Assembly: GCA_026398235.1 (NCBI GenBank)
Contig: JAPLTE010000039.1
Span: 1-51,183 of the forward strand
Source: Verrucomicrobiota bacterium
GTDB lineage: Bacteria > Verrucomicrobiota > Verrucomicrobiia > Chthoniobacterales > Chthoniobacteraceae
Length of the DNA stretch: 51,183 nucleotides
Reading direction: 5' to 3'
Both the position numbers and the translations under genes were made by a program. The notes under the pieces were generated by a model. The model was not told where the DNA came from. It worked only from the letters and a program-made list of their open reading frames with translations, and did no database searches. Each line of letters begins with the position of its first letter. Within the stretch, counting starts at the first letter, position 1. Positions 1 to 51,183 of the stretch are shown piece after piece.

Positions 1-1127
1 ACGGCTTCCAGCGGCGAATCCACGAGTTTTACCCCGGGGCAGAGGTTGTATTCCTTGGCTTTCTCGGCTCCCTTCGGATCGCAGGCGGTGACGATCGCGC
101 CTTCGGCGACGAGTTCGTTGACCATGTCGATCGGCACCGAGTTGCGCACGTCATCGGTGTCGGGCTTGAAAGTGAGCCCCCAGACGGCGATCTTCTTGTC
201 GCGCAAGACCCAGAGGGCGTCGCGGATGCTCTTGATAAAGCGGTCCTTCTGGTCTTTGTTGATGCGCTGGACTTCTTTGAGAAGCGTGAACGGCACGCCG
301 AGGTCATCGCTGATGGCGATGAATGCGGCGATGTCTTTGGGGAAGCACGAGCCGCCATAGCCGAGCCCGGCATTGAGGAAGTTGCGGCCGATGCGCTTGT
401 CCATGCCGATGCCCGCCGCAACTTTTTCCACATCCGCGCCGCTGGCTTCGCAGATCGCAGAGACGGCGTTGATGTAGGAGATCTTGAGCGCGAGGAACGA
501 GTTGGCAGCGTGCTTGATCAACTCGGCGGAGTTGATGTCGGTGACGAGAATCGGAGCGTTGAATGGCTCGTACACTTTCTTCATGAGCGCCAGGGCGCGG
601 TCGCTGTTGCCGCCGATGACGATCCGGTCGGGCTTCATCAAGTCGGGCACGGCGCACCCTTCGCGGAGGAATTCGGGGTTGCTGACCACGTCGAAATCGG
701 CTCCGGTATTGTACCGCTTGATGGTGTCGGTGACCTTCTCGCCGGTTTTGACCGGGACGGTGCTCTTGTCCACCACGACCCGGTATTCACCCGGTTTGAG
801 CACGCCTGCGATTTCGCGGGCAACCCGCTCAATGAAGCTGAGGTCCACGCTGCCATCGGGCTGGGGAGGCGTGGGAACGGCGATGAAAACGATCTGCGAG
901 CCGTCAACCCCCGCTTGGATGCTGTTGGTGAAATGGAGACGCTTGGCCGCCACGTTGCGGTGCACGAGGTCCTCGAGGCCGGGCTCGTAGATCGGGATTT
1001 TGCCGGCTAGCAGGGCGTCAACTTTGCGTTGGTCGTTGTCGACGCAAATCACGTTATGGCCGACTTCGGCGAAGCAGGCGCCGCTGACGAGACCGACGTA
1101 TCCGGAACCGATGATGCAGAGATCCAT
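1..1127 (-). CDS. ugd: UDP-glucose 6-dehydrogenase, 3' end outside the window
   Basis: This NAD-dependent enzyme oxidises UDP-glucose to UDP-glucuronate for envelope polysaccharides. About 375 residues are visible and the reading frame is still open at position 1, so the C-terminus is missing. The start is the ATG at 1127. The Rossmann motif GSGYVGLV lies at residues 6-13, and the catalytic cysteine is C261 in GGSCFPKD, followed by the C-terminal domain beginning around LWVLRDKKIAVWG. It follows lptD with a 36-base gap and may share a transcript with rodA and lptD. A GDP-mannose dehydrogenase is the main alternative, because the family members share these motifs. The family assignment is firm and the substrate is inferred. 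Confidence 0.93.
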   Translation of the reverse strand, partial: MDLCIIGSGYVGLVSGACFAEVGHNVICVDNDQRKVDALLAGKIPIYEPGLEDLVHRNVAAKRLHFTNSIQAGVDGSQIVFIAVPTPPQPDGSVDLSFIERVAREIAGVLKPGEYRVVVDKSTVPVKTGEKVTDTIKRYNTGADFDVVSNPEFLREGCAVPDLMKPDRIVIGGNSDRALALMKKVYEPFNAPILVTDINSAELIKHAANSFLALKISYINAVSAICEASGADVEKVAAGIGMDKRIGRNFLNAGLGYGGSCFPKDIAAFIAISDDLGVPFTLLKEVQRINKDQKDRFIKSIRDALWVLRDKKIAVWGLTFKPDTDDVRNSVPIDMVNELVAEGAIVTACDPKGAEKAKEYNLCPGVKLVDSPLEA

Positions 1128-1163
1128 GGTGTTTATTAAGTGTGGTTGGTTGGTTTGGTTGAA

Positions 1164-3491
1164 TTACTTTGTGATATTGCTGGAAGTCCCCGTGGAGGGA
1201 TGAGCCGCAAGCGGCAACCGCAAATTGGGAAGGTCTTTAAGAGTGAAGGTCAGGATAATGCCGATATCGGAAACGCTCTGGCCGGTGATGCTGTTTCGGT
1301 TTTCCCGCGTGGTGAAGCCAAGCGAGGCGATCCAGCTCGAAAGATCTCGGTGAATTTCATATTCCTGCGCTTGCAGGGTGCCGTCGGAGAATTCGTATTG
1401 ATCGGTGAAGCTGAAGGCCCAGTTGTCGTTGACCCGGTAGTATGCGCCAAAGCGGACATTGCTGCTGTTGAGAAAGAACGGGTTCTTATCCAGATACCGG
1501 TGGCCGATGCTAAAGCTAAGATCCTCGTTGGCAAGAAAATGTACATCGGTGTTGACTTGGGTGAAGCCGGTGTTTTGCAGGGGGATTTGGCTGGCCATGC
1601 GCAAAGAGACCCAGGGCAGCGGCGCGTAGGTGAGTTGGTTGCAAAGGTTCGAGAAGGCCCCTTCGGACGGGATGCCGGGATAGCTTGGCGCATCGAAATT
1701 GGCATTAAAGAACGTGTCCATCGTCAGGAGATTGTAGTTGGTGTCGTCGCGGCGGGTCTGGAGCTTGTTACGGACGCCGAAGCGCCAGATGGTCCAGTTC
1801 GGGATGGCATCCAGGGTGGTGAATTGCGGAAAAGTGATGGCGGGCAGTTCCGTCGTGGGCGTCAACCGGTCGAATTGCAGGATGCCGTTGGGGTTCTCTC
1901 CGGTTTTGACAAAAGAGAAGTCCGTATACGGTTGGACCACATGACGCAGCCCATCGAGCCCCAGGGCGCGGGACTGCACGTTTTCCCATTCGCGCGAAAA
2001 TTTGAAGGACGACTCGACTCCCGCGTTGAACACCGGACGAAAAACGGGGTCGCCGGATTTGCGTTGGAGAAGCACCTCCACATCCTGACGAAGATCCAGG
2101 CCGACGGCTTGCGGAAGGTTATCCAGGGTGCTCTCCGCGCCCGACGAGTAGTAGGTGCCGCGAAGGCCGATGCGCGGAATCACCGAGAGCCAGCCGCCAT
2201 AGGTTTGAGGCAGCGAAAGCTGGTGGAAAGTGTCGAAGCGAAAAGCGTTGTAACGGTTGAAGAGGGAGCTGGTGACAATGGGATGCAGCGCGTCGGTGCT
2301 GGAGAGGGTGCCAAAATCGCGGGTGAGGCGGGCCGCGCTGGTTTCGCTCTCGTAGAAAAGAGGGGAGTTGCAGAATGGAGCGTTAAAAATGGGTTGCCGC
2401 GTGACGTCCAGGGCGATTTCCGGCAGCCGTTCGGTGGTGTCAAAAAACGGGTTGGCCTGGAAACGCGCAATGCCGGTAAGGGTGTACTGTTCGTCCCATT
2501 TCGTCAGCGACACCATGTTGTCGGGTTGGGGATTGGTATGGTATTCGCCGGGGTAAAAGTCGCGCAGGAAACGGTAGTCGCTCAGTTTATTGATATCGAC
2601 ATTGGCGTAAAGGTCGTCTGAGAGATAGGTGCGGCTTTGAAGTGAAAGGCGGTAGCGGCTGGAGGTGACCGGAACAAGGACTTCTGCGGTGTGATTGATG
2701 CTGCTGTTGGCATCTGCGGCGTAATAGCTTTGGAAATGAGCCCAGCTTTTGTTCTCGGGGCCGAAACTGCTGTTGGTTTCAAATCCCACAGCGAGGCCGC
2801 GCTTGGAGCGCAGGTCCAGTTGCAACGCCCCGTGGGTGGTGTCGGAAAGGGGGATTCCGTAGCGGTTGAGCACGTAGGCACCCCAGTCGCTGCTGTAGCC
2901 GGGGGTGAAATTGAAACCCGATTCTTCTTTGAGCGACTGGTAAATATACGGGAACCAGAAGACCCGTGTGGTCCCCACGTACATCGAGACGTTGGAGAGG
3001 GTGATGTAGTCGTTCGGGTGGATGCGGGCATTGCCAGCCTTAAAATAGTAGTCGGGTTTGCTGGAATCGCTGGTGGTTGCGATGATGTTTTTCGCTTCAT
3101 ACCCGCTGCCCACATTCAAGGAGTTGAGCGTCTCGCCCTTGGCGAAAAACGGGGTCATGCTGGAGCGGAAATCTGAGGTGCGCAGCAGTTTGGTTTCGAG
3201 GTTAAACAGGGCGCGATCCGCCTCGACCAGTCTGCCGTCCCGGTACAGCCGCACGTTGCCGATGGCGAGCACATCGCGTGTTTCGGGGTTATACTGAACG
3301 TAATCCGCGTAAATCGAGGCGGTTCCGTAATGGACGATCACGTTGTTCTCTGCCACCGCAACGCCGCCGATAAACCGGGTTTCGCCATCGGCGGTAATCT
3401 CGATGGGAATGTCCCCAAAGCTCCCAAATTGTGCCCGAGCGTTGGCAGCGCTCAAGAGTATCAGGGCGAGGAGCAGGAAGCGGATCTTCAT
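1164..3491 (-). CDS. lptD: LPS-assembly outer-membrane protein LptD (OstA)
   Basis: LptD is the outer-membrane beta-barrel that inserts lipopolysaccharide into the outer leaflet. This 775-residue protein begins with a signal peptide (MKIRFLLLALILLSAANARA, cleavage before Q21). An OstA-like N-terminal region follows (about residues 28-130, with repeated short strands such as ADYVQYNPETRDVLAIGNV). The long C-terminal part is rich in alternating aromatic and polar residues, as expected for barrel strands. The length matches the family. It lies between rodA and ugd on the same strand, an envelope-biogenesis context. A 493-residue open frame on the opposite strand (1140-2621) is judged a shadow. 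I did not find LptE nearby. Confidence 0.9.
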   Translation of the reverse strand: MKIRFLLLALILLSAANARAQFGSFGDIPIEITADGETRFIGGVAVAENNVIVHYGTASIYADYVQYNPETRDVLAIGNVRLYRDGRLVEADRALFNLETKLLRTSDFRSSMTPFFAKGETLNSLNVGSGYEAKNIIATTSDSSKPDYYFKAGNARIHPNDYITLSNVSMYVGTTRVFWFPYIYQSLKEESGFNFTPGYSSDWGAYVLNRYGIPLSDTTHGALQLDLRSKRGLAVGFETNSSFGPENKSWAHFQSYYAADANSSINHTAEVLVPVTSSRYRLSLQSRTYLSDDLYANVDINKLSDYRFLRDFYPGEYHTNPQPDNMVSLTKWDEQYTLTGIARFQANPFFDTTERLPEIALDVTRQPIFNAPFCNSPLFYESETSAARLTRDFGTLSSTDALHPIVTSSLFNRYNAFRFDTFHQLSLPQTYGGWLSVIPRIGLRGTYYSSGAESTLDNLPQAVGLDLRQDVEVLLQRKSGDPVFRPVFNAGVESSFKFSREWENVQSRALGLDGLRHVVQPYTDFSFVKTGENPNGILQFDRLTPTTELPAITFPQFTTLDAIPNWTIWRFGVRNKLQTRRDDTNYNLLTMDTFFNANFDAPSYPGIPSEGAFSNLCNQLTYAPLPWVSLRMASQIPLQNTGFTQVNTDVHFLANEDLSFSIGHRYLDKNPFFLNSSNVRFGAYYRVNDNWAFSFTDQYEFSDGTLQAQEYEIHRDLSSWIASLGFTTRENRNSITGQSVSDIGIILTFTLKDLPNLRLPLAAHPSTGTSSNITK

Positions 3492-3575
3492 TAGAAGGCG
3501 CGACCGTAGCCAAGGTCGTTGCAGATTGCCAGAATAAATCAGGCTTTCGCTTAGATAAAGGGGAGGGTTTTACCC

Positions 3576-4682
3576 TTATTCCTTTCGGTGGATCCACACA
3601 CTGTTGACCAAACCCAGCCCGAAGAAGATGACGAACACGAACGAACCGCTGTAGCTGATGAGGGGGAGGGGAACCCCGGTGACCGGCATTAAAGAGATGT
3701 TCATGCCGATGTTTTGAAAGGTGTGTGCAAAAAGTAGCGCGAGGACGCCGACGCAGAGCAGGAGCCCGAGGCGGTCAGAGGCATGGGCCGCCACGTAACA
3801 GCAGGTGCCCAAGAGCAGGGCGAACCCGCCCACGAGGGTGGAGCCGCCGACAAACCCCCATTGCTCGCCAATGGCTGCGAAGATGTAATCATTGGGTACG
3901 GTGGTGCGGGGGACAAACCCGAGTTCCACCTGGCTGTCTTTGGCCAGGAACCCTTTGCCGGCCCACCCGCCGCTTCCGATGGCGATCAGGCATTGGTTGA
4001 TGGCCCAAGCGGAGCCTTGGGCGTCGATTTCGGGATCGATGAACGCCACGATGCGTGCCTGCTGGTACGGTTTGAGTTTAAAACGGTAGGCCAACGGCAT
4101 CGCGATGGCGGCTAGCAGGAGAACGACCACCAGGTAGCGCAACGGCAGCCGGGCGATGAAAAGCATCGAGAACACCACGGGGATCCAGACGAGGCACTCC
4201 CCCAAATCCGGCTGAATCATGATGAGCAGCGCCGGCGCGCCAGAGAGGAGCCCGCACGCGAACAGTTTCAATAACGGATGCATCCGCGGAAACTGGGTCA
4301 GAAAAAGCGCCAGGATGAGAATTCCCGAGAGGACGGCGAGTTGCGCGGGCTGAAACTGGAGCGGACCCAGTTTAAGCCAACAGCGCGCGCCATCCTTGGT
4401 GATGCCCATGAAGAGGGTCAGGACCAGGAAAACCATGGACACCGCATACATCGGGAGGGCGCCTTTGCGGATCCAGCGGTAATGGAAAAGACTCGTAACA
4501 AAAAAAACCACCGTGCTAATGCCGACCCAGACGGCCTGTTTGCGCCACATGGTGGAGTAGGCCGGGTTGTCCCGCATATAGGTGCAACTGTAGATGGCGA
4601 TCACCCCAAAAACGGCCAGGGCAAGCATGGTCGTAAAGAGAATCCAGTTCATCCCTAGAATTTTGCGCAGCCAGGGTGTCAT
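3576..4682 (-). CDS. rodA: Peptidoglycan glycosyltransferase RodA (SEDS family)
   Basis: RodA polymerises lipid II into glycan strands during cell elongation, working with a class B penicillin-binding protein. The 368-residue protein is almost entirely hydrophobic, with about ten membrane segments. It shows SEDS landmarks: QPDLG at 157-161, the loop VPRTTVPNDYIFA with the expected catalytic aspartate D265, and the C-terminal PLPLISYSGS. The family also includes FtsW and SpoVE. RodA is preferred from the short N-terminus and total length, with no division genes nearby. It precedes lptD and ugd on the minus strand with an 84-base gap. No mreB or mrdA is in the window. Confidence 0.9.
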   Translation of the reverse strand: MTPWLRKILGMNWILFTTMLALAVFGVIAIYSCTYMRDNPAYSTMWRKQAVWVGISTVVFFVTSLFHYRWIRKGALPMYAVSMVFLVLTLFMGITKDGARCWLKLGPLQFQPAQLAVLSGILILALFLTQFPRMHPLLKLFACGLLSGAPALLIMIQPDLGECLVWIPVVFSMLFIARLPLRYLVVVLLLAAIAMPLAYRFKLKPYQQARIVAFIDPEIDAQGSAWAINQCLIAIGSGGWAGKGFLAKDSQVELGFVPRTTVPNDYIFAAIGEQWGFVGGSTLVGGFALLLGTCCYVAAHASDRLGLLLCVGVLALLFAHTFQNIGMNISLMPVTGVPLPLISYSGSFVFVIFFGLGLVNSVWIHRKE

Positions 4683-4844
4683 GGGGGAGTTTGCAGGAGC
4701 TTGCGGGAGCCTTCCCTGCGCTCGGGATGAGAAGGATTTTGGGAAGGTCTAAACATCTTTAGTGGAGCGGTGTGCATTGCAGTCAGCCTTTTGCCGACTA
4801 GAGAATCGTTTCTTGCGGGCTTGCCGAACGGCTCGGGATTGGCA

Positions 4845-6563
4845 ATGTTTAGCGCTTCCATGCATTTGTCGCCCGATCAACCTTTAGCCGGTATTCTCGC
4901 CCCCCTCTTTGCCCTTCGCTCGGAGAACGACCTTGGAATCGGAGACACCGAGTCGCTCCGCGAATGCGCTGATTGGGCATCCGAAAATGGGTTTCGGCTC
5001 GTGCAATTGCTGCCCATCAATGAGACCGGCAATGACAACTCCCCCTATAACGCGATCTCTTCGGTGGCGATCGACCCTTGCACGCTGGCCCTTTCGCCCG
5101 AGGCGGTTGCTGATCTCACCGAGGAAGCCTACGAAGCGGTGCTCGCCGGAGTCTCGCTCAAATCGCTGCGCACGGGGCCGGTGAAATACCGGGAGGTAAA
5201 GCCGCTCAAACGCCGTTTGCTGGAGAAGGCATTTGAGGGGTTTATGGAGACCCACTGGAAAAACAAGAGCGCTCGGTGCCGGCAATTCCGGGCCTGGGTC
5301 AAGGAGCAGGCTGGCTGGATCGAAGGATATGCGCTATTTCGCGCGTTAATGGACCAAAACGGCGGCTCGGAGATGTGGGATACCTGGCCCGAGCCGCAAC
5401 AGACGCTCGAAAGCGCGCTCGCGTGGCTTACTGTCCAGAAAGCGGTCGTCCGTCGGGAACTGGAATGGAAAATGCGCTATTTCCAATATGTCCAGTGGCT
5501 CGCGTTTGCGCAATGGGGGGCGCTCAAGGCCTACTGTGACCGCAAAGGGGTGGCATTGATGGGGGACGTCCCCATTGGCGTAAGCTATTACAGTTCCGAT
5601 GTCTTTTGTTGCCCGGAGATTTTCAACTTGCGCTGGTCCGGGGGAGCGCCGCCGGAGAAAGTGTTCAAAAGCGATCCGTTTACCGAAAAGTGGGGGCAGA
5701 ACTGGGGGGTGCCGCTGTATCGCTGGGATGTGTTGCGCGCCAGCAATTTTGCCTGGTGGCGGCAGCGGGTGCAGCGGGTCCGCGAGATTTTTCACCTCTT
5801 CCGCATCGACCACGTGCTCGGCTTTTACCGCATGTATGGGTTCCCGTGGCGGCCGTCACGCAACGCGGAGTTTCTCCCGCTCTCCGAAGAGGAGGCGCGG
5901 GGGCGGACCGGGGGTGATTTGCCCCATTTTACCCCGCGCGACGATTCGACGTACGAAAACCGGGAGGCGAATCGGCGCGACGGCGAGGAATACCTGCGGG
6001 CGCTGTTGGAAGAAGTGGGCGAGCATCGTTTGATCGGGGAAGACCTCGGAGTGGTGCCCGATTATGTGCGCCCGAATCTCACCTCGCTGGGCATTGCCGG
6101 CTTCAAGATCCCGCAATGGGAACGCCAGCCCAACTGGCACCTCGTGCGCGGTCACGATTACCAGCGGCTTTCCATTGCGACCTATGCCACGCACGACCAT
6201 CTGCCGCTCGCCGCGTTTTGGGAGCAGATGTGCGCCGCCGCGCAAGCGGGCGACGGCCACCAGCGCTGGGAGTTGGAACAATTGTGCGGGTTTGCCGGGT
6301 TTGGCCTCGACAGCCCGAGACCGATGACGGACGCAATCCATGAAGCGTTGCTGGCCGGGCTCTTCCAGTGCAATTCCTGGCTGGCGATTGTCATGATCAC
6401 CGACGTTTTTGCGGATACCAAACGGTTCAATGTTCCCGGAGCCGTGGCGGACTCCAACTGGAGCGAGCGGATGACGCGCACTCCCGCCCAATGGCGCAAG
6501 GACAAGCGGCGCGCCGCCAAGATGAAGCGGATCGCCGGGCTCATTAAGGCCAGCGGGAGGTAG
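4845..6563 (+). CDS. malQ: 4-alpha-glucanotransferase (amylomaltase)
   Basis: MalQ (GH77) transfers alpha-1,4-glucan segments between maltodextrins in glycogen or maltose metabolism. With the ATG at 4845 the protein has 572 residues. The predicted catalytic residues are all present: nucleophile D322 in FRIDHVLGFYR, acid/base E399 in LIGEDLG, and D451 in ATHDHLPLA. The conserved substrate-loop region GDVPIGVSYYSSDVF is also intact. The start is uncertain, because no convincing Shine-Dalgarno site precedes it. A GTG at 4770 would add 25 poorly conserved residues, and an ATG at 4860 would remove five. It is divergent from rodA and convergent with the RraB/SseB gene. Confidence 0.93.
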   Translation: MFSASMHLSPDQPLAGILAPLFALRSENDLGIGDTESLRECADWASENGFRLVQLLPINETGNDNSPYNAISSVAIDPCTLALSPEAVADLTEEAYEAVLAGVSLKSLRTGPVKYREVKPLKRRLLEKAFEGFMETHWKNKSARCRQFRAWVKEQAGWIEGYALFRALMDQNGGSEMWDTWPEPQQTLESALAWLTVQKAVVRRELEWKMRYFQYVQWLAFAQWGALKAYCDRKGVALMGDVPIGVSYYSSDVFCCPEIFNLRWSGGAPPEKVFKSDPFTEKWGQNWGVPLYRWDVLRASNFAWWRQRVQRVREIFHLFRIDHVLGFYRMYGFPWRPSRNAEFLPLSEEEARGRTGGDLPHFTPRDDSTYENREANRRDGEEYLRALLEEVGEHRLIGEDLGVVPDYVRPNLTSLGIAGFKIPQWERQPNWHLVRGHDYQRLSIATYATHDHLPLAAFWEQMCAAAQAGDGHQRWELEQLCGFAGFGLDSPRPMTDAIHEALLAGLFQCNSWLAIVMITDVFADTKRFNVPGAVADSNWSERMTRTPAQWRKDKRRAAKMKRIAGLIKASGR

Positions 6564-6584
6564 GGAGAGCGTTTCTTTCCGCAA

Positions 6585-6694
6585 GGTGGATCGTGCGCTC
6601 CGCGCGCGATTCCGGGGGGTGAGCGGCGCAAGCAAAATCAGCTCGCTGCGCTCGATCTGCTTTGGCAGATCGCCCACGGAGCGGCCGATCCACC
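6585..6694. repeat. Inverted-repeat element, copy 1 (MITE/REP-like)
   Basis: This 110-bp non-coding element has imperfect 26-base terminal inverted repeats. The left end begins GGTGGATCGTGCGCTCCG and the right end is its complement with four mismatches (22 of 26 matching). The reverse complement of 49738-49846 matches it with about ten differences by eye. It lies between the 3' ends of malQ and the RraB/SseB gene, which converge. No exact target-site duplication is visible. The transcript from either side would fold into a long hairpin. Confidence 0.85.
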
Positions 6695-6765
6695 ACGCAA
6701 GACGTTAGGGATTTCGGACGGCGGATCGACGCAACGACCTTTGTTTTCGTTGCGCGCGACTTTTG

Positions 6766-7623
6766 CTATTCGCCGGATCCCGCTTCGATCTCGTCGATCA
6801 TCTTCTTGAGGAGAGCGACCATTTCGCGGTTGAGCGGAAGGGCGACATCACCGGGATTCACCACGGCACCGGCGCATTCCGGCTGGGAGAGGATGAATTC
6901 CCAGGCTTCCGGAGCGGTAAGCACCATGGCCGAGACCTTCTCTTTGGTCCACCCCTTGAGGGCGGCTTCGTCGGTGAAGAGTGGCAAAAATTCTTTTTCG
7001 TTTTCGTCCATGCAAACGAGGACTTGCATGGAACCTTCCTCGGCCTGTGCTGCAGAGGCGGATTCTGCGAAAACAGGCACAAGATAAAGGCCGCGCTGCA
7101 ATTCCAGCGTGAGATCCTGCTGGGCTTCTTCGGAGGCGTCTTCGGCGATTTTTTGGATTGCCGCCACGATCTCGGGGTTTTCGATGGGCTCGTTTTCGCT
7201 GTGGCAATGCTCGGAGCCACAGCCGCACTGGTGTTCTTCTTCCTCTTCGCAATCGCAATTTTCGCAGTCGCCTTCGCAATCGCACTCCTCATCGGCGGGA
7301 TTCACGTCCATCCCATCGTAATCGACCCCTTCAAATTTCGCGGCGAGCGCTTCGAGTTCGGCGTTGAGGGCAAAGAGGGATTCCGGCGTGTGTTTTTCGA
7401 GCCGTTCAGCTTGGAGGATGAAGATCGGTTCGTCATCGCTTTTGAAAATTTCGGAGATGTCGAAATTGCGCTCGCTGAGGGTCTCGGCGAGGGATTCCAG
7501 CACTTCGGGAGCGGGTGCTACAAAATAATAACCCCAGAGCATTTCGCCGTCGAGATTCCAGTCGGTTTCGTTGCGAAGCCCGGCGAACATTTCCTGAAGT
7601 TGTTGGAGAGTGATGGTTTCCAT
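6766..7623 (-). CDS. RraB-like / Cys-rich linker / SseB-like fusion protein
   Basis: The ATG at 7623 gives 285 residues in three parts. Residues about 18-108 resemble the ribonuclease E inhibitor RraB family, including GYYFVAPA and the terminal VDYDGMDVN (usual form DYDGWDVG). Residues 111-142 form an acidic linker with eight cysteines (114, 116, 120, 123, 125, 133, 135, 140) and three histidines (131, 139, 141). Residues about 175-275 resemble the SseB N-terminal domain, with LYLVPVF, a LPLFTDEAALKGW stretch and AVVNPGDVALPL. No enzyme active site is evident. A regulatory or metal-sensing role is an inference. Longer frames upstream of 7623 look non-coding. Confidence 0.72.
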   Translation of the reverse strand: METITLQQLQEMFAGLRNETDWNLDGEMLWGYYFVAPAPEVLESLAETLSERNFDISEIFKSDDEPIFILQAERLEKHTPESLFALNAELEALAAKFEGVDYDGMDVNPADEECDCEGDCENCDCEEEEEHQCGCGSEHCHSENEPIENPEIVAAIQKIAEDASEEAQQDLTLELQRGLYLVPVFAESASAAQAEEGSMQVLVCMDENEKEFLPLFTDEAALKGWTKEKVSAMVLTAPEAWEFILSQPECAGAVVNPGDVALPLNREMVALLKKMIDEIEAGSGE

Positions 7624-7690
7624 GGGGCGGGAAACTCGCAGCATGGAGCGCAAATGGCAATCTGGAAAACCGGGGGAGGGGATTTTATCC

Positions 7691-7717
7691 GCAGATTGCG
7701 CAGATTTTCGCAGATTT
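7691..7717. repeat. Three short direct repeats of GCAGATT
   Basis: GCAGATT occurs three times in 27 bases (starting at 7691, 7699 and 7710) with GC-rich or T-rich spacers, in the gap between the broken hrpA gene and the start of the RraB/SseB gene. It lies upstream of the latter, so it could be an operator or a fragment of a dispersed repeat. No function can be assigned. Confidence 0.5.
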
Positions 7718-7741
7718 AAGGCATGCTTCCCCTGGGAGATT

Positions 7742-9740
7742 TCAGGTGCTACCCAACGTCTGCAACCGCTGTGCCGAGACGGGCTGCGCGGTGCCGAGTT
7801 CCTGGGCAAAGAGGCTTACGCGAAATTCTTCAAGCAGCCAGCGGTAAGCTTCCCTGTTTGCTGGAGGAACGGTTTTTTCAAATGCGCCGCCAGGCAGGAA
7901 GGGGGCGAGCGGTTTGGCTTTTTCAGTGTCTTTGGTGAGGTAAAGCGGGCTGATGGAGGCCCGTTCGGCACGCAATTGCATGGCGCGCAGATAGCGCGGG
8001 AGATGGTGCAATTGCGCGTGCGGCGTGCGGGCGAGGAAATCGGCGGGGACGAGCCGTTCCAGGTCGGCTTCCCAACCGGGATAGCGTTTGCCTGAGGCGA
8101 GGAGGGCTTTGCGCAGCGTGAGAATTTGCGCGGCGAGTTCGCTGACGCGCCGGGCGAGCATGGGCAGTTCGCGTCGCGCGGTTTCGACCAGGGCGGTGAA
8201 ACGGGCTTGCGTGAGCGGGTAAAGCGGTTCGAGGCGGAAGGCGTGGGTGACAATGTGGCGATAGGCGCTTTGTTGCAGGAGTTCGCTGCTGTCCACGGCA
8301 GCGCCTTTGGGCTTCGGCGCGTGGAGCTGCGCGCCAAGTTGGGCAAGGGCGTCTCCAAAGGAGGCTTTGCCCGGCTGCGAACCGGCAGCGAGTGGCCGGG
8401 CGAGAGTGCGCAACTCTTTTTGCAGCCAGGCGAGATCGCGCGCGAGGGAGAGTTCCGCGAGACGGCAGATTCCGGCGGGCGTCGCGGCTTCCGCATCCGC
8501 GCGTCTGCGGAAAAGCAGCAAATCCACTTCGCCGTCCCGGACGGCCAGCCCGGGCCATGCGAGCAGCGGCGCGCCGCCGACCTGTTCGATAATGAGCGAT
8601 TCCGGCAAATCCCCAAACGACCACGTGGTGAGGGCCGGTTTTTCCCAACGGCGCGCGGCGATTTCCCAAGCGTCCGATTGCACGCGCTGCGCGTCCATCG
8701 AGGCCCGCACGCTTTCGAGTTCCCGCCCGGCGGCGACGGTTTTGTTTTGGCGATCCACGACTTCCACGCGGGGTCGCAGATAATCGGGCAGCGCCTTCCA
8801 ATCTTCGGGTTGAATCGCGACACGATATTTTTGCTGAATCAATCGCCCTAAAGCCGCGAGCAAACTGTCGCCCTGCGGCTCAAACGCGGCGACGATCTCG
8901 CCGATTTTGGGCTCCAGCGGCATGAGTTGTTTGCGGATGCTTTTGGGAAGTGAACGCAACAACGCGCCGATCTGTTCCTCGCGCAATCCGGGGACCATCC
9001 ATTGCAATTCGGCGGGAGTGAGCCGCTCGGCCAACGGCAGAGGGACGCGCACGGTCACGCCATCCTCCTCCTCGCCGGGATTGTAGGCGTAGGTGAGGGG
9101 AAGCACGCTGGTGCCGAGGGCGACTTGATCCGGGAACGCTTCGCGGTCGTATGCCAGATTTTCGGCATCCATCAAATCGGCCTCCGTAGCGCACAGGAAC
9201 TGCGGTTCGGCGGTGATGCGGCTGCGCACAAGCCGGTTTAAATCGTGAATGGAAGAGACGCCGCTGATGCGCTCGGCATAGAAACGGAAAAGCGCCTGGT
9301 CGATGTCATGCACGCGGTAACTGCGGACTTTGGTGAGCGCGTTTTCGATCCGCTCGCGCAGACTCTGGTTTTCGGCAAAGAAGCGTTGCTGGATGCGCGC
9401 TTCCCCGGCCACGAGCGCTCCCCGGATGAATAATTCGGTGGCGGCCACGGGGTCGATTCGGCCGTAATCAACCTGGCGTTTGCAAAGCTCCAGCCCATGC
9501 AGGAGCACGCGTTCCGTGACGAGCACGCGCCCGGCCTTGGCGCTCCATTGCGGGTGGACGTAGCTGAATTTGCAAAGATGGGAGCCGAGTTCCACGACCC
9601 ACTGCGGATCGACCCGCGCGACGGTGCGGGCGAACAGTTGCGAAGTCTGCACGATTTCCCCGGCGACGATCCATTCCGGCTGGCGGGTTGCGGACGGCTT
9701 GGCTTTCTTCTGGTTGCGCTCGTACCAGAGCCGGGGAAAA
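7742..9740 (-). CDS. HrpA fragment 3: C-terminal HrpA-specific region
   Basis: Homology resumes at [20 protein letters not shown] and continues to the stop at 7742 (ending RLQTLGST). It covers the C-terminal region shared by long HrpA proteins (DUF3418-like), for example [13 protein letters not shown] and YPLTYAYNPGEEEDGVTV-type segments. The open frame extends upstream to 9937, but the extra residues are not HrpA-like. The start given here marks the homology boundary, not a start codon. Confidence 0.68.
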
Positions 9741-10692
9741 GCGTAACGGTGCGGTTGCCGCTGGCCTTGTACAAATTGCGCTCCTCGCGCTGGGCGACCT
9801 GCCCGAGCAAGCCGGAGAGGATGGAGCGGTGGATCGCGGAGTAGTGGTCGGCATTTTCCTTCGCTTTCTGCGAACGCACTCCATGTCCCGAAATGACCTG
9901 CATCGTCTCCGCCAACTGCCGGTAAATGTCGCGCCATTCCCGCATGCGCGAGAGCGAGAGATAGTTGGATTTACAAAACCGCCGGAGCGCATTGCGGCTG
10001 GTGTGCACGCTCTTGCCTTCCAGCGGGGGGGCGGCATTCCAGAGGTTGAGCAGTGTGAGAAAATCCGACTCGGGATGTGCAAACAGTTTGTGCGCCGCGG
10101 CAGCCGTTTCCTTCGCCTCCTCGGGACGCTCGCGGGGATCGGGGACGCTCAGCCCCGCCGCGATGACGAGCATCTCCTCAAGCGCCCCTTCCTGCCGGGC
10201 TTCGAGCAGCATCCGACCCAGGGTCGGATCGAGCGGCAGCCGCGCCAATTCATGGCCCAGCGCCGTGAGCACCCAGGTGTTCCCTTCGGCTTCGAGCATT
10301 GCGCCGAGTTCCTGCAAAAGTTGATAGCCACCCCGGACCGCTTGCGCGAGGGGCGGATTCAAGAACGGAAAGCTTTCCACGTCGCCGAGCCGGAACGCTT
10401 TCATGCGCAGGATGACTTCGGCGAGGTTGGCGCGCTGGATTTCCGGCTGGGTGAACCGCGGGCGCTTCTCGAAATCGTCTTCCGAATACAAGCGGATGCA
10501 GAGTCCGTCGCGCACCCGGCCCGCGCGGCCTGCGCGCTGGTTGGCGCTGCTCTGGGAGATGGGCTCGACCGGGAGACGTTTGGTGCGGGTGCGCGCGTTG
10601 TAGCGGCTCATGCGGGCCAGGCCGGTGTCGATGACCGTGCCGATGCGCGGGATGGTGAGCGAGGTCTCCGCGATGTTGGTTGCAAGCACCAC
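9238..10692 (-). CDS. HrpA fragment 2: motifs V-VI and HA2/OB region
   Basis: Homology in this frame runs from about 10728 to 9740. It contains motif [13 protein letters not shown], motif [10 protein letters not shown] and the helicase-associated HA2 region (for example [15 protein letters not shown]), ending at [16 protein letters not shown]. Codons after that point are out of frame. The first ATG- or GTG-type start lies just before motif V, so translation of this piece would need its own initiation. Confidence 0.7.
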
Positions 10693-11486
10693 GCGGCGTT
10701 TGTCGCCCGGCGCGAAAATGCGCTGCTGATCCGCCGGGCTTCCCGGATGTCCCGCTCGGTGGGCAGAAACACCAACACATCGCCGCTATCCGTCTCGATG
10801 AGCGCATCTTCGGTTGCGCGCGCGGCCGCTTCCACGAAACTTACATCATCGGCGAGATCCCCCTCTGCATCGGTCTCGCCGATCGGCTGGTAACGTACTT
10901 CGACGGGAAAAAGCCGGCCGGAAACTTCGATGATCGGTGCGCCGCCGAACGCTTTGGAAAACGCCTCGGTGTCGATCGTCGCCGAGGTGATGATGAGCTT
11001 CAAGTCGGCGCGTTTTTGGAGCAGCCCTTGCAGATAGCCGAGCAGGAAATCGATATTGAGCGAGCGTTCATGGGCTTCATCGAGGATGAGCACCGAGTAG
11101 GCACGCAAGAGCGGGTCGGATTGGATTTCCGCCAGCAGAATGCCGTCTGTCATGAACTTGATGCGGGTGTCGCGCCCGGTGTCGTCATTAAAACGCATTT
11201 TGCAGCCGACCTCACGCCCCCAGGCTACGCGCAGTTCCTCGGCGACCCGCCGGGAGATGCTCATCGCGGCCACGCGGCGCGGCTGGGTGCAGCCGATGCG
11301 CCCCCGGCGGTCGAGCCCGGCTTCCAGGCACATCTTCGGCAGTTGCGTGGTTTTGCCCGAGCCGGTTTCGCCCGCGACGATCAAGACCTGGTGGGCGCGC
11401 AAGGCTGCCACGATCTCTTCCCGGCGGGCGCAGATCGGGAGTTCGGGCGGATAGGCGATGGCGGGTGGCAATGGCAAGTCGCACAC
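10608..11486 (-). CDS. HrpA fragment 1: N-terminal helicase domain
   Basis: This frame carries the first RecA-like domain: Walker [11 protein letters not shown], motif Ia TQPRRVAAM, the DEAH box [11 protein letters not shown] in ITSATIDT, and motif [13 protein letters not shown]. Homology stops near 10735. The last 40 or so codons, down to 10608, are out-of-frame readthrough. By itself it lacks motifs V and VI and should not be an active helicase. Confidence 0.75.
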
Positions 11487-11663
11487 TCTACACGCGAGTG
11501 GGCCGGGTGGGCAACGCCCGCTATTGCTTCAAATGCGCATCCAGAAGCCGCAGGATGGAGGCTGTGCCTCGGGCAGGGGAGGCGGAGAATGCAAAGGAAA
11601 TCCCGGGGTGCATCTTGCGTAATTCTTCCTTTTTTCTTTGGATTTCAGCCGTAGAATCTTGGT

Positions 11664-13250
11664 ATGCCTTCCCCGACTCAGGCCCCCGATCGGCTCTTTC
11701 TGCACGCAATGCTCGAATCGAGCCCCGATCATATCTATTTCAAAGACACCGAGAGCCGCTTTCTGCGCATTAATCGTGCTTTGGCCCGCTATTTTGGTTT
11801 AAACGATCCCTCGGAGGCGATTGGAAAGACCGATTTCGATTTCCATTCCCCGGAAAAAGCGGCGGTGCGTTTTCAGGACGAGCGCTCCATTATGGAAACC
11901 GGAACGCCGATCATAGACAAGATCGAACTGGAGGCCCACAGGGACGGGAAAACCGCCTGGGTGCTTACGTCCAAATCTCCGCTCTGCGATGAGCAAGGCA
12001 ATTTGATCGGCACGTTTGGCATTTCGCGCGACATCACCCTGCTCAAGGAGATGGAGGATGCCCTCGGGAAGGAGCGCAACCTGCTGCGCGCCGTGGTCGA
12101 TAACGTGCCGGACTTCATTTTTGCCAAAGACACCCATGGGCGATATACGTTGAACAACCTGGCTCATGCTCGTTTCTTGGGCAAGGAGACGCCGGAAGAG
12201 GTGTTTGGGATGACGCCGTTTGATCTGCTCCCACCCGCCGCTGCGGAACTGGTTCATGCGGATGATGTGTCTGTGTGGAAAAGCCACGCACCGTTGCTCA
12301 ATAAGATTGAATCCCCCGTTCCGGAGCGTTGGCTTGCCACCAGCAAGATACCCATTTTTGATACCAAGGGAGCAATCACCGGGTTGGTGGGCATCTCGCG
12401 CGAAATCACAGAGCAGAAGCGGGCGCAGGAAGCGTTGGAGAAGAGCAATGCCGAGTTGCAACAAAGCCGCGAAGAACTGGTGCTTGCCCTGGAAGAACTC
12501 CGCACGGTCCAATTGCAACTGATCGAAGCCGAGAAGATGAAGCTGGTGGGGCGACTGGCGGCGGGCGTCGCGCACGAGGTCAAGAACCCGCTCGCGATCA
12601 TCCGCATGGGGCTGGAATATTTAAAGAGCCAGACCTTCGGGGATAAAATCATTCCAAGTGTTCTTGAGGAGATCGGAGGCGCCGTGCAACGCGCGGATAG
12701 TGTGATCGGAGAATTGCTTGATTTCTCGGCTCCCAAAAAGATGAACAAAGTGCCGGTGGACGTAAACCGGCTGATTCGCAACGCGCTGATGCTTGTGCGC
12801 GGAGAGATCGCCGCGCGCAAGGTCGTAGTCGAGGAGGAACTTGCTCTGAATCTCCCGCCCGTGCGGCTCGATGCCATGAAAATCGAGCAGGTGCTTGTGA
12901 ATGTTTTGACCAACGCCGCCCATGTGATGGAAGAGGGAGGCAAGCTCACGGTGCGGACGTCCACCCGACAGGTGACGGGCATTGGCGCAAACATCAGCCA
13001 ATCGAATTTCCGCCCCGGAGGCAGGCTCTTGATCATCGAGGTGTTGGATACCGGCCCTGGTGTGCCGGAGGCGCTGCTCGGCAAAGTTTTTGAACCGTTT
13101 TTCACCACGCAACCGACCGGGAAGGGAACCGGTTTGGGATTAACCGTAACAAAGACCATTGTGGACCTCCACGGCGGGACAATTGAAATGAAGAATCGCC
13201 CCGAAGGCGGAGCTTGTGTTACAATCATATTAGACGCGGATACCGACTAA
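11664..13250 (+). CDS. Soluble PAS-domain sensor histidine kinase
   Basis: The 528-residue protein has two PAS domains (about residues 12-130 and 140-255), a short coiled coil (255-290), a HisKA domain with phosphoacceptor H304 in GVAHEVKNPL, and a HATPase domain with the N box (VNVLTNAAH), DTGPGVP, FEPFFTT and GKGTGLGL. There is no signal peptide or membrane segment, so it should sense a cytoplasmic signal. The PAS motifs do not reveal the ligand. The receiver gene begins five bases after its stop, so they probably form a pair. The preceding 177-base gap to hrpA is divergent and should hold promoters, but I see no clear boxes. Confidence 0.93.
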   Translation: MPSPTQAPDRLFLHAMLESSPDHIYFKDTESRFLRINRALARYFGLNDPSEAIGKTDFDFHSPEKAAVRFQDERSIMETGTPIIDKIELEAHRDGKTAWVLTSKSPLCDEQGNLIGTFGISRDITLLKEMEDALGKERNLLRAVVDNVPDFIFAKDTHGRYTLNNLAHARFLGKETPEEVFGMTPFDLLPPAAAELVHADDVSVWKSHAPLLNKIESPVPERWLATSKIPIFDTKGAITGLVGISREITEQKRAQEALEKSNAELQQSREELVLALEELRTVQLQLIEAEKMKLVGRLAAGVAHEVKNPLAIIRMGLEYLKSQTFGDKIIPSVLEEIGGAVQRADSVIGELLDFSAPKKMNKVPVDVNRLIRNALMLVRGEIAARKVVVEEELALNLPPVRLDAMKIEQVLVNVLTNAAHVMEEGGKLTVRTSTRQVTGIGANISQSNFRPGGRLLIIEVLDTGPGVPEALLGKVFEPFFTTQPTGKGTGLGLTVTKTIVDLHGGTIEMKNRPEGGACVTIILDADTD

Positions 13251-13255
13251 ACATT

Positions 13256-13624
13256 GTGAAAAAAATACTCATTGTGGACGACGAAGGCGGGTTTACCCGG
13301 CTGATGAAGCTGACGCTTCAAAAAACCGGAGAATACGAGGTGTTCGAGGAGAACAACGGCGCTTGCGCCTGGGAAACTGCCCGCAGGGTGCGGCCGGACT
13401 TGATCCTTATGGATATCGTCATGCCCAATGTGGATGGGGGGGACGCGGCGGCCCGGATTCAGAAAGATCCCGATCTGGCTGGCATTCCGATTGTTTTTCT
13501 GACCGCCATTGTTTCCAAAAAGGAGGCGGTTCCCGGTGGGTTGATCGGGGGGTTTCCGTTTCTTTCCAAGCCGGTGAGCCTGGACGAGTTGATTGCATGC
13601 ATCCACCAGCATCTTCCCCACTAA
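13256..13624 (+). CDS. Single-domain response regulator (receiver only)
   Basis: This is a CheY-like receiver with no output domain. From the GTG at 13256 it has 122 residues. The acidic pair is D8-D9 (ILIVDDE), the phosphorylation site is D53 (LILMDIVMP), and the switch residues are T83 (FLTA) and K105 (FLSKP). The start is chosen because receivers normally begin a few residues before ILIVDDE. An ATG at 13214 lies inside the kinase gene. It is likely the partner of the upstream kinase and probably acts through protein-protein contact or a phosphorelay, since it has no DNA-binding part. Confidence 0.9.
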   Translation: MKKILIVDDEGGFTRLMKLTLQKTGEYEVFEENNGACAWETARRVRPDLILMDIVMPNVDGGDAAARIQKDPDLAGIPIVFLTAIVSKKEAVPGGLIGGFPFLSKPVSLDELIACIHQHLPH

Positions 13625-13626
13625 AT

Positions 13627-13806
13627 ATGAGCGACACATCTTCAAAAACTCAGCCGCCGGTATTTGGCGGGAAAGCCGCTGCTCTTTTGGGCGGGGTTTT
13701 CCTGGCCGTTTTTGCGATTTGCGCCGTCCTGGTTGCGGTGGATCGGGCGCATCGGCCGCAGCTTGAAACGATCCAAATCCAGGCTGCCCCCGGGCAGCAG
13801 GATTGA
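13627..13806 (+). CDS. Small single-pass membrane protein (59 residues)
   Basis: The ATG at 13627 starts two bases after the receiver stop. The product has a polar N-terminus, one hydrophobic segment at about residues 17-38 (AAALLGGVFLAVFAICAVLV), and a short polar tail ending GQQD. I do not recognise a family. Its position between the two-component pair and the TonB gene, all in the same direction, suggests co-transcription. A role with either system is conjecture. Confidence 0.62.
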   Translation: MSDTSSKTQPPVFGGKAAALLGGVFLAVFAICAVLVAVDRAHRPQLETIQIQAAPGQQD

Positions 13807-13870
13807 GTGGAGCTTCGAAAACGCGTTTGCGTTGGACGCATTGTGCCCGTAGCATCACCGATCCTCCCTG

Positions 13871-14578
13871 ATGACCGAATTCGGAAAAATCACCATCGCA
13901 TCCACGCTTTCGGTGTTGACGCACGTGGGTCTTTTCACGGCGCTGACGCTCCTGCCCGGGGCTGCGCCTGTACCGGCAAGCGAGCAAGCAGCTGAAGAAA
14001 ACGCGCTGGAGGTGACGTTCGAGGCGGCTCCCACACTGGATGCTGCTGCGGTTGCGGCTTTGGCGCAGGCTGAGGCCATTCCCACACAGCTCGATCCGGC
14101 AAACCTCAAAAAGACGGAGCAAGCTCCCGAGCATCCGACGGAGATCGCCGCGCACAACTCCCAAGCCACTCCGCCAAAACCTGCACCCGCTGCGGTGCCG
14201 CCCTCGCCTGATTTTGCCTTGATTGCAGCGGAGCCGCTGCCCGCTCCCACGCCAACCCCTGAGGCGGATGAGGTGGGGATGGATGCCCTCGGCAACTACG
14301 GGAAGGCGGTCGGCAACGCGATCGGGCTGCGCTCGGAATTTTATCGCAAGACCCAAAAGGATTTAATGACGGTGGGTGAGGTGCGCATCAGGTTCACCAT
14401 TGATGCCAAAGGCCGACGTTCTGACGTGCAGGTGCTCTCCAATTCGGCAGCCCCGGCGAATGCGGCCATTGCCATCCGCGCCGTGAAAGAGGCGCACATC
14501 CCGCCGATTCCCCCCGAACGCCTGGCCCAACTCCCTGGCGGACACATCAAGATCGTGTATACCTTTACCACTTATTAA
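13871..14578 (+). CDS. TonB-family energy transducer
   Basis: The 235-residue protein has an N-terminal membrane anchor (about residues 8-28) and a Pro/Ala/Glu-rich periplasmic spacer (about 35-135). A TonB C-terminal-type domain follows (about 155-235, with VGEVRIRFTIDAKGRRSDVQVL and a KIVYTFTTY end). It should couple the ExbB/ExbD proton channel to outer-membrane receptors. The exbB start follows four bases after its stop. No TonB-dependent receptor is in the window, so the cargo is unknown. The cobalamin locus downstream makes corrinoid uptake one possibility. Confidence 0.82.
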   Translation: MTEFGKITIASTLSVLTHVGLFTALTLLPGAAPVPASEQAAEENALEVTFEAAPTLDAAAVAALAQAEAIPTQLDPANLKKTEQAPEHPTEIAAHNSQATPPKPAPAAVPPSPDFALIAAEPLPAPTPTPEADEVGMDALGNYGKAVGNAIGLRSEFYRKTQKDLMTVGEVRIRFTIDAKGRRSDVQVLSNSAAPANAAIAIRAVKEAHIPPIPPERLAQLPGGHIKIVYTFTTY

Positions 14579-14582
14579 ATCC

Positions 14583-15275
14583 ATGCTTGCCGCATTTTCC
14601 ATTACCCAATTCATCGTTCACGGCGGATTTTTCATGTATCTGCTCCTGGCTTGCTCGGTGGTTTCCGTGGCCACTATGTTTCTGCGCGGCTGGGCGCTGC
14701 GGCGCGAGGCGGTGATTCCGTCGTGGCTCTGGAACCGGATCGAAGCGCTGCAACCAGGCGAGACTGGCCCGTCCTTGGAGCGTCTGGGTCAGACGGTGCG
14801 CAATGACCCTTCGGCGCTCTCCCGGATCACCGAAGTGGCCATTCAACATCTTGAATGGCCGCGCATGGAAAATATGGAGGCGGTGCAAACGCGCGCGCGG
14901 CATGAAGTGATCCGCATGGAGGCTGGGCTCGTGATTTTGGAGGTGATCGTCGGCATCGCTCCGCTGCTCGGGTTGCTCGGGGCGGTTTCGGGCTTGGTGA
15001 CGGTGTTTGGCACTTTGGGGGCCAGTGAGACGATCTCGGACCCGCGCACCATTGCCAAGGGGATCTCCGAGGCGCTCAACACCACGATTGCGGGGCTTTC
15101 CATCGCGATCCCGAGCCTCATCGCTTATTCCTATTTTTCCAAAAAAGTCGAGACGCTCAGCGTGGAGATGGAGTCGATTGTCGGCGAATTTCTCGCCAAA
15201 TGTTACTCGCGCAAAATGCGGCGGGAAACCCGGGCGCTTTCGCCCGCAGCACAAGACGGAGAAGCGGCTCAATGA
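14583..15275 (+). CDS. exbB: MotA/TolQ/ExbB proton-channel protein
   Basis: The 230-residue inner-membrane protein has an N-terminal transmembrane segment (about 9-32), a cytoplasmic loop, and two C-terminal membrane helices. These include the conserved APLLGLLGAVSGLVTVFGTLG and a glycine/serine-rich segment TTIAGLSIAIPSLIAYSYF. It forms a proton-driven motor with ExbD to energise TonB or Tol. The stop overlaps the exbD start as ATGA. TolQ or a Verrucomicrobial ExbB paralogue cannot be separated by sequence alone. Confidence 0.9.
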   Translation: MLAAFSITQFIVHGGFFMYLLLACSVVSVATMFLRGWALRREAVIPSWLWNRIEALQPGETGPSLERLGQTVRNDPSALSRITEVAIQHLEWPRMENMEAVQTRARHEVIRMEAGLVILEVIVGIAPLLGLLGAVSGLVTVFGTLGASETISDPRTIAKGISEALNTTIAGLSIAIPSLIAYSYFSKKVETLSVEMESIVGEFLAKCYSRKMRRETRALSPAAQDGEAAQ

Positions 15276-15682
15276 ACTTCTACCAGCGCAAACGGCGGAT
15301 GCCAGCGGTGATCATTGTTTCGTTGATCGACATTTTCGCGATCCTGCTCATTTTTGTGATCGTCACCTCGACTTTTAAGCGGCCGCAACCGGCGGTGACC
15401 ATCAAGCTGCCCGAATCGACCACGGCGGCGCCTCATCCCCAGGCGGAACACCTGGCGGAGTTGTCCATTTCGCCCGAGGGGACCGTGCGGCTCGATGGTG
15501 TGCAGGTGGCGGCGGATGAACTTTCCAGCAAAATCAAAGCGGTGGTGGAGGCGAACCGTTCGCTCGCTTTGAAGGCAGACACCCAGGCGCCTTTCGGCGT
15601 GATCGTTCGCGTGCTGGATTCCTTGAAAGAAGCCGGGGTTACAGGTAATTTGCCGGCGTTCACTGAAACGAAGGGAAAATAA
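15272..15682 (+). CDS. exbD: Biopolymer transporter ExbD/TolR family
   Basis: From the ATG at 15272 the protein has 136 residues. A short basic N-terminus (NFYQRKRRMP) precedes one membrane helix, VSLIDIFAILLIFVIVTSTF. That helix carries the key membrane aspartate (LIDIFAILLIF) used for proton translocation. The periplasmic domain contains the family strand LKADTQAPFGVIVRVLDSLK. It overlaps exbB by four bases and is followed three bases later by def. Confidence 0.9.
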   Translation: MNFYQRKRRMPAVIIVSLIDIFAILLIFVIVTSTFKRPQPAVTIKLPESTTAAPHPQAEHLAELSISPEGTVRLDGVQVAADELSSKIKAVVEANRSLALKADTQAPFGVIVRVLDSLKEAGVTGNLPAFTETKGK

Positions 15683-15685
15683 ATT

Positions 15686-16228
15686 GTGGAAATTGTAAAA
15701 TATGGAAATCCGGTGCTCCGGGCCAAGGGAGCGCGCATTGAGACGATCACTGAGGAGATTCGGCAGTTGGCCGCGGCGATGATCGAAACCATGAACGAGG
15801 CAAACGGCGTCGGGCTTGCGGCCCAGCAGGTGGGCCACGCGCTCCAACTGGCGATTGTTGATGTGGCAGGTGTGGAGGATCGCCCGAGCGAGATGCTCGT
15901 GGATGGCAAGGAAGTCAAAATCGACGACTGGATGCCGATGGTGCTGCTCAATCCCGTGCTCGAACTCGGCAAGGAGAAGGAATTTGGCCCGGAAGGTTGC
16001 CTGAGTTTTCCCGAGATCAGTGCCGATATTCAGCGCTCCATCGTCGTGAAGGCCACGGCGCGTTTGATTGATGGGCGCGAGGTAACTTTTGAGGCCCGGG
16101 GATTTCTCGCCCGCGCTTTGCAACATGAGGTGGACCACCTCAACGGCATCCTTTTCATCGACCGGATGAACTCCGCCACCAAAGTGAGCCTCGCTGGCAG
16201 GCTCAAGCGGTTACAGAGGGCCGGGTAG
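15686..16228 (+). CDS. def: Peptide deformylase
   Basis: Def removes the N-formyl group from nascent proteins using a metal ion. The 180-residue protein has all three signatures: GVGLAAQQVG (41-50), EGCLSFP with metal ligand C105, and HEVDH with ligands H147 and H151 and catalytic E148. The start is a GTG at 15686, three bases after exbD. It is the last gene before the cobalamin riboswitch. No methionyl-tRNA formyltransferase gene is adjacent in this window. Confidence 0.96.
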   Translation: MEIVKYGNPVLRAKGARIETITEEIRQLAAAMIETMNEANGVGLAAQQVGHALQLAIVDVAGVEDRPSEMLVDGKEVKIDDWMPMVLLNPVLELGKEKEFGPEGCLSFPEISADIQRSIVVKATARLIDGREVTFEARGFLARALQHEVDHLNGILFIDRMNSATKVSLAGRLKRLQRAG

Positions 16229-16237
16229 GGAAAGTTC

Positions 16238-16267
16238 TTGCCCCAACTCCCACTTTTACGCTAGAAA
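16238..16267 (+). promoter_or_regulatory. Possible promoter for the cobalamin operon
   Basis: TTGCCC (16238-16243) and TAGAAA (16262-16267) are spaced 18 bases apart just upstream of the riboswitch. Each matches the sigma-70 consensus in four of six positions. The position is right for a riboswitch leader, but the match is weak. Confidence 0.3.
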
Positions 16268-16295
16268 TGGGGGCGCAAACCGGGACGCAATGTCC

Positions 16296-16440
16296 CAAGC
16301 GCGTCGGTGCGGGAATGCCGTGAAAATCGGCCACAGTGTCGCTGCTGTAACCGGATACGAAACCTCAAGGCCACTCGAAAAATCGGGGAAGGCGAGGCGG
16401 TAGGATCGAAGCCGGGAGTCAGAAGACCGAACGACGTGCT
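16296..16440 (+). ncRNA. Cobalamin (adenosylcobalamin) riboswitch
   Basis: The leader shows the conserved elements of the cobalamin aptamer in order: GGTGCGGGAATGCCGTGAAA, then a GCCACAGTGTC segment, GCTGCTGTAA, GGCCACTC, GGGGAAGGCG, and the B12-box region GCCGGGAGTCAGAAGACC. It directly precedes the cobalamin gene cluster and should lower its expression when coenzyme B12 is abundant. A GGGAC/GTCCC hairpin lies just 5' of the aptamer (about 16282-16295). No clear intrinsic terminator follows, so control of translation is more likely than attenuation. The boundaries are approximate. Confidence 0.9.
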
Positions 16441-16473
16441 TTGAGTAACCTTCGAAACAAAGGAAAATCCCAC

Positions 16474-16545
16474 ATGCCGCAATTCAGTCCGTCTTTGAGC
16501 CGTCGCGAATTTTCGTTCGCGTCCTTTGTGTTGATGCCTTCGTAG
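16474..16545 (+). CDS. Possible 23-residue leader peptide or relic after the riboswitch
   Basis: An ATG at 16474 follows AAAGGA (16459-16464) at nine bases and opens a 23-codon frame ending in TAG. The peptide MPQFSPSLSRREFSFASF continues for five residues and resembles the start of a Tat signal (S-R-R-E-F). The segment ACAAAGGA (16457-16464), which contains the ribosome site, is complementary to TCCTTTGT at 16522-16529 within the frame. It could be a regulatory leader or the remnant of a lost exported protein. Coding is not proven. Confidence 0.35.
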   Translation: MPQFSPSLSRREFSFASFVLMPS

Positions 16546-16575
16546 AACGCGCGCCGCGCGTGTTGAGGTTTTCTC

Positions 16576-17121
16576 GTGAGTAAAATGATCCTCGTGACCG
16601 GCGGCAGCCGGAGCGGTAAAAGTGCCTTCGCACAGAAAATGGCAGAGGCGCTGCCAGGCCCGCGTGCCTTTTTGGCGACCTGCCCGGCAATCGACCCGGA
16701 GATGGGCGAGCGCATTCGTCGCCACCAGGAGGCCCGCAATTTATGCGATTGGCAAACCATTGAGGAGCCGCTTGATCTCGCCGCCGCGCTGTGCCGGGCC
16801 AAGGATCAGCCGGTGGTCCTCGTCGATTGCCTCACGCTCTGGGTCAACAACGTCCTCTATGAAGCGGAGCAGCAGGGAAATACCGTTTCCGAAGCGGAGG
16901 TCGCGGGTTGCTGCGGGCCGATTCTTCAAGCCGCCCGCAGCCATGGCGGCACCATTCTATTTGTCACCAATGAAGTCGGAATGGGCCTCGTGCCAGAAAC
17001 TCCGCTGGGCCGCCGGTTCCGCGATCTCGCAGGTCGCGTGAACCAAACGATTGCGGCTGCATGCGACGAGCTGTTCCTCGTGGTGTGCGGACAACCTCTC
17101 CAAATCAAACCCCAAAAATAA
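16576..17121 (+). CDS. cobU: Adenosylcobinamide kinase / guanylyltransferase
   Basis: CobU phosphorylates adenosylcobinamide and transfers GMP to it during nucleotide-loop assembly. The 181-residue protein has a P-loop at residues 9-16 (GGSRSGKS), H50 in RRHQEAR as the likely guanylylated histidine, and the VDCLTLWVNN and FVTNEVGMGLVPE signatures. The GTG start at 16576 is supported by GAGG seven bases upstream. The ATG at 16585 is spaced too far. It is the first clear gene behind the riboswitch and is followed eight bases later by cobT. Confidence 0.95.
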   Translation: MSKMILVTGGSRSGKSAFAQKMAEALPGPRAFLATCPAIDPEMGERIRRHQEARNLCDWQTIEEPLDLAAALCRAKDQPVVLVDCLTLWVNNVLYEAEQQGNTVSEAEVAGCCGPILQAARSHGGTILFVTNEVGMGLVPETPLGRRFRDLAGRVNQTIAAACDELFLVVCGQPLQIKPQK

Positions 17122-17129
17122 CAATCTCC

Positions 17130-18191
17130 ATGACTCTTCTCGAAAAAACAGTGCAGCAGATCGAACCTCAATGCGCTGTTTCCCGTGCTGCCGCCCATAC
17201 CCGTTTGGAACAACTCACGATGCCCTATTGGGCACTGGGGCTTTTGATGGATTTGGCTGAAGACCTCGCCGGAATGACCCGTTCAATGCGTCCTCCGGTG
17301 GCTCGCAAGGCAGTCGTCGTCATGGCAGGGGATCACGGCGTTGCGGCTTCCGGTGTCAGTCAGTATCCCCAAGAGGTCACCGTGCAGATGATCCATAATT
17401 TCGTAAACGGCGGCGCGGGGTGCAACGCGCTGGCGCGCCAGGTCGGAGCGCAGGTGGTCGTGGTCGATGCCGGAGTCGCGGGCGATTTGACGGCTCTGGT
17501 GGATAGCGGAAAAATCATTTCCAAGCGCGTTGCAGCCGGAACAGCCAATATGCATACCGGCCCGGCAATGAGCCGCGAGCAGGCGATCCGCTCCGTGGAA
17601 GCGGGCATTGAGGTCGCGCTGTCGCTGGCCGATTCCATCGACGTGTTTGCCACGGGCGAAATGGGTATTGCGAACACCACGCCCAGCAGTGCCATCGTTG
17701 CCGCGTTAACCTGCACGGTGGTTGAGGAGATCACCGGGCGCGGTACAGGGATTGATGATGCGCGGCTGCAAAACAAGATCGCCGTGATTAAAGAGGCATT
17801 GCGCGTAAACAACCCCGACCCTGCTGATGCACTGGATGTGCTGGCGAAGGTCGGCGGATTTGAAATCGGGGCCATTGCGGGCCTGATCCTCGGCGCTGCG
17901 GCGCTGAAGAAGCCCGTGATTGTGGACGGCTTCATCACAACAGCAGGAGCGTTGATTGCGCAAGGCATCTGCCCGTTGTCGACGCAATACATGATCGCAG
18001 CGCACCGGAGCGTGGAACCGGGCCACCGGGTGGCGCAGGAGCGCCTCGGAAAAAAACCGTTGCTTGATCTGAGCCTGCGCCTCGGCGAAGGCACCGGCGC
18101 GGTGCTCGCCATGAATTTGGTGGAAGCTTCCGTGCGCATTCTGACTGATGTGGCTACTTTCGCGGAGGCATCTGTCTCGACGGCTCACTAA
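17130..18191 (+). CDS. cobT: Nicotinate-nucleotide:dimethylbenzimidazole phosphoribosyltransferase
   Basis: CobT makes alpha-ribazole phosphate from nicotinate mononucleotide and the lower-ligand base. With the ATG at 17130 the protein has 353 residues. It shows VVVMAGDHGV, EMGIANTTPSSA and the C-terminal LGEGTGA with catalytic E320. An upstream GTG or ATG would extend into the end of cobU. No dimethylbenzimidazole synthesis gene (bluB, bza) is in the window, so the base must be made elsewhere or taken up. Confidence 0.96.
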   Translation: MTLLEKTVQQIEPQCAVSRAAAHTRLEQLTMPYWALGLLMDLAEDLAGMTRSMRPPVARKAVVVMAGDHGVAASGVSQYPQEVTVQMIHNFVNGGAGCNALARQVGAQVVVVDAGVAGDLTALVDSGKIISKRVAAGTANMHTGPAMSREQAIRSVEAGIEVALSLADSIDVFATGEMGIANTTPSSAIVAALTCTVVEEITGRGTGIDDARLQNKIAVIKEALRVNNPDPADALDVLAKVGGFEIGAIAGLILGAAALKKPVIVDGFITTAGALIAQGICPLSTQYMIAAHRSVEPGHRVAQERLGKKPLLDLSLRLGEGTGAVLAMNLVEASVRILTDVATFAEASVSTAH

Positions 18192-18193
18192 GA

Positions 18194-18934
18194 ATGAAGC
18201 GCCTCATCGCCGCCCTCCAGTTTCTCACCGTTTGCCCTTTCGTCTCGCATATTCAGTGTGACGAGCGGGACATCGGGCGCAGCACGCCGTGGTTTCCGCT
18301 GGTGGGACTTCTCATTGGGGGGGCGGTGGCGCTGTTGGATCGCGGCATGAGCGGGCTTTTTCCGCCTTTGCTCTCCAGCGCGCTTGCGGTGGTGGCGCTT
18401 CTTGCCGCCTCCGGCGGTCTGCACATGGATGGCCTTGCAGATACTGCCGACGGATTTCTGAGTTCCCGTCCGCGCGAACGGGTTTTGGAAATCATGCGCG
18501 ACAGCCACACCGGGGCGATGGGGGTAATCGGGATTGTGTGCGTGTTCAGCCTCAAGGTTGCCGCGCTCGCTTCCACACCACCCGCGCTGCGTGCGCCGAC
18601 GCTTTTGCTCATGCCCTTTGCGGGACGGTGTTCGATGGTGATGCAACTGGCTCTGTTGCCTTACGCGCGCTCCGGTGGGCTCTGCTCATTGTTTGTGCAA
18701 AACGGACGTCGCTCGGATGTGGTCTTTACATCTCTGCTCTTTGCCGCTGTTAGTTGGCTGGTTGGCGGCCTTTTTGGGCTCACCGCAGCGGGAATTTCGG
18801 TCGCGGGAATCGCGATTTTTTCTCTCTGGTGCCGGAATAAAATTGGCGGGTTTACGGGCGACACGCTGGGAGCGGGCTGCGAGTGGGTGGAACTGATTCC
18901 CGCGTTGGTGGCGGCTGCCTGGGTCTTAAAATAG
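18194..18934 (+). CDS. cobS: Adenosylcobinamide-GDP ribazoletransferase (cobalamin synthase)
   Basis: CobS joins adenosylcobinamide-GDP with alpha-ribazole or its phosphate at the membrane. The 246-residue protein has about six hydrophobic segments and the metal-binding signature GGLHMDGLADTADG near residues 74-87. It also has RDSHTGAMGV and the late GGFTGDTLGA. It starts two bases after cobT and ends eight bases before the cobD/cobQ fusion. Product release from the usual CobS substrate needs a phosphatase that was not identified as a separate gene here. Confidence 0.95.
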   Translation: MKRLIAALQFLTVCPFVSHIQCDERDIGRSTPWFPLVGLLIGGAVALLDRGMSGLFPPLLSSALAVVALLAASGGLHMDGLADTADGFLSSRPRERVLEIMRDSHTGAMGVIGIVCVFSLKVAALASTPPALRAPTLLLMPFAGRCSMVMQLALLPYARSGGLCSLFVQNGRRSDVVFTSLLFAAVSWLVGGLFGLTAAGISVAGIAIFSLWCRNKIGGFTGDTLGAGCEWVELIPALVAAAWVLK

Positions 18935-18942
18935 AGTAAACG

Positions 18943-21504
18943 ATGATGTCCCAAACCCACGGCGGAAATCTCAGAGAACTGGCGCTCTCGTCGGGAATAC
19001 CGGAGAGCGAACTGCTCGATTTTTCCGCGAACTTGAATCCGCTCGGGCCCCCCGAATGGCTGCGCCCCGTCATCGCAGCAAATGTCAGTGCGCTGGCCCA
19101 TTACCCGGACCCGGATTGCACCGCGCTTGTGGAAGCTGCGGCCCGGCGCTATGGCGTGGCAATGGAGGAGGTGATCGCAGGGAATGGCTCCGCCGAAATC
19201 CTTTCGTTGCTGCCCCGGGTTTTGGGCAAGCCGCGCGCGTTGGTTCCCGTGCCCGCCTATGTGGATTACGCCCGCTCGGCGGCGCTGGGCGGGATGAAGG
19301 TGAAATCGCTCCCGTTCAAGGAGGAGAACGGGTTTCAACTGGATTTCCCCGCGCTCGAAATGGCGCTGCGCGGCGATGAGGCGGTTTTTATCGGGCGGCC
19401 CAACAACCCAACGGGTCATGTCTGTGATGCGGGGGCGCTGCGGGCACTCGCGTTGCGGAATCCCGCGACTTTGTTCGTTGTGGACGAAGCGTTTGGCGAT
19501 TTTGTGGACGGTTTTGAGAGCCTCACGCGCGAGCGTCCAGCGAATATCATCGTGCTGCTTTCGTTGACCAAGGCGTTTGCGATTCCAGGCTTGCGTTTGG
19601 GGTGCGCAGTGGCGAATGCGGAGCTCGCCGCCCGAATGCGCGCATTGCTCCCGCCATGGTCGGTCAATACGCTGGCCCAAGCCGTGGGGGTGGCCGCTTT
19701 GCAGGATACGGAGTACTTGTGCCGCACGCGGGCGTTTGTGCGGGAACAACGGGAAACGCTTGCGGCGGAATTGGGCTCGTTGCCAGGGCTGCATGTCTAT
19801 CCCGCAGAAGCGGATTTCCTGCTGGTGCGCACTGCGACGGATGCGTCCGCATTGGCCAGGCGCATGTTGCGGGAAGGGATCGCGATCCGCCTCTGCACAA
19901 ATTTCGAAGGACTTGGCACCCGCTTTTTTCGCGTAGCGGTACGCACAGCACAAGAGAATGCGCGGCTTTGCAAGGCGCTGCGGAGCGCGCTGGGTTTCCC
20001 CGCAATTGCCGCCCCCAAGTGCCGCGCCGCGAGCATCATGTTCCAGGGGACCAGCTCCAATGCCGGGAAAAGCGTCCTCACTGCCGCGCTCTGCCGCATT
20101 CTGCAACAGGACGGGCTCAGTGTCGCTCCTTTCAAGTCACAGAACATGTCGCTCAATTCATGTGTGACGCGGGACGGCCTGGAGATGGGGCGCGCACAAG
20201 TCATGCAGGCACAGGCGTGCCGGATCGAACCTGAGGCTCGGATGAACCCGATCCTGCTCAAGCCCAATTCGGACACCGGCTCGCAAGTCATCCTGCTCGG
20301 GAAACCTGTGGGCAACATGAATGTGGGCGAATACATCCGGTTCAAGCCGCAGGCGTTTGAGGCAGCCAAGCAGGCGTTCGATTCGCTTGCCGCCGAGCAT
20401 GACGTGGTGGTTTTGGAAGGGGCAGGCAGCCCGGCGGAGGTCAATTTAAAACACCACGATATCGTCAACATGCCCATGGCCCGCCATGCCAACGCGCCCG
20501 TTCTGCTCGTGGGGGACATTGATCGCGGCGGGGTATACGCCTCGTTTGTCGGGTCGATGGAAGTGCTCAATGAATGGGAACGCGCTCTGGTCGCGGGCTT
20601 TGTGGTGAACCGGTTCCGCGGGCAGGAGGCGCTTTTGCAGGACGCGCACGACTACGTCCATCGCCACACCCGGTTGCCTGTGCTCGGTGTCATCCCCTAT
20701 TTGCCGAACCTCGGTTTGCCAGAGGAAGATTCCGTCACCTTCAAAGCTGCAAGGTCGCAGAGCGCGAGCGGTGGAGCAGAGCAGGTGGACATTGCGCTTC
20801 TGGATTTGCCCCATTTATCGAATTTCACCGACTTCGATGCCCTGCGGATCGAGCCGGATGTCGTGGTGCGCATTGTGCGTTCACGGGAGGAATTGGGAAG
20901 CCCGGATGCGGTGATTCTGCCGGGAAGCAAGCACGTGGCGGCCGACCTCGCCCACCTGCGCCAAAGCGGCCTGGCGGCTGCCGTGATCGAACTCGCGCGC
21001 CGGGGGAAGACGGAAATTGTGGGTATTTGCGGTGGTTATCAAATGCTCGGCCAGCGGATCGAAGACCCGCAGCGGATCGAATCCGAAGGAACGCCGGTGG
21101 AAGGATTGGGTTTGCTCCCGCTTTCCACCGTGATGGAGCCTGAGAAGACGCTCAAGCGCGTTATGGGCCGCCATGCGGAATCTGGATTTGCGCTCCACGG
21201 TTATGAAATCCACCACGGCCAGAGCGCTTGCGATGCATCGTTGACCCCGCTCGTTTTGCGCGAGGACGGCGAGGTGATCGGCGTCGGCTGCGGCCTTGCC
21301 TGGGGGAGTTATCTCCATGGCATTTTCGATGCCGACCCGTTCCGTCGCTGGTTTATTGACCGATTGCGCATCCGGAGAGGGCTCGCGCCGGTGGGGCGCG
21401 TGGTGGCTGTATATGATTTGCAGGAAGCCTTCGACCGGCTTGCCGCCGTGGTGCGCGCAAGCCTGGACATGAAACAAATCTACCGTCTGCTGAAATTGGG
21501 ATGA
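18943..21504 (+). CDS. cobQ: Threonine-phosphate decarboxylase (CobD) fused to cobyric acid synthase (CobQ/CbiP)
   Basis: This 853-residue protein joins two cobalamin enzymes. Residues 1 to about 355 are a PLP-dependent aminotransferase-fold protein like Salmonella CobD, with [25 protein letters not shown] and PLP lysine K210 in [14 protein letters not shown]. It should make aminopropanol phosphate from threonine phosphate. Residues from about 364 are CobQ/CbiP, with the ATP-binding [17 protein letters not shown] and the glutamine amidotransferase motif [10 protein letters not shown]. It amidates the corrin ring. The linker is only about ten residues. It overlaps cbiB by four bases. Histidinol-phosphate aminotransferase is excluded by the context. 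Confidence 0.94.
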
Positions 21505-22451
21505 GAGTGGAATATCAAGTTTTAGTTGCGTTTGGCGTAGATATGCTTTGCGGAGATCCGCGCTGGCTTCCGCATCCAGTGAAGTGCATCGGGCGGTTCG
21601 CGGCAGCGCTCGAAGCGCCTTTGCGCCGGGCGATCCCGAATGCCCGCGCGGCGGGAATAGGCGCGGTGTTCATCGTGCTTTCTGTCACGGGATTTGGGGC
21701 GCTTGCTCTCGTCACGGCTGCGGCGCGGTTGCACCCCATGGCCGGGGATGTTGTGTCGATTGCCCTGCTTTACACCTGCTTCGCGGGGCGCGATTTGGCA
21801 CGGCACAGTTCACGGGTTTTTCACGCTTTGGCTGACGGCGATCTGCCGGAGGCGCGCCGCCGGGTGGCGATGCTTGTGGGGCGCGACACGGAGCATCTTG
21901 ATGAGCCGGAGGTGGTGCGCGGGACGGTTGAGAGCGTGGCGGAGAACATGGTGGACGGGGTGACGGCACCGATCTTTTTTGCGGTGCTCGGTGGACCCGT
22001 GGGGGCGTTGCTTTACAAGGCGGTGAACACGCTCGATTCGACCTTTGGTTACAAGAATGAACGGTATTTGCAATTCGGCTGGGCTTCCGCGCGACTCGAT
22101 GATGCGGTGAACTATTTCCCGGCTCGATTCACCGCGCCGCTGGTGGCATGCACGGCGGCGCTGCTGGGATTGCGTCCGCTGCTCGCGTGGCGGATTTTTC
22201 GCCGTGACGGGCGCAAACATCCCAGTCCCAACTCCGGCCTCACTGAGGCCGCCGTCGCGGGCGCGCTGGGGGTGCGGTTGGGCGGCCTGAATACGTATTT
22301 CGGGGTGCCTTCCGAGCGGCCCTGCATGGGCGATCCGCTAAATCCGTTACAGCGCAAACACATTTTCCAAACCAACCGATTGATGCTGCTCACTTCCGCG
22401 CTGGCCTTGCTGATTTTCGTGGGCATTCGTTGGGTGATTTTTCCATCATGA
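21501..22451 (+). CDS. cbiB: Adenosylcobinamide-phosphate synthase
   Basis: CbiB attaches the aminopropanol (phosphate) arm to adenosylcobyric acid at the membrane. The 316-residue protein has several membrane segments and the family signatures [14 protein letters not shown] near the N-terminus, [31 protein letters not shown] and [16 protein letters not shown] overlaps connect it to the cobD/cobQ fusion upstream and cobO downstream. Placement next to the CobD domain, which makes its substrate, fits the pathway. Confidence 0.96.
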
Positions 22452-22969
22452 AACCGCGCACATTGATTTTTACAGGCGAGGGAAAGGGGAAGACGACCGC
22501 AGCCTTTGGCATGGTGTTGCGAGCGGCGGGGCACGGGCAGCGCGTAATGGTCGTGCAGTTCCTCAAATCCAACAGCGACAGTGGCGAGTTGCTGGGATGC
22601 GCTCATCTGCCCAATGTGGAACTGGTCCAGATCGGGCGCGGTTTTGTTCCGTCCCAGGCGCACCCCGCCTTCGCCAACCACCGGGAAACGGCAGGCGAGG
22701 CATTGGCGTTTTCGCGGGAGTGCCTCGCATCCAATCGATACGATCTAATCGTTCTCGATGAGATTTGCGGTGCCGTTGCCCTGGAATTGATTGAGTTGGA
22801 AGAGGTGATCGCGCTGATCACTGCTCCAGGGCGGACGGCGTGCCTCGTTTTGACAGGGCGTCACGCCAGCGAGCGTTTGATGGCGCAGGCCGACACCGTG
22901 ACCGAGATGCGCTGTATCCGGCATGGATACAGCGAAGGCATTGCCGCGCAGAAAGGAGTGGAGTTTTGA
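22448..22969 (+). CDS. cobO: Corrinoid adenosyltransferase (CobA/CobO type)
   Basis: This enzyme transfers the adenosyl group of ATP to cob(I)yrinate or cobalamin. The ATG at 22448 overlaps the cbiB stop by four bases and gives 173 residues. A TTG at 22430 would add six. Its P-loop is TGEGKGKTTAAFG near residues 9-21, and the later LIVLDEICGA and LVLTGRHASE segments are family hallmarks. It does not resemble the PduO or EutT types. Confidence 0.95.
   Translation: MKPRTLIFTGEGKGKTTAAFGMVLRAAGHGQRVMVVQFLKSNSDSGELLGCAHLPNVELVQIGRGFVPSQAHPAFANHRETAGEALAFSRECLASNRYDLIVLDEICGAVALELIELEEVIALITAPGRTACLVLTGRHASERLMAQADTVTEMRCIRHGYSEGIAAQKGVEF
22952..22958 (+). promoter_or_regulatory. Shine-Dalgarno site that fixes the cbiA TTG start
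   Basis: AAAGGAG lies seven bases upstream of the TTG at 22966, inside the end of cobO. No ATG or GTG in the cbiA frame is near the conserved N-terminus, so this site supports initiation at TTG. Confidence 0.75.
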
Positions 22970-24342
22970 ATATTCCACGGCTTGTGATCGCGGGAACCCA
23001 GAGCGGAGTGGGCAAGACTTCGGTCACGCTCGGGCTCGTTGCCGCGCTCAAGCGGCGGGGATTGCGCGTGCAGACATTTAAAGTGGGGCCGGATTATCTC
23101 GACCCGACTTATCTGGCACTTGCTTCGGGTCGGCCCTGCTACAATCTCGACGGCTGGATGACCGATAAAGAGTATGTTTGCGAACTGTTTGCGCGTGTTT
23201 CCGCAGATGCCGATCTGGCGATCATCGAAGGAGTAATGGGGCTCTTTGACGGGGCCGATCCCGCAGCGTTGTCGGGGAGCACGGCGGAGATCGCCTGCTG
23301 GCTGGAGGCCCCGGTTCTCCTCATTGCAAACGCCCACGGCGCAGGCCGCAGCTTTGCCGCAACGGTGCATGGTTTCGCGACCTTCATTCCGGAGATTCGC
23401 CTCGCGGGGGTCATCGCCAACCGCTGCGGTTCCGAGCGGCACGCGGAGGGACTTGCCGCTTCGCTCTCAAGCGCGGCGCTGCCTGCCTTTCTGGGGGCGG
23501 TCCAGCGCGGGGCGCTGCCGGAATTGCCAAGCCGCCACCTCGGCCTTGTGAGCGCCGATGCAAAACAGTTTTCGCAGGCGATTCTGGACCAGCTTGCCGA
23601 TGCAGTGGAAGTCGCGCTGGATGGCATTCTGGACCAGGCCCGCAAAGCCCTTCCCATTCAAGCGAAACCCACGCGAGGCATGTCCCCCAATATTTCCCCA
23701 GCCACGGTGCGATTGGGCATTGCGCAGGATGAGGCATTCCATTTTTACTATGCAGACAACCTGGATGCGCTAAGAAAGGCGGGGTGCGAACTGGTCCCGT
23801 TTTCTCCAGTGCGCGACGGCGCGCTGCCCCCGGATCTCCATGGCATTTATATCGGCGGCGGTTATCCCGAGGAGCATGCAGAGGCGCTTGCCGCCAATAC
23901 AGGGATGCTGGATGCGATTCGAGAGTTCGTTGCGACGGGGCACATCGTTTATGCCGAGTGCGGCGGGTTGATGTATCTCTCGCAGGGCATCGAGACACTC
24001 GACAACGCGCGCCATCGCATGCTGGGTTTGCTTCCCGCGTGGACGCGCATGTGTCCGCGCCGCCAATCCCTCGGGTACATGGAGGCCGAATTCACGCGCG
24101 ACTGTTTCTGGGGCGAGAAGGGCGAGCGTTTGCGCGGGCACGAGTTTCATTATTCCGAGTTGACCCATGTTCCCGAAGAGTGTCCCAAGGCCTACGCTTT
24201 GCACTACCGCCGTTCGGATCGCCCCCTGGCGGAAGGGTTTCAATGCGGTTCCGTCTTGGCCAGCTATGCCCATCTTCATTTCGCGGCGAAACCCGGTGCC
24301 GTGGTTCATTTTGTGAATTGTTTGAAAACCTGCATCCCATGA
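22966..24342 (+). CDS. cbiA: Cobyrinate a,c-diamide synthase
   Basis: CbiA amidates cobyrinate at the a and c side chains using glutamine and ATP. The TTG at 22966 overlaps the cobO stop (TTGA) and gives 458 residues. The N-terminal part has AGTQSGVGKTSVTLGL and KVGPDYLDPTY, and the C-terminal glutaminase part has YAECGGLMYLSQ with the nucleophilic cysteine, then RGHEFHYSE. A longer frame from 22840 would extend into cobO. It is linked to cbiC by a four-base overlap. Confidence 0.95.
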   Translation: MNIPRLVIAGTQSGVGKTSVTLGLVAALKRRGLRVQTFKVGPDYLDPTYLALASGRPCYNLDGWMTDKEYVCELFARVSADADLAIIEGVMGLFDGADPAALSGSTAEIACWLEAPVLLIANAHGAGRSFAATVHGFATFIPEIRLAGVIANRCGSERHAEGLAASLSSAALPAFLGAVQRGALPELPSRHLGLVSADAKQFSQAILDQLADAVEVALDGILDQARKALPIQAKPTRGMSPNISPATVRLGIAQDEAFHFYYADNLDALRKAGCELVPFSPVRDGALPPDLHGIYIGGGYPEEHAEALAANTGMLDAIREFVATGHIVYAECGGLMYLSQGIETLDNARHRMLGLLPAWTRMCPRRQSLGYMEAEFTRDCFWGEKGERLRGHEFHYSELTHVPEECPKAYALHYRRSDRPLAEGFQCGSVLASYAHLHFAAKPGAVVHFVNCLKTCIP

Positions 24343-25028
24343 CAAAACCTCCGTTCATTTATCAACTGCTTAACCGCCGCATGAGCGGACCCGAGATTGA
24401 AACCCGCTCGTTTGAGATCATCGATGGCGAAGCGCCCGACCGACTCGGGTTTTCGCGGGATGAATGGGAAATCGTGCGCCGATTGATCCACACCACGGGC
24501 GACATGGCGCTTGCTGCATCCGTGCGCTTCTCGCCGGATGCCATTGAGTCCGGCATCGCGGCGTTGCGCCGGGGCGCGCCGATTTATGCCGACTCAAACA
24601 TGATCCGCAGCGGCCTTTCGCTGGAGCGGCTGCGCAGTGCTCATGCCGGTTATGCAGTAGACCGGATTGCCTGTTACGTTGCCGACAATGAGGTGGCGCA
24701 AAAAGCCACAAAGGAAGGTCTGCCGCGCTCGCTGTATGCCATCCAAAAGGCGAAGCCGCAGCTCGATGGGGGGATTGTGATTTTTGGCAACGCCCCTGTG
24801 GCGTTACTGGAACTCAACCGGATGATCCTCGAGGAGGGGATTCGTCCCGCGCTGGTGATCGGCATGCCGGTCGGTTTCGTGCATGTGGTCGAGAGCAAGG
24901 AGGAACTGGCCGCGCTCGGGGTTCCGTTCATCGGCATCGAAGGGCGTCGCGGCGGCAGCACCCTGGCGGTTGCAACACTCCACGCGGTTTGCACGCTTGC
25001 CCGACAGGCCGAGAAAGGAGTTTCTTAA
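24339..25028 (+). CDS. cbiC: Precorrin-8X / cobalt-precorrin-8 methylmutase
   Basis: CbiC moves a methyl group from C11 to C12, producing (cobalt-)hydrogenobyrinate or cobyrinate. From the ATG at 24339 the protein has 229 residues. H51 in IHTTGDMALA matches the catalytic histidine of the family, and FGNAPVALLEL, IGMPVGFVHVVESKEEL and IGIEGRRGGST are typical. It overlaps cbiA by four bases and the cbiM start by one base (TAATG). Confidence 0.96.
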   Translation: MTKPPFIYQLLNRRMSGPEIETRSFEIIDGEAPDRLGFSRDEWEIVRRLIHTTGDMALAASVRFSPDAIESGIAALRRGAPIYADSNMIRSGLSLERLRSAHAGYAVDRIACYVADNEVAQKATKEGLPRSLYAIQKAKPQLDGGIVIFGNAPVALLELNRMILEEGIRPALVIGMPVGFVHVVESKEELAALGVPFIGIEGRRGGSTLAVATLHAVCTLARQAEKGVS

Positions 25029-25801
25029 TGGCTAAAGGGCGAACGGATTTCCTTTTGCTTTTGACGCTTGCGCTTGCTTTGCCCTCCACGGGCCAGGCGA
25101 TGCACATTTCGGAGGGGATTCTGCCCCCGAAGTGGGCGGCGCTCTGGTATGCGATTGCCATCTTCTTTGTGGCGTGGGGATTGCGGGACCTGCGCGTGAA
25201 AAGTGCGCGTGAGCCTTTTTTCAAGCCGATGGTCGGGTTGATCGGTGCGGCCGTTTTTGTCATTTCCTGCATGCCCATTCCCGTGCCGATCGCCGGAACC
25301 TGCTCGCATCCGTGCGGTACCGGAATGGCGGCCATCCTGATCGGCCCGACGCTGTCGGTGGTCGTGAGCAGCGTGGCGCTCTTGTTGCAAGCGCTGTTTC
25401 TGGCGCACGGCGGCTTGACGACGCTCGGCGGCAATATCGTCTCGATGGGCATTGCGGGAGCTTTTACCGGATGGGCTGTTTTCCGGTTGAGCCGCCGCGC
25501 GGGACTGTCGCCCTGGGCCGCTGCCTTTCTGTGCGGGATGTTTTCCGACTGGGCCACGTATGCGGCGACTTCTTTTGAACTGGCCAGCGCGCTGCACGGC
25601 AACAGCTCGTTCCTGCACATGTTCGCCGCTATTGGCGCCTCGTTTCTGCCCACGCAACTGCCCCTTGGCATTTTTGAAGGAGTCGTCACGGCCGGGGTCT
25701 ATCGTTTTATTGCAGTTCGCAGGCCTTCGTTGCTCGAGTGTCTGGGCGTGGAGGCCCGGCGTTGCCCGCTGGTTCCTCAAAAAACGGGGGGTGCAAAATG
25801 A
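25028..25801 (+). CDS. cbiM: Cobalt ECF transporter S component
   Basis: CbiM is the membrane substrate-binding unit of the CbiMNQO cobalt importer. The 257-residue protein begins with a signal-like segment (MAKGRTDFLLLLTLALAL...GQA). Cleavage after it would expose the Met-His of MHISEGILPPKW, the N-terminal metal site of the family. Several hydrophobic helices follow, along with CSHPCGTGM-type and HGGLTTLGGNIVSMG motifs. The context shows cobalt rather than nickel. A Shine-Dalgarno AAAGGAG precedes the ATG. Confidence 0.94.
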   Translation: MAKGRTDFLLLLTLALALPSTGQAMHISEGILPPKWAALWYAIAIFFVAWGLRDLRVKSAREPFFKPMVGLIGAAVFVISCMPIPVPIAGTCSHPCGTGMAAILIGPTLSVVVSSVALLLQALFLAHGGLTTLGGNIVSMGIAGAFTGWAVFRLSRRAGLSPWAAAFLCGMFSDWATYAATSFELASALHGNSSFLHMFAAIGASFLPTQLPLGIFEGVVTAGVYRFIAVRRPSLLECLGVEARRCPLVPQKTGGAK

Positions 25802-26070
25802 AAAAAGTGATGGTCCTTTCAGCTCTTGTGCTTTTATGCGCCGCGGGGTTGACGTTCCTGCTCTCGCGCCAGTCGGGGAACTGGGCCGGGGTGGATGAGG
25901 TCGTGGTCGAAAAAATAGCGAAGCAAGCCGGTCGCCCCGCGCGCAAACCGTACATCAACACCGATCAAGGCGATCTGCTCCTTTTCTTTTTTCTGATCGC
26001 CGGAACAGCGGGAGGTTTTGTGGGCGGCTATTGCTTTCGCGAGCTTTTTCCGCCAGAAAAGAAGCCCTAA
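25798..26070 (+). CDS. cbiN: CbiN-like component of the cobalt importer
   Basis: The 90-residue protein has two membrane helices (about 5-24 and 58-83) separated by a short periplasmic loop that contains GVDEVVVEKIA, similar to the CbiN loop. CbiN assists metal capture by CbiM. The ATGA overlap with cbiM and the position before cbiQ support the call more than sequence similarity does, because CbiN is short and divergent. Confidence 0.75.
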   Translation: MKKVMVLSALVLLCAAGLTFLLSRQSGNWAGVDEVVVEKIAKQAGRPARKPYINTDQGDLLLFFFLIAGTAGGFVGGYCFRELFPPEKKP

Positions 26071-26074
26071 AGCC

Positions 26075-26860
26075 ATGAGTTTGTTATCGGAAATCTTTTC
26101 GGACCTCTTTGCGCGGCAGGATCATATCCTGACGCGGATGGACCCGCGCACGAAGTTGATCATTGCGTTGGGGGCGCTGTGTGCCGTGATTTTTTCCAGA
26201 ACAGCGGCGTTTCCGCTGGCGGTGCTTGTGCTTTGCCTCGCGGCGACCCTGGCTGTGGGAGTTCCCAAACGGCTCCTGGGATTACGCCTGGCCGCACCGC
26301 TGGGGATTGCGCTGGTTTTGTTGGTATTGCAGTCCGTGATGGCGGGAACAACCCCGCTGTGGAGTTTTGTTGCCCTTGGCGCAAAGGTCACCGTCACTCG
26401 TGAGGGGTTGTTGGTCGGATTACTGCTCGCCTCCCGGGTGCTGGCTGGCGTGAGCGTGATGTTGCTGCTCAGTGCCGTAACCCCGGCACACCGCATTTTC
26501 CATGCAATGCGCATGCTCGGCGCACCACAAGGCTGGGTGGAAATTGCGATGTTAATGTATCGCTACATTTTCGTATTACTAGACCTCACCGCGGAGGTGG
26601 TCGCTGCACAGAAAGTGCGGTTGGGCTACGCAGGGATGCGGCGCGGTTTGTCTTCCGCTGGACAGCTTGGGGGGACGGTGATTTTGCGCGCGATGGACCA
26701 GGCCGTTTCCACCAACCAGGCAATGCGGGTGCGGGGTTACACCGGGAGCATTCCGCTCGGCCCGCTGCCTGCCTTCGCCGCGCGCGAAGGTTGGATTCTT
26801 GGAGCGGTCGGGGTTGCTTTAGCCGGTCTCTTTTTCGCGACGGAAGCGCTCTGCAAATGA
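26075..26860 (+). CDS. cbiQ: Cobalt ECF transporter T component
   Basis: CbiQ is the transmembrane coupling protein between CbiM/N and the ATPase CbiO. The 261-residue protein has an N-terminal DPRTKLI segment, several membrane helices, and the cytoplasmic coupling motifs (AMRMLGAPQGW and RAMDQAVSTNQAMRVRGY). The start is the ATG at 26075, five bases after cbiN. A longer frame from 26018 runs into cbiN. It overlaps cbiO by four bases. Confidence 0.94.
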   Translation: MSLLSEIFSDLFARQDHILTRMDPRTKLIIALGALCAVIFSRTAAFPLAVLVLCLAATLAVGVPKRLLGLRLAAPLGIALVLLVLQSVMAGTTPLWSFVALGAKVTVTREGLLVGLLLASRVLAGVSVMLLLSAVTPAHRIFHAMRMLGAPQGWVEIAMLMYRYIFVLLDLTAEVVAAQKVRLGYAGMRRGLSSAGQLGGTVILRAMDQAVSTNQAMRVRGYTGSIPLGPLPAFAAREGWILGAVGVALAGLFFATEALCK

Positions 26861-27732
26861 ATCCGTTCGCTCTTGAAACCGAGGCGATTTCTTTCGCTTA
26901 CCCAGACGGGTTTGTGGCGTTGCGAGAAATCGTCTTCCGGGTCAAACGTGGCGAATTTGTGGCGATGCTCGCTTCCAACGGTTCGGGTAAAACCACGTTG
27001 ATCAAAGTGCTCGCCGGTCTGCTAGTGCCTCAAAGCGGTTCCGTAAAGGTCGATGGGCGGGCCATCGGCGAGTATTCGCAAGCGGGGCTGTACCAACGTT
27101 TGGGCCTGGTATTTCAAAATCCCAATGACCAGCTTTTTGGCGCGACCGTAGCCGAGGACGTGGCGTTCGGGCCGCGCAATCTCGGGTTGCCGGAAGCGGA
27201 AGTGCAATGCCGTGTGGCCGAGGCGCTCTCGGCGGTGGGAGCCGGGGAGTTGCAGGACCGGGCGATCCATCACTTGAGTTTCGGCCAGCAGAAACGGGTG
27301 GCCATCGCCGGGGTGCTGGCCATGAAACCGGCGATCTTGATCCTTGATGAACCGACCGCCGGGCTCGATCCCGCTGGGGAACACAGCATGTTGCGCCTGC
27401 TCAGCTCGTTGAATCGGGAGCAGGGGATCACGATTGTTCTGGCAACGCATTCGGTGGATACGCTGCCGCTGTTTGCCGACCGGATTTACCTGCTCAACCG
27501 GGGTCGGGTGCTTAAGGAGGGGCCTTCGGAGGAGGTATTTCGGGATCACGAGTTGATCGAGAGCGCGAGCTTGCGGTTGCCCTATGTGTCGCGTCTTTTG
27601 CATGAATTAAAACGGTTTCACGGCGTGCCCATCGAAGGGCTGCCCCTGACGCTTGGCGAGGCGCGCGAGCAACTTTTAAAGCTGATTCCCGATGAAGTCA
27701 TCCTGCCGGTGATCGAGGAGGGGCGGCTATGA
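26857..27732 (+). CDS. cbiO: Cobalt ECF transporter ATPase
   Basis: CbiO hydrolyses ATP to drive cobalt uptake. The 291-residue ABC protein has a Walker A of ASNGSGKTT, Q-loop VFQNPNDQLF, signature LSFGQQKRVAIAG, Walker B ILILDEPTAGLD and the switch histidine in ATHSVD. The first residue of Walker A is alanine in place of the usual glycine, which may be tolerated. The unusual LSFGQ signature is typical of CbiO. About 60 residues follow the core as a C-terminal extension. It overlaps cbiD by four bases. Confidence 0.95.
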   Translation: MNPFALETEAISFAYPDGFVALREIVFRVKRGEFVAMLASNGSGKTTLIKVLAGLLVPQSGSVKVDGRAIGEYSQAGLYQRLGLVFQNPNDQLFGATVAEDVAFGPRNLGLPEAEVQCRVAEALSAVGAGELQDRAIHHLSFGQQKRVAIAGVLAMKPAILILDEPTAGLDPAGEHSMLRLLSSLNREQGITIVLATHSVDTLPLFADRIYLLNRGRVLKEGPSEEVFRDHELIESASLRLPYVSRLLHELKRFHGVPIEGLPLTLGEAREQLLKLIPDEVILPVIEEGRL

Positions 27733-28781
27733 TTTTGCGCACGGGCTACACCACCGGCGCTTGTGCTGCGGCTGCGGCAAAAGCTGCGACGACTTTGCTC
27801 TGTGGCAAGCTTGCGCCTGAGGCGGTGGAAATCCCTCTTCCGGATGGCAGTCGCGTCCGGTTTCCCGTGGTCGCATGCGGTCTGGAGGGAGAAACGGCGC
27901 AGGCCTCCGTTTGCAAAGACGCGGGCGACGACCCGGATATCACGCACCAGTCCACCATTGTAGCGAGCGTCACTTTTACCGAAGGCGACGACGTGCAGTT
28001 CGCGGCGGGGGACGGGGTGGGGACGGTCACCAAACCGGGACTCTCCCTTGCGCCCGGCGAACCGGCCATCAACCCGGCTCCGCGCGGGATGATCCGGCAG
28101 GCGGTTCGCGAGGTGACGGCGCGTGGCGTGCGGGTCACTGTATCGATCCCCGGCGGGTGCGAGCTTGCGGCGCGCACCTTCAACCCGCGCCTGGGCATCC
28201 AAGGCGGGCTCTCGGTCATCGGAACGAGCGGCATTGTTAAACCGTTCAGCGCGCCCGCGCTCACAGCTTCGCTTGCGTGCGCGCTTGATGTCGCGACGGC
28301 TTCCGGTGTGCGCGCGCCCGTTCTGGTGCCTGGAAATATTGGCGAGCGGGCAGCGCTTAAAAATTTCCCCCTGGATGCCGGGCAGATCATTCAGGTGAGC
28401 AACCACTGGGGCTTCATGCTCGACCGTGCTTCGGAGATGCCCTTTGAACGGCTGCTTGTTTTGGGGCACCCGGGCAAATTGGCTAAACTCATTGACGGCG
28501 AGTGGGACACGCATTCCTCCCATTCCGCGAGCGCGGTGGGGGTGGTCACGCGTCTGGCTGAAAAGATGTGGGGAGGGCCTGTATCCGAAAGCGCAACAGT
28601 CGAGGGAATTTTCGAGTGGTTGCCGCGGGAAATGTCCCTGCAACTTGGGAATGCGCTTGCCGCAGCGGTTCGAGAGGCGATCACTGTGCGGATCGGATCG
28701 GAGAAAGAAATCGCAATCACCTTGATTAACCTGGCCGGGGGGATCCTCGGCGCAGACGGAGATTTGTCGCCATGGAAATAA
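27729..28781 (+). CDS. cbiD: Cobalt-precorrin-5B C1-methyltransferase
   Basis: CbiD methylates C1 of the ring in the anaerobic pathway, using S-adenosylmethionine but not belonging to the canonical methyltransferase family. The 350-residue protein opens with LRTGYTTGACAAAAAKAA, the family hallmark, and contains KPGLSLAPGEPAINPAPR and VPGNIGERAAL. Its presence marks the cobalt-early route. It overlaps cbiO by four bases and cbiE by ten. Confidence 0.95.
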   Translation: MILRTGYTTGACAAAAAKAATTLLCGKLAPEAVEIPLPDGSRVRFPVVACGLEGETAQASVCKDAGDDPDITHQSTIVASVTFTEGDDVQFAAGDGVGTVTKPGLSLAPGEPAINPAPRGMIRQAVREVTARGVRVTVSIPGGCELAARTFNPRLGIQGGLSVIGTSGIVKPFSAPALTASLACALDVATASGVRAPVLVPGNIGERAALKNFPLDAGQIIQVSNHWGFMLDRASEMPFERLLVLGHPGKLAKLIDGEWDTHSSHSASAVGVVTRLAEKMWGGPVSESATVEGIFEWLPREMSLQLGNALAAAVREAITVRIGSEKEIAITLINLAGGILGADGDLSPWK

Positions 28782-29401
28782 AACCGATCACCATTGTCGG
28801 CTGCGGCCCGGGTGCGCTGGAGTATGTGACTCCGGCGGCTTTGCGCGCAATCCACGAAGCGGAAGTGCTCGTGGGCGCGCGCCGCCTCTTGGAAAGTTTT
28901 CCAGAGGTTGCCGCCCTGCGCATCCTCGTCGGCGCAGACGTGCCGCAAGCACTCGCTGCAATGACTGAACACCTCGGCCAGCGCAGAATCGTTGTGCTGG
29001 TGACGGGCGATCCCGGTTTGTGCAGCCTGGCCCGCCCGGTCATCCAGCACTTTGGGAGGGATGCGTGCCGTGTCATCCCCGGAATCAGTTCGGTTCATGC
29101 GGCTTTTGCGAGCGTGGGGATCGACTGGTTTGGGGCGCGGATCCTCTCCGCGCACGATCAGCCTCCAGACCTCGCTCCCGCCTCGCTGGCGTTTGAAAAT
29201 AAACTCGCCCTTCTGGCGGGAAACCCCGCGCATTCTGCCTGGGTGGCGGCGCTGGCGGCAGCACTGGTCGCAACACATGATCTCTTTGTATGTGAAAACC
29301 TGACGCTGGCCGACGAATCCGTCCGCCGGGTCGATTGCCTGCCCGTGAACCTTGCATCCCGAACGGTCCTGCTCTTTATCAAAAAAGAAATATCCCTATG
29401 A
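28772..29401 (+). CDS. cbiE: Cobalt-precorrin-7 C5-methyltransferase
   Basis: CbiE methylates C5 and belongs to the tetrapyrrole methylase family. It has 209 residues with ITIVGCGPGALEYVTPAA (SAM-binding loop), VLVTGDPGLCSLA and VIPGISSVHAAFA. It is CbiE alone, with no CbiT domain at the C-terminus (it ends VNLASRTVLLFIKKEISL). In many genomes CbiE and CbiT are adjacent or fused, and here the next gene is cbiL. The start at 28772 overlaps cbiD by ten bases. Confidence 0.92.
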   Translation: MEIKPITIVGCGPGALEYVTPAALRAIHEAEVLVGARRLLESFPEVAALRILVGADVPQALAAMTEHLGQRRIVVLVTGDPGLCSLARPVIQHFGRDACRVIPGISSVHAAFASVGIDWFGARILSAHDQPPDLAPASLAFENKLALLAGNPAHSAWVAALAAALVATHDLFVCENLTLADESVRRVDCLPVNLASRTVLLFIKKEISL

Positions 29402-30123
29402 GTCTTGGAAAATTTTATGGCATGGGGGTCGGCCCCGGTGATCCCGAGTTATTGACGGTGAAAGCCGCTACCATTCTGGGGCGCTGCCCGCACGTGGTCG
29501 TTCCCAAAGCAAAGGCCGAGGGCGGCAGCGTGGCGCTGGAAATCGCGGGCCGTTATGTGCACAAAGAGGCCACCATCCACGAACTGGTTTTCCCGATGAC
29601 CATGGACAAGGCGGCACTGTCCCGAAGCTGGAAGGAATCGGCGCGAACCATCGCCTCCCTTTTGGAAACAGGCGCGGACGTTTGCTTTTTGACGCTGGGC
29701 GATGCCTTGGTTTATTCGACCTACATTTATTTGCTGCGCGAATTAAAGGCCATTGCGCCGGAGCTGGAGGTCGTCACTGTCCCGGGCATCACTTCGTTTT
29801 CCGCCGTGGCGGCGCTGACGGGATTTCCCCTCGGCGAAGGAAAGGAGCCGATCACGATTGTGCCGACGGCGGATGATCTCACGGCGGTGCGGCGCGCGGT
29901 GGAAACCGGGGGGACCGTCGTGTTGATGAAGATCGGCAAGCGGCTCGGGGAGATTCTCGATCTCCTGGAAGAAACCGGCGTCATTGATGACGCGGTGTTT
30001 GTCCAACGGGCCGGGCAGCCGACCGAGCGCGTCGAACTCGACTTGCGCAAGCTGCGCGGCGAAGATGCGCAAGCGGGATACCTCTCAGTTATTTTGGTTC
30101 ACACAAACAGGAGAACATTATGA
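29398..30123 (+). CDS. cbiL: Cobalt-factor II / precorrin-2 C20-methyltransferase
   Basis: CbiL (CobI in the aerobic pathway) methylates C20. It has 241 residues from the ATG at 29398, with the SAM-binding GMGVGPGDPELLTVKA, FLTLGDALVYSTYIYLL and VPGITSFSAVAALTGFPL. The latter two segments are characteristic of C20-methyltransferases. It overlaps cbiE and cbiF by four bases each. Confidence 0.94.
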   Translation: MSLGKFYGMGVGPGDPELLTVKAATILGRCPHVVVPKAKAEGGSVALEIAGRYVHKEATIHELVFPMTMDKAALSRSWKESARTIASLLETGADVCFLTLGDALVYSTYIYLLRELKAIAPELEVVTVPGITSFSAVAALTGFPLGEGKEPITIVPTADDLTAVRRAVETGGTVVLMKIGKRLGEILDLLEETGVIDDAVFVQRAGQPTERVELDLRKLRGEDAQAGYLSVILVHTNRRTL

Positions 30124-30878
30124 AAGTGATTTTTGTGGGGGCGGGTCCCGGCGACCCGGAGTTGTTGACATTGAAGGCCGCGCGGCTGCTGCAAAACTGC
30201 CAGTGCTGTGTTTACGCCGGTTCACTGGTCAGCCCCGAGGTGGTGGCGCTGGTGCCGGCGAGCGCCGAGAAATACGATTCCGCCGCGATGACGCTCGAGG
30301 AAACCACGGCGGTCTGCCGCAAAGGACAGGAGCGCGGCATGGATGTAATCCGTTTGCACACGGGCGATCCGTCGATCTATGGGGCCATCCGCGAGCAAAT
30401 GATCGAGTTGGACAAACTGGGTATTGAGTATGAGGTCGTGCCGGGGGTTAGCTCATTCCAGGCCGCCGCGGCCGCATTGAAAACGGAGTTGACCGCGCCG
30501 GAAGTTTCCCAAGCCATCGTGCTTACGCGCACTTCCGGACGCACGCCGATGCCCGCCGGCCAGGAACTTGAGCGGATGGCACAAACGAGCGCTACCCTCT
30601 GCATTTTTCTTTCCGTGCAGAATATCGCGGCGGTGGCGCAAACCCTCGCCGCCCATTATGGGGAGGATTGCCCGATCGCAGTGGTTTATCGCGCCTCGTG
30701 GCCGGATCAAATCATCCTCCAAGGCACGCTGGCGGGCATTGCCGTGAGTGTCGCGATGGCGGGCATCGGCAAGACCGCGATGATCATTGTAGGCCGCGCG
30801 CTGGAACGCCACGGGGCCGTTTCGAGGCTCTACAGCGGCGAATTTTCGCACGGGTATCGAAAAGCGAACGCGGAATGA
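30120..30878 (+). CDS. cbiF: Cobalt-precorrin-4 C11-methyltransferase
   Basis: CbiF (CobM) methylates C11. The 252-residue protein shows VIFVGAGPGDPELLTLKA, CVYAGSLVSPEVV, RLHTGDPSIYGAIREQM, VPGVSSFQAAAAAL and the AIVLTRTSGRTPMP segment, the last of which separates CbiF from the other ring methyltransferases. It overlaps cbiL upstream and cbiG downstream by four bases. Confidence 0.95.
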   Translation: MKVIFVGAGPGDPELLTLKAARLLQNCQCCVYAGSLVSPEVVALVPASAEKYDSAAMTLEETTAVCRKGQERGMDVIRLHTGDPSIYGAIREQMIELDKLGIEYEVVPGVSSFQAAAAALKTELTAPEVSQAIVLTRTSGRTPMPAGQELERMAQTSATLCIFLSVQNIAAVAQTLAAHYGEDCPIAVVYRASWPDQIILQGTLAGIAVSVAMAGIGKTAMIIVGRALERHGAVSRLYSGEFSHGYRKANAE

Positions 30879-31651
30879 ACACTGCGATTATAACCCTCTG
30901 CGACCAGGGCGCGCGCGTGGCCCGGCGGCTGGTGGAAAAGCTCGGTGGGGACTGCCACGTTTATGTGCATGAGATCGTGCAGGAACCCATCGACGCCGAA
31001 CGGTTTGGCGCAGTCGTAAAACTCACGGCGCAAATTTTCAGAAAGTATAAAAGGCTCGTCTACATCGCCCCATGCGGTGTGGTGGTCAGGGCCATTGCGC
31101 CATTGATCCAGCACAAGCTGACCGACCCGGCGGTGGTCGTGGTCGATGTCGGAGCCCGCCATGCCGTGAGCCTTTTGAGCGGGCACGAGGGCGGAGCCAA
31201 CCTTCTTGCGCTGGAAGTGTCCAACGCGCTCGGAGCCGAGCCGGTCATTTCCACCACGACCGAGGCCGCCAAGACGCTCATTGTCGGAATCGGCTGCCGA
31301 CGGGGCGCAAAGGCGGAAAGCATCTCCGGGGCGATTTGCGCGGCACTCGATAAAGTGGGCGCGACGCTTGAAGAGGTGCGCTTTTTGGCTTCCGCGGAAC
31401 TGAAATCCGACGAGGTCGGACTCTTGCAGGCTGCGCGGGAACTCGGGCTGAACCTGCGGTTCATTGCCGCCAGCGAAATTCTTTCAACAACCAAAACCTT
31501 CCGCCACTCGCAATTTGTGGCGGACAAAATCAAACTGCCTGCCGTTGCCGAACCCTCGGCGCTGTTGGCGGGAAGGAGGACCCAATTAATACTACCCAAG
31601 AACATCATCAACGGGGTGACAGTGGCCATTGCCCGGGAAAACTTTTTGTAG
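30875..31651 (+). CDS. cbiG: Cobalt-precorrin-5A hydrolase, compact form
   Basis: CbiG opens the delta-lactone and releases acetaldehyde in the anaerobic pathway. This copy has 258 residues, while many CbiG proteins have about 330-360. The CbiG_N region (about 45-127, with APCGVVVRAIAPLIQ and SLLSGHEGGANLLA) passes directly into the CbiG_C region (134-255, with VGIGCRRGAKAES and a GVTVAIAR end), so the middle domain is absent. The ATG at 30875 overlaps cbiF by four bases. The end overlaps the proposed cbiH start by 67 bases. Confidence 0.92.
   Translation: MNTAIITLCDQGARVARRLVEKLGGDCHVYVHEIVQEPIDAERFGAVVKLTAQIFRKYKRLVYIAPCGVVVRAIAPLIQHKLTDPAVVVVDVGARHAVSLLSGHEGGANLLALEVSNALGAEPVISTTTEAAKTLIVGIGCRRGAKAESISGAICAALDKVGATLEEVRFLASAELKSDEVGLLQAARELGLNLRFIAASEILSTTKTFRHSQFVADKIKLPAVAEPSALLAGRRTQLILPKNIINGVTVAIARENFL
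31573..31579 (+). promoter_or_regulatory. Shine-Dalgarno site for a non-canonical cbiH start
   Basis: AAGGAGG is followed after five bases by ATT (31585-31587) in the cbiH frame. It is a full match to the anti-Shine-Dalgarno core, inside cbiG. No ATG, GTG or TTG in that frame precedes the SAM-binding motif of CbiH. Confidence 0.6.
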
Positions 31652-32364
31652 TCGGCATCGGGCCCGGCAGCGTGCTCGACCGGACGCACCGCGCCGAGGA
31701 GGCTATTCGCGCAAGCAGCGTGGTGGTCGGCTATAAGCATTACCTCAACCACATCGCCGACCTGACCGAAGGCAAGGAATTGCTCTCCTCCGGGATGCGC
31801 CAGGAAGTGGACCGCTGCCGGGTCGCGCTGGATCGTGCCCTGCAAGGGGCAACCGTCGCGTTCATTTCCTCCGGGGATGCAGGGGTTTACGGCATGGCGG
31901 GGCTGGCCATCGAAATGGCGGCGGCGCATGGGATGGACCTCCCTATCGAAATCGTGCCGGGGGTTTCCGCTGCAAATTCCGCCGCGGCACGGTTCGGCGC
32001 GCCGCTCATGCTCGACTATGCGTGCGTGAGCCTCAGCGATTTATTAATGCCGTGGGAAACCATCCGGCGGCGCGTCGAAGCGCTGGCGAGCGCGGATATG
32101 GTGGTGGCCCTCTACAACCCCAAGAGCACCAAGAGGATCACCCAAATCGAGGAAGTCGCTGCGATCTTTCGCAAGCACCGGCCTTGCCACACGCCGGTCG
32201 GCATTGCCACAGCGGTGGGGGCGGAGGACGAACAGTTGGTGCTTTCGGATTTGGAGCGTTTTTTTGGCGAGGAGATCACGATGAAGAGCATCGTGATTAT
32301 CGGCAACAGCTCCTCGAAAATTCTGGATGGCTGGTTTGTGACGCCGCGCGGCTATAAACTATGA
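31585..32364 (+). CDS. cbiH: Cobalt-factor III / precorrin-3B C17-methyltransferase, apparent AUU start
   Basis: CbiH (CobJ) methylates C17 and contracts the ring. The conserved N-terminal motif GKLFVVGIGPGS begins upstream of the first ordinary start codon, GTG at 31672, which would cut off this SAM-binding loop. The only well-placed candidate is ATT at 31585, giving 259 residues, with AAGGAGG five bases upstream. Other motifs are GYKHYLNHI, SSGDAGVYGMAGLAIEM, VPGVSAANSAAARFGAPL and VALYNPKS. An indel in the sequence, or a -1 shift at the end of cbiG, is the alternative. Confidence 0.82.
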   Translation: MNTTQEHHQRGDSGHCPGKLFVVGIGPGSVLDRTHRAEEAIRASSVVVGYKHYLNHIADLTEGKELLSSGMRQEVDRCRVALDRALQGATVAFISSGDAGVYGMAGLAIEMAAAHGMDLPIEIVPGVSAANSAAARFGAPLMLDYACVSLSDLLMPWETIRRRVEALASADMVVALYNPKSTKRITQIEEVAAIFRKHRPCHTPVGIATAVGAEDEQLVLSDLERFFGEEITMKSIVIIGNSSSKILDGWFVTPRGYKL

Positions 32365-33719
32365 TCCTGCTCCTCGGTGGAACCAGTGAGACTGCGCCTG
32401 TCGCCGAGGCATTGGCCCGGGCCGGGTACCGGGTGCTGGTTTCGACCGCCACCGAGATCGAGCTTTTTGTCGGTACCCACCCGCGCATCGAACACCGGCG
32501 CGGACGCTTAAATGCGGAGCAGATGGCCGGGCTTGTTCAAGAGAGCGGCATCCGGGCGATTGTCAATGCGACGCATCCGTTCGCTTCGGCGGTGCGCGCC
32601 ACGGCCCGGCAAGTTGCGGAGCGCCTGCAAATCCCTTATTTGAGCTATGCGCGAGCTGGTTGTGTGGAGGAGGGGAGTGGCCTTTCCATCGCGGCAAACC
32701 ATCCAGAGGCGGCGCGATGGGCTTGTGAAACGGGGCGGCCGATTTTGCTCACGATTGGCTCGCGCAATGTGCTGCCGTATTCTGTAGAAGCCCGGCGCAT
32801 GGGGCTTCCCCTTGTGGCCCGCGTGCTGGACCATCCTGATTCCCTCCAGGCCTGCCGTGAGGCGCAGATCCCCGAGGATCGCGTGCTCATGGGGCGCGGG
32901 CCGTTTAGCGTTGAAGAAAACCGGAGTGTGATTCAAAAATATAAAATCGGCGTCCTGGTGACCAAAGACAGCGGGGATGCGGGCGGGGTTCCTGAAAAGC
33001 TCGAAGCCGCGCGTTTGGAGGGCTGCCGGGTCATCGTCGTCGGCAGGCCCGAGCTGGATGACGGCATCGGGAGCGTGCCAGACCTTGTGCGGGAGATGCA
33101 ATCGCGGGTTCCGATCCCTCCTTGCGGCATTCTGGCACTGGACCTCGAAAGTGTGCTCGTGCCGGAAATATGGGAAACAGTCGCGCGCATCGCGGGGGTG
33201 CCGGCGTTGGCGTTTACCACGCGGGACCTTCCCGATTACGCGGCACTGATGCACCAGCGCATCAGTTTATGCCGGGAGCACGGGTTAACCTTGATGCGGC
33301 TGCGCGAGATCGTGGCCGCGATGGAGCCGCTCCCCGGCGCGGTCGCATTTCTGGCCTGGGCGCAAAGTCGCGCGCGGGTGGCGATTGTATCGGATACTTT
33401 TTACGAACTCGCCGGGCCGTTATTGGAGAAACTCGGTTCGCCGTTGCTGCTCTGCAACGCATTGACGCTGGACAAGGACGGCTTTATTGCCGGATATACC
33501 TTGCGCGAGGGCGGAAAACCCGGAGCCATCACCGGTTTCCAGCGACTGGGGTTGAGGGTGGCGGCGGTGGGAGATTCGTTCAACGATCTCGCAATGCTGC
33601 AAGCCGCCGACGCGCCATTCCTTTTCCAACCCGCCCCGCGCGTGCTGGCGGCGGGCGTTGCATTCCCGCCGATTTGGACATGGGATGAACTTCAAGCTGC
33701 ACTCGATTCTCTTTTATGA
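32361..33719 (+). CDS. cbiJ: Cobalt-precorrin-6A reductase fused to a ThrH-like HAD domain
   Basis: Residues 1 to about 248 are CbiJ/CobK, the NADPH-dependent reductase of precorrin-6A, with LLLGGTSETAPVAEAL, VNATHPFASAVRATA, RVLMGRGPFSVEEN and VTKDSGDAGG. Residues about 255-452 are a HAD domain close to ThrH (phosphoserine phosphatase/homoserine phosphotransferase). Its motifs are LALDLESVLVPEIWE with D261 and E263, VSDTFYE with S344, K386, and GDSFND with D405 and D409. A phosphatase or phosphotransferase step in cobalamin assembly is an inference. It overlaps cbiH and cbiX by four bases. Confidence 0.92.
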   Translation: MILLLGGTSETAPVAEALARAGYRVLVSTATEIELFVGTHPRIEHRRGRLNAEQMAGLVQESGIRAIVNATHPFASAVRATARQVAERLQIPYLSYARAGCVEEGSGLSIAANHPEAARWACETGRPILLTIGSRNVLPYSVEARRMGLPLVARVLDHPDSLQACREAQIPEDRVLMGRGPFSVEENRSVIQKYKIGVLVTKDSGDAGGVPEKLEAARLEGCRVIVVGRPELDDGIGSVPDLVREMQSRVPIPPCGILALDLESVLVPEIWETVARIAGVPALAFTTRDLPDYAALMHQRISLCREHGLTLMRLREIVAAMEPLPGAVAFLAWAQSRARVAIVSDTFYELAGPLLEKLGSPLLLCNALTLDKDGFIAGYTLREGGKPGAITGFQRLGLRVAAVGDSFNDLAMLQAADAPFLFQPAPRVLAAGVAFPPIWTWDELQAALDSLL

Positions 33720-34081
33720 ACAACACCTGCATGATCCTCCTCGCTCACGGAAGCAAAAATCCGCAATGGGCCGCTCCATTCCGCAAACTTACCGCCGATC
33801 TCCGCGCCGATTTAGGGGACGAGGCCGTCTATCTTTGCTTCATGGAGAACACCGCTCCCAATTTGATGGAAGTTGCCCGCGAAATCATGCAAACCGGCGT
33901 GCGTAAATACCGCTTGCTGCCGATGTTCATGGCCAAGGGGGCCCATTTTTACGAAGACATTCCGGCGGAAATGGCGAAGGTCAAAGCCGCATTCCCGGAC
34001 ATGGAAGGGGAACTTTTGGAACCGATCGGGCTGAACCCGCTGTTTTTTGAGCTGATGGGGAAAGTGATCAAAAGCCTGTAA
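33716..34081 (+). CDS. cbiX: Small sirohydrochlorin cobaltochelatase
   Basis: The 121-residue protein is the short, homodimeric form of CbiX (CbiXS), which inserts cobalt into sirohydrochlorin at the start of the anaerobic route. Metal-site candidates are H11 in LLAHGS and H77 in KGAHFYEDIP. It overlaps the cbiJ fusion by four bases and is the last gene of the cobalamin set. A SirB-type ferrochelatase is possible by sequence, but the context favours cobalt. Confidence 0.92.
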   Translation: MNNTCMILLAHGSKNPQWAAPFRKLTADLRADLGDEAVYLCFMENTAPNLMEVAREIMQTGVRKYRLLPMFMAKGAHFYEDIPAEMAKVKAAFPDMEGELLEPIGLNPLFFELMGKVIKSL

Positions 34082-34172
34082 AGGGCGACATGAGGATTTA
34101 GCAGTTCTAATATTATATGAAATAGTTGGACGCCAGCGCGGGATACGCTATTTTCAGCGCACTTTTCACAAG

Positions 34173-34793
34173 ATGCCGAAGCTGGAAATCCCCCGCAAAG
34201 CCGTTTACCGCCTCTCGTTGTACTACCGCGCCCTTCAGCGTTTGAAGGCTAACGGGGTGGAAACGGTGTCTTCCGCCGCTCTCTCCAAGGCAGCGGGCGT
34301 CAAGCCGACGCAGCTTCGCAAAGACCTCGCCTATTTCGGGCAACTTGGCACGCGCGGGCTCGGCTACAGCGTGGCGCACCTGACGCAAACCTTGAGGGAG
34401 GCGCTTGGGACAGCCCGTTTGCAACCGGTCGTGCTCGTCGGCGTCGGGCACCTCGGCTCTTCCCTTGTGCGCTATCGCGGCTTTGAGAAGGAAGGCTTCG
34501 AGATCATCGCCGGTTTCGACGAAGATATGGAACGCGACCGTTCGACGGCCCTTCTCCTCCCCATTTTGCCGATGAGCGCGCTGCGCGGTTTCGTCCAGGA
34601 ACGCCACGTGAAGCTCGCGATTTTGGCCGTTCCGGTGACGTTTGCCCAGGAGGTGGCCAATGAGCTGGTGAACTCCGGCATCCAAGCCATCCTCAACTTC
34701 GCGCCGACGATCCTGCAAGTCCCCGACGGCGTGGTGGTCAACAATGTGGATCTCGCTATCGAATTGGAAAACCTGAGCTACTTTATTCGATGA
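34173..34793 (+). CDS. rex: Redox-sensing transcriptional repressor Rex
   Basis: Rex binds DNA when the NADH/NAD+ ratio is low and leaves it when NADH rises. The 206-residue protein has the winged-helix N-terminus IPRKAVYRLSLYYRAL, KPTQLRKDLAYFGQLGTRGLGY, the dinucleotide-binding VGVGHLGSSL and the LNFAPT segment. The TTTTCACAA directly before the start (34162-34170) is half of a typical Rex operator, so autoregulation is possible but no second half is seen. It follows cbiX by 91 bases and overlaps the glycosylase gene by four. Confidence 0.93.
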   Translation: MPKLEIPRKAVYRLSLYYRALQRLKANGVETVSSAALSKAAGVKPTQLRKDLAYFGQLGTRGLGYSVAHLTQTLREALGTARLQPVVLVGVGHLGSSLVRYRGFEKEGFEIIAGFDEDMERDRSTALLLPILPMSALRGFVQERHVKLAILAVPVTFAQEVANELVNSGIQAILNFAPTILQVPDGVVVNNVDLAIELENLSYFIR

Positions 34794-35659
34794 AAAAATG
34801 GGGGGTGCTCCCCGCGCCAAACTTCAACCTGCGCCTGACATTGGAATCCGGCCAGGTGTTTCATTGGTCGCCGGATGGAACCGGTTATCGCGGGCTGATC
34901 GGCGCACGGCCCGTGCGGGTGGAGCAGATAGGTGAAGAGCTTCAGGTCACGCCGGGCACGGAAGCGGCGGTGGCGCGCTATTTCGCTCTGGATCACGACT
35001 TGGAGGCGATTTGCGCGAGCTTTCCCGCGGATGCAACGATGGCGCAAGCCGTGGTATTTTGCCGCGGGCTGCGCCTCATCCGGCAGCCTCTTTGGGAATG
35101 CTTGGGCACGTTTTTGACCTCCTCCATGAAACAGGTCGCCCATATCCGGCAAATGTCGCAGGCCTTGCGGCAGCGCTTTGGGCAGCCTGTGCCGGGCTGG
35201 GACATTCCGGTTTACCCGGAGCCGGAGCGCCTGGCTCGGGCGACCGAAGCCGAACTGCGCGCATGCGGTCTGGGGTATCGCGCAAAACATCTGCTGGGCA
35301 CCGCTCGCAGTATTGCGGAGGGAAGCGTGGATTTGGAAGCCGTTCATGCGATGGACGACGAAGCGGCGCTTGCAGAGCTTTGCCGCTTGCCCGGCGTGGG
35401 GCCAAAGATCGCCAATTGCGCGCTGCTTTTCGCTTACGAACGCCTGAGCGCTTTCCCGATCGATGTCTGGATCGAGCGCGTGCTCCGGCGCACCTATTTT
35501 GCCCGGAAACCCAAAGTGAGCGCGGGGCAATTACGGGAGTTCGCGGCAAACGCCTTCGGCCCGTATGGCGGGTACGCGCAGCAATATCTCTTTCACCATG
35601 CCCGCACTCAGCCCCGCCCGCGGAGGGTCAAAACTGCGGCAATCCGGCCAGCGCCATAG
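34790..35659 (+). CDS. ogg: 8-oxoguanine DNA glycosylase/lyase of the OGG1 type
   Basis: This enzyme excises oxidised guanine. The 289-residue protein has an N-terminal OGG-like region (LTLESGQVFHW) and a helix-hairpin-helix with LPGVGPKIANC, in which K206 is the expected catalytic lysine. D225 in PIDVWIERV is the catalytic aspartate. The spacing resembles eukaryotic OGG1 rather than AlkA. It overlaps rex by four bases and converges on the TrpB-like gene with a 32-base overlap at the 3' ends. The pairing with rex may link repair to redox state, which is inference. Confidence 0.9.
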   Translation: MKKWGVLPAPNFNLRLTLESGQVFHWSPDGTGYRGLIGARPVRVEQIGEELQVTPGTEAAVARYFALDHDLEAICASFPADATMAQAVVFCRGLRLIRQPLWECLGTFLTSSMKQVAHIRQMSQALRQRFGQPVPGWDIPVYPEPERLARATEAELRACGLGYRAKHLLGTARSIAEGSVDLEAVHAMDDEAALAELCRLPGVGPKIANCALLFAYERLSAFPIDVWIERVLRRTYFARKPKVSAGQLREFAANAFGPYGGYAQQYLFHHARTQPRPRRVKTAAIRPAP

Positions 35660-36989
35660 CGATCTCCTCGGCGGGATAATCGTAATTGCTGAGTTTGCCT
35701 GCCATGAAATCGGTATAGGCCTGCATGTCGAAATGGCCGTGGCCGGAGACGTTGACGAGGATCGAACGGCTGATCCCTTCTTCCTTGCACCGCAACGCTT
35801 CACGAATGGCACCTGCCACCGCGTGGTTCGCTTCCGGAGCCGGGACAATCCCCTCCGCCCGGGCAAATTGCACCCCCGCGGCAAACGATTCCAGTTGGGA
35901 GACCGTGGTCGCTTCCGCCAGCCCTTCGGCGACGACTTGGCTCACCAACGGCGCCATGCCGTGGTAGCGCAACCCTCCGGCGTGGAATCCCGGCGGCACG
36001 AACGTGCTGCCCAAGGTGTGCATTTTTGTGAGCGGTGTCAGGTGGGCCGTATCGCCGTAATCGTAGGCATAATGGCCGCGCGTGAGGCTCGGGCAGGCCG
36101 AAGGTTCGACGGCGACAACGCGCAATCCCGTCCGCTCGCCCCGCAAGACCTGGCCCAGGAATGGGAATGCGATCCCCGCAAAATTCGAGCCGCCGCCGGT
36201 GCAGGCGACGATCACGTCGGCGGTGTCTCCCGCCATTTCCATCTGTTTCAAAGCTTCCTGGCCGATGACGGTCTGGTGCAGGAGCACGTGATTGAGCACA
36301 CTGCCGAGCGCATATTTGGCATCCGGGTTTTGCGCCGCCACTTCGACCGCTTCGGAGATCGCCATGCCCAGCGAGCCGGTGGAATCCGGGTCCTTGGCCA
36401 GCATCGCGCACCCCACGGCCGTCTCATGACTTGGGCTGGCGCTCACCGTTGCGCCAAAGGTCTCCATCAATGCGCGGCGATAAGGTTTCTGGTTGTAGCT
36501 CACGCGAACCATGAAAATTTTGCAATCCAGCCCGAAAAAATTGCAGGCCATTGCCAGCGACGACCCCCATTGGCCCGCGCCGGTTTCTGTCACGAGCAGC
36601 TTTACCCCTTCCGCTTTATTATAATAGGCCTGCGCAATGGCCGAATTGGGCTTATGCGAACCCGCCGGGCTGACCCCTTCATATTTGTAATAAATCCGCG
36701 CCGGGGTATCCAAGGCGCGTTCAAGACGCCGCGCCCGGAAGAGCGGCGAGGGGCGCCATTGTTTGTAAATCTCACGGACCGGCTCGGGGATGGCGATATT
36801 GCGCTCCATCGAGACCTCCTGGGCGATGATCGCCTCGGGAAAGAGCGGCGCAAGATCTGCGTGAGTGATCGGCTGGTGGGTTCCGGGGTGCAAAACGGGC
36901 GGCGGAGCCTGATGCAAATCGGCGGCGATATTGTACCACGTTTGGGGGATTTCCGATTCCGGGAGCAGGAACTTGATTTGTTTGTTCAT
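35628..36989 (-). CDS. trpB: TrpB2-type tryptophan synthase beta chain / PLP enzyme
   Basis: The 453-residue PLP enzyme belongs to the TrpB2 branch. PLP lysine K113 lies in SHKPNSA, followed by VTETGAGQWGSSLA and phosphate-binding CTGGGSNF. TrpB2 makes tryptophan from indole and serine and often works without a tightly bound TrpA. The ATG at 36989 is chosen because GGAAGG lies upstream and the 45-residue extension to 37124 is not conserved in character. No other trp gene is in the window. Threonine synthase is excluded by the Gly-rich phosphate site. Confidence 0.92.
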   Translation of the reverse strand: MNKQIKFLLPESEIPQTWYNIAADLHQAPPPVLHPGTHQPITHADLAPLFPEAIIAQEVSMERNIAIPEPVREIYKQWRPSPLFRARRLERALDTPARIYYKYEGVSPAGSHKPNSAIAQAYYNKAEGVKLLVTETGAGQWGSSLAMACNFFGLDCKIFMVRVSYNQKPYRRALMETFGATVSASPSHETAVGCAMLAKDPDSTGSLGMAISEAVEVAAQNPDAKYALGSVLNHVLLHQTVIGQEALKQMEMAGDTADVIVACTGGGSNFAGIAFPFLGQVLRGERTGLRVVAVEPSACPSLTRGHYAYDYGDTAHLTPLTKMHTLGSTFVPPGFHAGGLRYHGMAPLVSQVVAEGLAEATTVSQLESFAAGVQFARAEGIVPAPEANHAVAGAIREALRCKEEGISRSILVNVSGHGHFDMQAYTDFMAGKLSNYDYPAEEIAMALAGLPQF

Positions 36990-37155
36990 TGGCAAGCCCT
37001 TCCATGTATTCCGAGTTGCCCATTGCGTCAATCCGAAGAAAAGGCAGATTTTCCGCACAATACGTATTTTTCCCTTTTCAGACGGAGGGGGCGCTGTCAC
37101 GGTAGAAAACGCTCCCCAAAGCAAAGTGAAAACAGATAAGGAACCAGAGGCAGCT

Positions 37156-37449
37156 TTGAACCCGACGTCGGAACAGATCGCGAAACGCGCGATGCTCCTG
37201 GAAAAATTGCATGCCCTTTATCACAAGGATCAAATGGCGATCCATGAGAAGGTTTTGGTGTGGCACGATGCGCTCAAGCTCAAGTATCCCAACGCACGGG
37301 ATTACATGCTCTTCCATCTCATTTCGGGAAGCACATTCAAAGGATTCAATGGGTATTTTGATTTTGAGCCCGCCGACTCGGTGGAAGCTTTTATTCAAAG
37401 GGAATACCGTGCAGCCTTTCCGCCAACCACTCCGGGCGAATTGGGTTAG
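37156..37449 (+). CDS. Hypothetical protein, probable TTG start
   Basis: The 97-residue product is acidic and aromatic with no signal peptide or membrane segment. I do not recognise a family. It contains HALYHKDQMAIHEKVLVWHD and ends ...REYRAAFPPTTPGELG. AGAGG lies five bases before the TTG at 37156. The frame is open from 36931, but that would overlap the divergent TrpB-like gene, and the next ATG is 37192. It sits upstream of a secreted hydrolase in the same direction. Confidence 0.55.
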   Translation: MNPTSEQIAKRAMLLEKLHALYHKDQMAIHEKVLVWHDALKLKYPNARDYMLFHLISGSTFKGFNGYFDFEPADSVEAFIQREYRAAFPPTTPGELG

Positions 37450-37493
37450 CTCCGGGCAGTTCTGGCGCTCGGCTGCATGAAAGAGAAAACTCC

Positions 37494-38594
37494 ATGATCC
37501 CGATAAATAGGATAATCTTCATACTATGGTGCGGAATGTTTCCAGTATGGGAGTCTCTCGCCGCCACCCCTGGGTATGTCACGGCGTCGCCGGTTTCAGT
37601 AAACATTTCAGGGCGGCGTGTCCAGTGGAGCGCAGGGGAGAGCGTGGCTGTGATTGGAATTGCAAACGGGATGGCGATGGTTCGAGTCGCCTTGCCGGAT
37701 GGCAGCCTCAGCGTGGCGCAGATTCCAGCCGCGAGTCTGAGGCAAAAAGCAACTTCCCCCCTTCCTGTCGCTGTTTCAGCAAGCCCCGCGCAAGCGAGCC
37801 AAACCCCTCAGCCGACCGCCGCTTTGCCGCCCCAGCAAACATTGCTTAAGCCCGGTTGGAACCTCGTCCAGTTTCAGGCGCTGCCCACGCCTCTCAAAAA
37901 ACCCAAATGGTTTGACTACAACTTTGATCCGGCCAAGGAGAAATTCAATATTTACGTTCCCGCGAGTTATGACCCTCAGAAACCGTGCGGGGTGGTGGGG
38001 TGGACAAATCCTGGCGATGGGGCTTTGATTCCCAAGCAGTTTCAACCGTTGTTCGATGAATTCCGCCTCATTGCCATCGCGGCTGAATCTTGCGGAAACA
38101 AGCAAAAATCGGAGCGCCGTGCGGGGTTGTTGGTCAGCGCCATTCTCCAGCTATCCACGACGATGGCCATTGACAGGCGGCGGGTGCTCCTCAGCGGCAT
38201 GTCAGGCGGGGGAAGGCTTTCAGCGCTTGGAGGGTTCGTGCATCCAGAATTTTTCTGCGGGGCCATTTCCTGGTGCGGCGGCAATTTTTATAAGGACTAT
38301 CCGAATTCAGAAAAGCCGGGTTTTGTGGTGTATGGGATTGCGCATGCCCACCAAATCGACAATGCCGTAACCGCGGAAAATGTGGAAGAGGCCAAAAAGA
38401 AGGTGAAGTTTGTGCTCCTTACCGGATCAAAGGATTTCAACCGGATCGATTCGCGCGATATTGAAACAGCGATGCAAAAGGAACACTTTCAGGTTCTCTT
38501 GATTGAAGAACCAGGGCTCGGGCATTCTGTGGGAAGCGCCGCCACAATGAGGAAGGGGCTCGAATTTGTCCTCGGTTCGCCAGCTGCACCATAA
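37494..38594 (+). CDS. Secreted alpha/beta-hydrolase-like protein
   Basis: The 366-residue protein starts with a signal peptide (about residues 1-24). A small SH3-like or strand-rich region (about 25-82) and a Pro/Gln/Ala linker (85-118) precede the hydrolase domain (about 120-366). S237 in GMSGGG sits in a nucleophile elbow, and late LTGSKDFN and LGHSVGS supply candidate acid and histidine. It is probably exported to the periplasm or outside. Esterase or depolymerase activity is likely, but the substrate is unknown. Confidence 0.72.
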   Translation: MIPINRIIFILWCGMFPVWESLAATPGYVTASPVSVNISGRRVQWSAGESVAVIGIANGMAMVRVALPDGSLSVAQIPAASLRQKATSPLPVAVSASPAQASQTPQPTAALPPQQTLLKPGWNLVQFQALPTPLKKPKWFDYNFDPAKEKFNIYVPASYDPQKPCGVVGWTNPGDGALIPKQFQPLFDEFRLIAIAAESCGNKQKSERRAGLLVSAILQLSTTMAIDRRRVLLSGMSGGGRLSALGGFVHPEFFCGAISWCGGNFYKDYPNSEKPGFVVYGIAHAHQIDNAVTAENVEEAKKKVKFVLLTGSKDFNRIDSRDIETAMQKEHFQVLLIEEPGLGHSVGSAATMRKGLEFVLGSPAAP

Positions 38595-38627
38595 CCGGGC
38601 TTCTGCGCGGGCCAGTTTTCCGGATGT

Positions 38628-39323
38628 TTACTCGGAAGCTCTTGTTCTGGACAAGAGCTTGTTGATCGTCGCCGCTGCATACGCCGCGCCGAACCCGTTG
38701 TCGATGTTCACCACGGTCACCCCGCTGCCGCAACTGTTGAGCATCCCGAGCAGCGCGGCCAGCCCGCCGAAGCTCGCGCCATAGCCGACGCTGGTTGGCA
38801 CTGCCACCACCGGCTTGCTCACCAACCCCGCAATGGCGCTCGGCAGCGCCCCTTCCATCCCGGCCACGACCACCACCGCGTTGCACGCTTCGATTTGGTC
38901 GCGCACCGCCAGCAACCGATGAATCCCGGCCACTCCCACATCGAAAAATTTGGCCACCCGGTTGCCGAAAATCTCCAGCGTTACCACTGCTTCGAGGGCG
39001 ACGGGTAAATCCGAAGTGCCTGCACAGACCACCGCCACCGTGCCCTCCAACTTCGGCAGGGGCTCGCGCTCGACGGTGATGCAATGGGCCCGGTCATGGA
39101 ATTGCGCGTCGGCAAACGTCTCGCGCATCGCGGCAGACTGCTCCTCGCTTGCACGAGTGATCAGCAGCACCCCGTGCTGTTCGAGGATCATCCGGGCAAT
39201 TGCCACGACGTCTTGCGGGGTTTTGCCTGGGCCGAAGATCACTTCGGGAAATCCGCAGCGATCATACCGCCCCACGTCCACGCGGGCGACCCCGATATCC
39301 ACAAAATGAGAAGGTTCACTCAT
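38628..39323 (-). CDS. larB: LarB, nickel-pincer nucleotide cofactor synthesis
   Basis: LarB carboxylates nicotinate adenine dinucleotide and hydrolyses it to give the pyridinium dicarboxylate mononucleotide precursor of the lactate racemase cofactor. It is related to PurE. The ATG at 39323, with AGGAG eight bases upstream, gives 231 residues. Motifs include EVIFGPGKTP, CAGTSDLPVALEA, DVGVAGIHRLL and VAVPTSVGYGASF. No larC, larE or larA is seen in the window. It is 11 bases downstream of the pyrophosphatase gene and may be co-transcribed. Confidence 0.9.
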   Translation of the reverse strand: MSEPSHFVDIGVARVDVGRYDRCGFPEVIFGPGKTPQDVVAIARMILEQHGVLLITRASEEQSAAMRETFADAQFHDRAHCITVEREPLPKLEGTVAVVCAGTSDLPVALEAVVTLEIFGNRVAKFFDVGVAGIHRLLAVRDQIEACNAVVVVAGMEGALPSAIAGLVSKPVVAVPTSVGYGASFGGLAALLGMLNSCGSGVTVVNIDNGFGAAYAAATINKLLSRTRASE

Positions 39324-39334
39324 CGATGACTCTC

Positions 39335-40981
39335 CTACTGCGGCATCCCGTGCAGGCGATCCAGCAAATACGGCAAAAGCTGCTTTTTGCGTGAGACAAC
39401 CCCTTCCATTTCCCATTGGTTATGCCCCCGGCGCGGGTAATCGATCCGTTGCAGGAACGCCTCCGAACCGCAGACGAGCAGAAGGGAATTTTGCGTGTTG
39501 ATATCCGTCACCAACAGCGCGGAGAAAAGATAACCGCGCCCACGGCAATACGCATCGAGGGCCTCCGTCAGGGCGGCCTGTTTGGTATGGAAATGGGAGA
39601 AGCTGATTTCCTCGATTTGCGCCACCGAAAAGCGCTCGCCGCCATGGGTGTATTCCTTGCAATCCGCGGAGATCGCCTGCTCGGGCGTCATCGTCAGGAG
39701 GGGCGAGCCGACGGAAAAAATCTCTTCCGCGAGACGGGCGGGTTCGGTTTCGGCAATTTCCGCCAGTTTCTTGAGAATGCGAGCGTCGACCGGAGTTGCG
39801 GTCGGCGAACTCAAGTTCAGGGTGTCTGAAATCAACCCCGCCATCAGCAGCCCCGCGATCGGTTTTGGAATCGGCACCCCGAGTTGCTCAAAACAGAGCG
39901 CCACAATACTTGAGGCCGAACCGACGGGGTGATTCCAAAACAGAATCGGTGCGTGGGTGGAAATCCCCCCCAGCCGATGGTGATCGAGAATTTCCACAAT
40001 CGGCACCTCGTCCGCCCCGGCCACTGCTTGGGAAAGCTCGTTATGATCGACCAGGATCAACTGGCGCTGAACCGTTTTTAAGAAATCGCTCTTGGAAAGA
40101 ATTCCCACCAAACGCTCTTCTTCGAGCACCGGGAAAATAAATTGGGCGCTCGCCGCGGCCTCCTCGCGGGCTTCCGCCAGGAGGGTGTTTGGCGAGAAGC
40201 TGACAAATTCGCTGTCCAGCTTGCGGCCCACTTTCACGGCTCCGCGTGCGAGCAGCACAGTGGTCGCAGTGTCGTAGGGAGAAGTGGCAATGGTCACTCC
40301 ATGCTTCGCCGCCGATTCCAGTATTTGGGCGCTCACTGGGGTGTCGCCGGTGACCACCACCGCTGCGGCTCCCCCCCGGATTGCTTCGAGTTGGATTTCC
40401 TCTCGGTCGCCCAGAATGACCACGATGCGGCGGCCCTGGTAGCGCTGCACCCGTTTTTTGAACGACTCTTTTGCCATGGCCCCGACCAGAAGCAGGTAAT
40501 CATGTTCTTCCAAAGCCGGTTCGCCCTGGATCATCCTGCCCGCGAATGTGTGAAAAATCTCCTCCAGTGATGCCGCGACCACCCGTGCGCTCGCCGTGTC
40601 TTCGCGGGAGGGCACGAGGTGGTGCAAAACCTTGAAGGCCGACAGCAACCCCAGGCAGCGGAACTGCCCGTCGATGACCGGCACCCCGCGCATCTGGCGG
40701 CGTTCGATGAGCTGGATGGCCTCATAGATCGAGGAATCCGCGGTGATGGAGATCACTTCATCCTCCATGACGTCGCGCACGCGGGGCGAGAGATCGGTGA
40801 TGAGCACCGGCGCTTCCATCCCGAATTTGCGCAGCACAAAATCGATCCGCTCATTCGTGTTCCCGGCGCGGGCGGCGATCACATCGGTGTTTCCAGTCAA
40901 GCGCTTGAGTTCCGCGTAGCCGATGGCCGAGCAGATCGAGTCCATGTCCGGGTTTTTGTGGCCGATGACGATCGTTTGCAT
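39335..40981 (-). CDS. Family II inorganic pyrophosphatase with CBS and DRTGG domains
   Basis: This Mn/Co-dependent enzyme hydrolyses pyrophosphate. The 548-residue protein is a CBS-PPase. The DHH domain begins GHKNPDMDSICSAIGYAE (metal ligands), then is split by a CBS domain (about 68-125), a DRTGG domain (about 130-250) and a second CBS domain (about 250-310). It resumes with VDHNELSQA and LDHHRLGG and ends with a DHHA2 domain (substrate-site region near WNHPVGSASS). CBS/DRTGG inserts in this family bind adenine nucleotides and dinucleotides, so activity is probably allosteric. Confidence 0.92.
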   Translation of the reverse strand: MQTIVIGHKNPDMDSICSAIGYAELKRLTGNTDVIAARAGNTNERIDFVLRKFGMEAPVLITDLSPRVRDVMEDEVISITADSSIYEAIQLIERRQMRGVPVIDGQFRCLGLLSAFKVLHHLVPSREDTASARVVAASLEEIFHTFAGRMIQGEPALEEHDYLLLVGAMAKESFKKRVQRYQGRRIVVILGDREEIQLEAIRGGAAAVVVTGDTPVSAQILESAAKHGVTIATSPYDTATTVLLARGAVKVGRKLDSEFVSFSPNTLLAEAREEAAASAQFIFPVLEEERLVGILSKSDFLKTVQRQLILVDHNELSQAVAGADEVPIVEILDHHRLGGISTHAPILFWNHPVGSASSIVALCFEQLGVPIPKPIAGLLMAGLISDTLNLSSPTATPVDARILKKLAEIAETEPARLAEEIFSVGSPLLTMTPEQAISADCKEYTHGGERFSVAQIEEISFSHFHTKQAALTEALDAYCRGRGYLFSALLVTDINTQNSLLLVCGSEAFLQRIDYPRRGHNQWEMEGVVSRKKQLLPYLLDRLHGMPQ

Positions 40982-41001
40982 GAGAGGATGAGGTGGAGGG
41001 T

Positions 41002-43212
41002 TTAAGGCGAGAGGCGGCGCAGCAAATCGTAATTTTGCTTCATGGCCGGATTCGTTGGGTCGAGCCTCAGGGCTGTCTCAAATTCCTGTTTTGCCTCGTT
41101 GAGATGTTTTGTCTGGAGATAAAGGAATCCCATGTTGGTGTGCAGACCAGGGTCTTTGGGCATTTCTTTGATCATGATGCGGTATTGTTCGGCGGCTTCG
41201 TCATACCGCTTCATTTCCATTAGAGCGCCCGCGAGATTCCCCCGTAAAGCCATCACCTCTCCCTTGATTCGGACCGCTTCGCGGTATTGGGCGATCGCCT
41301 CCTCGCGGTGGCCATACCTCCACAATACCAAACCGAGGTTGTTATGAACCTCCGGGTTTTCGGGCTTGAGTTGCACCGCGCGGGCGAAATGAGGGGCCGC
41401 CTCTTCAAACTTCTGTTCGCCGTAGAGCACTGCGCCGATGTGGTTGTGGGCCTGCCAGGAGGCTTCGTTTTTCTCCAGGCATGCAGACCAGAGGGTTTTC
41501 TCGCTCCGGTGCACCCCGGCCCGCTCCCAAGTGTATGCGCTGAGGGAAAAAACCAGGAGCACACAACTGCCGACCAGCCCCCGTCGCCAGGCGCCCCTGC
41601 TTTTTTCATACAGGATTGAGATCGACGCCCCGGCAACTGCGACGATGGAAATGTCGCTGAAATATTGAAAATGATCCGCCTGCAACGTGAGGCGCATGTA
41701 GGACATCGTGAAAAAACCGAGCACCGGAAAGAGTGTTCCCACAAAATAAGCAAATACGAAGAACGGAGTCCGCGAAGCGATGGGGGTGCGGAAGGGATAA
41801 AGCTCCCGGATGGCCAACAGCATCAGCAGGGTCATGGGCACGAGTGCCACCGTCAGGAACATCCACCACTGCGGGTCTTTGAGCGGCCACCAAAGCCAGG
41901 GGGTGTTTGCGTAAATTGTGCTGAGGTTGATGGGGAGGATCGCTTTGGATAAATACGCCCAGGTGACCACGCCCGCCCCGGCGAGGCGTGAGGCGAAGTT
42001 CCCAATCGGAATCACCTCTCCGCCGATGGCGCGGTCATTTTGGAACCAAACGGTCATCCACGACATCGCCAGCGCCAGGACGAAGAACGGGACCGTGCGC
42101 CGCACCTCCCGCAACCCCAGCGTCCCTGTTTTCCACCAGGCCACGAGCAGCAGCACGGCCGGAAAGACGACTACATGCGTCTTGCACAAGAGGGCTCCCA
42201 GGAAGAGGCCCAGCGCCCAAAGGTAATCTTTCCGATTTTCGGATACCTCAAATCGCAACCAGGCGAGCATCGAGAGCAGGCAAAAGCACAGCGAAAGGGT
42301 GTTTTTGCGTTCGGCAATCCACGCCACCGATTCTGCATGGACCGGGTGAAGAACAAAGAGCAGGCTTCCCAGCCACGCGCCGGGAACCTTCAACTGGCGC
42401 AACACCATCCAGAGCAAAAGTCCGTCGAGCGCATGGATGAGGATGTTGATGATGTGAAAAGGCGGGCCGATCGGATACGGCCGCCCCACTCGATCATAGG
42501 AGTGCCCCCAAAGCTGGTATTCCACCCAGAGCATCGTGGTTTTGAGGGGGAAATAGTCGGCAGACTGGTTGCCATCAAACCGGTAGTTTTTCTCTGTTGC
42601 AAAAAGGCTGCGCTCGATGGCGCACAGCGGGGGTCTTAACAGACGAACCAGCCAGGGTGCTTCCGGTTTCCCGAGGGCAAGGCGCCCCTCGGCTGAATCT
42701 TTTTCGCTGGTGATGCCGCCCGTCCAGATCTCCCATAGGCCGCGCCAATTGGTCTTATATTCCGCAGGCCGGGCGCGATCGGGAAAAAGATGCAGAAGCG
42801 ACGGGTTCGACGTGATCTCCTGGTCATCGTCCCAGAGGAATCCAGCCGACATCGCCGGAATGTAAACCACCACCGGGAGGAGAAACAGCGCCAGGGCCAG
42901 AGCCAGGGCGTTTGTCCGCTTGTGCCAGGAAATCGGAATTTCCAGAAAAAGAAAATATCCCGCCGCTGCCCCAGTGAGAAATCCGAGGGCCATTTTCCAG
43001 AACAGGGCCGACTCCCACATTCCCCCAAAACCGACCTGGCCTTTTAAAAATTCGAAAAATTGGCCGCCTTCGTACTCATCCAGGAAACTGCTCGAAACGA
43101 GCAAGGCAAGGAGGCCCCCCAATCCCGCCAAAAACAGCCGCGCTGGTTCCCACAAGCAGGAGGGGGAGGGTTGGTTCAGGCTGGTGGGTGAGGGGATGCG
43201 GACCGGTTTCAT
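41002..43212 (-). CDS. TMTC-like membrane protein with TPR repeats
   Basis: The ATG at 43212 gives 736 residues. An N-terminal membrane part with about ten hydrophobic segments includes ALALFLLPVVVYIPAMSAGF and a short DDDQEITSN loop reminiscent of GT-C glycosyltransferases. The C-terminal part (from about residue 570) has at least four tetratricopeptide repeats, such as NLGLVLWRYGHREEAIAQYR. The architecture resembles TMTC and PMT-type O-mannosyltransferases, common in Verrucomicrobiota. The enzyme activity is not shown. A TTG eight codons upstream is possible. Confidence 0.8.
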   Translation of the reverse strand: MKPVRIPSPTSLNQPSPSCLWEPARLFLAGLGGLLALLVSSSFLDEYEGGQFFEFLKGQVGFGGMWESALFWKMALGFLTGAAAGYFLFLEIPISWHKRTNALALALALFLLPVVVYIPAMSAGFLWDDDQEITSNPSLLHLFPDRARPAEYKTNWRGLWEIWTGGITSEKDSAEGRLALGKPEAPWLVRLLRPPLCAIERSLFATEKNYRFDGNQSADYFPLKTTMLWVEYQLWGHSYDRVGRPYPIGPPFHIINILIHALDGLLLWMVLRQLKVPGAWLGSLLFVLHPVHAESVAWIAERKNTLSLCFCLLSMLAWLRFEVSENRKDYLWALGLFLGALLCKTHVVVFPAVLLLVAWWKTGTLGLREVRRTVPFFVLALAMSWMTVWFQNDRAIGGEVIPIGNFASRLAGAGVVTWAYLSKAILPINLSTIYANTPWLWWPLKDPQWWMFLTVALVPMTLLMLLAIRELYPFRTPIASRTPFFVFAYFVGTLFPVLGFFTMSYMRLTLQADHFQYFSDISIVAVAGASISILYEKSRGAWRRGLVGSCVLLVFSLSAYTWERAGVHRSEKTLWSACLEKNEASWQAHNHIGAVLYGEQKFEEAAPHFARAVQLKPENPEVHNNLGLVLWRYGHREEAIAQYREAVRIKGEVMALRGNLAGALMEMKRYDEAAEQYRIMIKEMPKDPGLHTNMGFLYLQTKHLNEAKQEFETALRLDPTNPAMKQNYDLLRRLSP

Positions 43213-43312
43213 GCGATGAAGAGGGGCACTTAACAATACCGTGCGCCATTTTGCAACAGGGGAGCGTCATTTCTCATTGTATTTTCGCCCAACATTACCG
43301 ACTCTACTTACG

Positions 43313-44185
43313 ATGAGAAGCATGACCGGGTATGGACGGGGCCAGAGCGGCACCAACGGCACCCAATTTAGCGTTGAACTTAATTCGGTGAATCGCAAAC
43401 AAAGCGATGTGGCTGTCACCCTGCCGCGCGACCTTGCGGAGTTGGAGCCGCGCGTGCGCGACTTGATCAACTCCGAGATTTCACGCGGCCGCCTGAATGT
43501 CGTCGTCGCCTGCCATGCTTGCTCTTCCACACAGAAGGTCGCTTTGGATACCGCGCTTGCCCGCACTTATTTCACCGCCATGCGGGAACTCCAGGTGGAA
43601 CTCGGCGCCGCCGGAGAAGTGAGCATCGAAACAGTGCTGCGCGCGCCGGGTGTGGTGCGTGTCCCCGAAGAGCAAGTCACGCTCAATGAGGCTTGGCCGC
43701 ACGTTGAAGCGGCGCTCAAGGAGGCTCTGCACAGCCTCATTGCCATGCGGGAAATCGAGGGAAAACACCTTGCCAAGGATTTGATTCATCGCCTCAAAAT
43801 CGTCCGGGAGGCATTACGCAAAATCCGCAAGCTCCACCCGGAGGTGCTCAAAAAATTCCGGCAATCGCTCCAGGAACGCATCGCCAAAGTCGGCCTGGAC
43901 CTTCCTATTGACGACGAGCGGGTCGTAAAAGAGGTGATCTTTTTCGCCGACAAATCCGACATTTCCGAGGAGCTCACGCGGCTGGAAAGCCATTTTACCC
44001 AATTCGCCCACCACCTGCGCAAAAATGAACCCGTGGGCCGTACGCTGGAGTTCATGACGCAGGAGATCGCTCGCGAATTTAACACGCTGGGCTCCAAGGC
44101 CAACGATGTGGAAATTTCCCAACTCGTCGTCTCCTGCAAGGCCGAGATGGAGAAAATCCGCGAACAAATCCAGAACATCGAATGA
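43313..44185 (+). CDS. yicC: YicC-family endoribonuclease
   Basis: The 290-residue protein starts at the ATG at 43313 and opens with RSMTGYGRG, the family hallmark. The terminal domain is charged and helical with LTRLESHFTQFAHHLRKNEPVGR and EFNTLGSKANDVEIS. YicC proteins are RNases acting in RNA turnover. The gene overlaps gmk by four bases, an arrangement often seen in bacteria. An in-frame GTG-type start at 43241 would add 24 residues. Confidence 0.93.
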   Translation: MRSMTGYGRGQSGTNGTQFSVELNSVNRKQSDVAVTLPRDLAELEPRVRDLINSEISRGRLNVVVACHACSSTQKVALDTALARTYFTAMRELQVELGAAGEVSIETVLRAPGVVRVPEEQVTLNEAWPHVEAALKEALHSLIAMREIEGKHLAKDLIHRLKIVREALRKIRKLHPEVLKKFRQSLQERIAKVGLDLPIDDERVVKEVIFFADKSDISEELTRLESHFTQFAHHLRKNEPVGRTLEFMTQEIAREFNTLGSKANDVEISQLVVSCKAEMEKIREQIQNIE

Positions 44186-44799
44186 CCTCCATCCCTCGAC
44201 TCGGCATCCTGTTTCTTCTCTCGGCCCCGTCAGGCGCGGGTAAATCGACCCTCCGCGCCGGGCTCCAAAAAGACCAGGACTTCGCTTACTCCGTTTCCTG
44301 CACCACGCGGGCTCCCCGGCCCGGTGAGGTGGACGGTTCGGATTACCATTTTCTCAGCCGCGAAGATTTCGAGGCCAAAATCGCCGAGGGCGCCTTTCTC
44401 GAATACGCGCAGGTTCACGGCAATTATTATGGAACCTTGAAAAGCGCCGTGCTGGACGCGTTGCGCGCAGGGACCGACGTCCTGATCGACATCGACGTGC
44501 AGGGCGCGGCGATGATCCGGGCGACCGACCATCCCGAAATCCGCGCCGCCCTCGTCGACATCTTTCTCATGCCGGAAAATATCGAAGTGCTCCGCGGGCG
44601 GCTTGCCCGTCGCGGCACCGAGACGCCCGAACAGATCGCGCTGCGCCTGCGCAACGCCGAGACCGAGATGCGCGCGTGGAAGCAATACCAGTTTGCCCTC
44701 ATTACCAGCACACCCGAGTCGGATGTGGCCGGCTTCCGCGCCATCATGCGCGCGGAGCGTTCCCGCAGCTCGCGCCTTTTGTTTGATCCCTTGTCATGA
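44182..44799 (+). CDS. gmk: Guanylate kinase
   Basis: Gmk phosphorylates GMP to GDP. The 205-residue protein has the P-loop LSAPSGAGKST, the GMP-binding SCTTRAPRPGEVDGSDYHF, and LIDIDVQGA. It overlaps yicC and coaC by four bases each. The gene for RNA polymerase omega, often the next gene, is not present here. Confidence 0.97.
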   Translation: MTSIPRLGILFLLSAPSGAGKSTLRAGLQKDQDFAYSVSCTTRAPRPGEVDGSDYHFLSREDFEAKIAEGAFLEYAQVHGNYYGTLKSAVLDALRAGTDVLIDIDVQGAAMIRATDHPEIRAALVDIFLMPENIEVLRGRLARRGTETPEQIALRLRNAETEMRAWKQYQFALITSTPESDVAGFRAIMRAERSRSSRLLFDPLS

Positions 44800-45329
44800 A
44801 AACCATCGTTGTCGGCGTCACCGGTTCCATCGCGGCGTATAAAGCCGCCGATCTCGTCAGCAAACTCACCAAGAGCGGACACGAGGTGCACGTCACCATG
44901 ACGGCCGCCGCGTGCGCGTTCATCACGCCACTCACGCTCCAGACCCTTTCACGGCACAACGTTGTTACCGATCCGTTCGCCCTCACCGGCGAGTGGGAAC
45001 CCGGCCACATCGCATTGGCAGATCGGGCCGATCTGCTGCTCATTGCTCCCGCCAGCGCAAACACCATCGCCGCGCTTGCTCACGGATTCGCAAACAATTA
45101 CCTCACCGAGATCGCGCTCGCCACGCGCGCTCCCATTCTCATCGCGCCCGCAATGAACGGGAAGATGTGGGACCACCCCGCCACAAAAGAGAACGTCGAA
45201 AAATTGCGCGCGCGCGGAGTCGCATTCATCGGTCCGGAAGCGGGGCTTCTCGCGTGCGGCTATGAAGGAATCGGCCGGCTCTGGCCCGTGGACGACATCA
45301 TTGCGCGCGTGCAGCAGATGCTCGCGTAA
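44796..45329 (+). CDS. coaC: Phosphopantothenoylcysteine decarboxylase (separate CoaC)
   Basis: CoaC decarboxylates phosphopantothenoylcysteine in coenzyme A synthesis, using FMN. The 177-residue protein has GVTGSIAAYKAADLVS, LIAPASANTIAALAHG, IAPAMNGKMWDHPAT and LACGYEGIGR with the active-site cysteine. It ends before the CoaB domain that most bacteria carry on the same chain. The coaB gene begins 24 bases after its stop. Confidence 0.95.
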   Translation: MKTIVVGVTGSIAAYKAADLVSKLTKSGHEVHVTMTAAACAFITPLTLQTLSRHNVVTDPFALTGEWEPGHIALADRADLLLIAPASANTIAALAHGFANNYLTEIALATRAPILIAPAMNGKMWDHPATKENVEKLRARGVAFIGPEAGLLACGYEGIGRLWPVDDIIARVQQMLA

Positions 45330-45353
45330 GCAATACCCGTTTTCAGTTCCGGC

Positions 45354-45986
45354 ATGAAATTCCTCATCACCGCAGGACCCACGCGCGAGCCGATTGATCC
45401 GGTCCGCTATATCAGCAACCGTTCGTCGGGCAAGATGGGCTACGCCATCGCGCAAGCCGCGCTGGATGCCGGCCACGAAGTTGTGCTCATCAGCGGGCCG
45501 GTTGCGTTGCCCGCTCCGGCGCGCGCTCAACTGGTGCGCGTCACGACCGCCGATGAAATGTATGATGCGGTGCATGCGAACCTCGGCGGAATCGACATCG
45601 CCGTGCTCTGCGCGGCGGTCGCGGATTTCAAACCCGCTGTGTTTGTTGCGCGCAAAATCAAAAAGAGCGCGGGCATCCCGATGATCGAATTGGTACCCAC
45701 ACGCGATATTCTCGCATCGCTCGGAGCGCTCCCTGAAAAAAAATTTCTTCTCGCTGGGTTTGCTGCGGAGACCGATGACCTCGAAAAAAACGCGCGCGAA
45801 AAACTCGAAAAGAAGCGGTGTGATGTAGTGGTCGCAAATGATGTGAGTGCTCCCGGCCTTGGATTTGAAAGCGACGAGAACGAGTTGACTATTTTCTTAC
45901 CCGACCAACCCGGTAGGGTATTGCCTCGCGGCAGCAAGAGTGACATCGCAAAAGTGCTCGTGAAAATACTTTGCGCGGCGCAATAA
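45354..45986 (+). CDS. coaB: Phosphopantothenate-cysteine ligase (separate CoaB)
   Basis: CoaB joins phosphopantothenate and cysteine using a nucleotide triphosphate. The 210-residue protein starts LITAGPTREPIDPVRYISNRSSGKMGYAIA, shown here in two parts, the CoaB signature. It also has AAVADFKP and LVGFAAETDD-like LAGFAAETDD with a CDVVVANDVS segment. It is a free-standing protein, not the C-terminal half of CoaBC. The pair of adjacent genes suggests a fission or an ancestral split state. Confidence 0.95.
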   Translation: MKFLITAGPTREPIDPVRYISNRSSGKMGYAIAQAALDAGHEVVLISGPVALPAPARAQLVRVTTADEMYDAVHANLGGIDIAVLCAAVADFKPAVFVARKIKKSAGIPMIELVPTRDILASLGALPEKKFLLAGFAAETDDLEKNAREKLEKKRCDVVVANDVSAPGLGFESDENELTIFLPDQPGRVLPRGSKSDIAKVLVKILCAAQ

Positions 45987-45991
45987 ATTTG

Positions 45992-46020
45992 TTGACTTGC
46001 CGCAGCAATATCGGTTACGC
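45992..46020 (+). promoter_or_regulatory. Possible promoter of the histone-like gene
   Basis: TTGACT (45992-45997) is a good -35 box, but no clear -10 box follows at 16-18 bases (the region reads TTACGC). The gap from coaB to the histone-like gene is 123 bases. A strong ribosome site, AAAGGGGGG, lies eight bases before the ATG at 46110. Confidence 0.28.
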
Positions 46021-46109
46021 AAGGGCCAGTTGCTGATGATCAATTCTCGGTCCATGCAAGAAAATAATTTCTCAACCCGCTCCTGCGGTTCGAAAGGGGG
46101 GAATCTCTA

Positions 46110-46313
46110 ATGGCGTCTAAAGTACCTGCAAAGAAAGCCGCTGCCAAAAAACCGGCAGCGAAGAAAGCTCCGGCTAAGAAAGCGGTAGCTAAAAAAGCTC
46201 CGGCTAAGAAAGTTGTAGCTAAGAAAGTGGTAGCGAAGAAAGCCGCGGCCAAACCGGCTGCGAAGAAAGTGGTAGCGAAGAAAGCTCCTGCTAAGAAAGC
46301 TGCAAAGAAATAA
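46110..46313 (+). CDS. Histone H1-like Lys/Ala/Pro-rich nucleoid protein
   Basis: The 67-residue protein is made of repeats of the type AKKA, AKKAPAKK and AKKVVAKK, with no acidic residue and about one third lysine. This resembles the C-terminal tail of histone H1 and chlamydial Hc proteins and should bind DNA or RNA non-specifically. The DNA is itself repetitive (units such as GCTAAGAAAGC). A strong ribosome site and an immediate terminator point to an independent, well-expressed gene. The function is inferred from composition. Confidence 0.85.
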   Translation: MASKVPAKKAAAKKPAAKKAPAKKAVAKKAPAKKVVAKKVVAKKAAAKPAAKKVVAKKAPAKKAAKK

Positions 46314-46330
46314 TTCTTTGTGACAAATGT

Positions 46331-46373
46331 GAAATGGGAGGAGGACGCAAGCCTTCCTCCCATTTCGTTTTTT
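46331..46373 (+). terminator. Rho-independent terminator of the histone-like gene
   Basis: GAAATGGGAGGA pairs with TCCTCCCATTTC to form a 12-bp stem around a short loop, followed by GTTTTTT. It lies 18 bases after the histone-like stop codon. The opposite strand ends the convergent gene at 46390 without a comparable poly-T run. Confidence 0.85.
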
Positions 46374-46389
46374 GGAGCCAAAGGCCTTT

Positions 46390-47064
46390 TTATGCAAGCG
46401 GGTCGCCAGCCTGCACCGTGGGAATGAGATGTAGAGGTTTGAGTGTTTCGGGATCTTTGTGGTACCGCTTGATGCCACTTTCGGCGAGGGCTGTCGCCGG
46501 GATATTGGAGACGAATTCCGCAAAACTGCGTTCGACCCCTTCGCGTTGGAGTACTTGTCCTTTTTTGGTGGCCCAGAATTCCTCCTGGATATTGGCAAGC
46601 GCGCGCACGGCTTCGTCGGGTCCGAGATTCTCGCGCCGCGCGAGCAGCCATACGAGTTCGGGATCTTCGGGCAGCGATACGGGGAAGGGGATGTAGGGGG
46701 CTTCGGCTTCCTCCTCCTCGGTGCCGGGGGCGACCACTTTGACCAGCGTGTTTACGATGTGGTCGGGCAGGGCAATTTCCACGGCCACGGCAGTCCCGTC
46801 TTCCTGCGGAGTGACGACGACATTCTCCGGGCCGAAATTCCCCGCGAGCTGACTTTGGAATTCGGCGACGGTGGCCGGTTCGGCATCGGGCAGCGATCCT
46901 TTCTCGCAGAATTTTTCAAACGAATCGAGGCTGTTGAAGAGGCGCACCTCCTTAAGGACTTGCTCGTAGATCGCGTTGGCCAGGTGGGGATCTTGAATGG
47001 TTTGAGGCAGGACACGTTGGAGGACAGCGAGAAAACGGGCTTCGTCTAATTTTTTGGATTTCAT
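46390..47064 (-). CDS. Hypothetical protein
   Basis: The 224-residue product from the ATG at 47064 is acidic and apparently cytoplasmic, with no signal peptide. It begins KSKKLDEARFLAVLQRVLPQ and contains a Glu-rich stretch APGTEEEEAEAPY near residue 117. Around residue 130 lies SLPEDPELVWLLARRENLG. I do not recognise a domain. It is convergent with the histone-like gene and divergent from the HAD gene. A longer frame to 47316 would overlap the HAD gene and is rejected. Confidence 0.75.
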   Translation of the reverse strand: MKSKKLDEARFLAVLQRVLPQTIQDPHLANAIYEQVLKEVRLFNSLDSFEKFCEKGSLPDAEPATVAEFQSQLAGNFGPENVVVTPQEDGTAVAVEIALPDHIVNTLVKVVAPGTEEEEAEAPYIPFPVSLPEDPELVWLLARRENLGPDEAVRALANIQEEFWATKKGQVLQREGVERSFAEFVSNIPATALAESGIKRYHKDPETLKPLHLIPTVQAGDPLA

Positions 47065-47185
47065 CGAATTTTTGGGCGGGCAGCTTATGTAATCTCTTTG
47101 AGCGGTTTCGGCAATGCCGGCGCGAGGAAAACAAAAGATTGTCTCGAATCGAAAAGATCGCAAACTTATCGACTTATCCACCGCC

Positions 47186-47797
47186 ATGATTCGCGCATTT
47201 GTCTTTGATATCGGAAACGTCCTAATCCCGTTTGACTTCAACCGGGCCATCCGGCGTATCGCCTCCCAATGCGCAACACCGTTTGAGCGACTGCCGCCTC
47301 GGGCAAAAGAGATCACCCAACGCTACGAGTCCGGCCAGATCGGGCGCGCGGAATTTCTCCAGCAGGCCATCGCCGCGCTGGAATATGAGGGAAGCGAAGC
47401 CGATTTCGTTGCCGCGTGGGAAAACATCTTCGAGGAAAACGTCGCGATGACCCGTCTCGTCGCCGGGCTTCATGGCCGCTATCCGCTTTACCTCCTCTCC
47501 AACACCAGCGACATCCATGCGGATTACTTCGAGGCCACCTACCCCGTTTTCGGATATTTTTCCGGCAGCGTCTATTCCCACCTCGTGGGCTGCATGAAAC
47601 CGGGGCGGCAGATTTTCGAAATTGCCCTCAGCCAATTCGGTCTCCAGCCCGACGAAACCGTCTATATCGACGACCTTGCGCCTAATGTGGCCACCGCCCG
47701 TGACCTTGGCTTTCACGCGCTCCATTACGACCACACCCAGCACGCCCGTCTCCTGGAACAACTCCGCGCGCTGGGGGTCGAGGGGGTTTCGGAATAA
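47186..47797 (+). CDS. HAD-superfamily phosphatase
   Basis: The 203-residue protein has HAD motifs: VFDIGNVLIPFD with nucleophile D8, LLSNTSDIH (motif II serine), the lysine in CMKPG, and YIDDLAPN (motif IV). The second acidic residue of motif I is glycine (DIGNV), as in the YihX-like group. This usually fits phosphosugar or nucleotide phosphatases, but the substrate is unknown. The start is the ATG at 47186. It lies 71 bases upstream of rfbB. Confidence 0.85.
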   Translation: MIRAFVFDIGNVLIPFDFNRAIRRIASQCATPFERLPPRAKEITQRYESGQIGRAEFLQQAIAALEYEGSEADFVAAWENIFEENVAMTRLVAGLHGRYPLYLLSNTSDIHADYFEATYPVFGYFSGSVYSHLVGCMKPGRQIFEIALSQFGLQPDETVYIDDLAPNVATARDLGFHALHYDHTQHARLLEQLRALGVEGVSE

Positions 47798-47868
47798 CGC
47801 CCCGACCCGTTTCTCGTGGAAATTCCCACTAGTTCTTCCCGGACAGGTTGCTATCATTCCACTTAAAT

Positions 47869-48846
47869 ATGCGACTGCTCATTACTGGAGGCTGTGGGTT
47901 TATCGGTTCGAATTTCATTCGCTACATTCTCGAACATTACGGCCCTGCCTATGTGACCAATGTGGATGCGCTCACCTACGCCGGGTCCATTACCAACGTG
48001 GCCGGTCTGGCTGAAAAATACGGGGAACGCTATGAGTTTCTCCACGCCGACATCGCCAATGCACAGCAGATCGAGGCCCTCATGCACAAGCACCAGTTCT
48101 TTGGCGTGATCAATTTTGCCGCCGAGAGCCATGTGGATCGCTCGATTGATTCGCCGCAGAATTTTGTTCACACCAATGTGATCGGCACCTCCGTCATGCT
48201 CGATTGCGCCCGGCGTCATGGAGTAAAGCGGTTCATTCAAATCTCCACCGACGAAGTCTACGGGTCCCTCGGGCCCGAGGGAAAATTCACCGAGACCACG
48301 CCGCTCGACCCGAGTTCCCCTTACTCTTCAAGCAAGGCCGGGGCCGATCTCCTCGCGTTGGCTTACCACAAGACCTACGGCATGGAGGTGATCGTCACCC
48401 GGTGCTCCAATAATTACGGGCCGTATCAGTTTCCCGAAAAATTAATCCCTTTGATGATCATCAAGGCGCTGAAGGATGAGCCGCTTCCGGTGTATGGCGA
48501 CGGCAAAAATGTCCGGGACTGGATTCACGTGGAAGACCATTGCCGCGCGATTTTTTCCGTCCTCCTGGAAGGCAAAGCGGGGGAGATCTATAATATTGGG
48601 GGCGACGGCGAGCTGGAAAACATTGAGGTCGTAAAAATGATCCTCGCCCACCTTGGTAAACCCGAGAGCCTCATCCGGTACGTCACGGACCGCCTCGGCC
48701 ACGACCGCCGCTACGCCATTGATTCCAGTAAAACCCAGAACGCCCTTCACTGGAAACCGCTCCATCGCCCCGAACAAGCCATTCGCGAGACCATCGATTG
48801 GTATGTGGCCCACCGTGCCTGGTGGGAACCGCTGCTCCACTGCTGA
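47869..48846 (+). CDS. rfbB: dTDP-glucose 4,6-dehydratase
   Basis: RfbB converts dTDP-glucose to the 4-keto-6-deoxy sugar on the way to dTDP-rhamnose. From the ATG at 47869 it has 325 residues. The NAD site is TGGCGFIGSN near residue 6, the catalytic Thr-Asp-Glu lies in ISTDEVYGSL, and YSSSKA carries the Tyr and Lys. An upstream start at 47848 is possible. RfbD follows two bases after its stop, but rfbA and rfbC are not present. Confidence 0.95.
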   Translation: MRLLITGGCGFIGSNFIRYILEHYGPAYVTNVDALTYAGSITNVAGLAEKYGERYEFLHADIANAQQIEALMHKHQFFGVINFAAESHVDRSIDSPQNFVHTNVIGTSVMLDCARRHGVKRFIQISTDEVYGSLGPEGKFTETTPLDPSSPYSSSKAGADLLALAYHKTYGMEVIVTRCSNNYGPYQFPEKLIPLMIIKALKDEPLPVYGDGKNVRDWIHVEDHCRAIFSVLLEGKAGEIYNIGGDGELENIEVVKMILAHLGKPESLIRYVTDRLGHDRRYAIDSSKTQNALHWKPLHRPEQAIRETIDWYVAHRAWWEPLLHC

Positions 48847-48848
48847 AT

Positions 48849-49715
48849 ATGTCCACCCTCGTCATCCTGGGCAGCGGCGGTCGTCTCGGCGCAGCGCTTG
48901 CGCGCGGTTACGCCGCCGAAACCCGCGTCATCGGCTTGAACCACAGCCAACTCGACCTGGCATCGCCCGAGGCGATTCGGTGCGCTTTGGGCGGACTCGA
49001 TTTCGACGCCCTCATCAACGCCGCCGCCCTCACGAACGTGGATTACTGCGAGACGCACGAAGAGGAGGCGTTTGCGGTGAACGCCCGAGCCGTCCGGGAG
49101 ATCGCAGAAATTTGCGCGCGCAAACGGGCCCGCTGTATCCATATCAGCACCGACTACGTTTTCGACGGCATGAAACGCGAACCGTATACCGAGAGCGATG
49201 CGGCGCGTCCGCTCAGCGTTTATGGAGCCTCCAAGCGGCAGGGCGAAATCGAGTTGCTCGACGCCTGCGCCGACCACCTTGCCGCGCGGGTTTCCTGGGT
49301 GTTCGGTCCCGATCGGCCCAGCTTCGTGGATCAAATCCTCAAGCGCGCTCTGGAAACCGATGAACTCCAGGCCATCGGCGATAAATGGTCCACCCCAACT
49401 TATACCCTGGACCTTGTCGACTGGTTGCGCCCGCTGTTGTGGGAAAAACCGGTGGGGGGCGTGCTGCATCTCACCCCATCGGGCGCATGCACCTGGCAGG
49501 AGTATGGGCAATACGCGCTCGATTGCGCGGCACAAGCCGGGCGTCCCCTCAAAGGCCGCACTGTGGCATTCCAGGCTTTGCGTGATCTGAAAGCGTTCGT
49601 AGCCGAGCGTCCGATTTATACCGTGCTCGATACGCAACGACTGACCACCGTCACCGGCATCGTCCCGCGCCCCTGGCAGGAAGCGGTCGCGGAATACGTG
49701 AGGACTATGCAATAA
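48849..49715 (+). CDS. rfbD: dTDP-4-dehydrorhamnose reductase
   Basis: RfbD makes dTDP-L-rhamnose, a common O-antigen sugar. The 288-residue protein has ILGSGGRLGAAL (NADPH site), NAAALTNVDYCE, HISTDYVFDG and SVYGASKRQGE with the Tyr/Lys pair. It starts at the ATG at 48849 and is convergent with the helicase at 49888. The epimerase RfbC and the thymidylyltransferase RfbA must be encoded elsewhere. Confidence 0.94.
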   Translation: MSTLVILGSGGRLGAALARGYAAETRVIGLNHSQLDLASPEAIRCALGGLDFDALINAAALTNVDYCETHEEEAFAVNARAVREIAEICARKRARCIHISTDYVFDGMKREPYTESDAARPLSVYGASKRQGEIELLDACADHLAARVSWVFGPDRPSFVDQILKRALETDELQAIGDKWSTPTYTLDLVDWLRPLLWEKPVGGVLHLTPSGACTWQEYGQYALDCAAQAGRPLKGRTVAFQALRDLKAFVAERPIYTVLDTQRLTTVTGIVPRPWQEAVAEYVRTMQ

Positions 49716-49737
49716 TACACAACGCGCAGGGGGCAAG

Positions 49738-49846
49738 GGTGGATCGGCCGCTCCGCGGGCGATTTTCCAATGCAGATCGAGCGGAGCGAGCCGATTTTGC
49801 TTGCGACGCCCACTCCCGGAATCGCGCGCGGAGCGCACGATCCACC
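49738..49846. repeat. Inverted-repeat element, copy 2 (MITE/REP-like)
   Basis: This 109-bp copy is the reverse complement of the element at 6585-6694 with about ten differences. Its terminal repeats match in 23 of 26 positions, beginning GGTGGATCGGCCGCTCCG. It lies between the convergent ends of rfbD and the helicase gene. No target-site duplication is evident. Confidence 0.85.
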
Positions 49847-49887
49847 CCGGGATCGCAAGCGGAGCGCGCCTCCCGGTATGCTGCGGG

Positions 49888-51096
49888 CTATCGTCTGCGG
49901 CTCGCGGGCGTTTTACGGCGGATCGGCTTGGGCGCTGCGCCGGGCACTTCCGAGGCGAAGAGGGCGCAATAAAGGTAATTGAACCCTTCCAGCTTCTGGC
50001 GGGCGATTTTCGTGCCGATGAAGTACTCGATTTTGACCACGTGTTCGAGATCCTCGCCGGTGAAAATAGTGAACGCATCCCCTACGGCCTGGGCGCGTCC
50101 GGTGCGTCCGATGCGGTGCACGTAATCCTCCGGGTGCTGCGGGACGTCGAAGTTGATGACGTGCGAAACGCCCGCCACGTCGATGCCGCGCGCGGCGATG
50201 TCGGTGGCCACCATTACTTCGTATTTGCCGGACTTGAACCCTTCCAGCGCGTCCATCCGTTCGTTCTGGGTGCGGTTGGAATGCAACGCAACCACGGAAT
50301 GTTTATTGGATTTGAGCTTCGCGGCGATCTGGTCTGCGCCGACCTTGGTGCGGCAGAAGATCAGCACGCTGGAGTAGTCGGTTTTGTCCAACAAAGCCAG
50401 CAGCAGATCGAATTTCTGATCGCGGGAAACGGGATACAGCGCATGGGTGATCGTCTCCGCTGGCGAATGGGTGCGGCCGATTTCAATAATGGCTGGATCG
50501 CGCACCACCCATTGCGTCAGCCCCTGGAGTTCGGGCGGGATGGTTGCGGAAAAGAACAGCGTCTGGCGGTTCTTGTTGCATTGCTCCACGATCCGGCGCA
50601 CTTGCGGCAGAAAACCCATGTCGAGCATCCGGTCCACCTCGTCGAGCACGAGAATTTCCACCCCGGAGAGATCCACGCTGCCTTGTTCGAGATGGTCCAA
50701 AAGCCGGCCCGGGGTGGCGACCAGCGAATCGACCCCCGCTTTGAGATCTTCGCGCTGTTTGCCGTAGCCGACGCCTCCATACATGAGGCCCACGGTCAAA
50801 TCCGAGAATCGGCTGAAATCGCGGAACGCCGTTTCCACCTGGGCGGCGAGTTCGCGGGTCGGCTCCAGAACCAGGCAACGCGGTTTGCCTCCCGGCTTGT
50901 GCTTGGCGAGTTTGGTGAGAATGGGGAGACCGAAGGCCGCTGTTTTGCCGGTGCCGGTTTGTGCGGATGCGATCAAATCGCGACCGGAAAGAACCACTGG
51001 AAAAGCGCGCAACTGGATAGGTGACGGATCGACGTATCCCATCGACTGCACCCCATGAATAATATCCTCGGAAAGCCCGAAGTCCAAAAATGACAT
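49888..51096 (-). CDS. DEAD-box family RNA helicase with DEVD motif (RhlE-like)
   Basis: The 402-residue protein unwinds RNA. The Q motif is PSPIQLRAFP, Walker A is AQTGTGKT, motif Ia EPTRELAAQV, motif II VLDEVD, motif III SATIP, and motif VI HRIGRTGR. The fourth residue pair is DEVD, not the usual DEAD. A short basic tail (KPIRRKTPASRRR) suits RNA binding. The nearest relatives are RhlE-type helicases. The region upstream (51097-51183) contains no gene. Confidence 0.92.
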   Translation of the reverse strand: MSFLDFGLSEDIIHGVQSMGYVDPSPIQLRAFPVVLSGRDLIASAQTGTGKTAAFGLPILTKLAKHKPGGKPRCLVLEPTRELAAQVETAFRDFSRFSDLTVGLMYGGVGYGKQREDLKAGVDSLVATPGRLLDHLEQGSVDLSGVEILVLDEVDRMLDMGFLPQVRRIVEQCNKNRQTLFFSATIPPELQGLTQWVVRDPAIIEIGRTHSPAETITHALYPVSRDQKFDLLLALLDKTDYSSVLIFCRTKVGADQIAAKLKSNKHSVVALHSNRTQNERMDALEGFKSGKYEVMVATDIAARGIDVAGVSHVINFDVPQHPEDYVHRIGRTGRAQAVGDAFTIFTGEDLEHVVKIEYFIGTKIARQKLEGFNYLYCALFASEVPGAAPKPIRRKTPASRRR

Positions 51097-51183
51097 CCCT
51101 TACCAATGGGGTAAATCCGGGGTTCTCACAAGGGGAATCAGGAAAAACAGCCATTCGGTTCAGTAAAAACCCGGTTTCTTTGG
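51097..51183. other. Non-coding end of the window
   Basis: These 87 bases lie upstream of the helicase gene and should include its promoter. A TTGTGAGAACCCCGG-type stretch is visible on the minus strand, but I see no pair of boxes that I would call. Confidence 0.4.

Follow-up and report, generated by a model that had tools for sequence, protein, structure and literature searches.

The window (the whole 51,183-nucleotide stretch of Chthoniobacteraceae DNA that we analysed) contains two copies of a 110-bp unit that consists of two REPs in inverted orientation and is thus a REPIN. Very likely, this REPIN is a non-autonomous passenger that forms one long hairpin, with REP ends that an HUH tyrosine transposase of the RAYT type, encoded on contig C62, recognises in single-stranded form. 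Below, G000 denotes the source genome, G002 and G004 are congeners, C with a number is a contig and L with a number is a sequence stretch. The window features are:

6585..6694, + strand: REPIN copy 1, inverted pair of REPs whose GTGG heads face outward, ~110 bp
6585..6610, + strand: type T REP of copy 1, GGTGGATCGTGCGCTCCGCGCGCGAT, GGTGG head with a 9-bp stem and 3-nt loop (hairpin -14.8 kcal/mol)
6611..6668, no strand: spacer of copy 1 with the conserved AGCTCGCTGCGCTCGATCTGCTTTGG inside (25 GTGG-outward pairs of G000 and G002 compared)
6669..6694, - strand: type A REP of copy 1, GGTGGATCGGCCGCTCCGTGGGCGAT, inverted partner of the type T REP
6695..6720, + strand: degraded right outer arm of copy 1, ACGCAAGACGTTAGGGATTTCGGACG, to be compared with CACGCAAGACGCTGGTGATTCGGAAATTC in better-preserved copies (by eye)
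49738..49846, - strand: REPIN copy 2, in the opposite orientation to copy 1
4770..6563, + strand: 4-alpha-glucanotransferase (PF02446), left gene of the convergent pair around copy 1
6766..7809, - strand: RraB/SseB-domain protein, right gene of the convergent pair around copy 1
48849..49715, + strand: rmlD, dTDP-4-dehydrorhamnose reductase, left gene of the convergent pair around copy 2
49888..51096, - strand: DEAD-box RNA helicase, right gene of the convergent pair around copy 2

The preliminary description had reported two copies in opposite orientation, about 90% identical, with 26-base imperfect terminal repeats and each between converging genes. Our comparison within the window agreed: 100 of 110 positions are identical (91%, one gap, E = 2e-39), the two 26-base ends of copy 1 agree at 84.6% when one is inverted, and the glucanotransferase and RraB/SseB genes converge on one copy as rmlD and the helicase gene do on the other. 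In folding predictions, either single strand of the 110-mer formed one hairpin, with z-scores against shuffled sequences of -4.3 for DNA and of -4.1 and -7.2 for the two strands as RNA. A weak REP-like match at window position 24420, with 4 mismatches, was treated as chance.

Elsewhere in the window, a cobalamin riboswitch (RF00174, 74 bits; 16288-16449, + strand) lies upstream of genes whose products have domains of cobalamin biosynthesis (DBI_PRT at 17061-18191, Aminotran/CbiA/GATase_3 at 18943-21504 and CbiA/GATase_3 at 22840-24342). At 46040-46313 (- strand), a 15-base tandem repeat encodes a lysine/alanine/proline-rich region within the ORF at 46040-46651; this region has a histone H1-like look and gave no Pfam match.

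Each end of the window element is a complete REP, with a G-GTGG head, a 9-bp GC-rich stem and a 3-nt loop. Stems fall into three types: T (TGCGC..GCGCG), A (ACCGC or GGCCGC..) and B (CGACC or CGCTC..). The G that precedes GTGG is present in 98-100% of REP copies, and 111 copies combine a GGTGG head with a 9-bp stem, in line with the definition of a REP as a palindrome of 20-40 nt that has a conserved GT(A/G)G head on one side. Base changes in the stems are compensated: across 16 distinct stems, 89.6% of cells were paired and 12 cells had both sides changed, giving a covariation score of 0.241 against 0.076 in shuffles (0 of 500 shuffles scored as high, and slid controls collapsed); as the stem types were picked by the analyst from the copies found, this covariation supports the structure and does not prove it alone. 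The family had been proposed to be of the REP or MITE kind. The first of these names holds, whereas the supposed terminal repeats are not plain MITE ends; as two complete REP hairpins, they tie the REPIN to an HUH tyrosine transposase and not to a DDE transposase.

The expectation that the family would be numerous was borne out. With up to 3 mismatches, the REP end pattern had 82 matches in the genome and a reversed control pattern none, and the full 110-bp query matched ~11 times over its whole length and more than 30 times at an end only, so the element is not confined to the two window copies. The stretches fetched around pattern matches hold at least 111 REPs in 64 places, a lower bound because B-type REPs had no genome-wide search of their own. 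They are arranged as 15 GTGG-outward pairs, which are REPINs with two inverted REPs and a spacer in one joint hairpin, 31 GTGG-inward pairs and 19 singles (one triplet being split into a pair and a single). Inverted doublets therefore predominate, with 46 dimers to 19 singles, and two thirds of the dimers are GTGG-inward. Outward pairs are mostly 90-112 bp long, two being widened to ~260-270 bp, and inward pairs have spacers of variable length. Pairing of stem types was obligate: all 46 dimers are heterotypic and join type A with B or T, against a maximum of 37 in 20,000 shuffles. Tails of the form TTTTGCGCC..TTTTTGCGGC adjoin many inward pairs; since they are present also without REPs, they were left out of the REP definition. 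A further inverted repeat, GCCGCAAAAAGGCGCAAAA...TTTTGCGCCTTTTTGCGGC, has 51 single arms in G000 on many contigs (for example, L169 1703-1830 and L172 1376-1458); a GTGG-inward REP pair lies between the arms in some cases and is missing in others.

REPs of this genome are nearly all extragenic. Counted by place, 28 of the 64 REP units lie in convergent junctions, 28 in tandem and 5 in divergent ones, 2 at contig edges and 1 within a called gene, which leaves 63 of 64 intergenic or at contig edges. With junctions defined by a simple codon-pair gene caller, and with a background of REP-free junctions from the window and the fetched stretches in place of the whole genome, REPs occurred in 27 of 74 convergent junctions against 33 of 327 others (odds ratio 5.1, p = 1.7e-7). 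The bias for convergent regions anticipated in the preliminary description is thus present. Divergent junctions were depleted of REPs (odds ratio 0.24, p = 0.0017, counting only junctions that retain 30 nt or more once REPs are removed). This positional bias is compatible with 3'-end RNA functions and also with simple purifying selection against insertion into promoters and genes.

RAYTs are always flanked by inverted REPs with a GT(A/G)G head (Nunvar 2010, PMC2817692). The conserved ends had been read as a transposase-recognised terminus, and a transposase with matching ends had been suggested as something to look for. Among five Y1-transposase matches in G000, one (C62:26952-27395) is a 147-aa RAYT-like protein encoded between leuS and pgsA and bordered by two inverted REPs of the same family at 26924 (- strand) and 27464 (+ strand); one of these starts right at the stop codon and the other lies upstream. 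The protein has the motifs PDHLHAL (HLH) and YHYILNNP, which supply the HUH motif and the catalytic tyrosine, and the two H and the Y are invariant in an alignment of 6 homologues. It matched PDB 4ER8 (TnpArep), the sole solved relative found, with E = 1.8e-4 over an alignment that spans the HxH and Tyr regions, and is a distant relative of E. coli TnpA_REP. Against NF047646 (REP_Tyr_transpos) it scored 77 bits (E = 1.3e-21), under the 80-bit cut-off, and it was also below the Pfam cut-off; we therefore term it RAYT-like and divergent. Verrucomicrobial homologues likewise scored 68-74 bits against NF047646. RAYTs are further described as having an NP(L/V)(R/K)xG motif and a conserved N-terminal Thr (PMC2817692). 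The C62 protein has NPVAKG, a near match with A in place of R/K, and by eye the homologue alignment held no obvious N-terminal Thr.

Homologous RAYTs in Opitutaceae and other Verrucomicrobiota MAGs (L149-L153; 47-55% identity) all have GTGG hairpins nearby. Next to the closest of them (L149, an Opitutaceae MAG, 55% identical), the hairpin GTGGGTCGTGCGCTCCGCGCGCGAC equals the T-type hairpin of the window bar one compensated base pair, and a 400-kb sample of that genome had REPs of its two types at other places (6 matches, control 0). The C62 and L149 proteins with their hairpins thus repeat, across genera, the pattern of matched RAYT and REP that Nunvar et al. described (PMC2817692). Two other transposase genes of G000 also adjoin repeats. 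A second RAYT of 176 aa (L069 4218-4748, on G000:C102) scored 110 bits, over the NCBIfam cut-off, and adjoins palindromes of the AAGCTGGAGCTTGG type, which are repeated in both G000 and G002; gene and palindromes may form another REP-RAYT pair. An IS200-like transposase with an in-frame stop (L067 9332-9616, on G000:C19) has the inverted repeats CACCGGGCT..AGCCCGGTG and GCCGTTTCAACGGC at its borders.

REPs were many in two of four congeners, G002 and G004, and none were found in the other two; outside the genus, the pattern had 0-3 matches per genome. Both window copies are absent at the orthologous G002 junctions, where gene order is kept and the flanking genes are 87-91% identical in DNA. 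One of these junctions has a lone REP unlike that of the window, together with other repeats; at the second there is a short inverted repeat, likewise different. As to whether a REPIN moves as a unit bounded by its REP heads, the window copies are absent at the G002 junctions, no precise empty site was seen, and some copies are alike beyond the heads. Elements common to orthologous junctions were found at own C121 and G002 C349 and at own C43 and G002 C166. At another orthologous junction, a REPIN on G002 C217 corresponds to a GTGG-inward pair on own C129, so differing REP arrangements recur at one spot; similarly, a GTGG-inward pair on own C8 (L070 3680-3900) faces a GTGG-outward pair on G004 C31 (L196 1730-1900), as if turned inside out. 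G002 and G004 hold these REPs by the dozen, yet, unusually, a C62-clade RAYT was detected in neither, an absence that is not certain since both are drafts. Between two G002 REPINs at C26, a search found no RAYT, and at the leuS-pgsA junction of the congeners pgsA was seen with no RAYT. The C62-clade RAYT may not be the sole or current mobiliser, or may have been lost, or missed in fragmented drafts.

Several GTGG-outward pairs are, unusually, alike beyond their heads, with a left TATAGTGTTTCTCAAAAGGAATTTCCGAAACACAGAAG and a right CACGCAAGACGCTGGTGATTCGGAAATTCTTTTTGAGAGATGCTATA that are inverted repeats of each other. The complete form measures 186 bp, has both outer inverted arms and carries TA at either end; it is found at G002:C146:7445-7630 (L179 1446-1631); G000:C33 also keeps both arms, inverted and with TA at the ends, and several other copies, window copy 1 among them, have degraded arms. 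The unit may once have been larger, with arms that decay, or REPINs may have inserted into an older repeat. A unit bounded strictly at the GTGG heads does not predict such arms, and they count against the REPIN explanation, as do the sub-cut-off profile scores of the C62 RAYT and the failure to detect its clade in G002 and G004.

These arms are what favours reading the element as a MITE of a classical DDE-type insertion sequence, ~186 bp long, with terminal arms TATAGYRTYTCTCAMAARGAATTTCCGAA and the REP hairpins in its interior. We regard this as very improbable: the arm pattern had 1 match in G000, adjoining a REPIN, and 9 in G002, against dozens of arm-less REPs; the placed arm matches that were inspected adjoin REPs; no autonomous insertion sequence with such terminal repeats was found in the genome; and the transposase that REPs do border is a RAYT, with homologues elsewhere that have matching hairpins. 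A search with the outer arm as a candidate insertion sequence end led to none. Somewhat less improbable, yet still unlikely, is a nested ~186-bp mobile unit in this genus, a REPIN within a second inverted arm pair (TATAGC..TCGGAA) that fuses RAYT-linked with arm-linked mobility.

We give a similarly low probability to a bidirectional terminator or 3'-end RNA element that was selected at convergent junctions, with mobility secondary or past. Such a role would suit the REP enrichment at those junctions, hairpins that are very stable on both strands, and the inward pair of C129 opposite the REPIN of G002 C217 at one orthologous junction. Against it, a scan around copy 1 (and copy 1 only) gave no intrinsic terminator at the element, a T-run after the stem is absent in both copies as read from the sequence, the G002 junctions lack both window copies with gene order the same, and 28 of 64 REP units lie in tandem junctions. 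A classical intrinsic terminator, which on each strand would have a T-run behind a GC stem, was rejected for copy 1. Similarity that arose by chance, or as a processed artefact of two local sequences, has only the GC-rich composition in its favour and is refuted, with next to no probability left, by the E-value of the pair, by the genome matches against an empty control and by the presence of the element in two congeners.

We therefore prefer the REPIN passenger, with REP and REPIN elements probably copied by a small transposase that adjoins the same repeats. The C62 RAYT would recognise and cleave the single-stranded GGTGG hairpin, and copying would run through a single-stranded intermediate; the GTGG head is described as directing cleavage to CC (PMC8266576), and in our REPs a CC directly follows the stem on its 3' side in type T and in many of type A. 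Insertions would survive mainly at convergent or tandem gene ends because selection would remove those in genes or promoters, and a secondary role as a 3'-end RNA stem-loop is possible.

REPINs were described in Pseudomonas fluorescens SBW25 (Bertels and Rainey 2011, PMC3116915), and the present ones share with them two inverted REPs in one hairpin, a distance of ~70-110 bp, extragenic placement and the link to a RAYT. They differ in stem sequence, in far fewer copies, in having more inward pairs than outward REPINs and in the outer arms of some copies. GTAG families form dimers in both orientations, and REP-rich genomes have a bias for convergent and unidirectional junctions (Di Nocera et al. 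2013, PMC3733652). Within the same phylum, the GTAG-20 REPs of Opitutus terrae have a head that is mostly GTGG (PMC3733652); compared in features other than stem sequence, they resemble ours in this head, as do GTAG families in their dimer orientations and REP-rich genomes in their junction bias, whereas O. terrae has many intragenic copies and here there are almost none. With the Y and Z REPs, BIMEs and TnpA_REP of E. coli (PMC2817692; PMC8266576), the system shares heterotypic, alternating REP types, a REP-bordered RAYT and the HUH and Tyr motifs, and dimers of A with B or T parallel the BIMEs that join Y to Z REPs. Unlike E. coli, the head here is GGTGG and not GTAG, the RAYT is distant and slightly under curated cut-offs, and the type A stem mismatch differs from the AA-GC bulge.

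The defining features of the REP/REPIN/RAYT class have all been described before, and the element is an ordinary member, newly found. With it, a REPIN population at the level of a genus becomes known from uncultured Verrucomicrobiota, together with a RAYT clade that is divergent, and REP stems covary with the RAYT across genera. The system offers a test case for the persistence of REPs where a RAYT was not found and a second, distant one for RAYT-hairpin recognition, with a GTGG in place of a GTAG head.

Follow-up and report, generated by a model that had tools for sequence, protein, structure and literature searches.

A cbiJ::thrH fusion gene in a Verrucomicrobiota cobalamin cluster and its possible role in supplying threonine phosphate

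The window, by which we mean the whole analysed stretch of 51,183 nucleotides, carries a cobalamin gene cluster at 16576..34081 (+), delimited by family searches and by the translations, with a cobalamin riboswitch on its 5' side at 16288..16449 (+, Rfam RF00174, 74.2 bits, gathering cut-off 31.5); all window features given below are also on the + strand. The genes follow one another in the order cobU, cobT, cobS, cobD::cobQ, cbiB, cobA, cbiA, cbiC, cbiM, cbiN, cbiQ, cbiO, cbiD, cbiE, cbiL, cbiF, cbiG, cbiH, cbiJ::thrH and cbiX, where the names cobU, cobD::cobQ, cbiB, cbiA, cbiC, cbiM, cbiD, cbiE, cbiL, cbiG, cbiH and cbiX come from family searches and cobT, cobS, cobA, cbiN, cbiQ, cbiO and cbiF were assigned by reading the translations. 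The cluster includes a fusion of CobD (threonine-phosphate decarboxylase) with CobQ (cobyric acid synthase) of 853 residues (18943..21504, TIGR01140 at residues 6-347 and NF001989 at 364-850) and, next to it, CbiB (21501..22451, PF03186), which couples aminopropanol phosphate to the corrinoid. CbiT, the precorrin-6B decarboxylating methyltransferase, was not recognised in the window cluster, though CbiE is present. Judging from the gene spacing, the cluster is probably read as a single transcript.

Near the end of this cluster lies the fusion gene cbiJ::thrH (32361..33719), one open reading frame of 452 aa from ATG to TGA with no internal stop, which shares 4 bases with cbiH upstream (31672..32364, TIGR01466 above cut-off) and 4 bases with the gene of a CbiX-type small chelatase downstream (33716..34081, PF01903). 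Residues 2-244 (32364..33092) form the CbiJ (cobalt-precorrin-6A reductase) domain, with matches to PF02571 (E 3.6e-62, 210.4 bits against a cut-off of 28.6) and to the precorrin-6A reductase model TIGR00715 (140.5 bits, above its cut-off of 129.85). A linker follows at residues 245-256 (33093..33128), whose length and sequence vary in the alignment of five fusions, and residues 257-450 (33129..33710) form a ThrH-type HAD domain, with a Pfam HAD match at residues 271-414 and a match to the ThrH model NF010109 over residues 257-450 (212.7 bits, above the cut-off of 133). Pfam recognised CbiJ and HAD domains only; PF00300 (the CobC-type histidine phosphatase) and PF00288 (GHMP kinase) were absent from the fusion protein, and PF00288 was also absent from the window contig. 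The protein shares a complete PF02571 domain with the known CbiJ/CobK enzymes, the (cobalt-)precorrin-6A reductases, and differs from them by its added C-terminal enzyme. The original prediction had placed CbiJ and a ThrH-like HAD on one chain, and this is what we found, with D261/E263, VSDTFYE at 343-349, the motif III lysine K386 (33516..33518) and GDSFND at 404-409 all present; the predicted D-x-E of motif I was confirmed, its full form here being DLES (D261-L-E263-S264, 33141..33152).

Among solved structures, the top match of the HAD half was chain 1rku (E 7e-49, runner-up 5e-7), whose database entry reads homoserine kinase and which we take to be P. aeruginosa ThrH; the match spans nearly the whole HAD domain, catalytic residues included. 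P. aeruginosa ThrH is a phosphoserine phosphatase and phosphoserine:homoserine phosphotransferase, and its original description is reportedly that of Singh in 2004. ThrH is a stand-alone protein of ~205 aa, whereas the present domain makes up the C-terminal half of a 450-455 aa protein in all five genomes that carry the fusion, and it further differs from the P. aeruginosa protein in having DLES instead of DLEG, in being joined to CbiJ and in lying in a cobalamin cluster. The ThrH profile scans (NF010109 and TIGR02137) covered four fused copies (the window's and those of genomes G425, G426 and G429, with G424 left out) and two stand-alone copies. Besides the window's copy, those of G425 (205.1), G426 (229.9) and G429 (167.9) also passed NF010109, and all four fell below the strict HSK-PSP cut-off of TIGR02137 at 223.4 (window 166.3, G425 161.5, G426 183.2, G429 125.7); the stand-alone ThrH L005 (268.5) and the phage one L186 (269.3) passed both models. 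The SerB model TIGR00338 gave the fusion protein 33.7 bits, below its cut-off of 144.15. An AlphaFold2 model, computed from a two-sequence input, had a mean pLDDT of 38.9 and was set aside.

The fusion was present in 5 of the 213 genomes of the window's order, namely the window genome (G000), G424, G425 and G426 of the same genus, and G429 of another family, with identities to the window fusion of 83% (G425), 71% (G424), 64% (G426) and 48% (G429). An assembly join as the source of the fusion, which the original prediction had named as what would overturn it, is ruled out by the four further genomes that carry the same fusion. Two loci came from a pattern-based scan that covered 84,980 species genomes and detects close relatives only, a full-length one (L032, CAIYQA010000282.1, 83% identical), taken as the G425 copy from the same match position, and a partial CbiJ-like one (L033). 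Ten more genomes of the order had a match over the CbiJ part alone, and stand-alone ThrH was not seen among the 213 genomes at E 1e-8, ThrH being detected there only as the fusion. Among 387 genomes of the phylum, where at most four candidates per genome were scored and second matches were possibly missed, ThrH without CbiJ was matched in 76, CbiJ in 2 and the fusion in the window's own genome only, so that a wide spread of the fusion in the phylum is not supported. The order of G362, the genome with the closest CbiJ, had the fusion in 0 of 17 genomes.

Two observations on the separate partners were made in the course of these searches. In six of the ten CbiJ-only genomes of the order, which were all those checked, CbiH is followed by CbiJ in one stop-free open frame (L144-L149, in G401, G446, G395, G455, G394 and G402), and within this order CbiJ has apparently been joined to two different partners. 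The viral contigs searched for further ThrH sequences gave one locus only, an ordinary stand-alone ThrH gene (L186:789-1388) on a contig whose structural genes look phage-like and, by eye, T4-like.

The gene order cbiH-fusion-cbiX is kept in G424, G425 and G426, and in G426 a cobalamin riboswitch stands ahead of the cluster as well; a riboswitch search of five stretches from other fusion genomes found none, and no stretch held a cluster head. In G429, the fusion gene is preceded by an unassigned ORF and by trpC-like and ruvB-like genes, not by cbiH, and cbiL-F-G-H are on a separate short contig. The cobD::cobQ frame is also a single one in G425 and G426, and in G362 cobD and cobQ are separate matches. 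An extra ORF of 469 residues, radical-SAM-like by eye, lies between cbiC and cbiM in G425 (L101:6232-7641) and was not seen in the window cluster. The cluster stretch of G362 contains cobD, cobQ, cbiB and a lone-domain cbiJ, whose product is 58% identical and whose gene lies between cbiH and cbiX, and no cobC, ThrH or fusion was recognised in it; a missing cobC or ThrH is therefore by itself no pointer to the fusion. Judging by this stretch, bacteria elsewhere apparently close the threonine-phosphate gap without such a HAD domain.

When comparing the HAD half with 77 stand-alone ThrH sequences, one of them from a phage contig and the other 76 from the phylum, we observed that D261, E263, E269, R300, D345, K386, D405, N408 and D409 were invariant in the 5 fused and all 77 stand-alone copies. 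Motif I, by contrast, is DLES in 5/5 fused copies and DLEG in 77/77 stand-alone ones, and the four residues S264, C304, A334 and G388 (the last two positions beyond K386) were present in every fused copy and in none of the stand-alone set. In the 1rku-search alignment, the motif I Ser of the fused clade occupies the position of the Ser in DxDS, the corresponding SerB motif, and in motif II Ser344 is replaced by Thr in the G429 fused copy. In a phylogeny of 32 domains, 27 of them stand-alone, the five fused ones formed one clade with support of 99/97, in which G429 is on a long branch that draws a warning from the tree program. Pairwise dN/dS over five genome pairs, G429 left out, ranged over 0.173-0.214 in CbiJ and 0.180-0.217 in the HAD half, four of the five pairs having a dS close to 1 or higher. 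By its sequence, the HAD half thus has an intact active site and is under purifying selection as strong as that on CbiJ, and we infer from these comparisons that it is an active enzyme which has kept its chemistry while the neighbouring residues shifted. Moreover, its pocket looks phospho-amino-acid-like, because E269 and R300, which by PSP structures we take to be the binders of the substrate amino and carboxyl groups, are unchanged.

ThrH as a general B12 gene was not supported, since its association with CbiB was negative in the 386 phylum genomes besides the window's, where CbiB occurred in 7 of 76 ThrH genomes and in 71 of 310 others (odds ratio 0.34, Fisher p 0.0066, kinship ignored). 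In the seven genomes with both stand-alone ThrH and CbiB, the two were on different contigs in six, and in the remaining one over 200 kb lay between them. In its distribution, ThrH in general hardly resembles a B12 enzyme, and the majority of genomes with CbiB manage without it. The fused form is placed differently. G423, of the same genus, had no CbiJ match, no fusion and no SerB match above 50 bits, and it had two TP-methylase genes against six each in G000, G424, G425 and G426 and four in G429; within the genus, therefore, the fusion tracks corrin synthesis and not the serine gap. In addition, a B12 role for the HAD half is suggested by the B12 riboswitch of the window and G426 and by the bases shared with cbiH and cbiX, and we consider it probable that this half acts in the B12 pathway.

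The genes for related phosphate steps were mapped in the same genomes, which are incomplete drafts (the window genome 95% and G424 92% complete). PduX is presumably a GHMP kinase (PF00288), and the PF00288 matches of the window genome were two, a galactokinase and IspE. Across the five fusion genomes, the 16 matches comprised 5 galactokinases, 5 IspE, 3 ThrB, 1 fucokinase and 2 unassigned proteins, and none was recognisable as PduX; the unassigned type, of 344 residues, occurs in G424 and G425 and also in G423, which has no cbiJ match. ThrB is encoded in G423, G424 (an incomplete copy, 134.5 against a cut-off of 168.25), G425 and G426; the PF00288 search did not find it in the window genome, where this may be an assembly gap since G423-G426 have it. 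The window genome had three PF00300 matches, none on the window contig: a CobC-like phosphatase of 198 residues on contig C54 (L092, TIGR03162 122 bits, below the cut-off of 162.9) and two short proteins, SixA-like by reading. The neighbours of the CobC-like gene on C54 were read as PIG-L-like, acetyltransferase-like and oxidoreductase-like, with no apparent cobalamin genes. G426 has two CobC-like phosphatases (L106, L107) and G429 one (L108), all below the TIGR03162 cut-off, G424 has one short partial PF00300 match and no longer histidine phosphatase, and the sole full-length match in G425 is a phosphoglycerate mutase. With CobC-like phosphatases in the window genome, G426 and G429, a missing CobC is no constant companion of the fusion. 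The original prediction had noted that the cluster lacks a recognisable phosphatase, and this holds for the CobC type, though the genome has a CobC-like one elsewhere; across the five fusion genomes, no GHMP kinase recognisable as PduX was found, and CobC-like phosphatases were found in three.

The serine genes of the order were surveyed as well. Among its 213 genomes, 195 had neither the fusion nor a SerB match above 50 bits, 13 had such a SerB match and 5 had the fusion, weaker matches of ~29-38 bits being left uncounted, and a search for TIGR01364-type SerC came back with 0 of 15 genomes (G000, G423-G426, G429 and nine more of the order). A class V aminotransferase on contig C84 was closer to families other than SerC, each below its cut-off. 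PF12710 had five matches in the window genome including the fusion, of which three best fit sugar- or glycolate-phosphatase families and the last one is part of a frame of 792 residues.

The CbiJ reaction itself involves no phosphate. In the pathway, phosphate is handled where threonine is turned into threonine phosphate, ahead of CobD, and where CobC takes off the last phosphate. CobD has a far wider distribution than the threonine kinases PduX and BluE, and in one archaeon a bifunctional CobD is another kind of threonine kinase. Passages of two papers name only PduX, of Salmonella-like bacteria, and BluE, of Rhodobacterales, as threonine kinases (PMC8123684, PMC7242693), a passage of a third has both making threonine phosphate for CobD (PMC6249242), and an excerpt of a fourth counts EC 2.7.1.177 among the pathway gaps of Haloferax (PMC8305020). 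The ThrH homologues CD0241 and PA1089 have been hypothesised to be phosphoserine:threonine phosphotransferases, homoserine being an isomer of threonine, in a passage of PMC10714395. As described there, they resemble the HAD half in being ThrH-type HAD proteins with this proposed activity in a dedicated pathway, and differ in belonging to flagellin type A glycan loci, where the activity is hypothetical (PMC10714395); our comparison with them is by description.

Read from its sequence, the fusion is a true two-enzyme protein from a cobalamin cluster, one half of which is a cobalt-precorrin-6A reductase. We propose, with a probability of about 0.4, that the other half is an active ThrH-type HAD enzyme re-dedicated to cobamide synthesis, which moves phosphate from phosphoserine to threonine for CobD. 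D261 would take the phosphate from O-phospho-L-serine and hand it to L-threonine, giving L-threonine O-3-phosphate, which CobD (here CobD::CobQ) would decarboxylate to the aminopropanol phosphate used by CbiB. More tentatively, the HAD half could be an ATP-independent L-threonine phosphate synthase, standing beside PduX and BluE for EC 2.7.1.177 and made one-to-one with a ring-building enzyme; PduX and BluE do the same job as proposed here but are ATP-dependent kinases of other families. The threonine-phosphate step is favoured over the CobC step because the HAD half keeps its presumed phospho-amino-acid pocket. Several observations count against threonine phosphate as the product: the supply of the donor phosphoserine is in doubt in an order with no TIGR01364 SerC in 15 genomes, the G429 fusion is apart from cbiH, and ThrH and CbiB are negatively associated. 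The original prediction that the HAD domain supplies a phosphate step fits on the threonine-phosphate side and less well on the alpha-ribazole or cobalamin phosphatase side; it is, as a whole, partly supported.

The main rival of the threonine-phosphate reading is a general phosphoserine phosphatase: the HAD half would be the cell's own enzyme for this reaction (and a homoserine phosphotransferase), parked by chance on CbiJ and without a B12 role. The SerB model detected no further SerB-like protein at E 1e-6 in any of the fusion genomes, the ThrB search of the window genome was empty, and G000, G424 and G425 are without the PspA/CobC-like phosphatase that G426 (L107) and G423 share at 83% identity, all of which speaks for it. 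However, the 195 genomes of the order without fusion or SerB, G423 included, seem to meet the same need otherwise, and ThrB is encoded in the fusion genomes G424, G425 and G426. Moreover, an amino-acid enzyme placed late in a B12-riboswitch cluster would presumably be turned down by B12, and all four scanned fused copies stay below the strict TIGR02137 cut-off. On balance, we regard this explanation as unlikely, if a serious competitor. The earlier suggestion that the HAD half replaces CobC, as the missing phosphatase of alpha-ribazole-5'-phosphate or adenosylcobalamin-5'-phosphate, agrees with the lack of a PF00300 match on the window contig and with the partial match of G424 and the mutase of G425, but it has to accommodate the CobC-like phosphatases of the window genome (L092), G426 (L106, L107) and G429 (L108) and the invariance of the presumed amino-acid-binding residues. 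HAD enzymes of this class have a small, closed cap suited to small substrates, which also argues against a CobC substitute, and we think it improbable.

A low probability also attaches to a clean-up phosphatase for phosphoserine or excess threonine phosphate, which would spare CobD the formation of ethanolamine phosphate and the cell a nor-cobamide. It draws on the same evidence from pocket, cluster, riboswitch and overlaps as the threonine-phosphate reading and, as a plain phosphatase, would need no new acceptor specificity, but nothing in this analysis points to phosphoserine as a substrate of this CobD, and a search of open-licence literature listed no paper that mentions phosphoserine. A HAD half without catalytic activity, or with a purely structural role, is very improbable: the changed residues, which could be taken in its favour, are beside the active site only, the catalytic motifs are kept in 5/5 copies (with Thr for Ser344 in G429), and dN/dS is ~0.2.

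Both halves of the protein belong to known families, and we found no description of a CbiJ-ThrH fusion in open-licence full texts, so that the combination and the diverged clade are apparently new. With a ThrH-type domain locked to CbiJ in a cluster that has a B12 riboswitch at its head, the fusion is a directly testable candidate for the threonine-phosphate gap. If the threonine-phosphate reading is true, an enzyme of serine and threonine metabolism would have been turned into an enzyme of a cofactor pathway.
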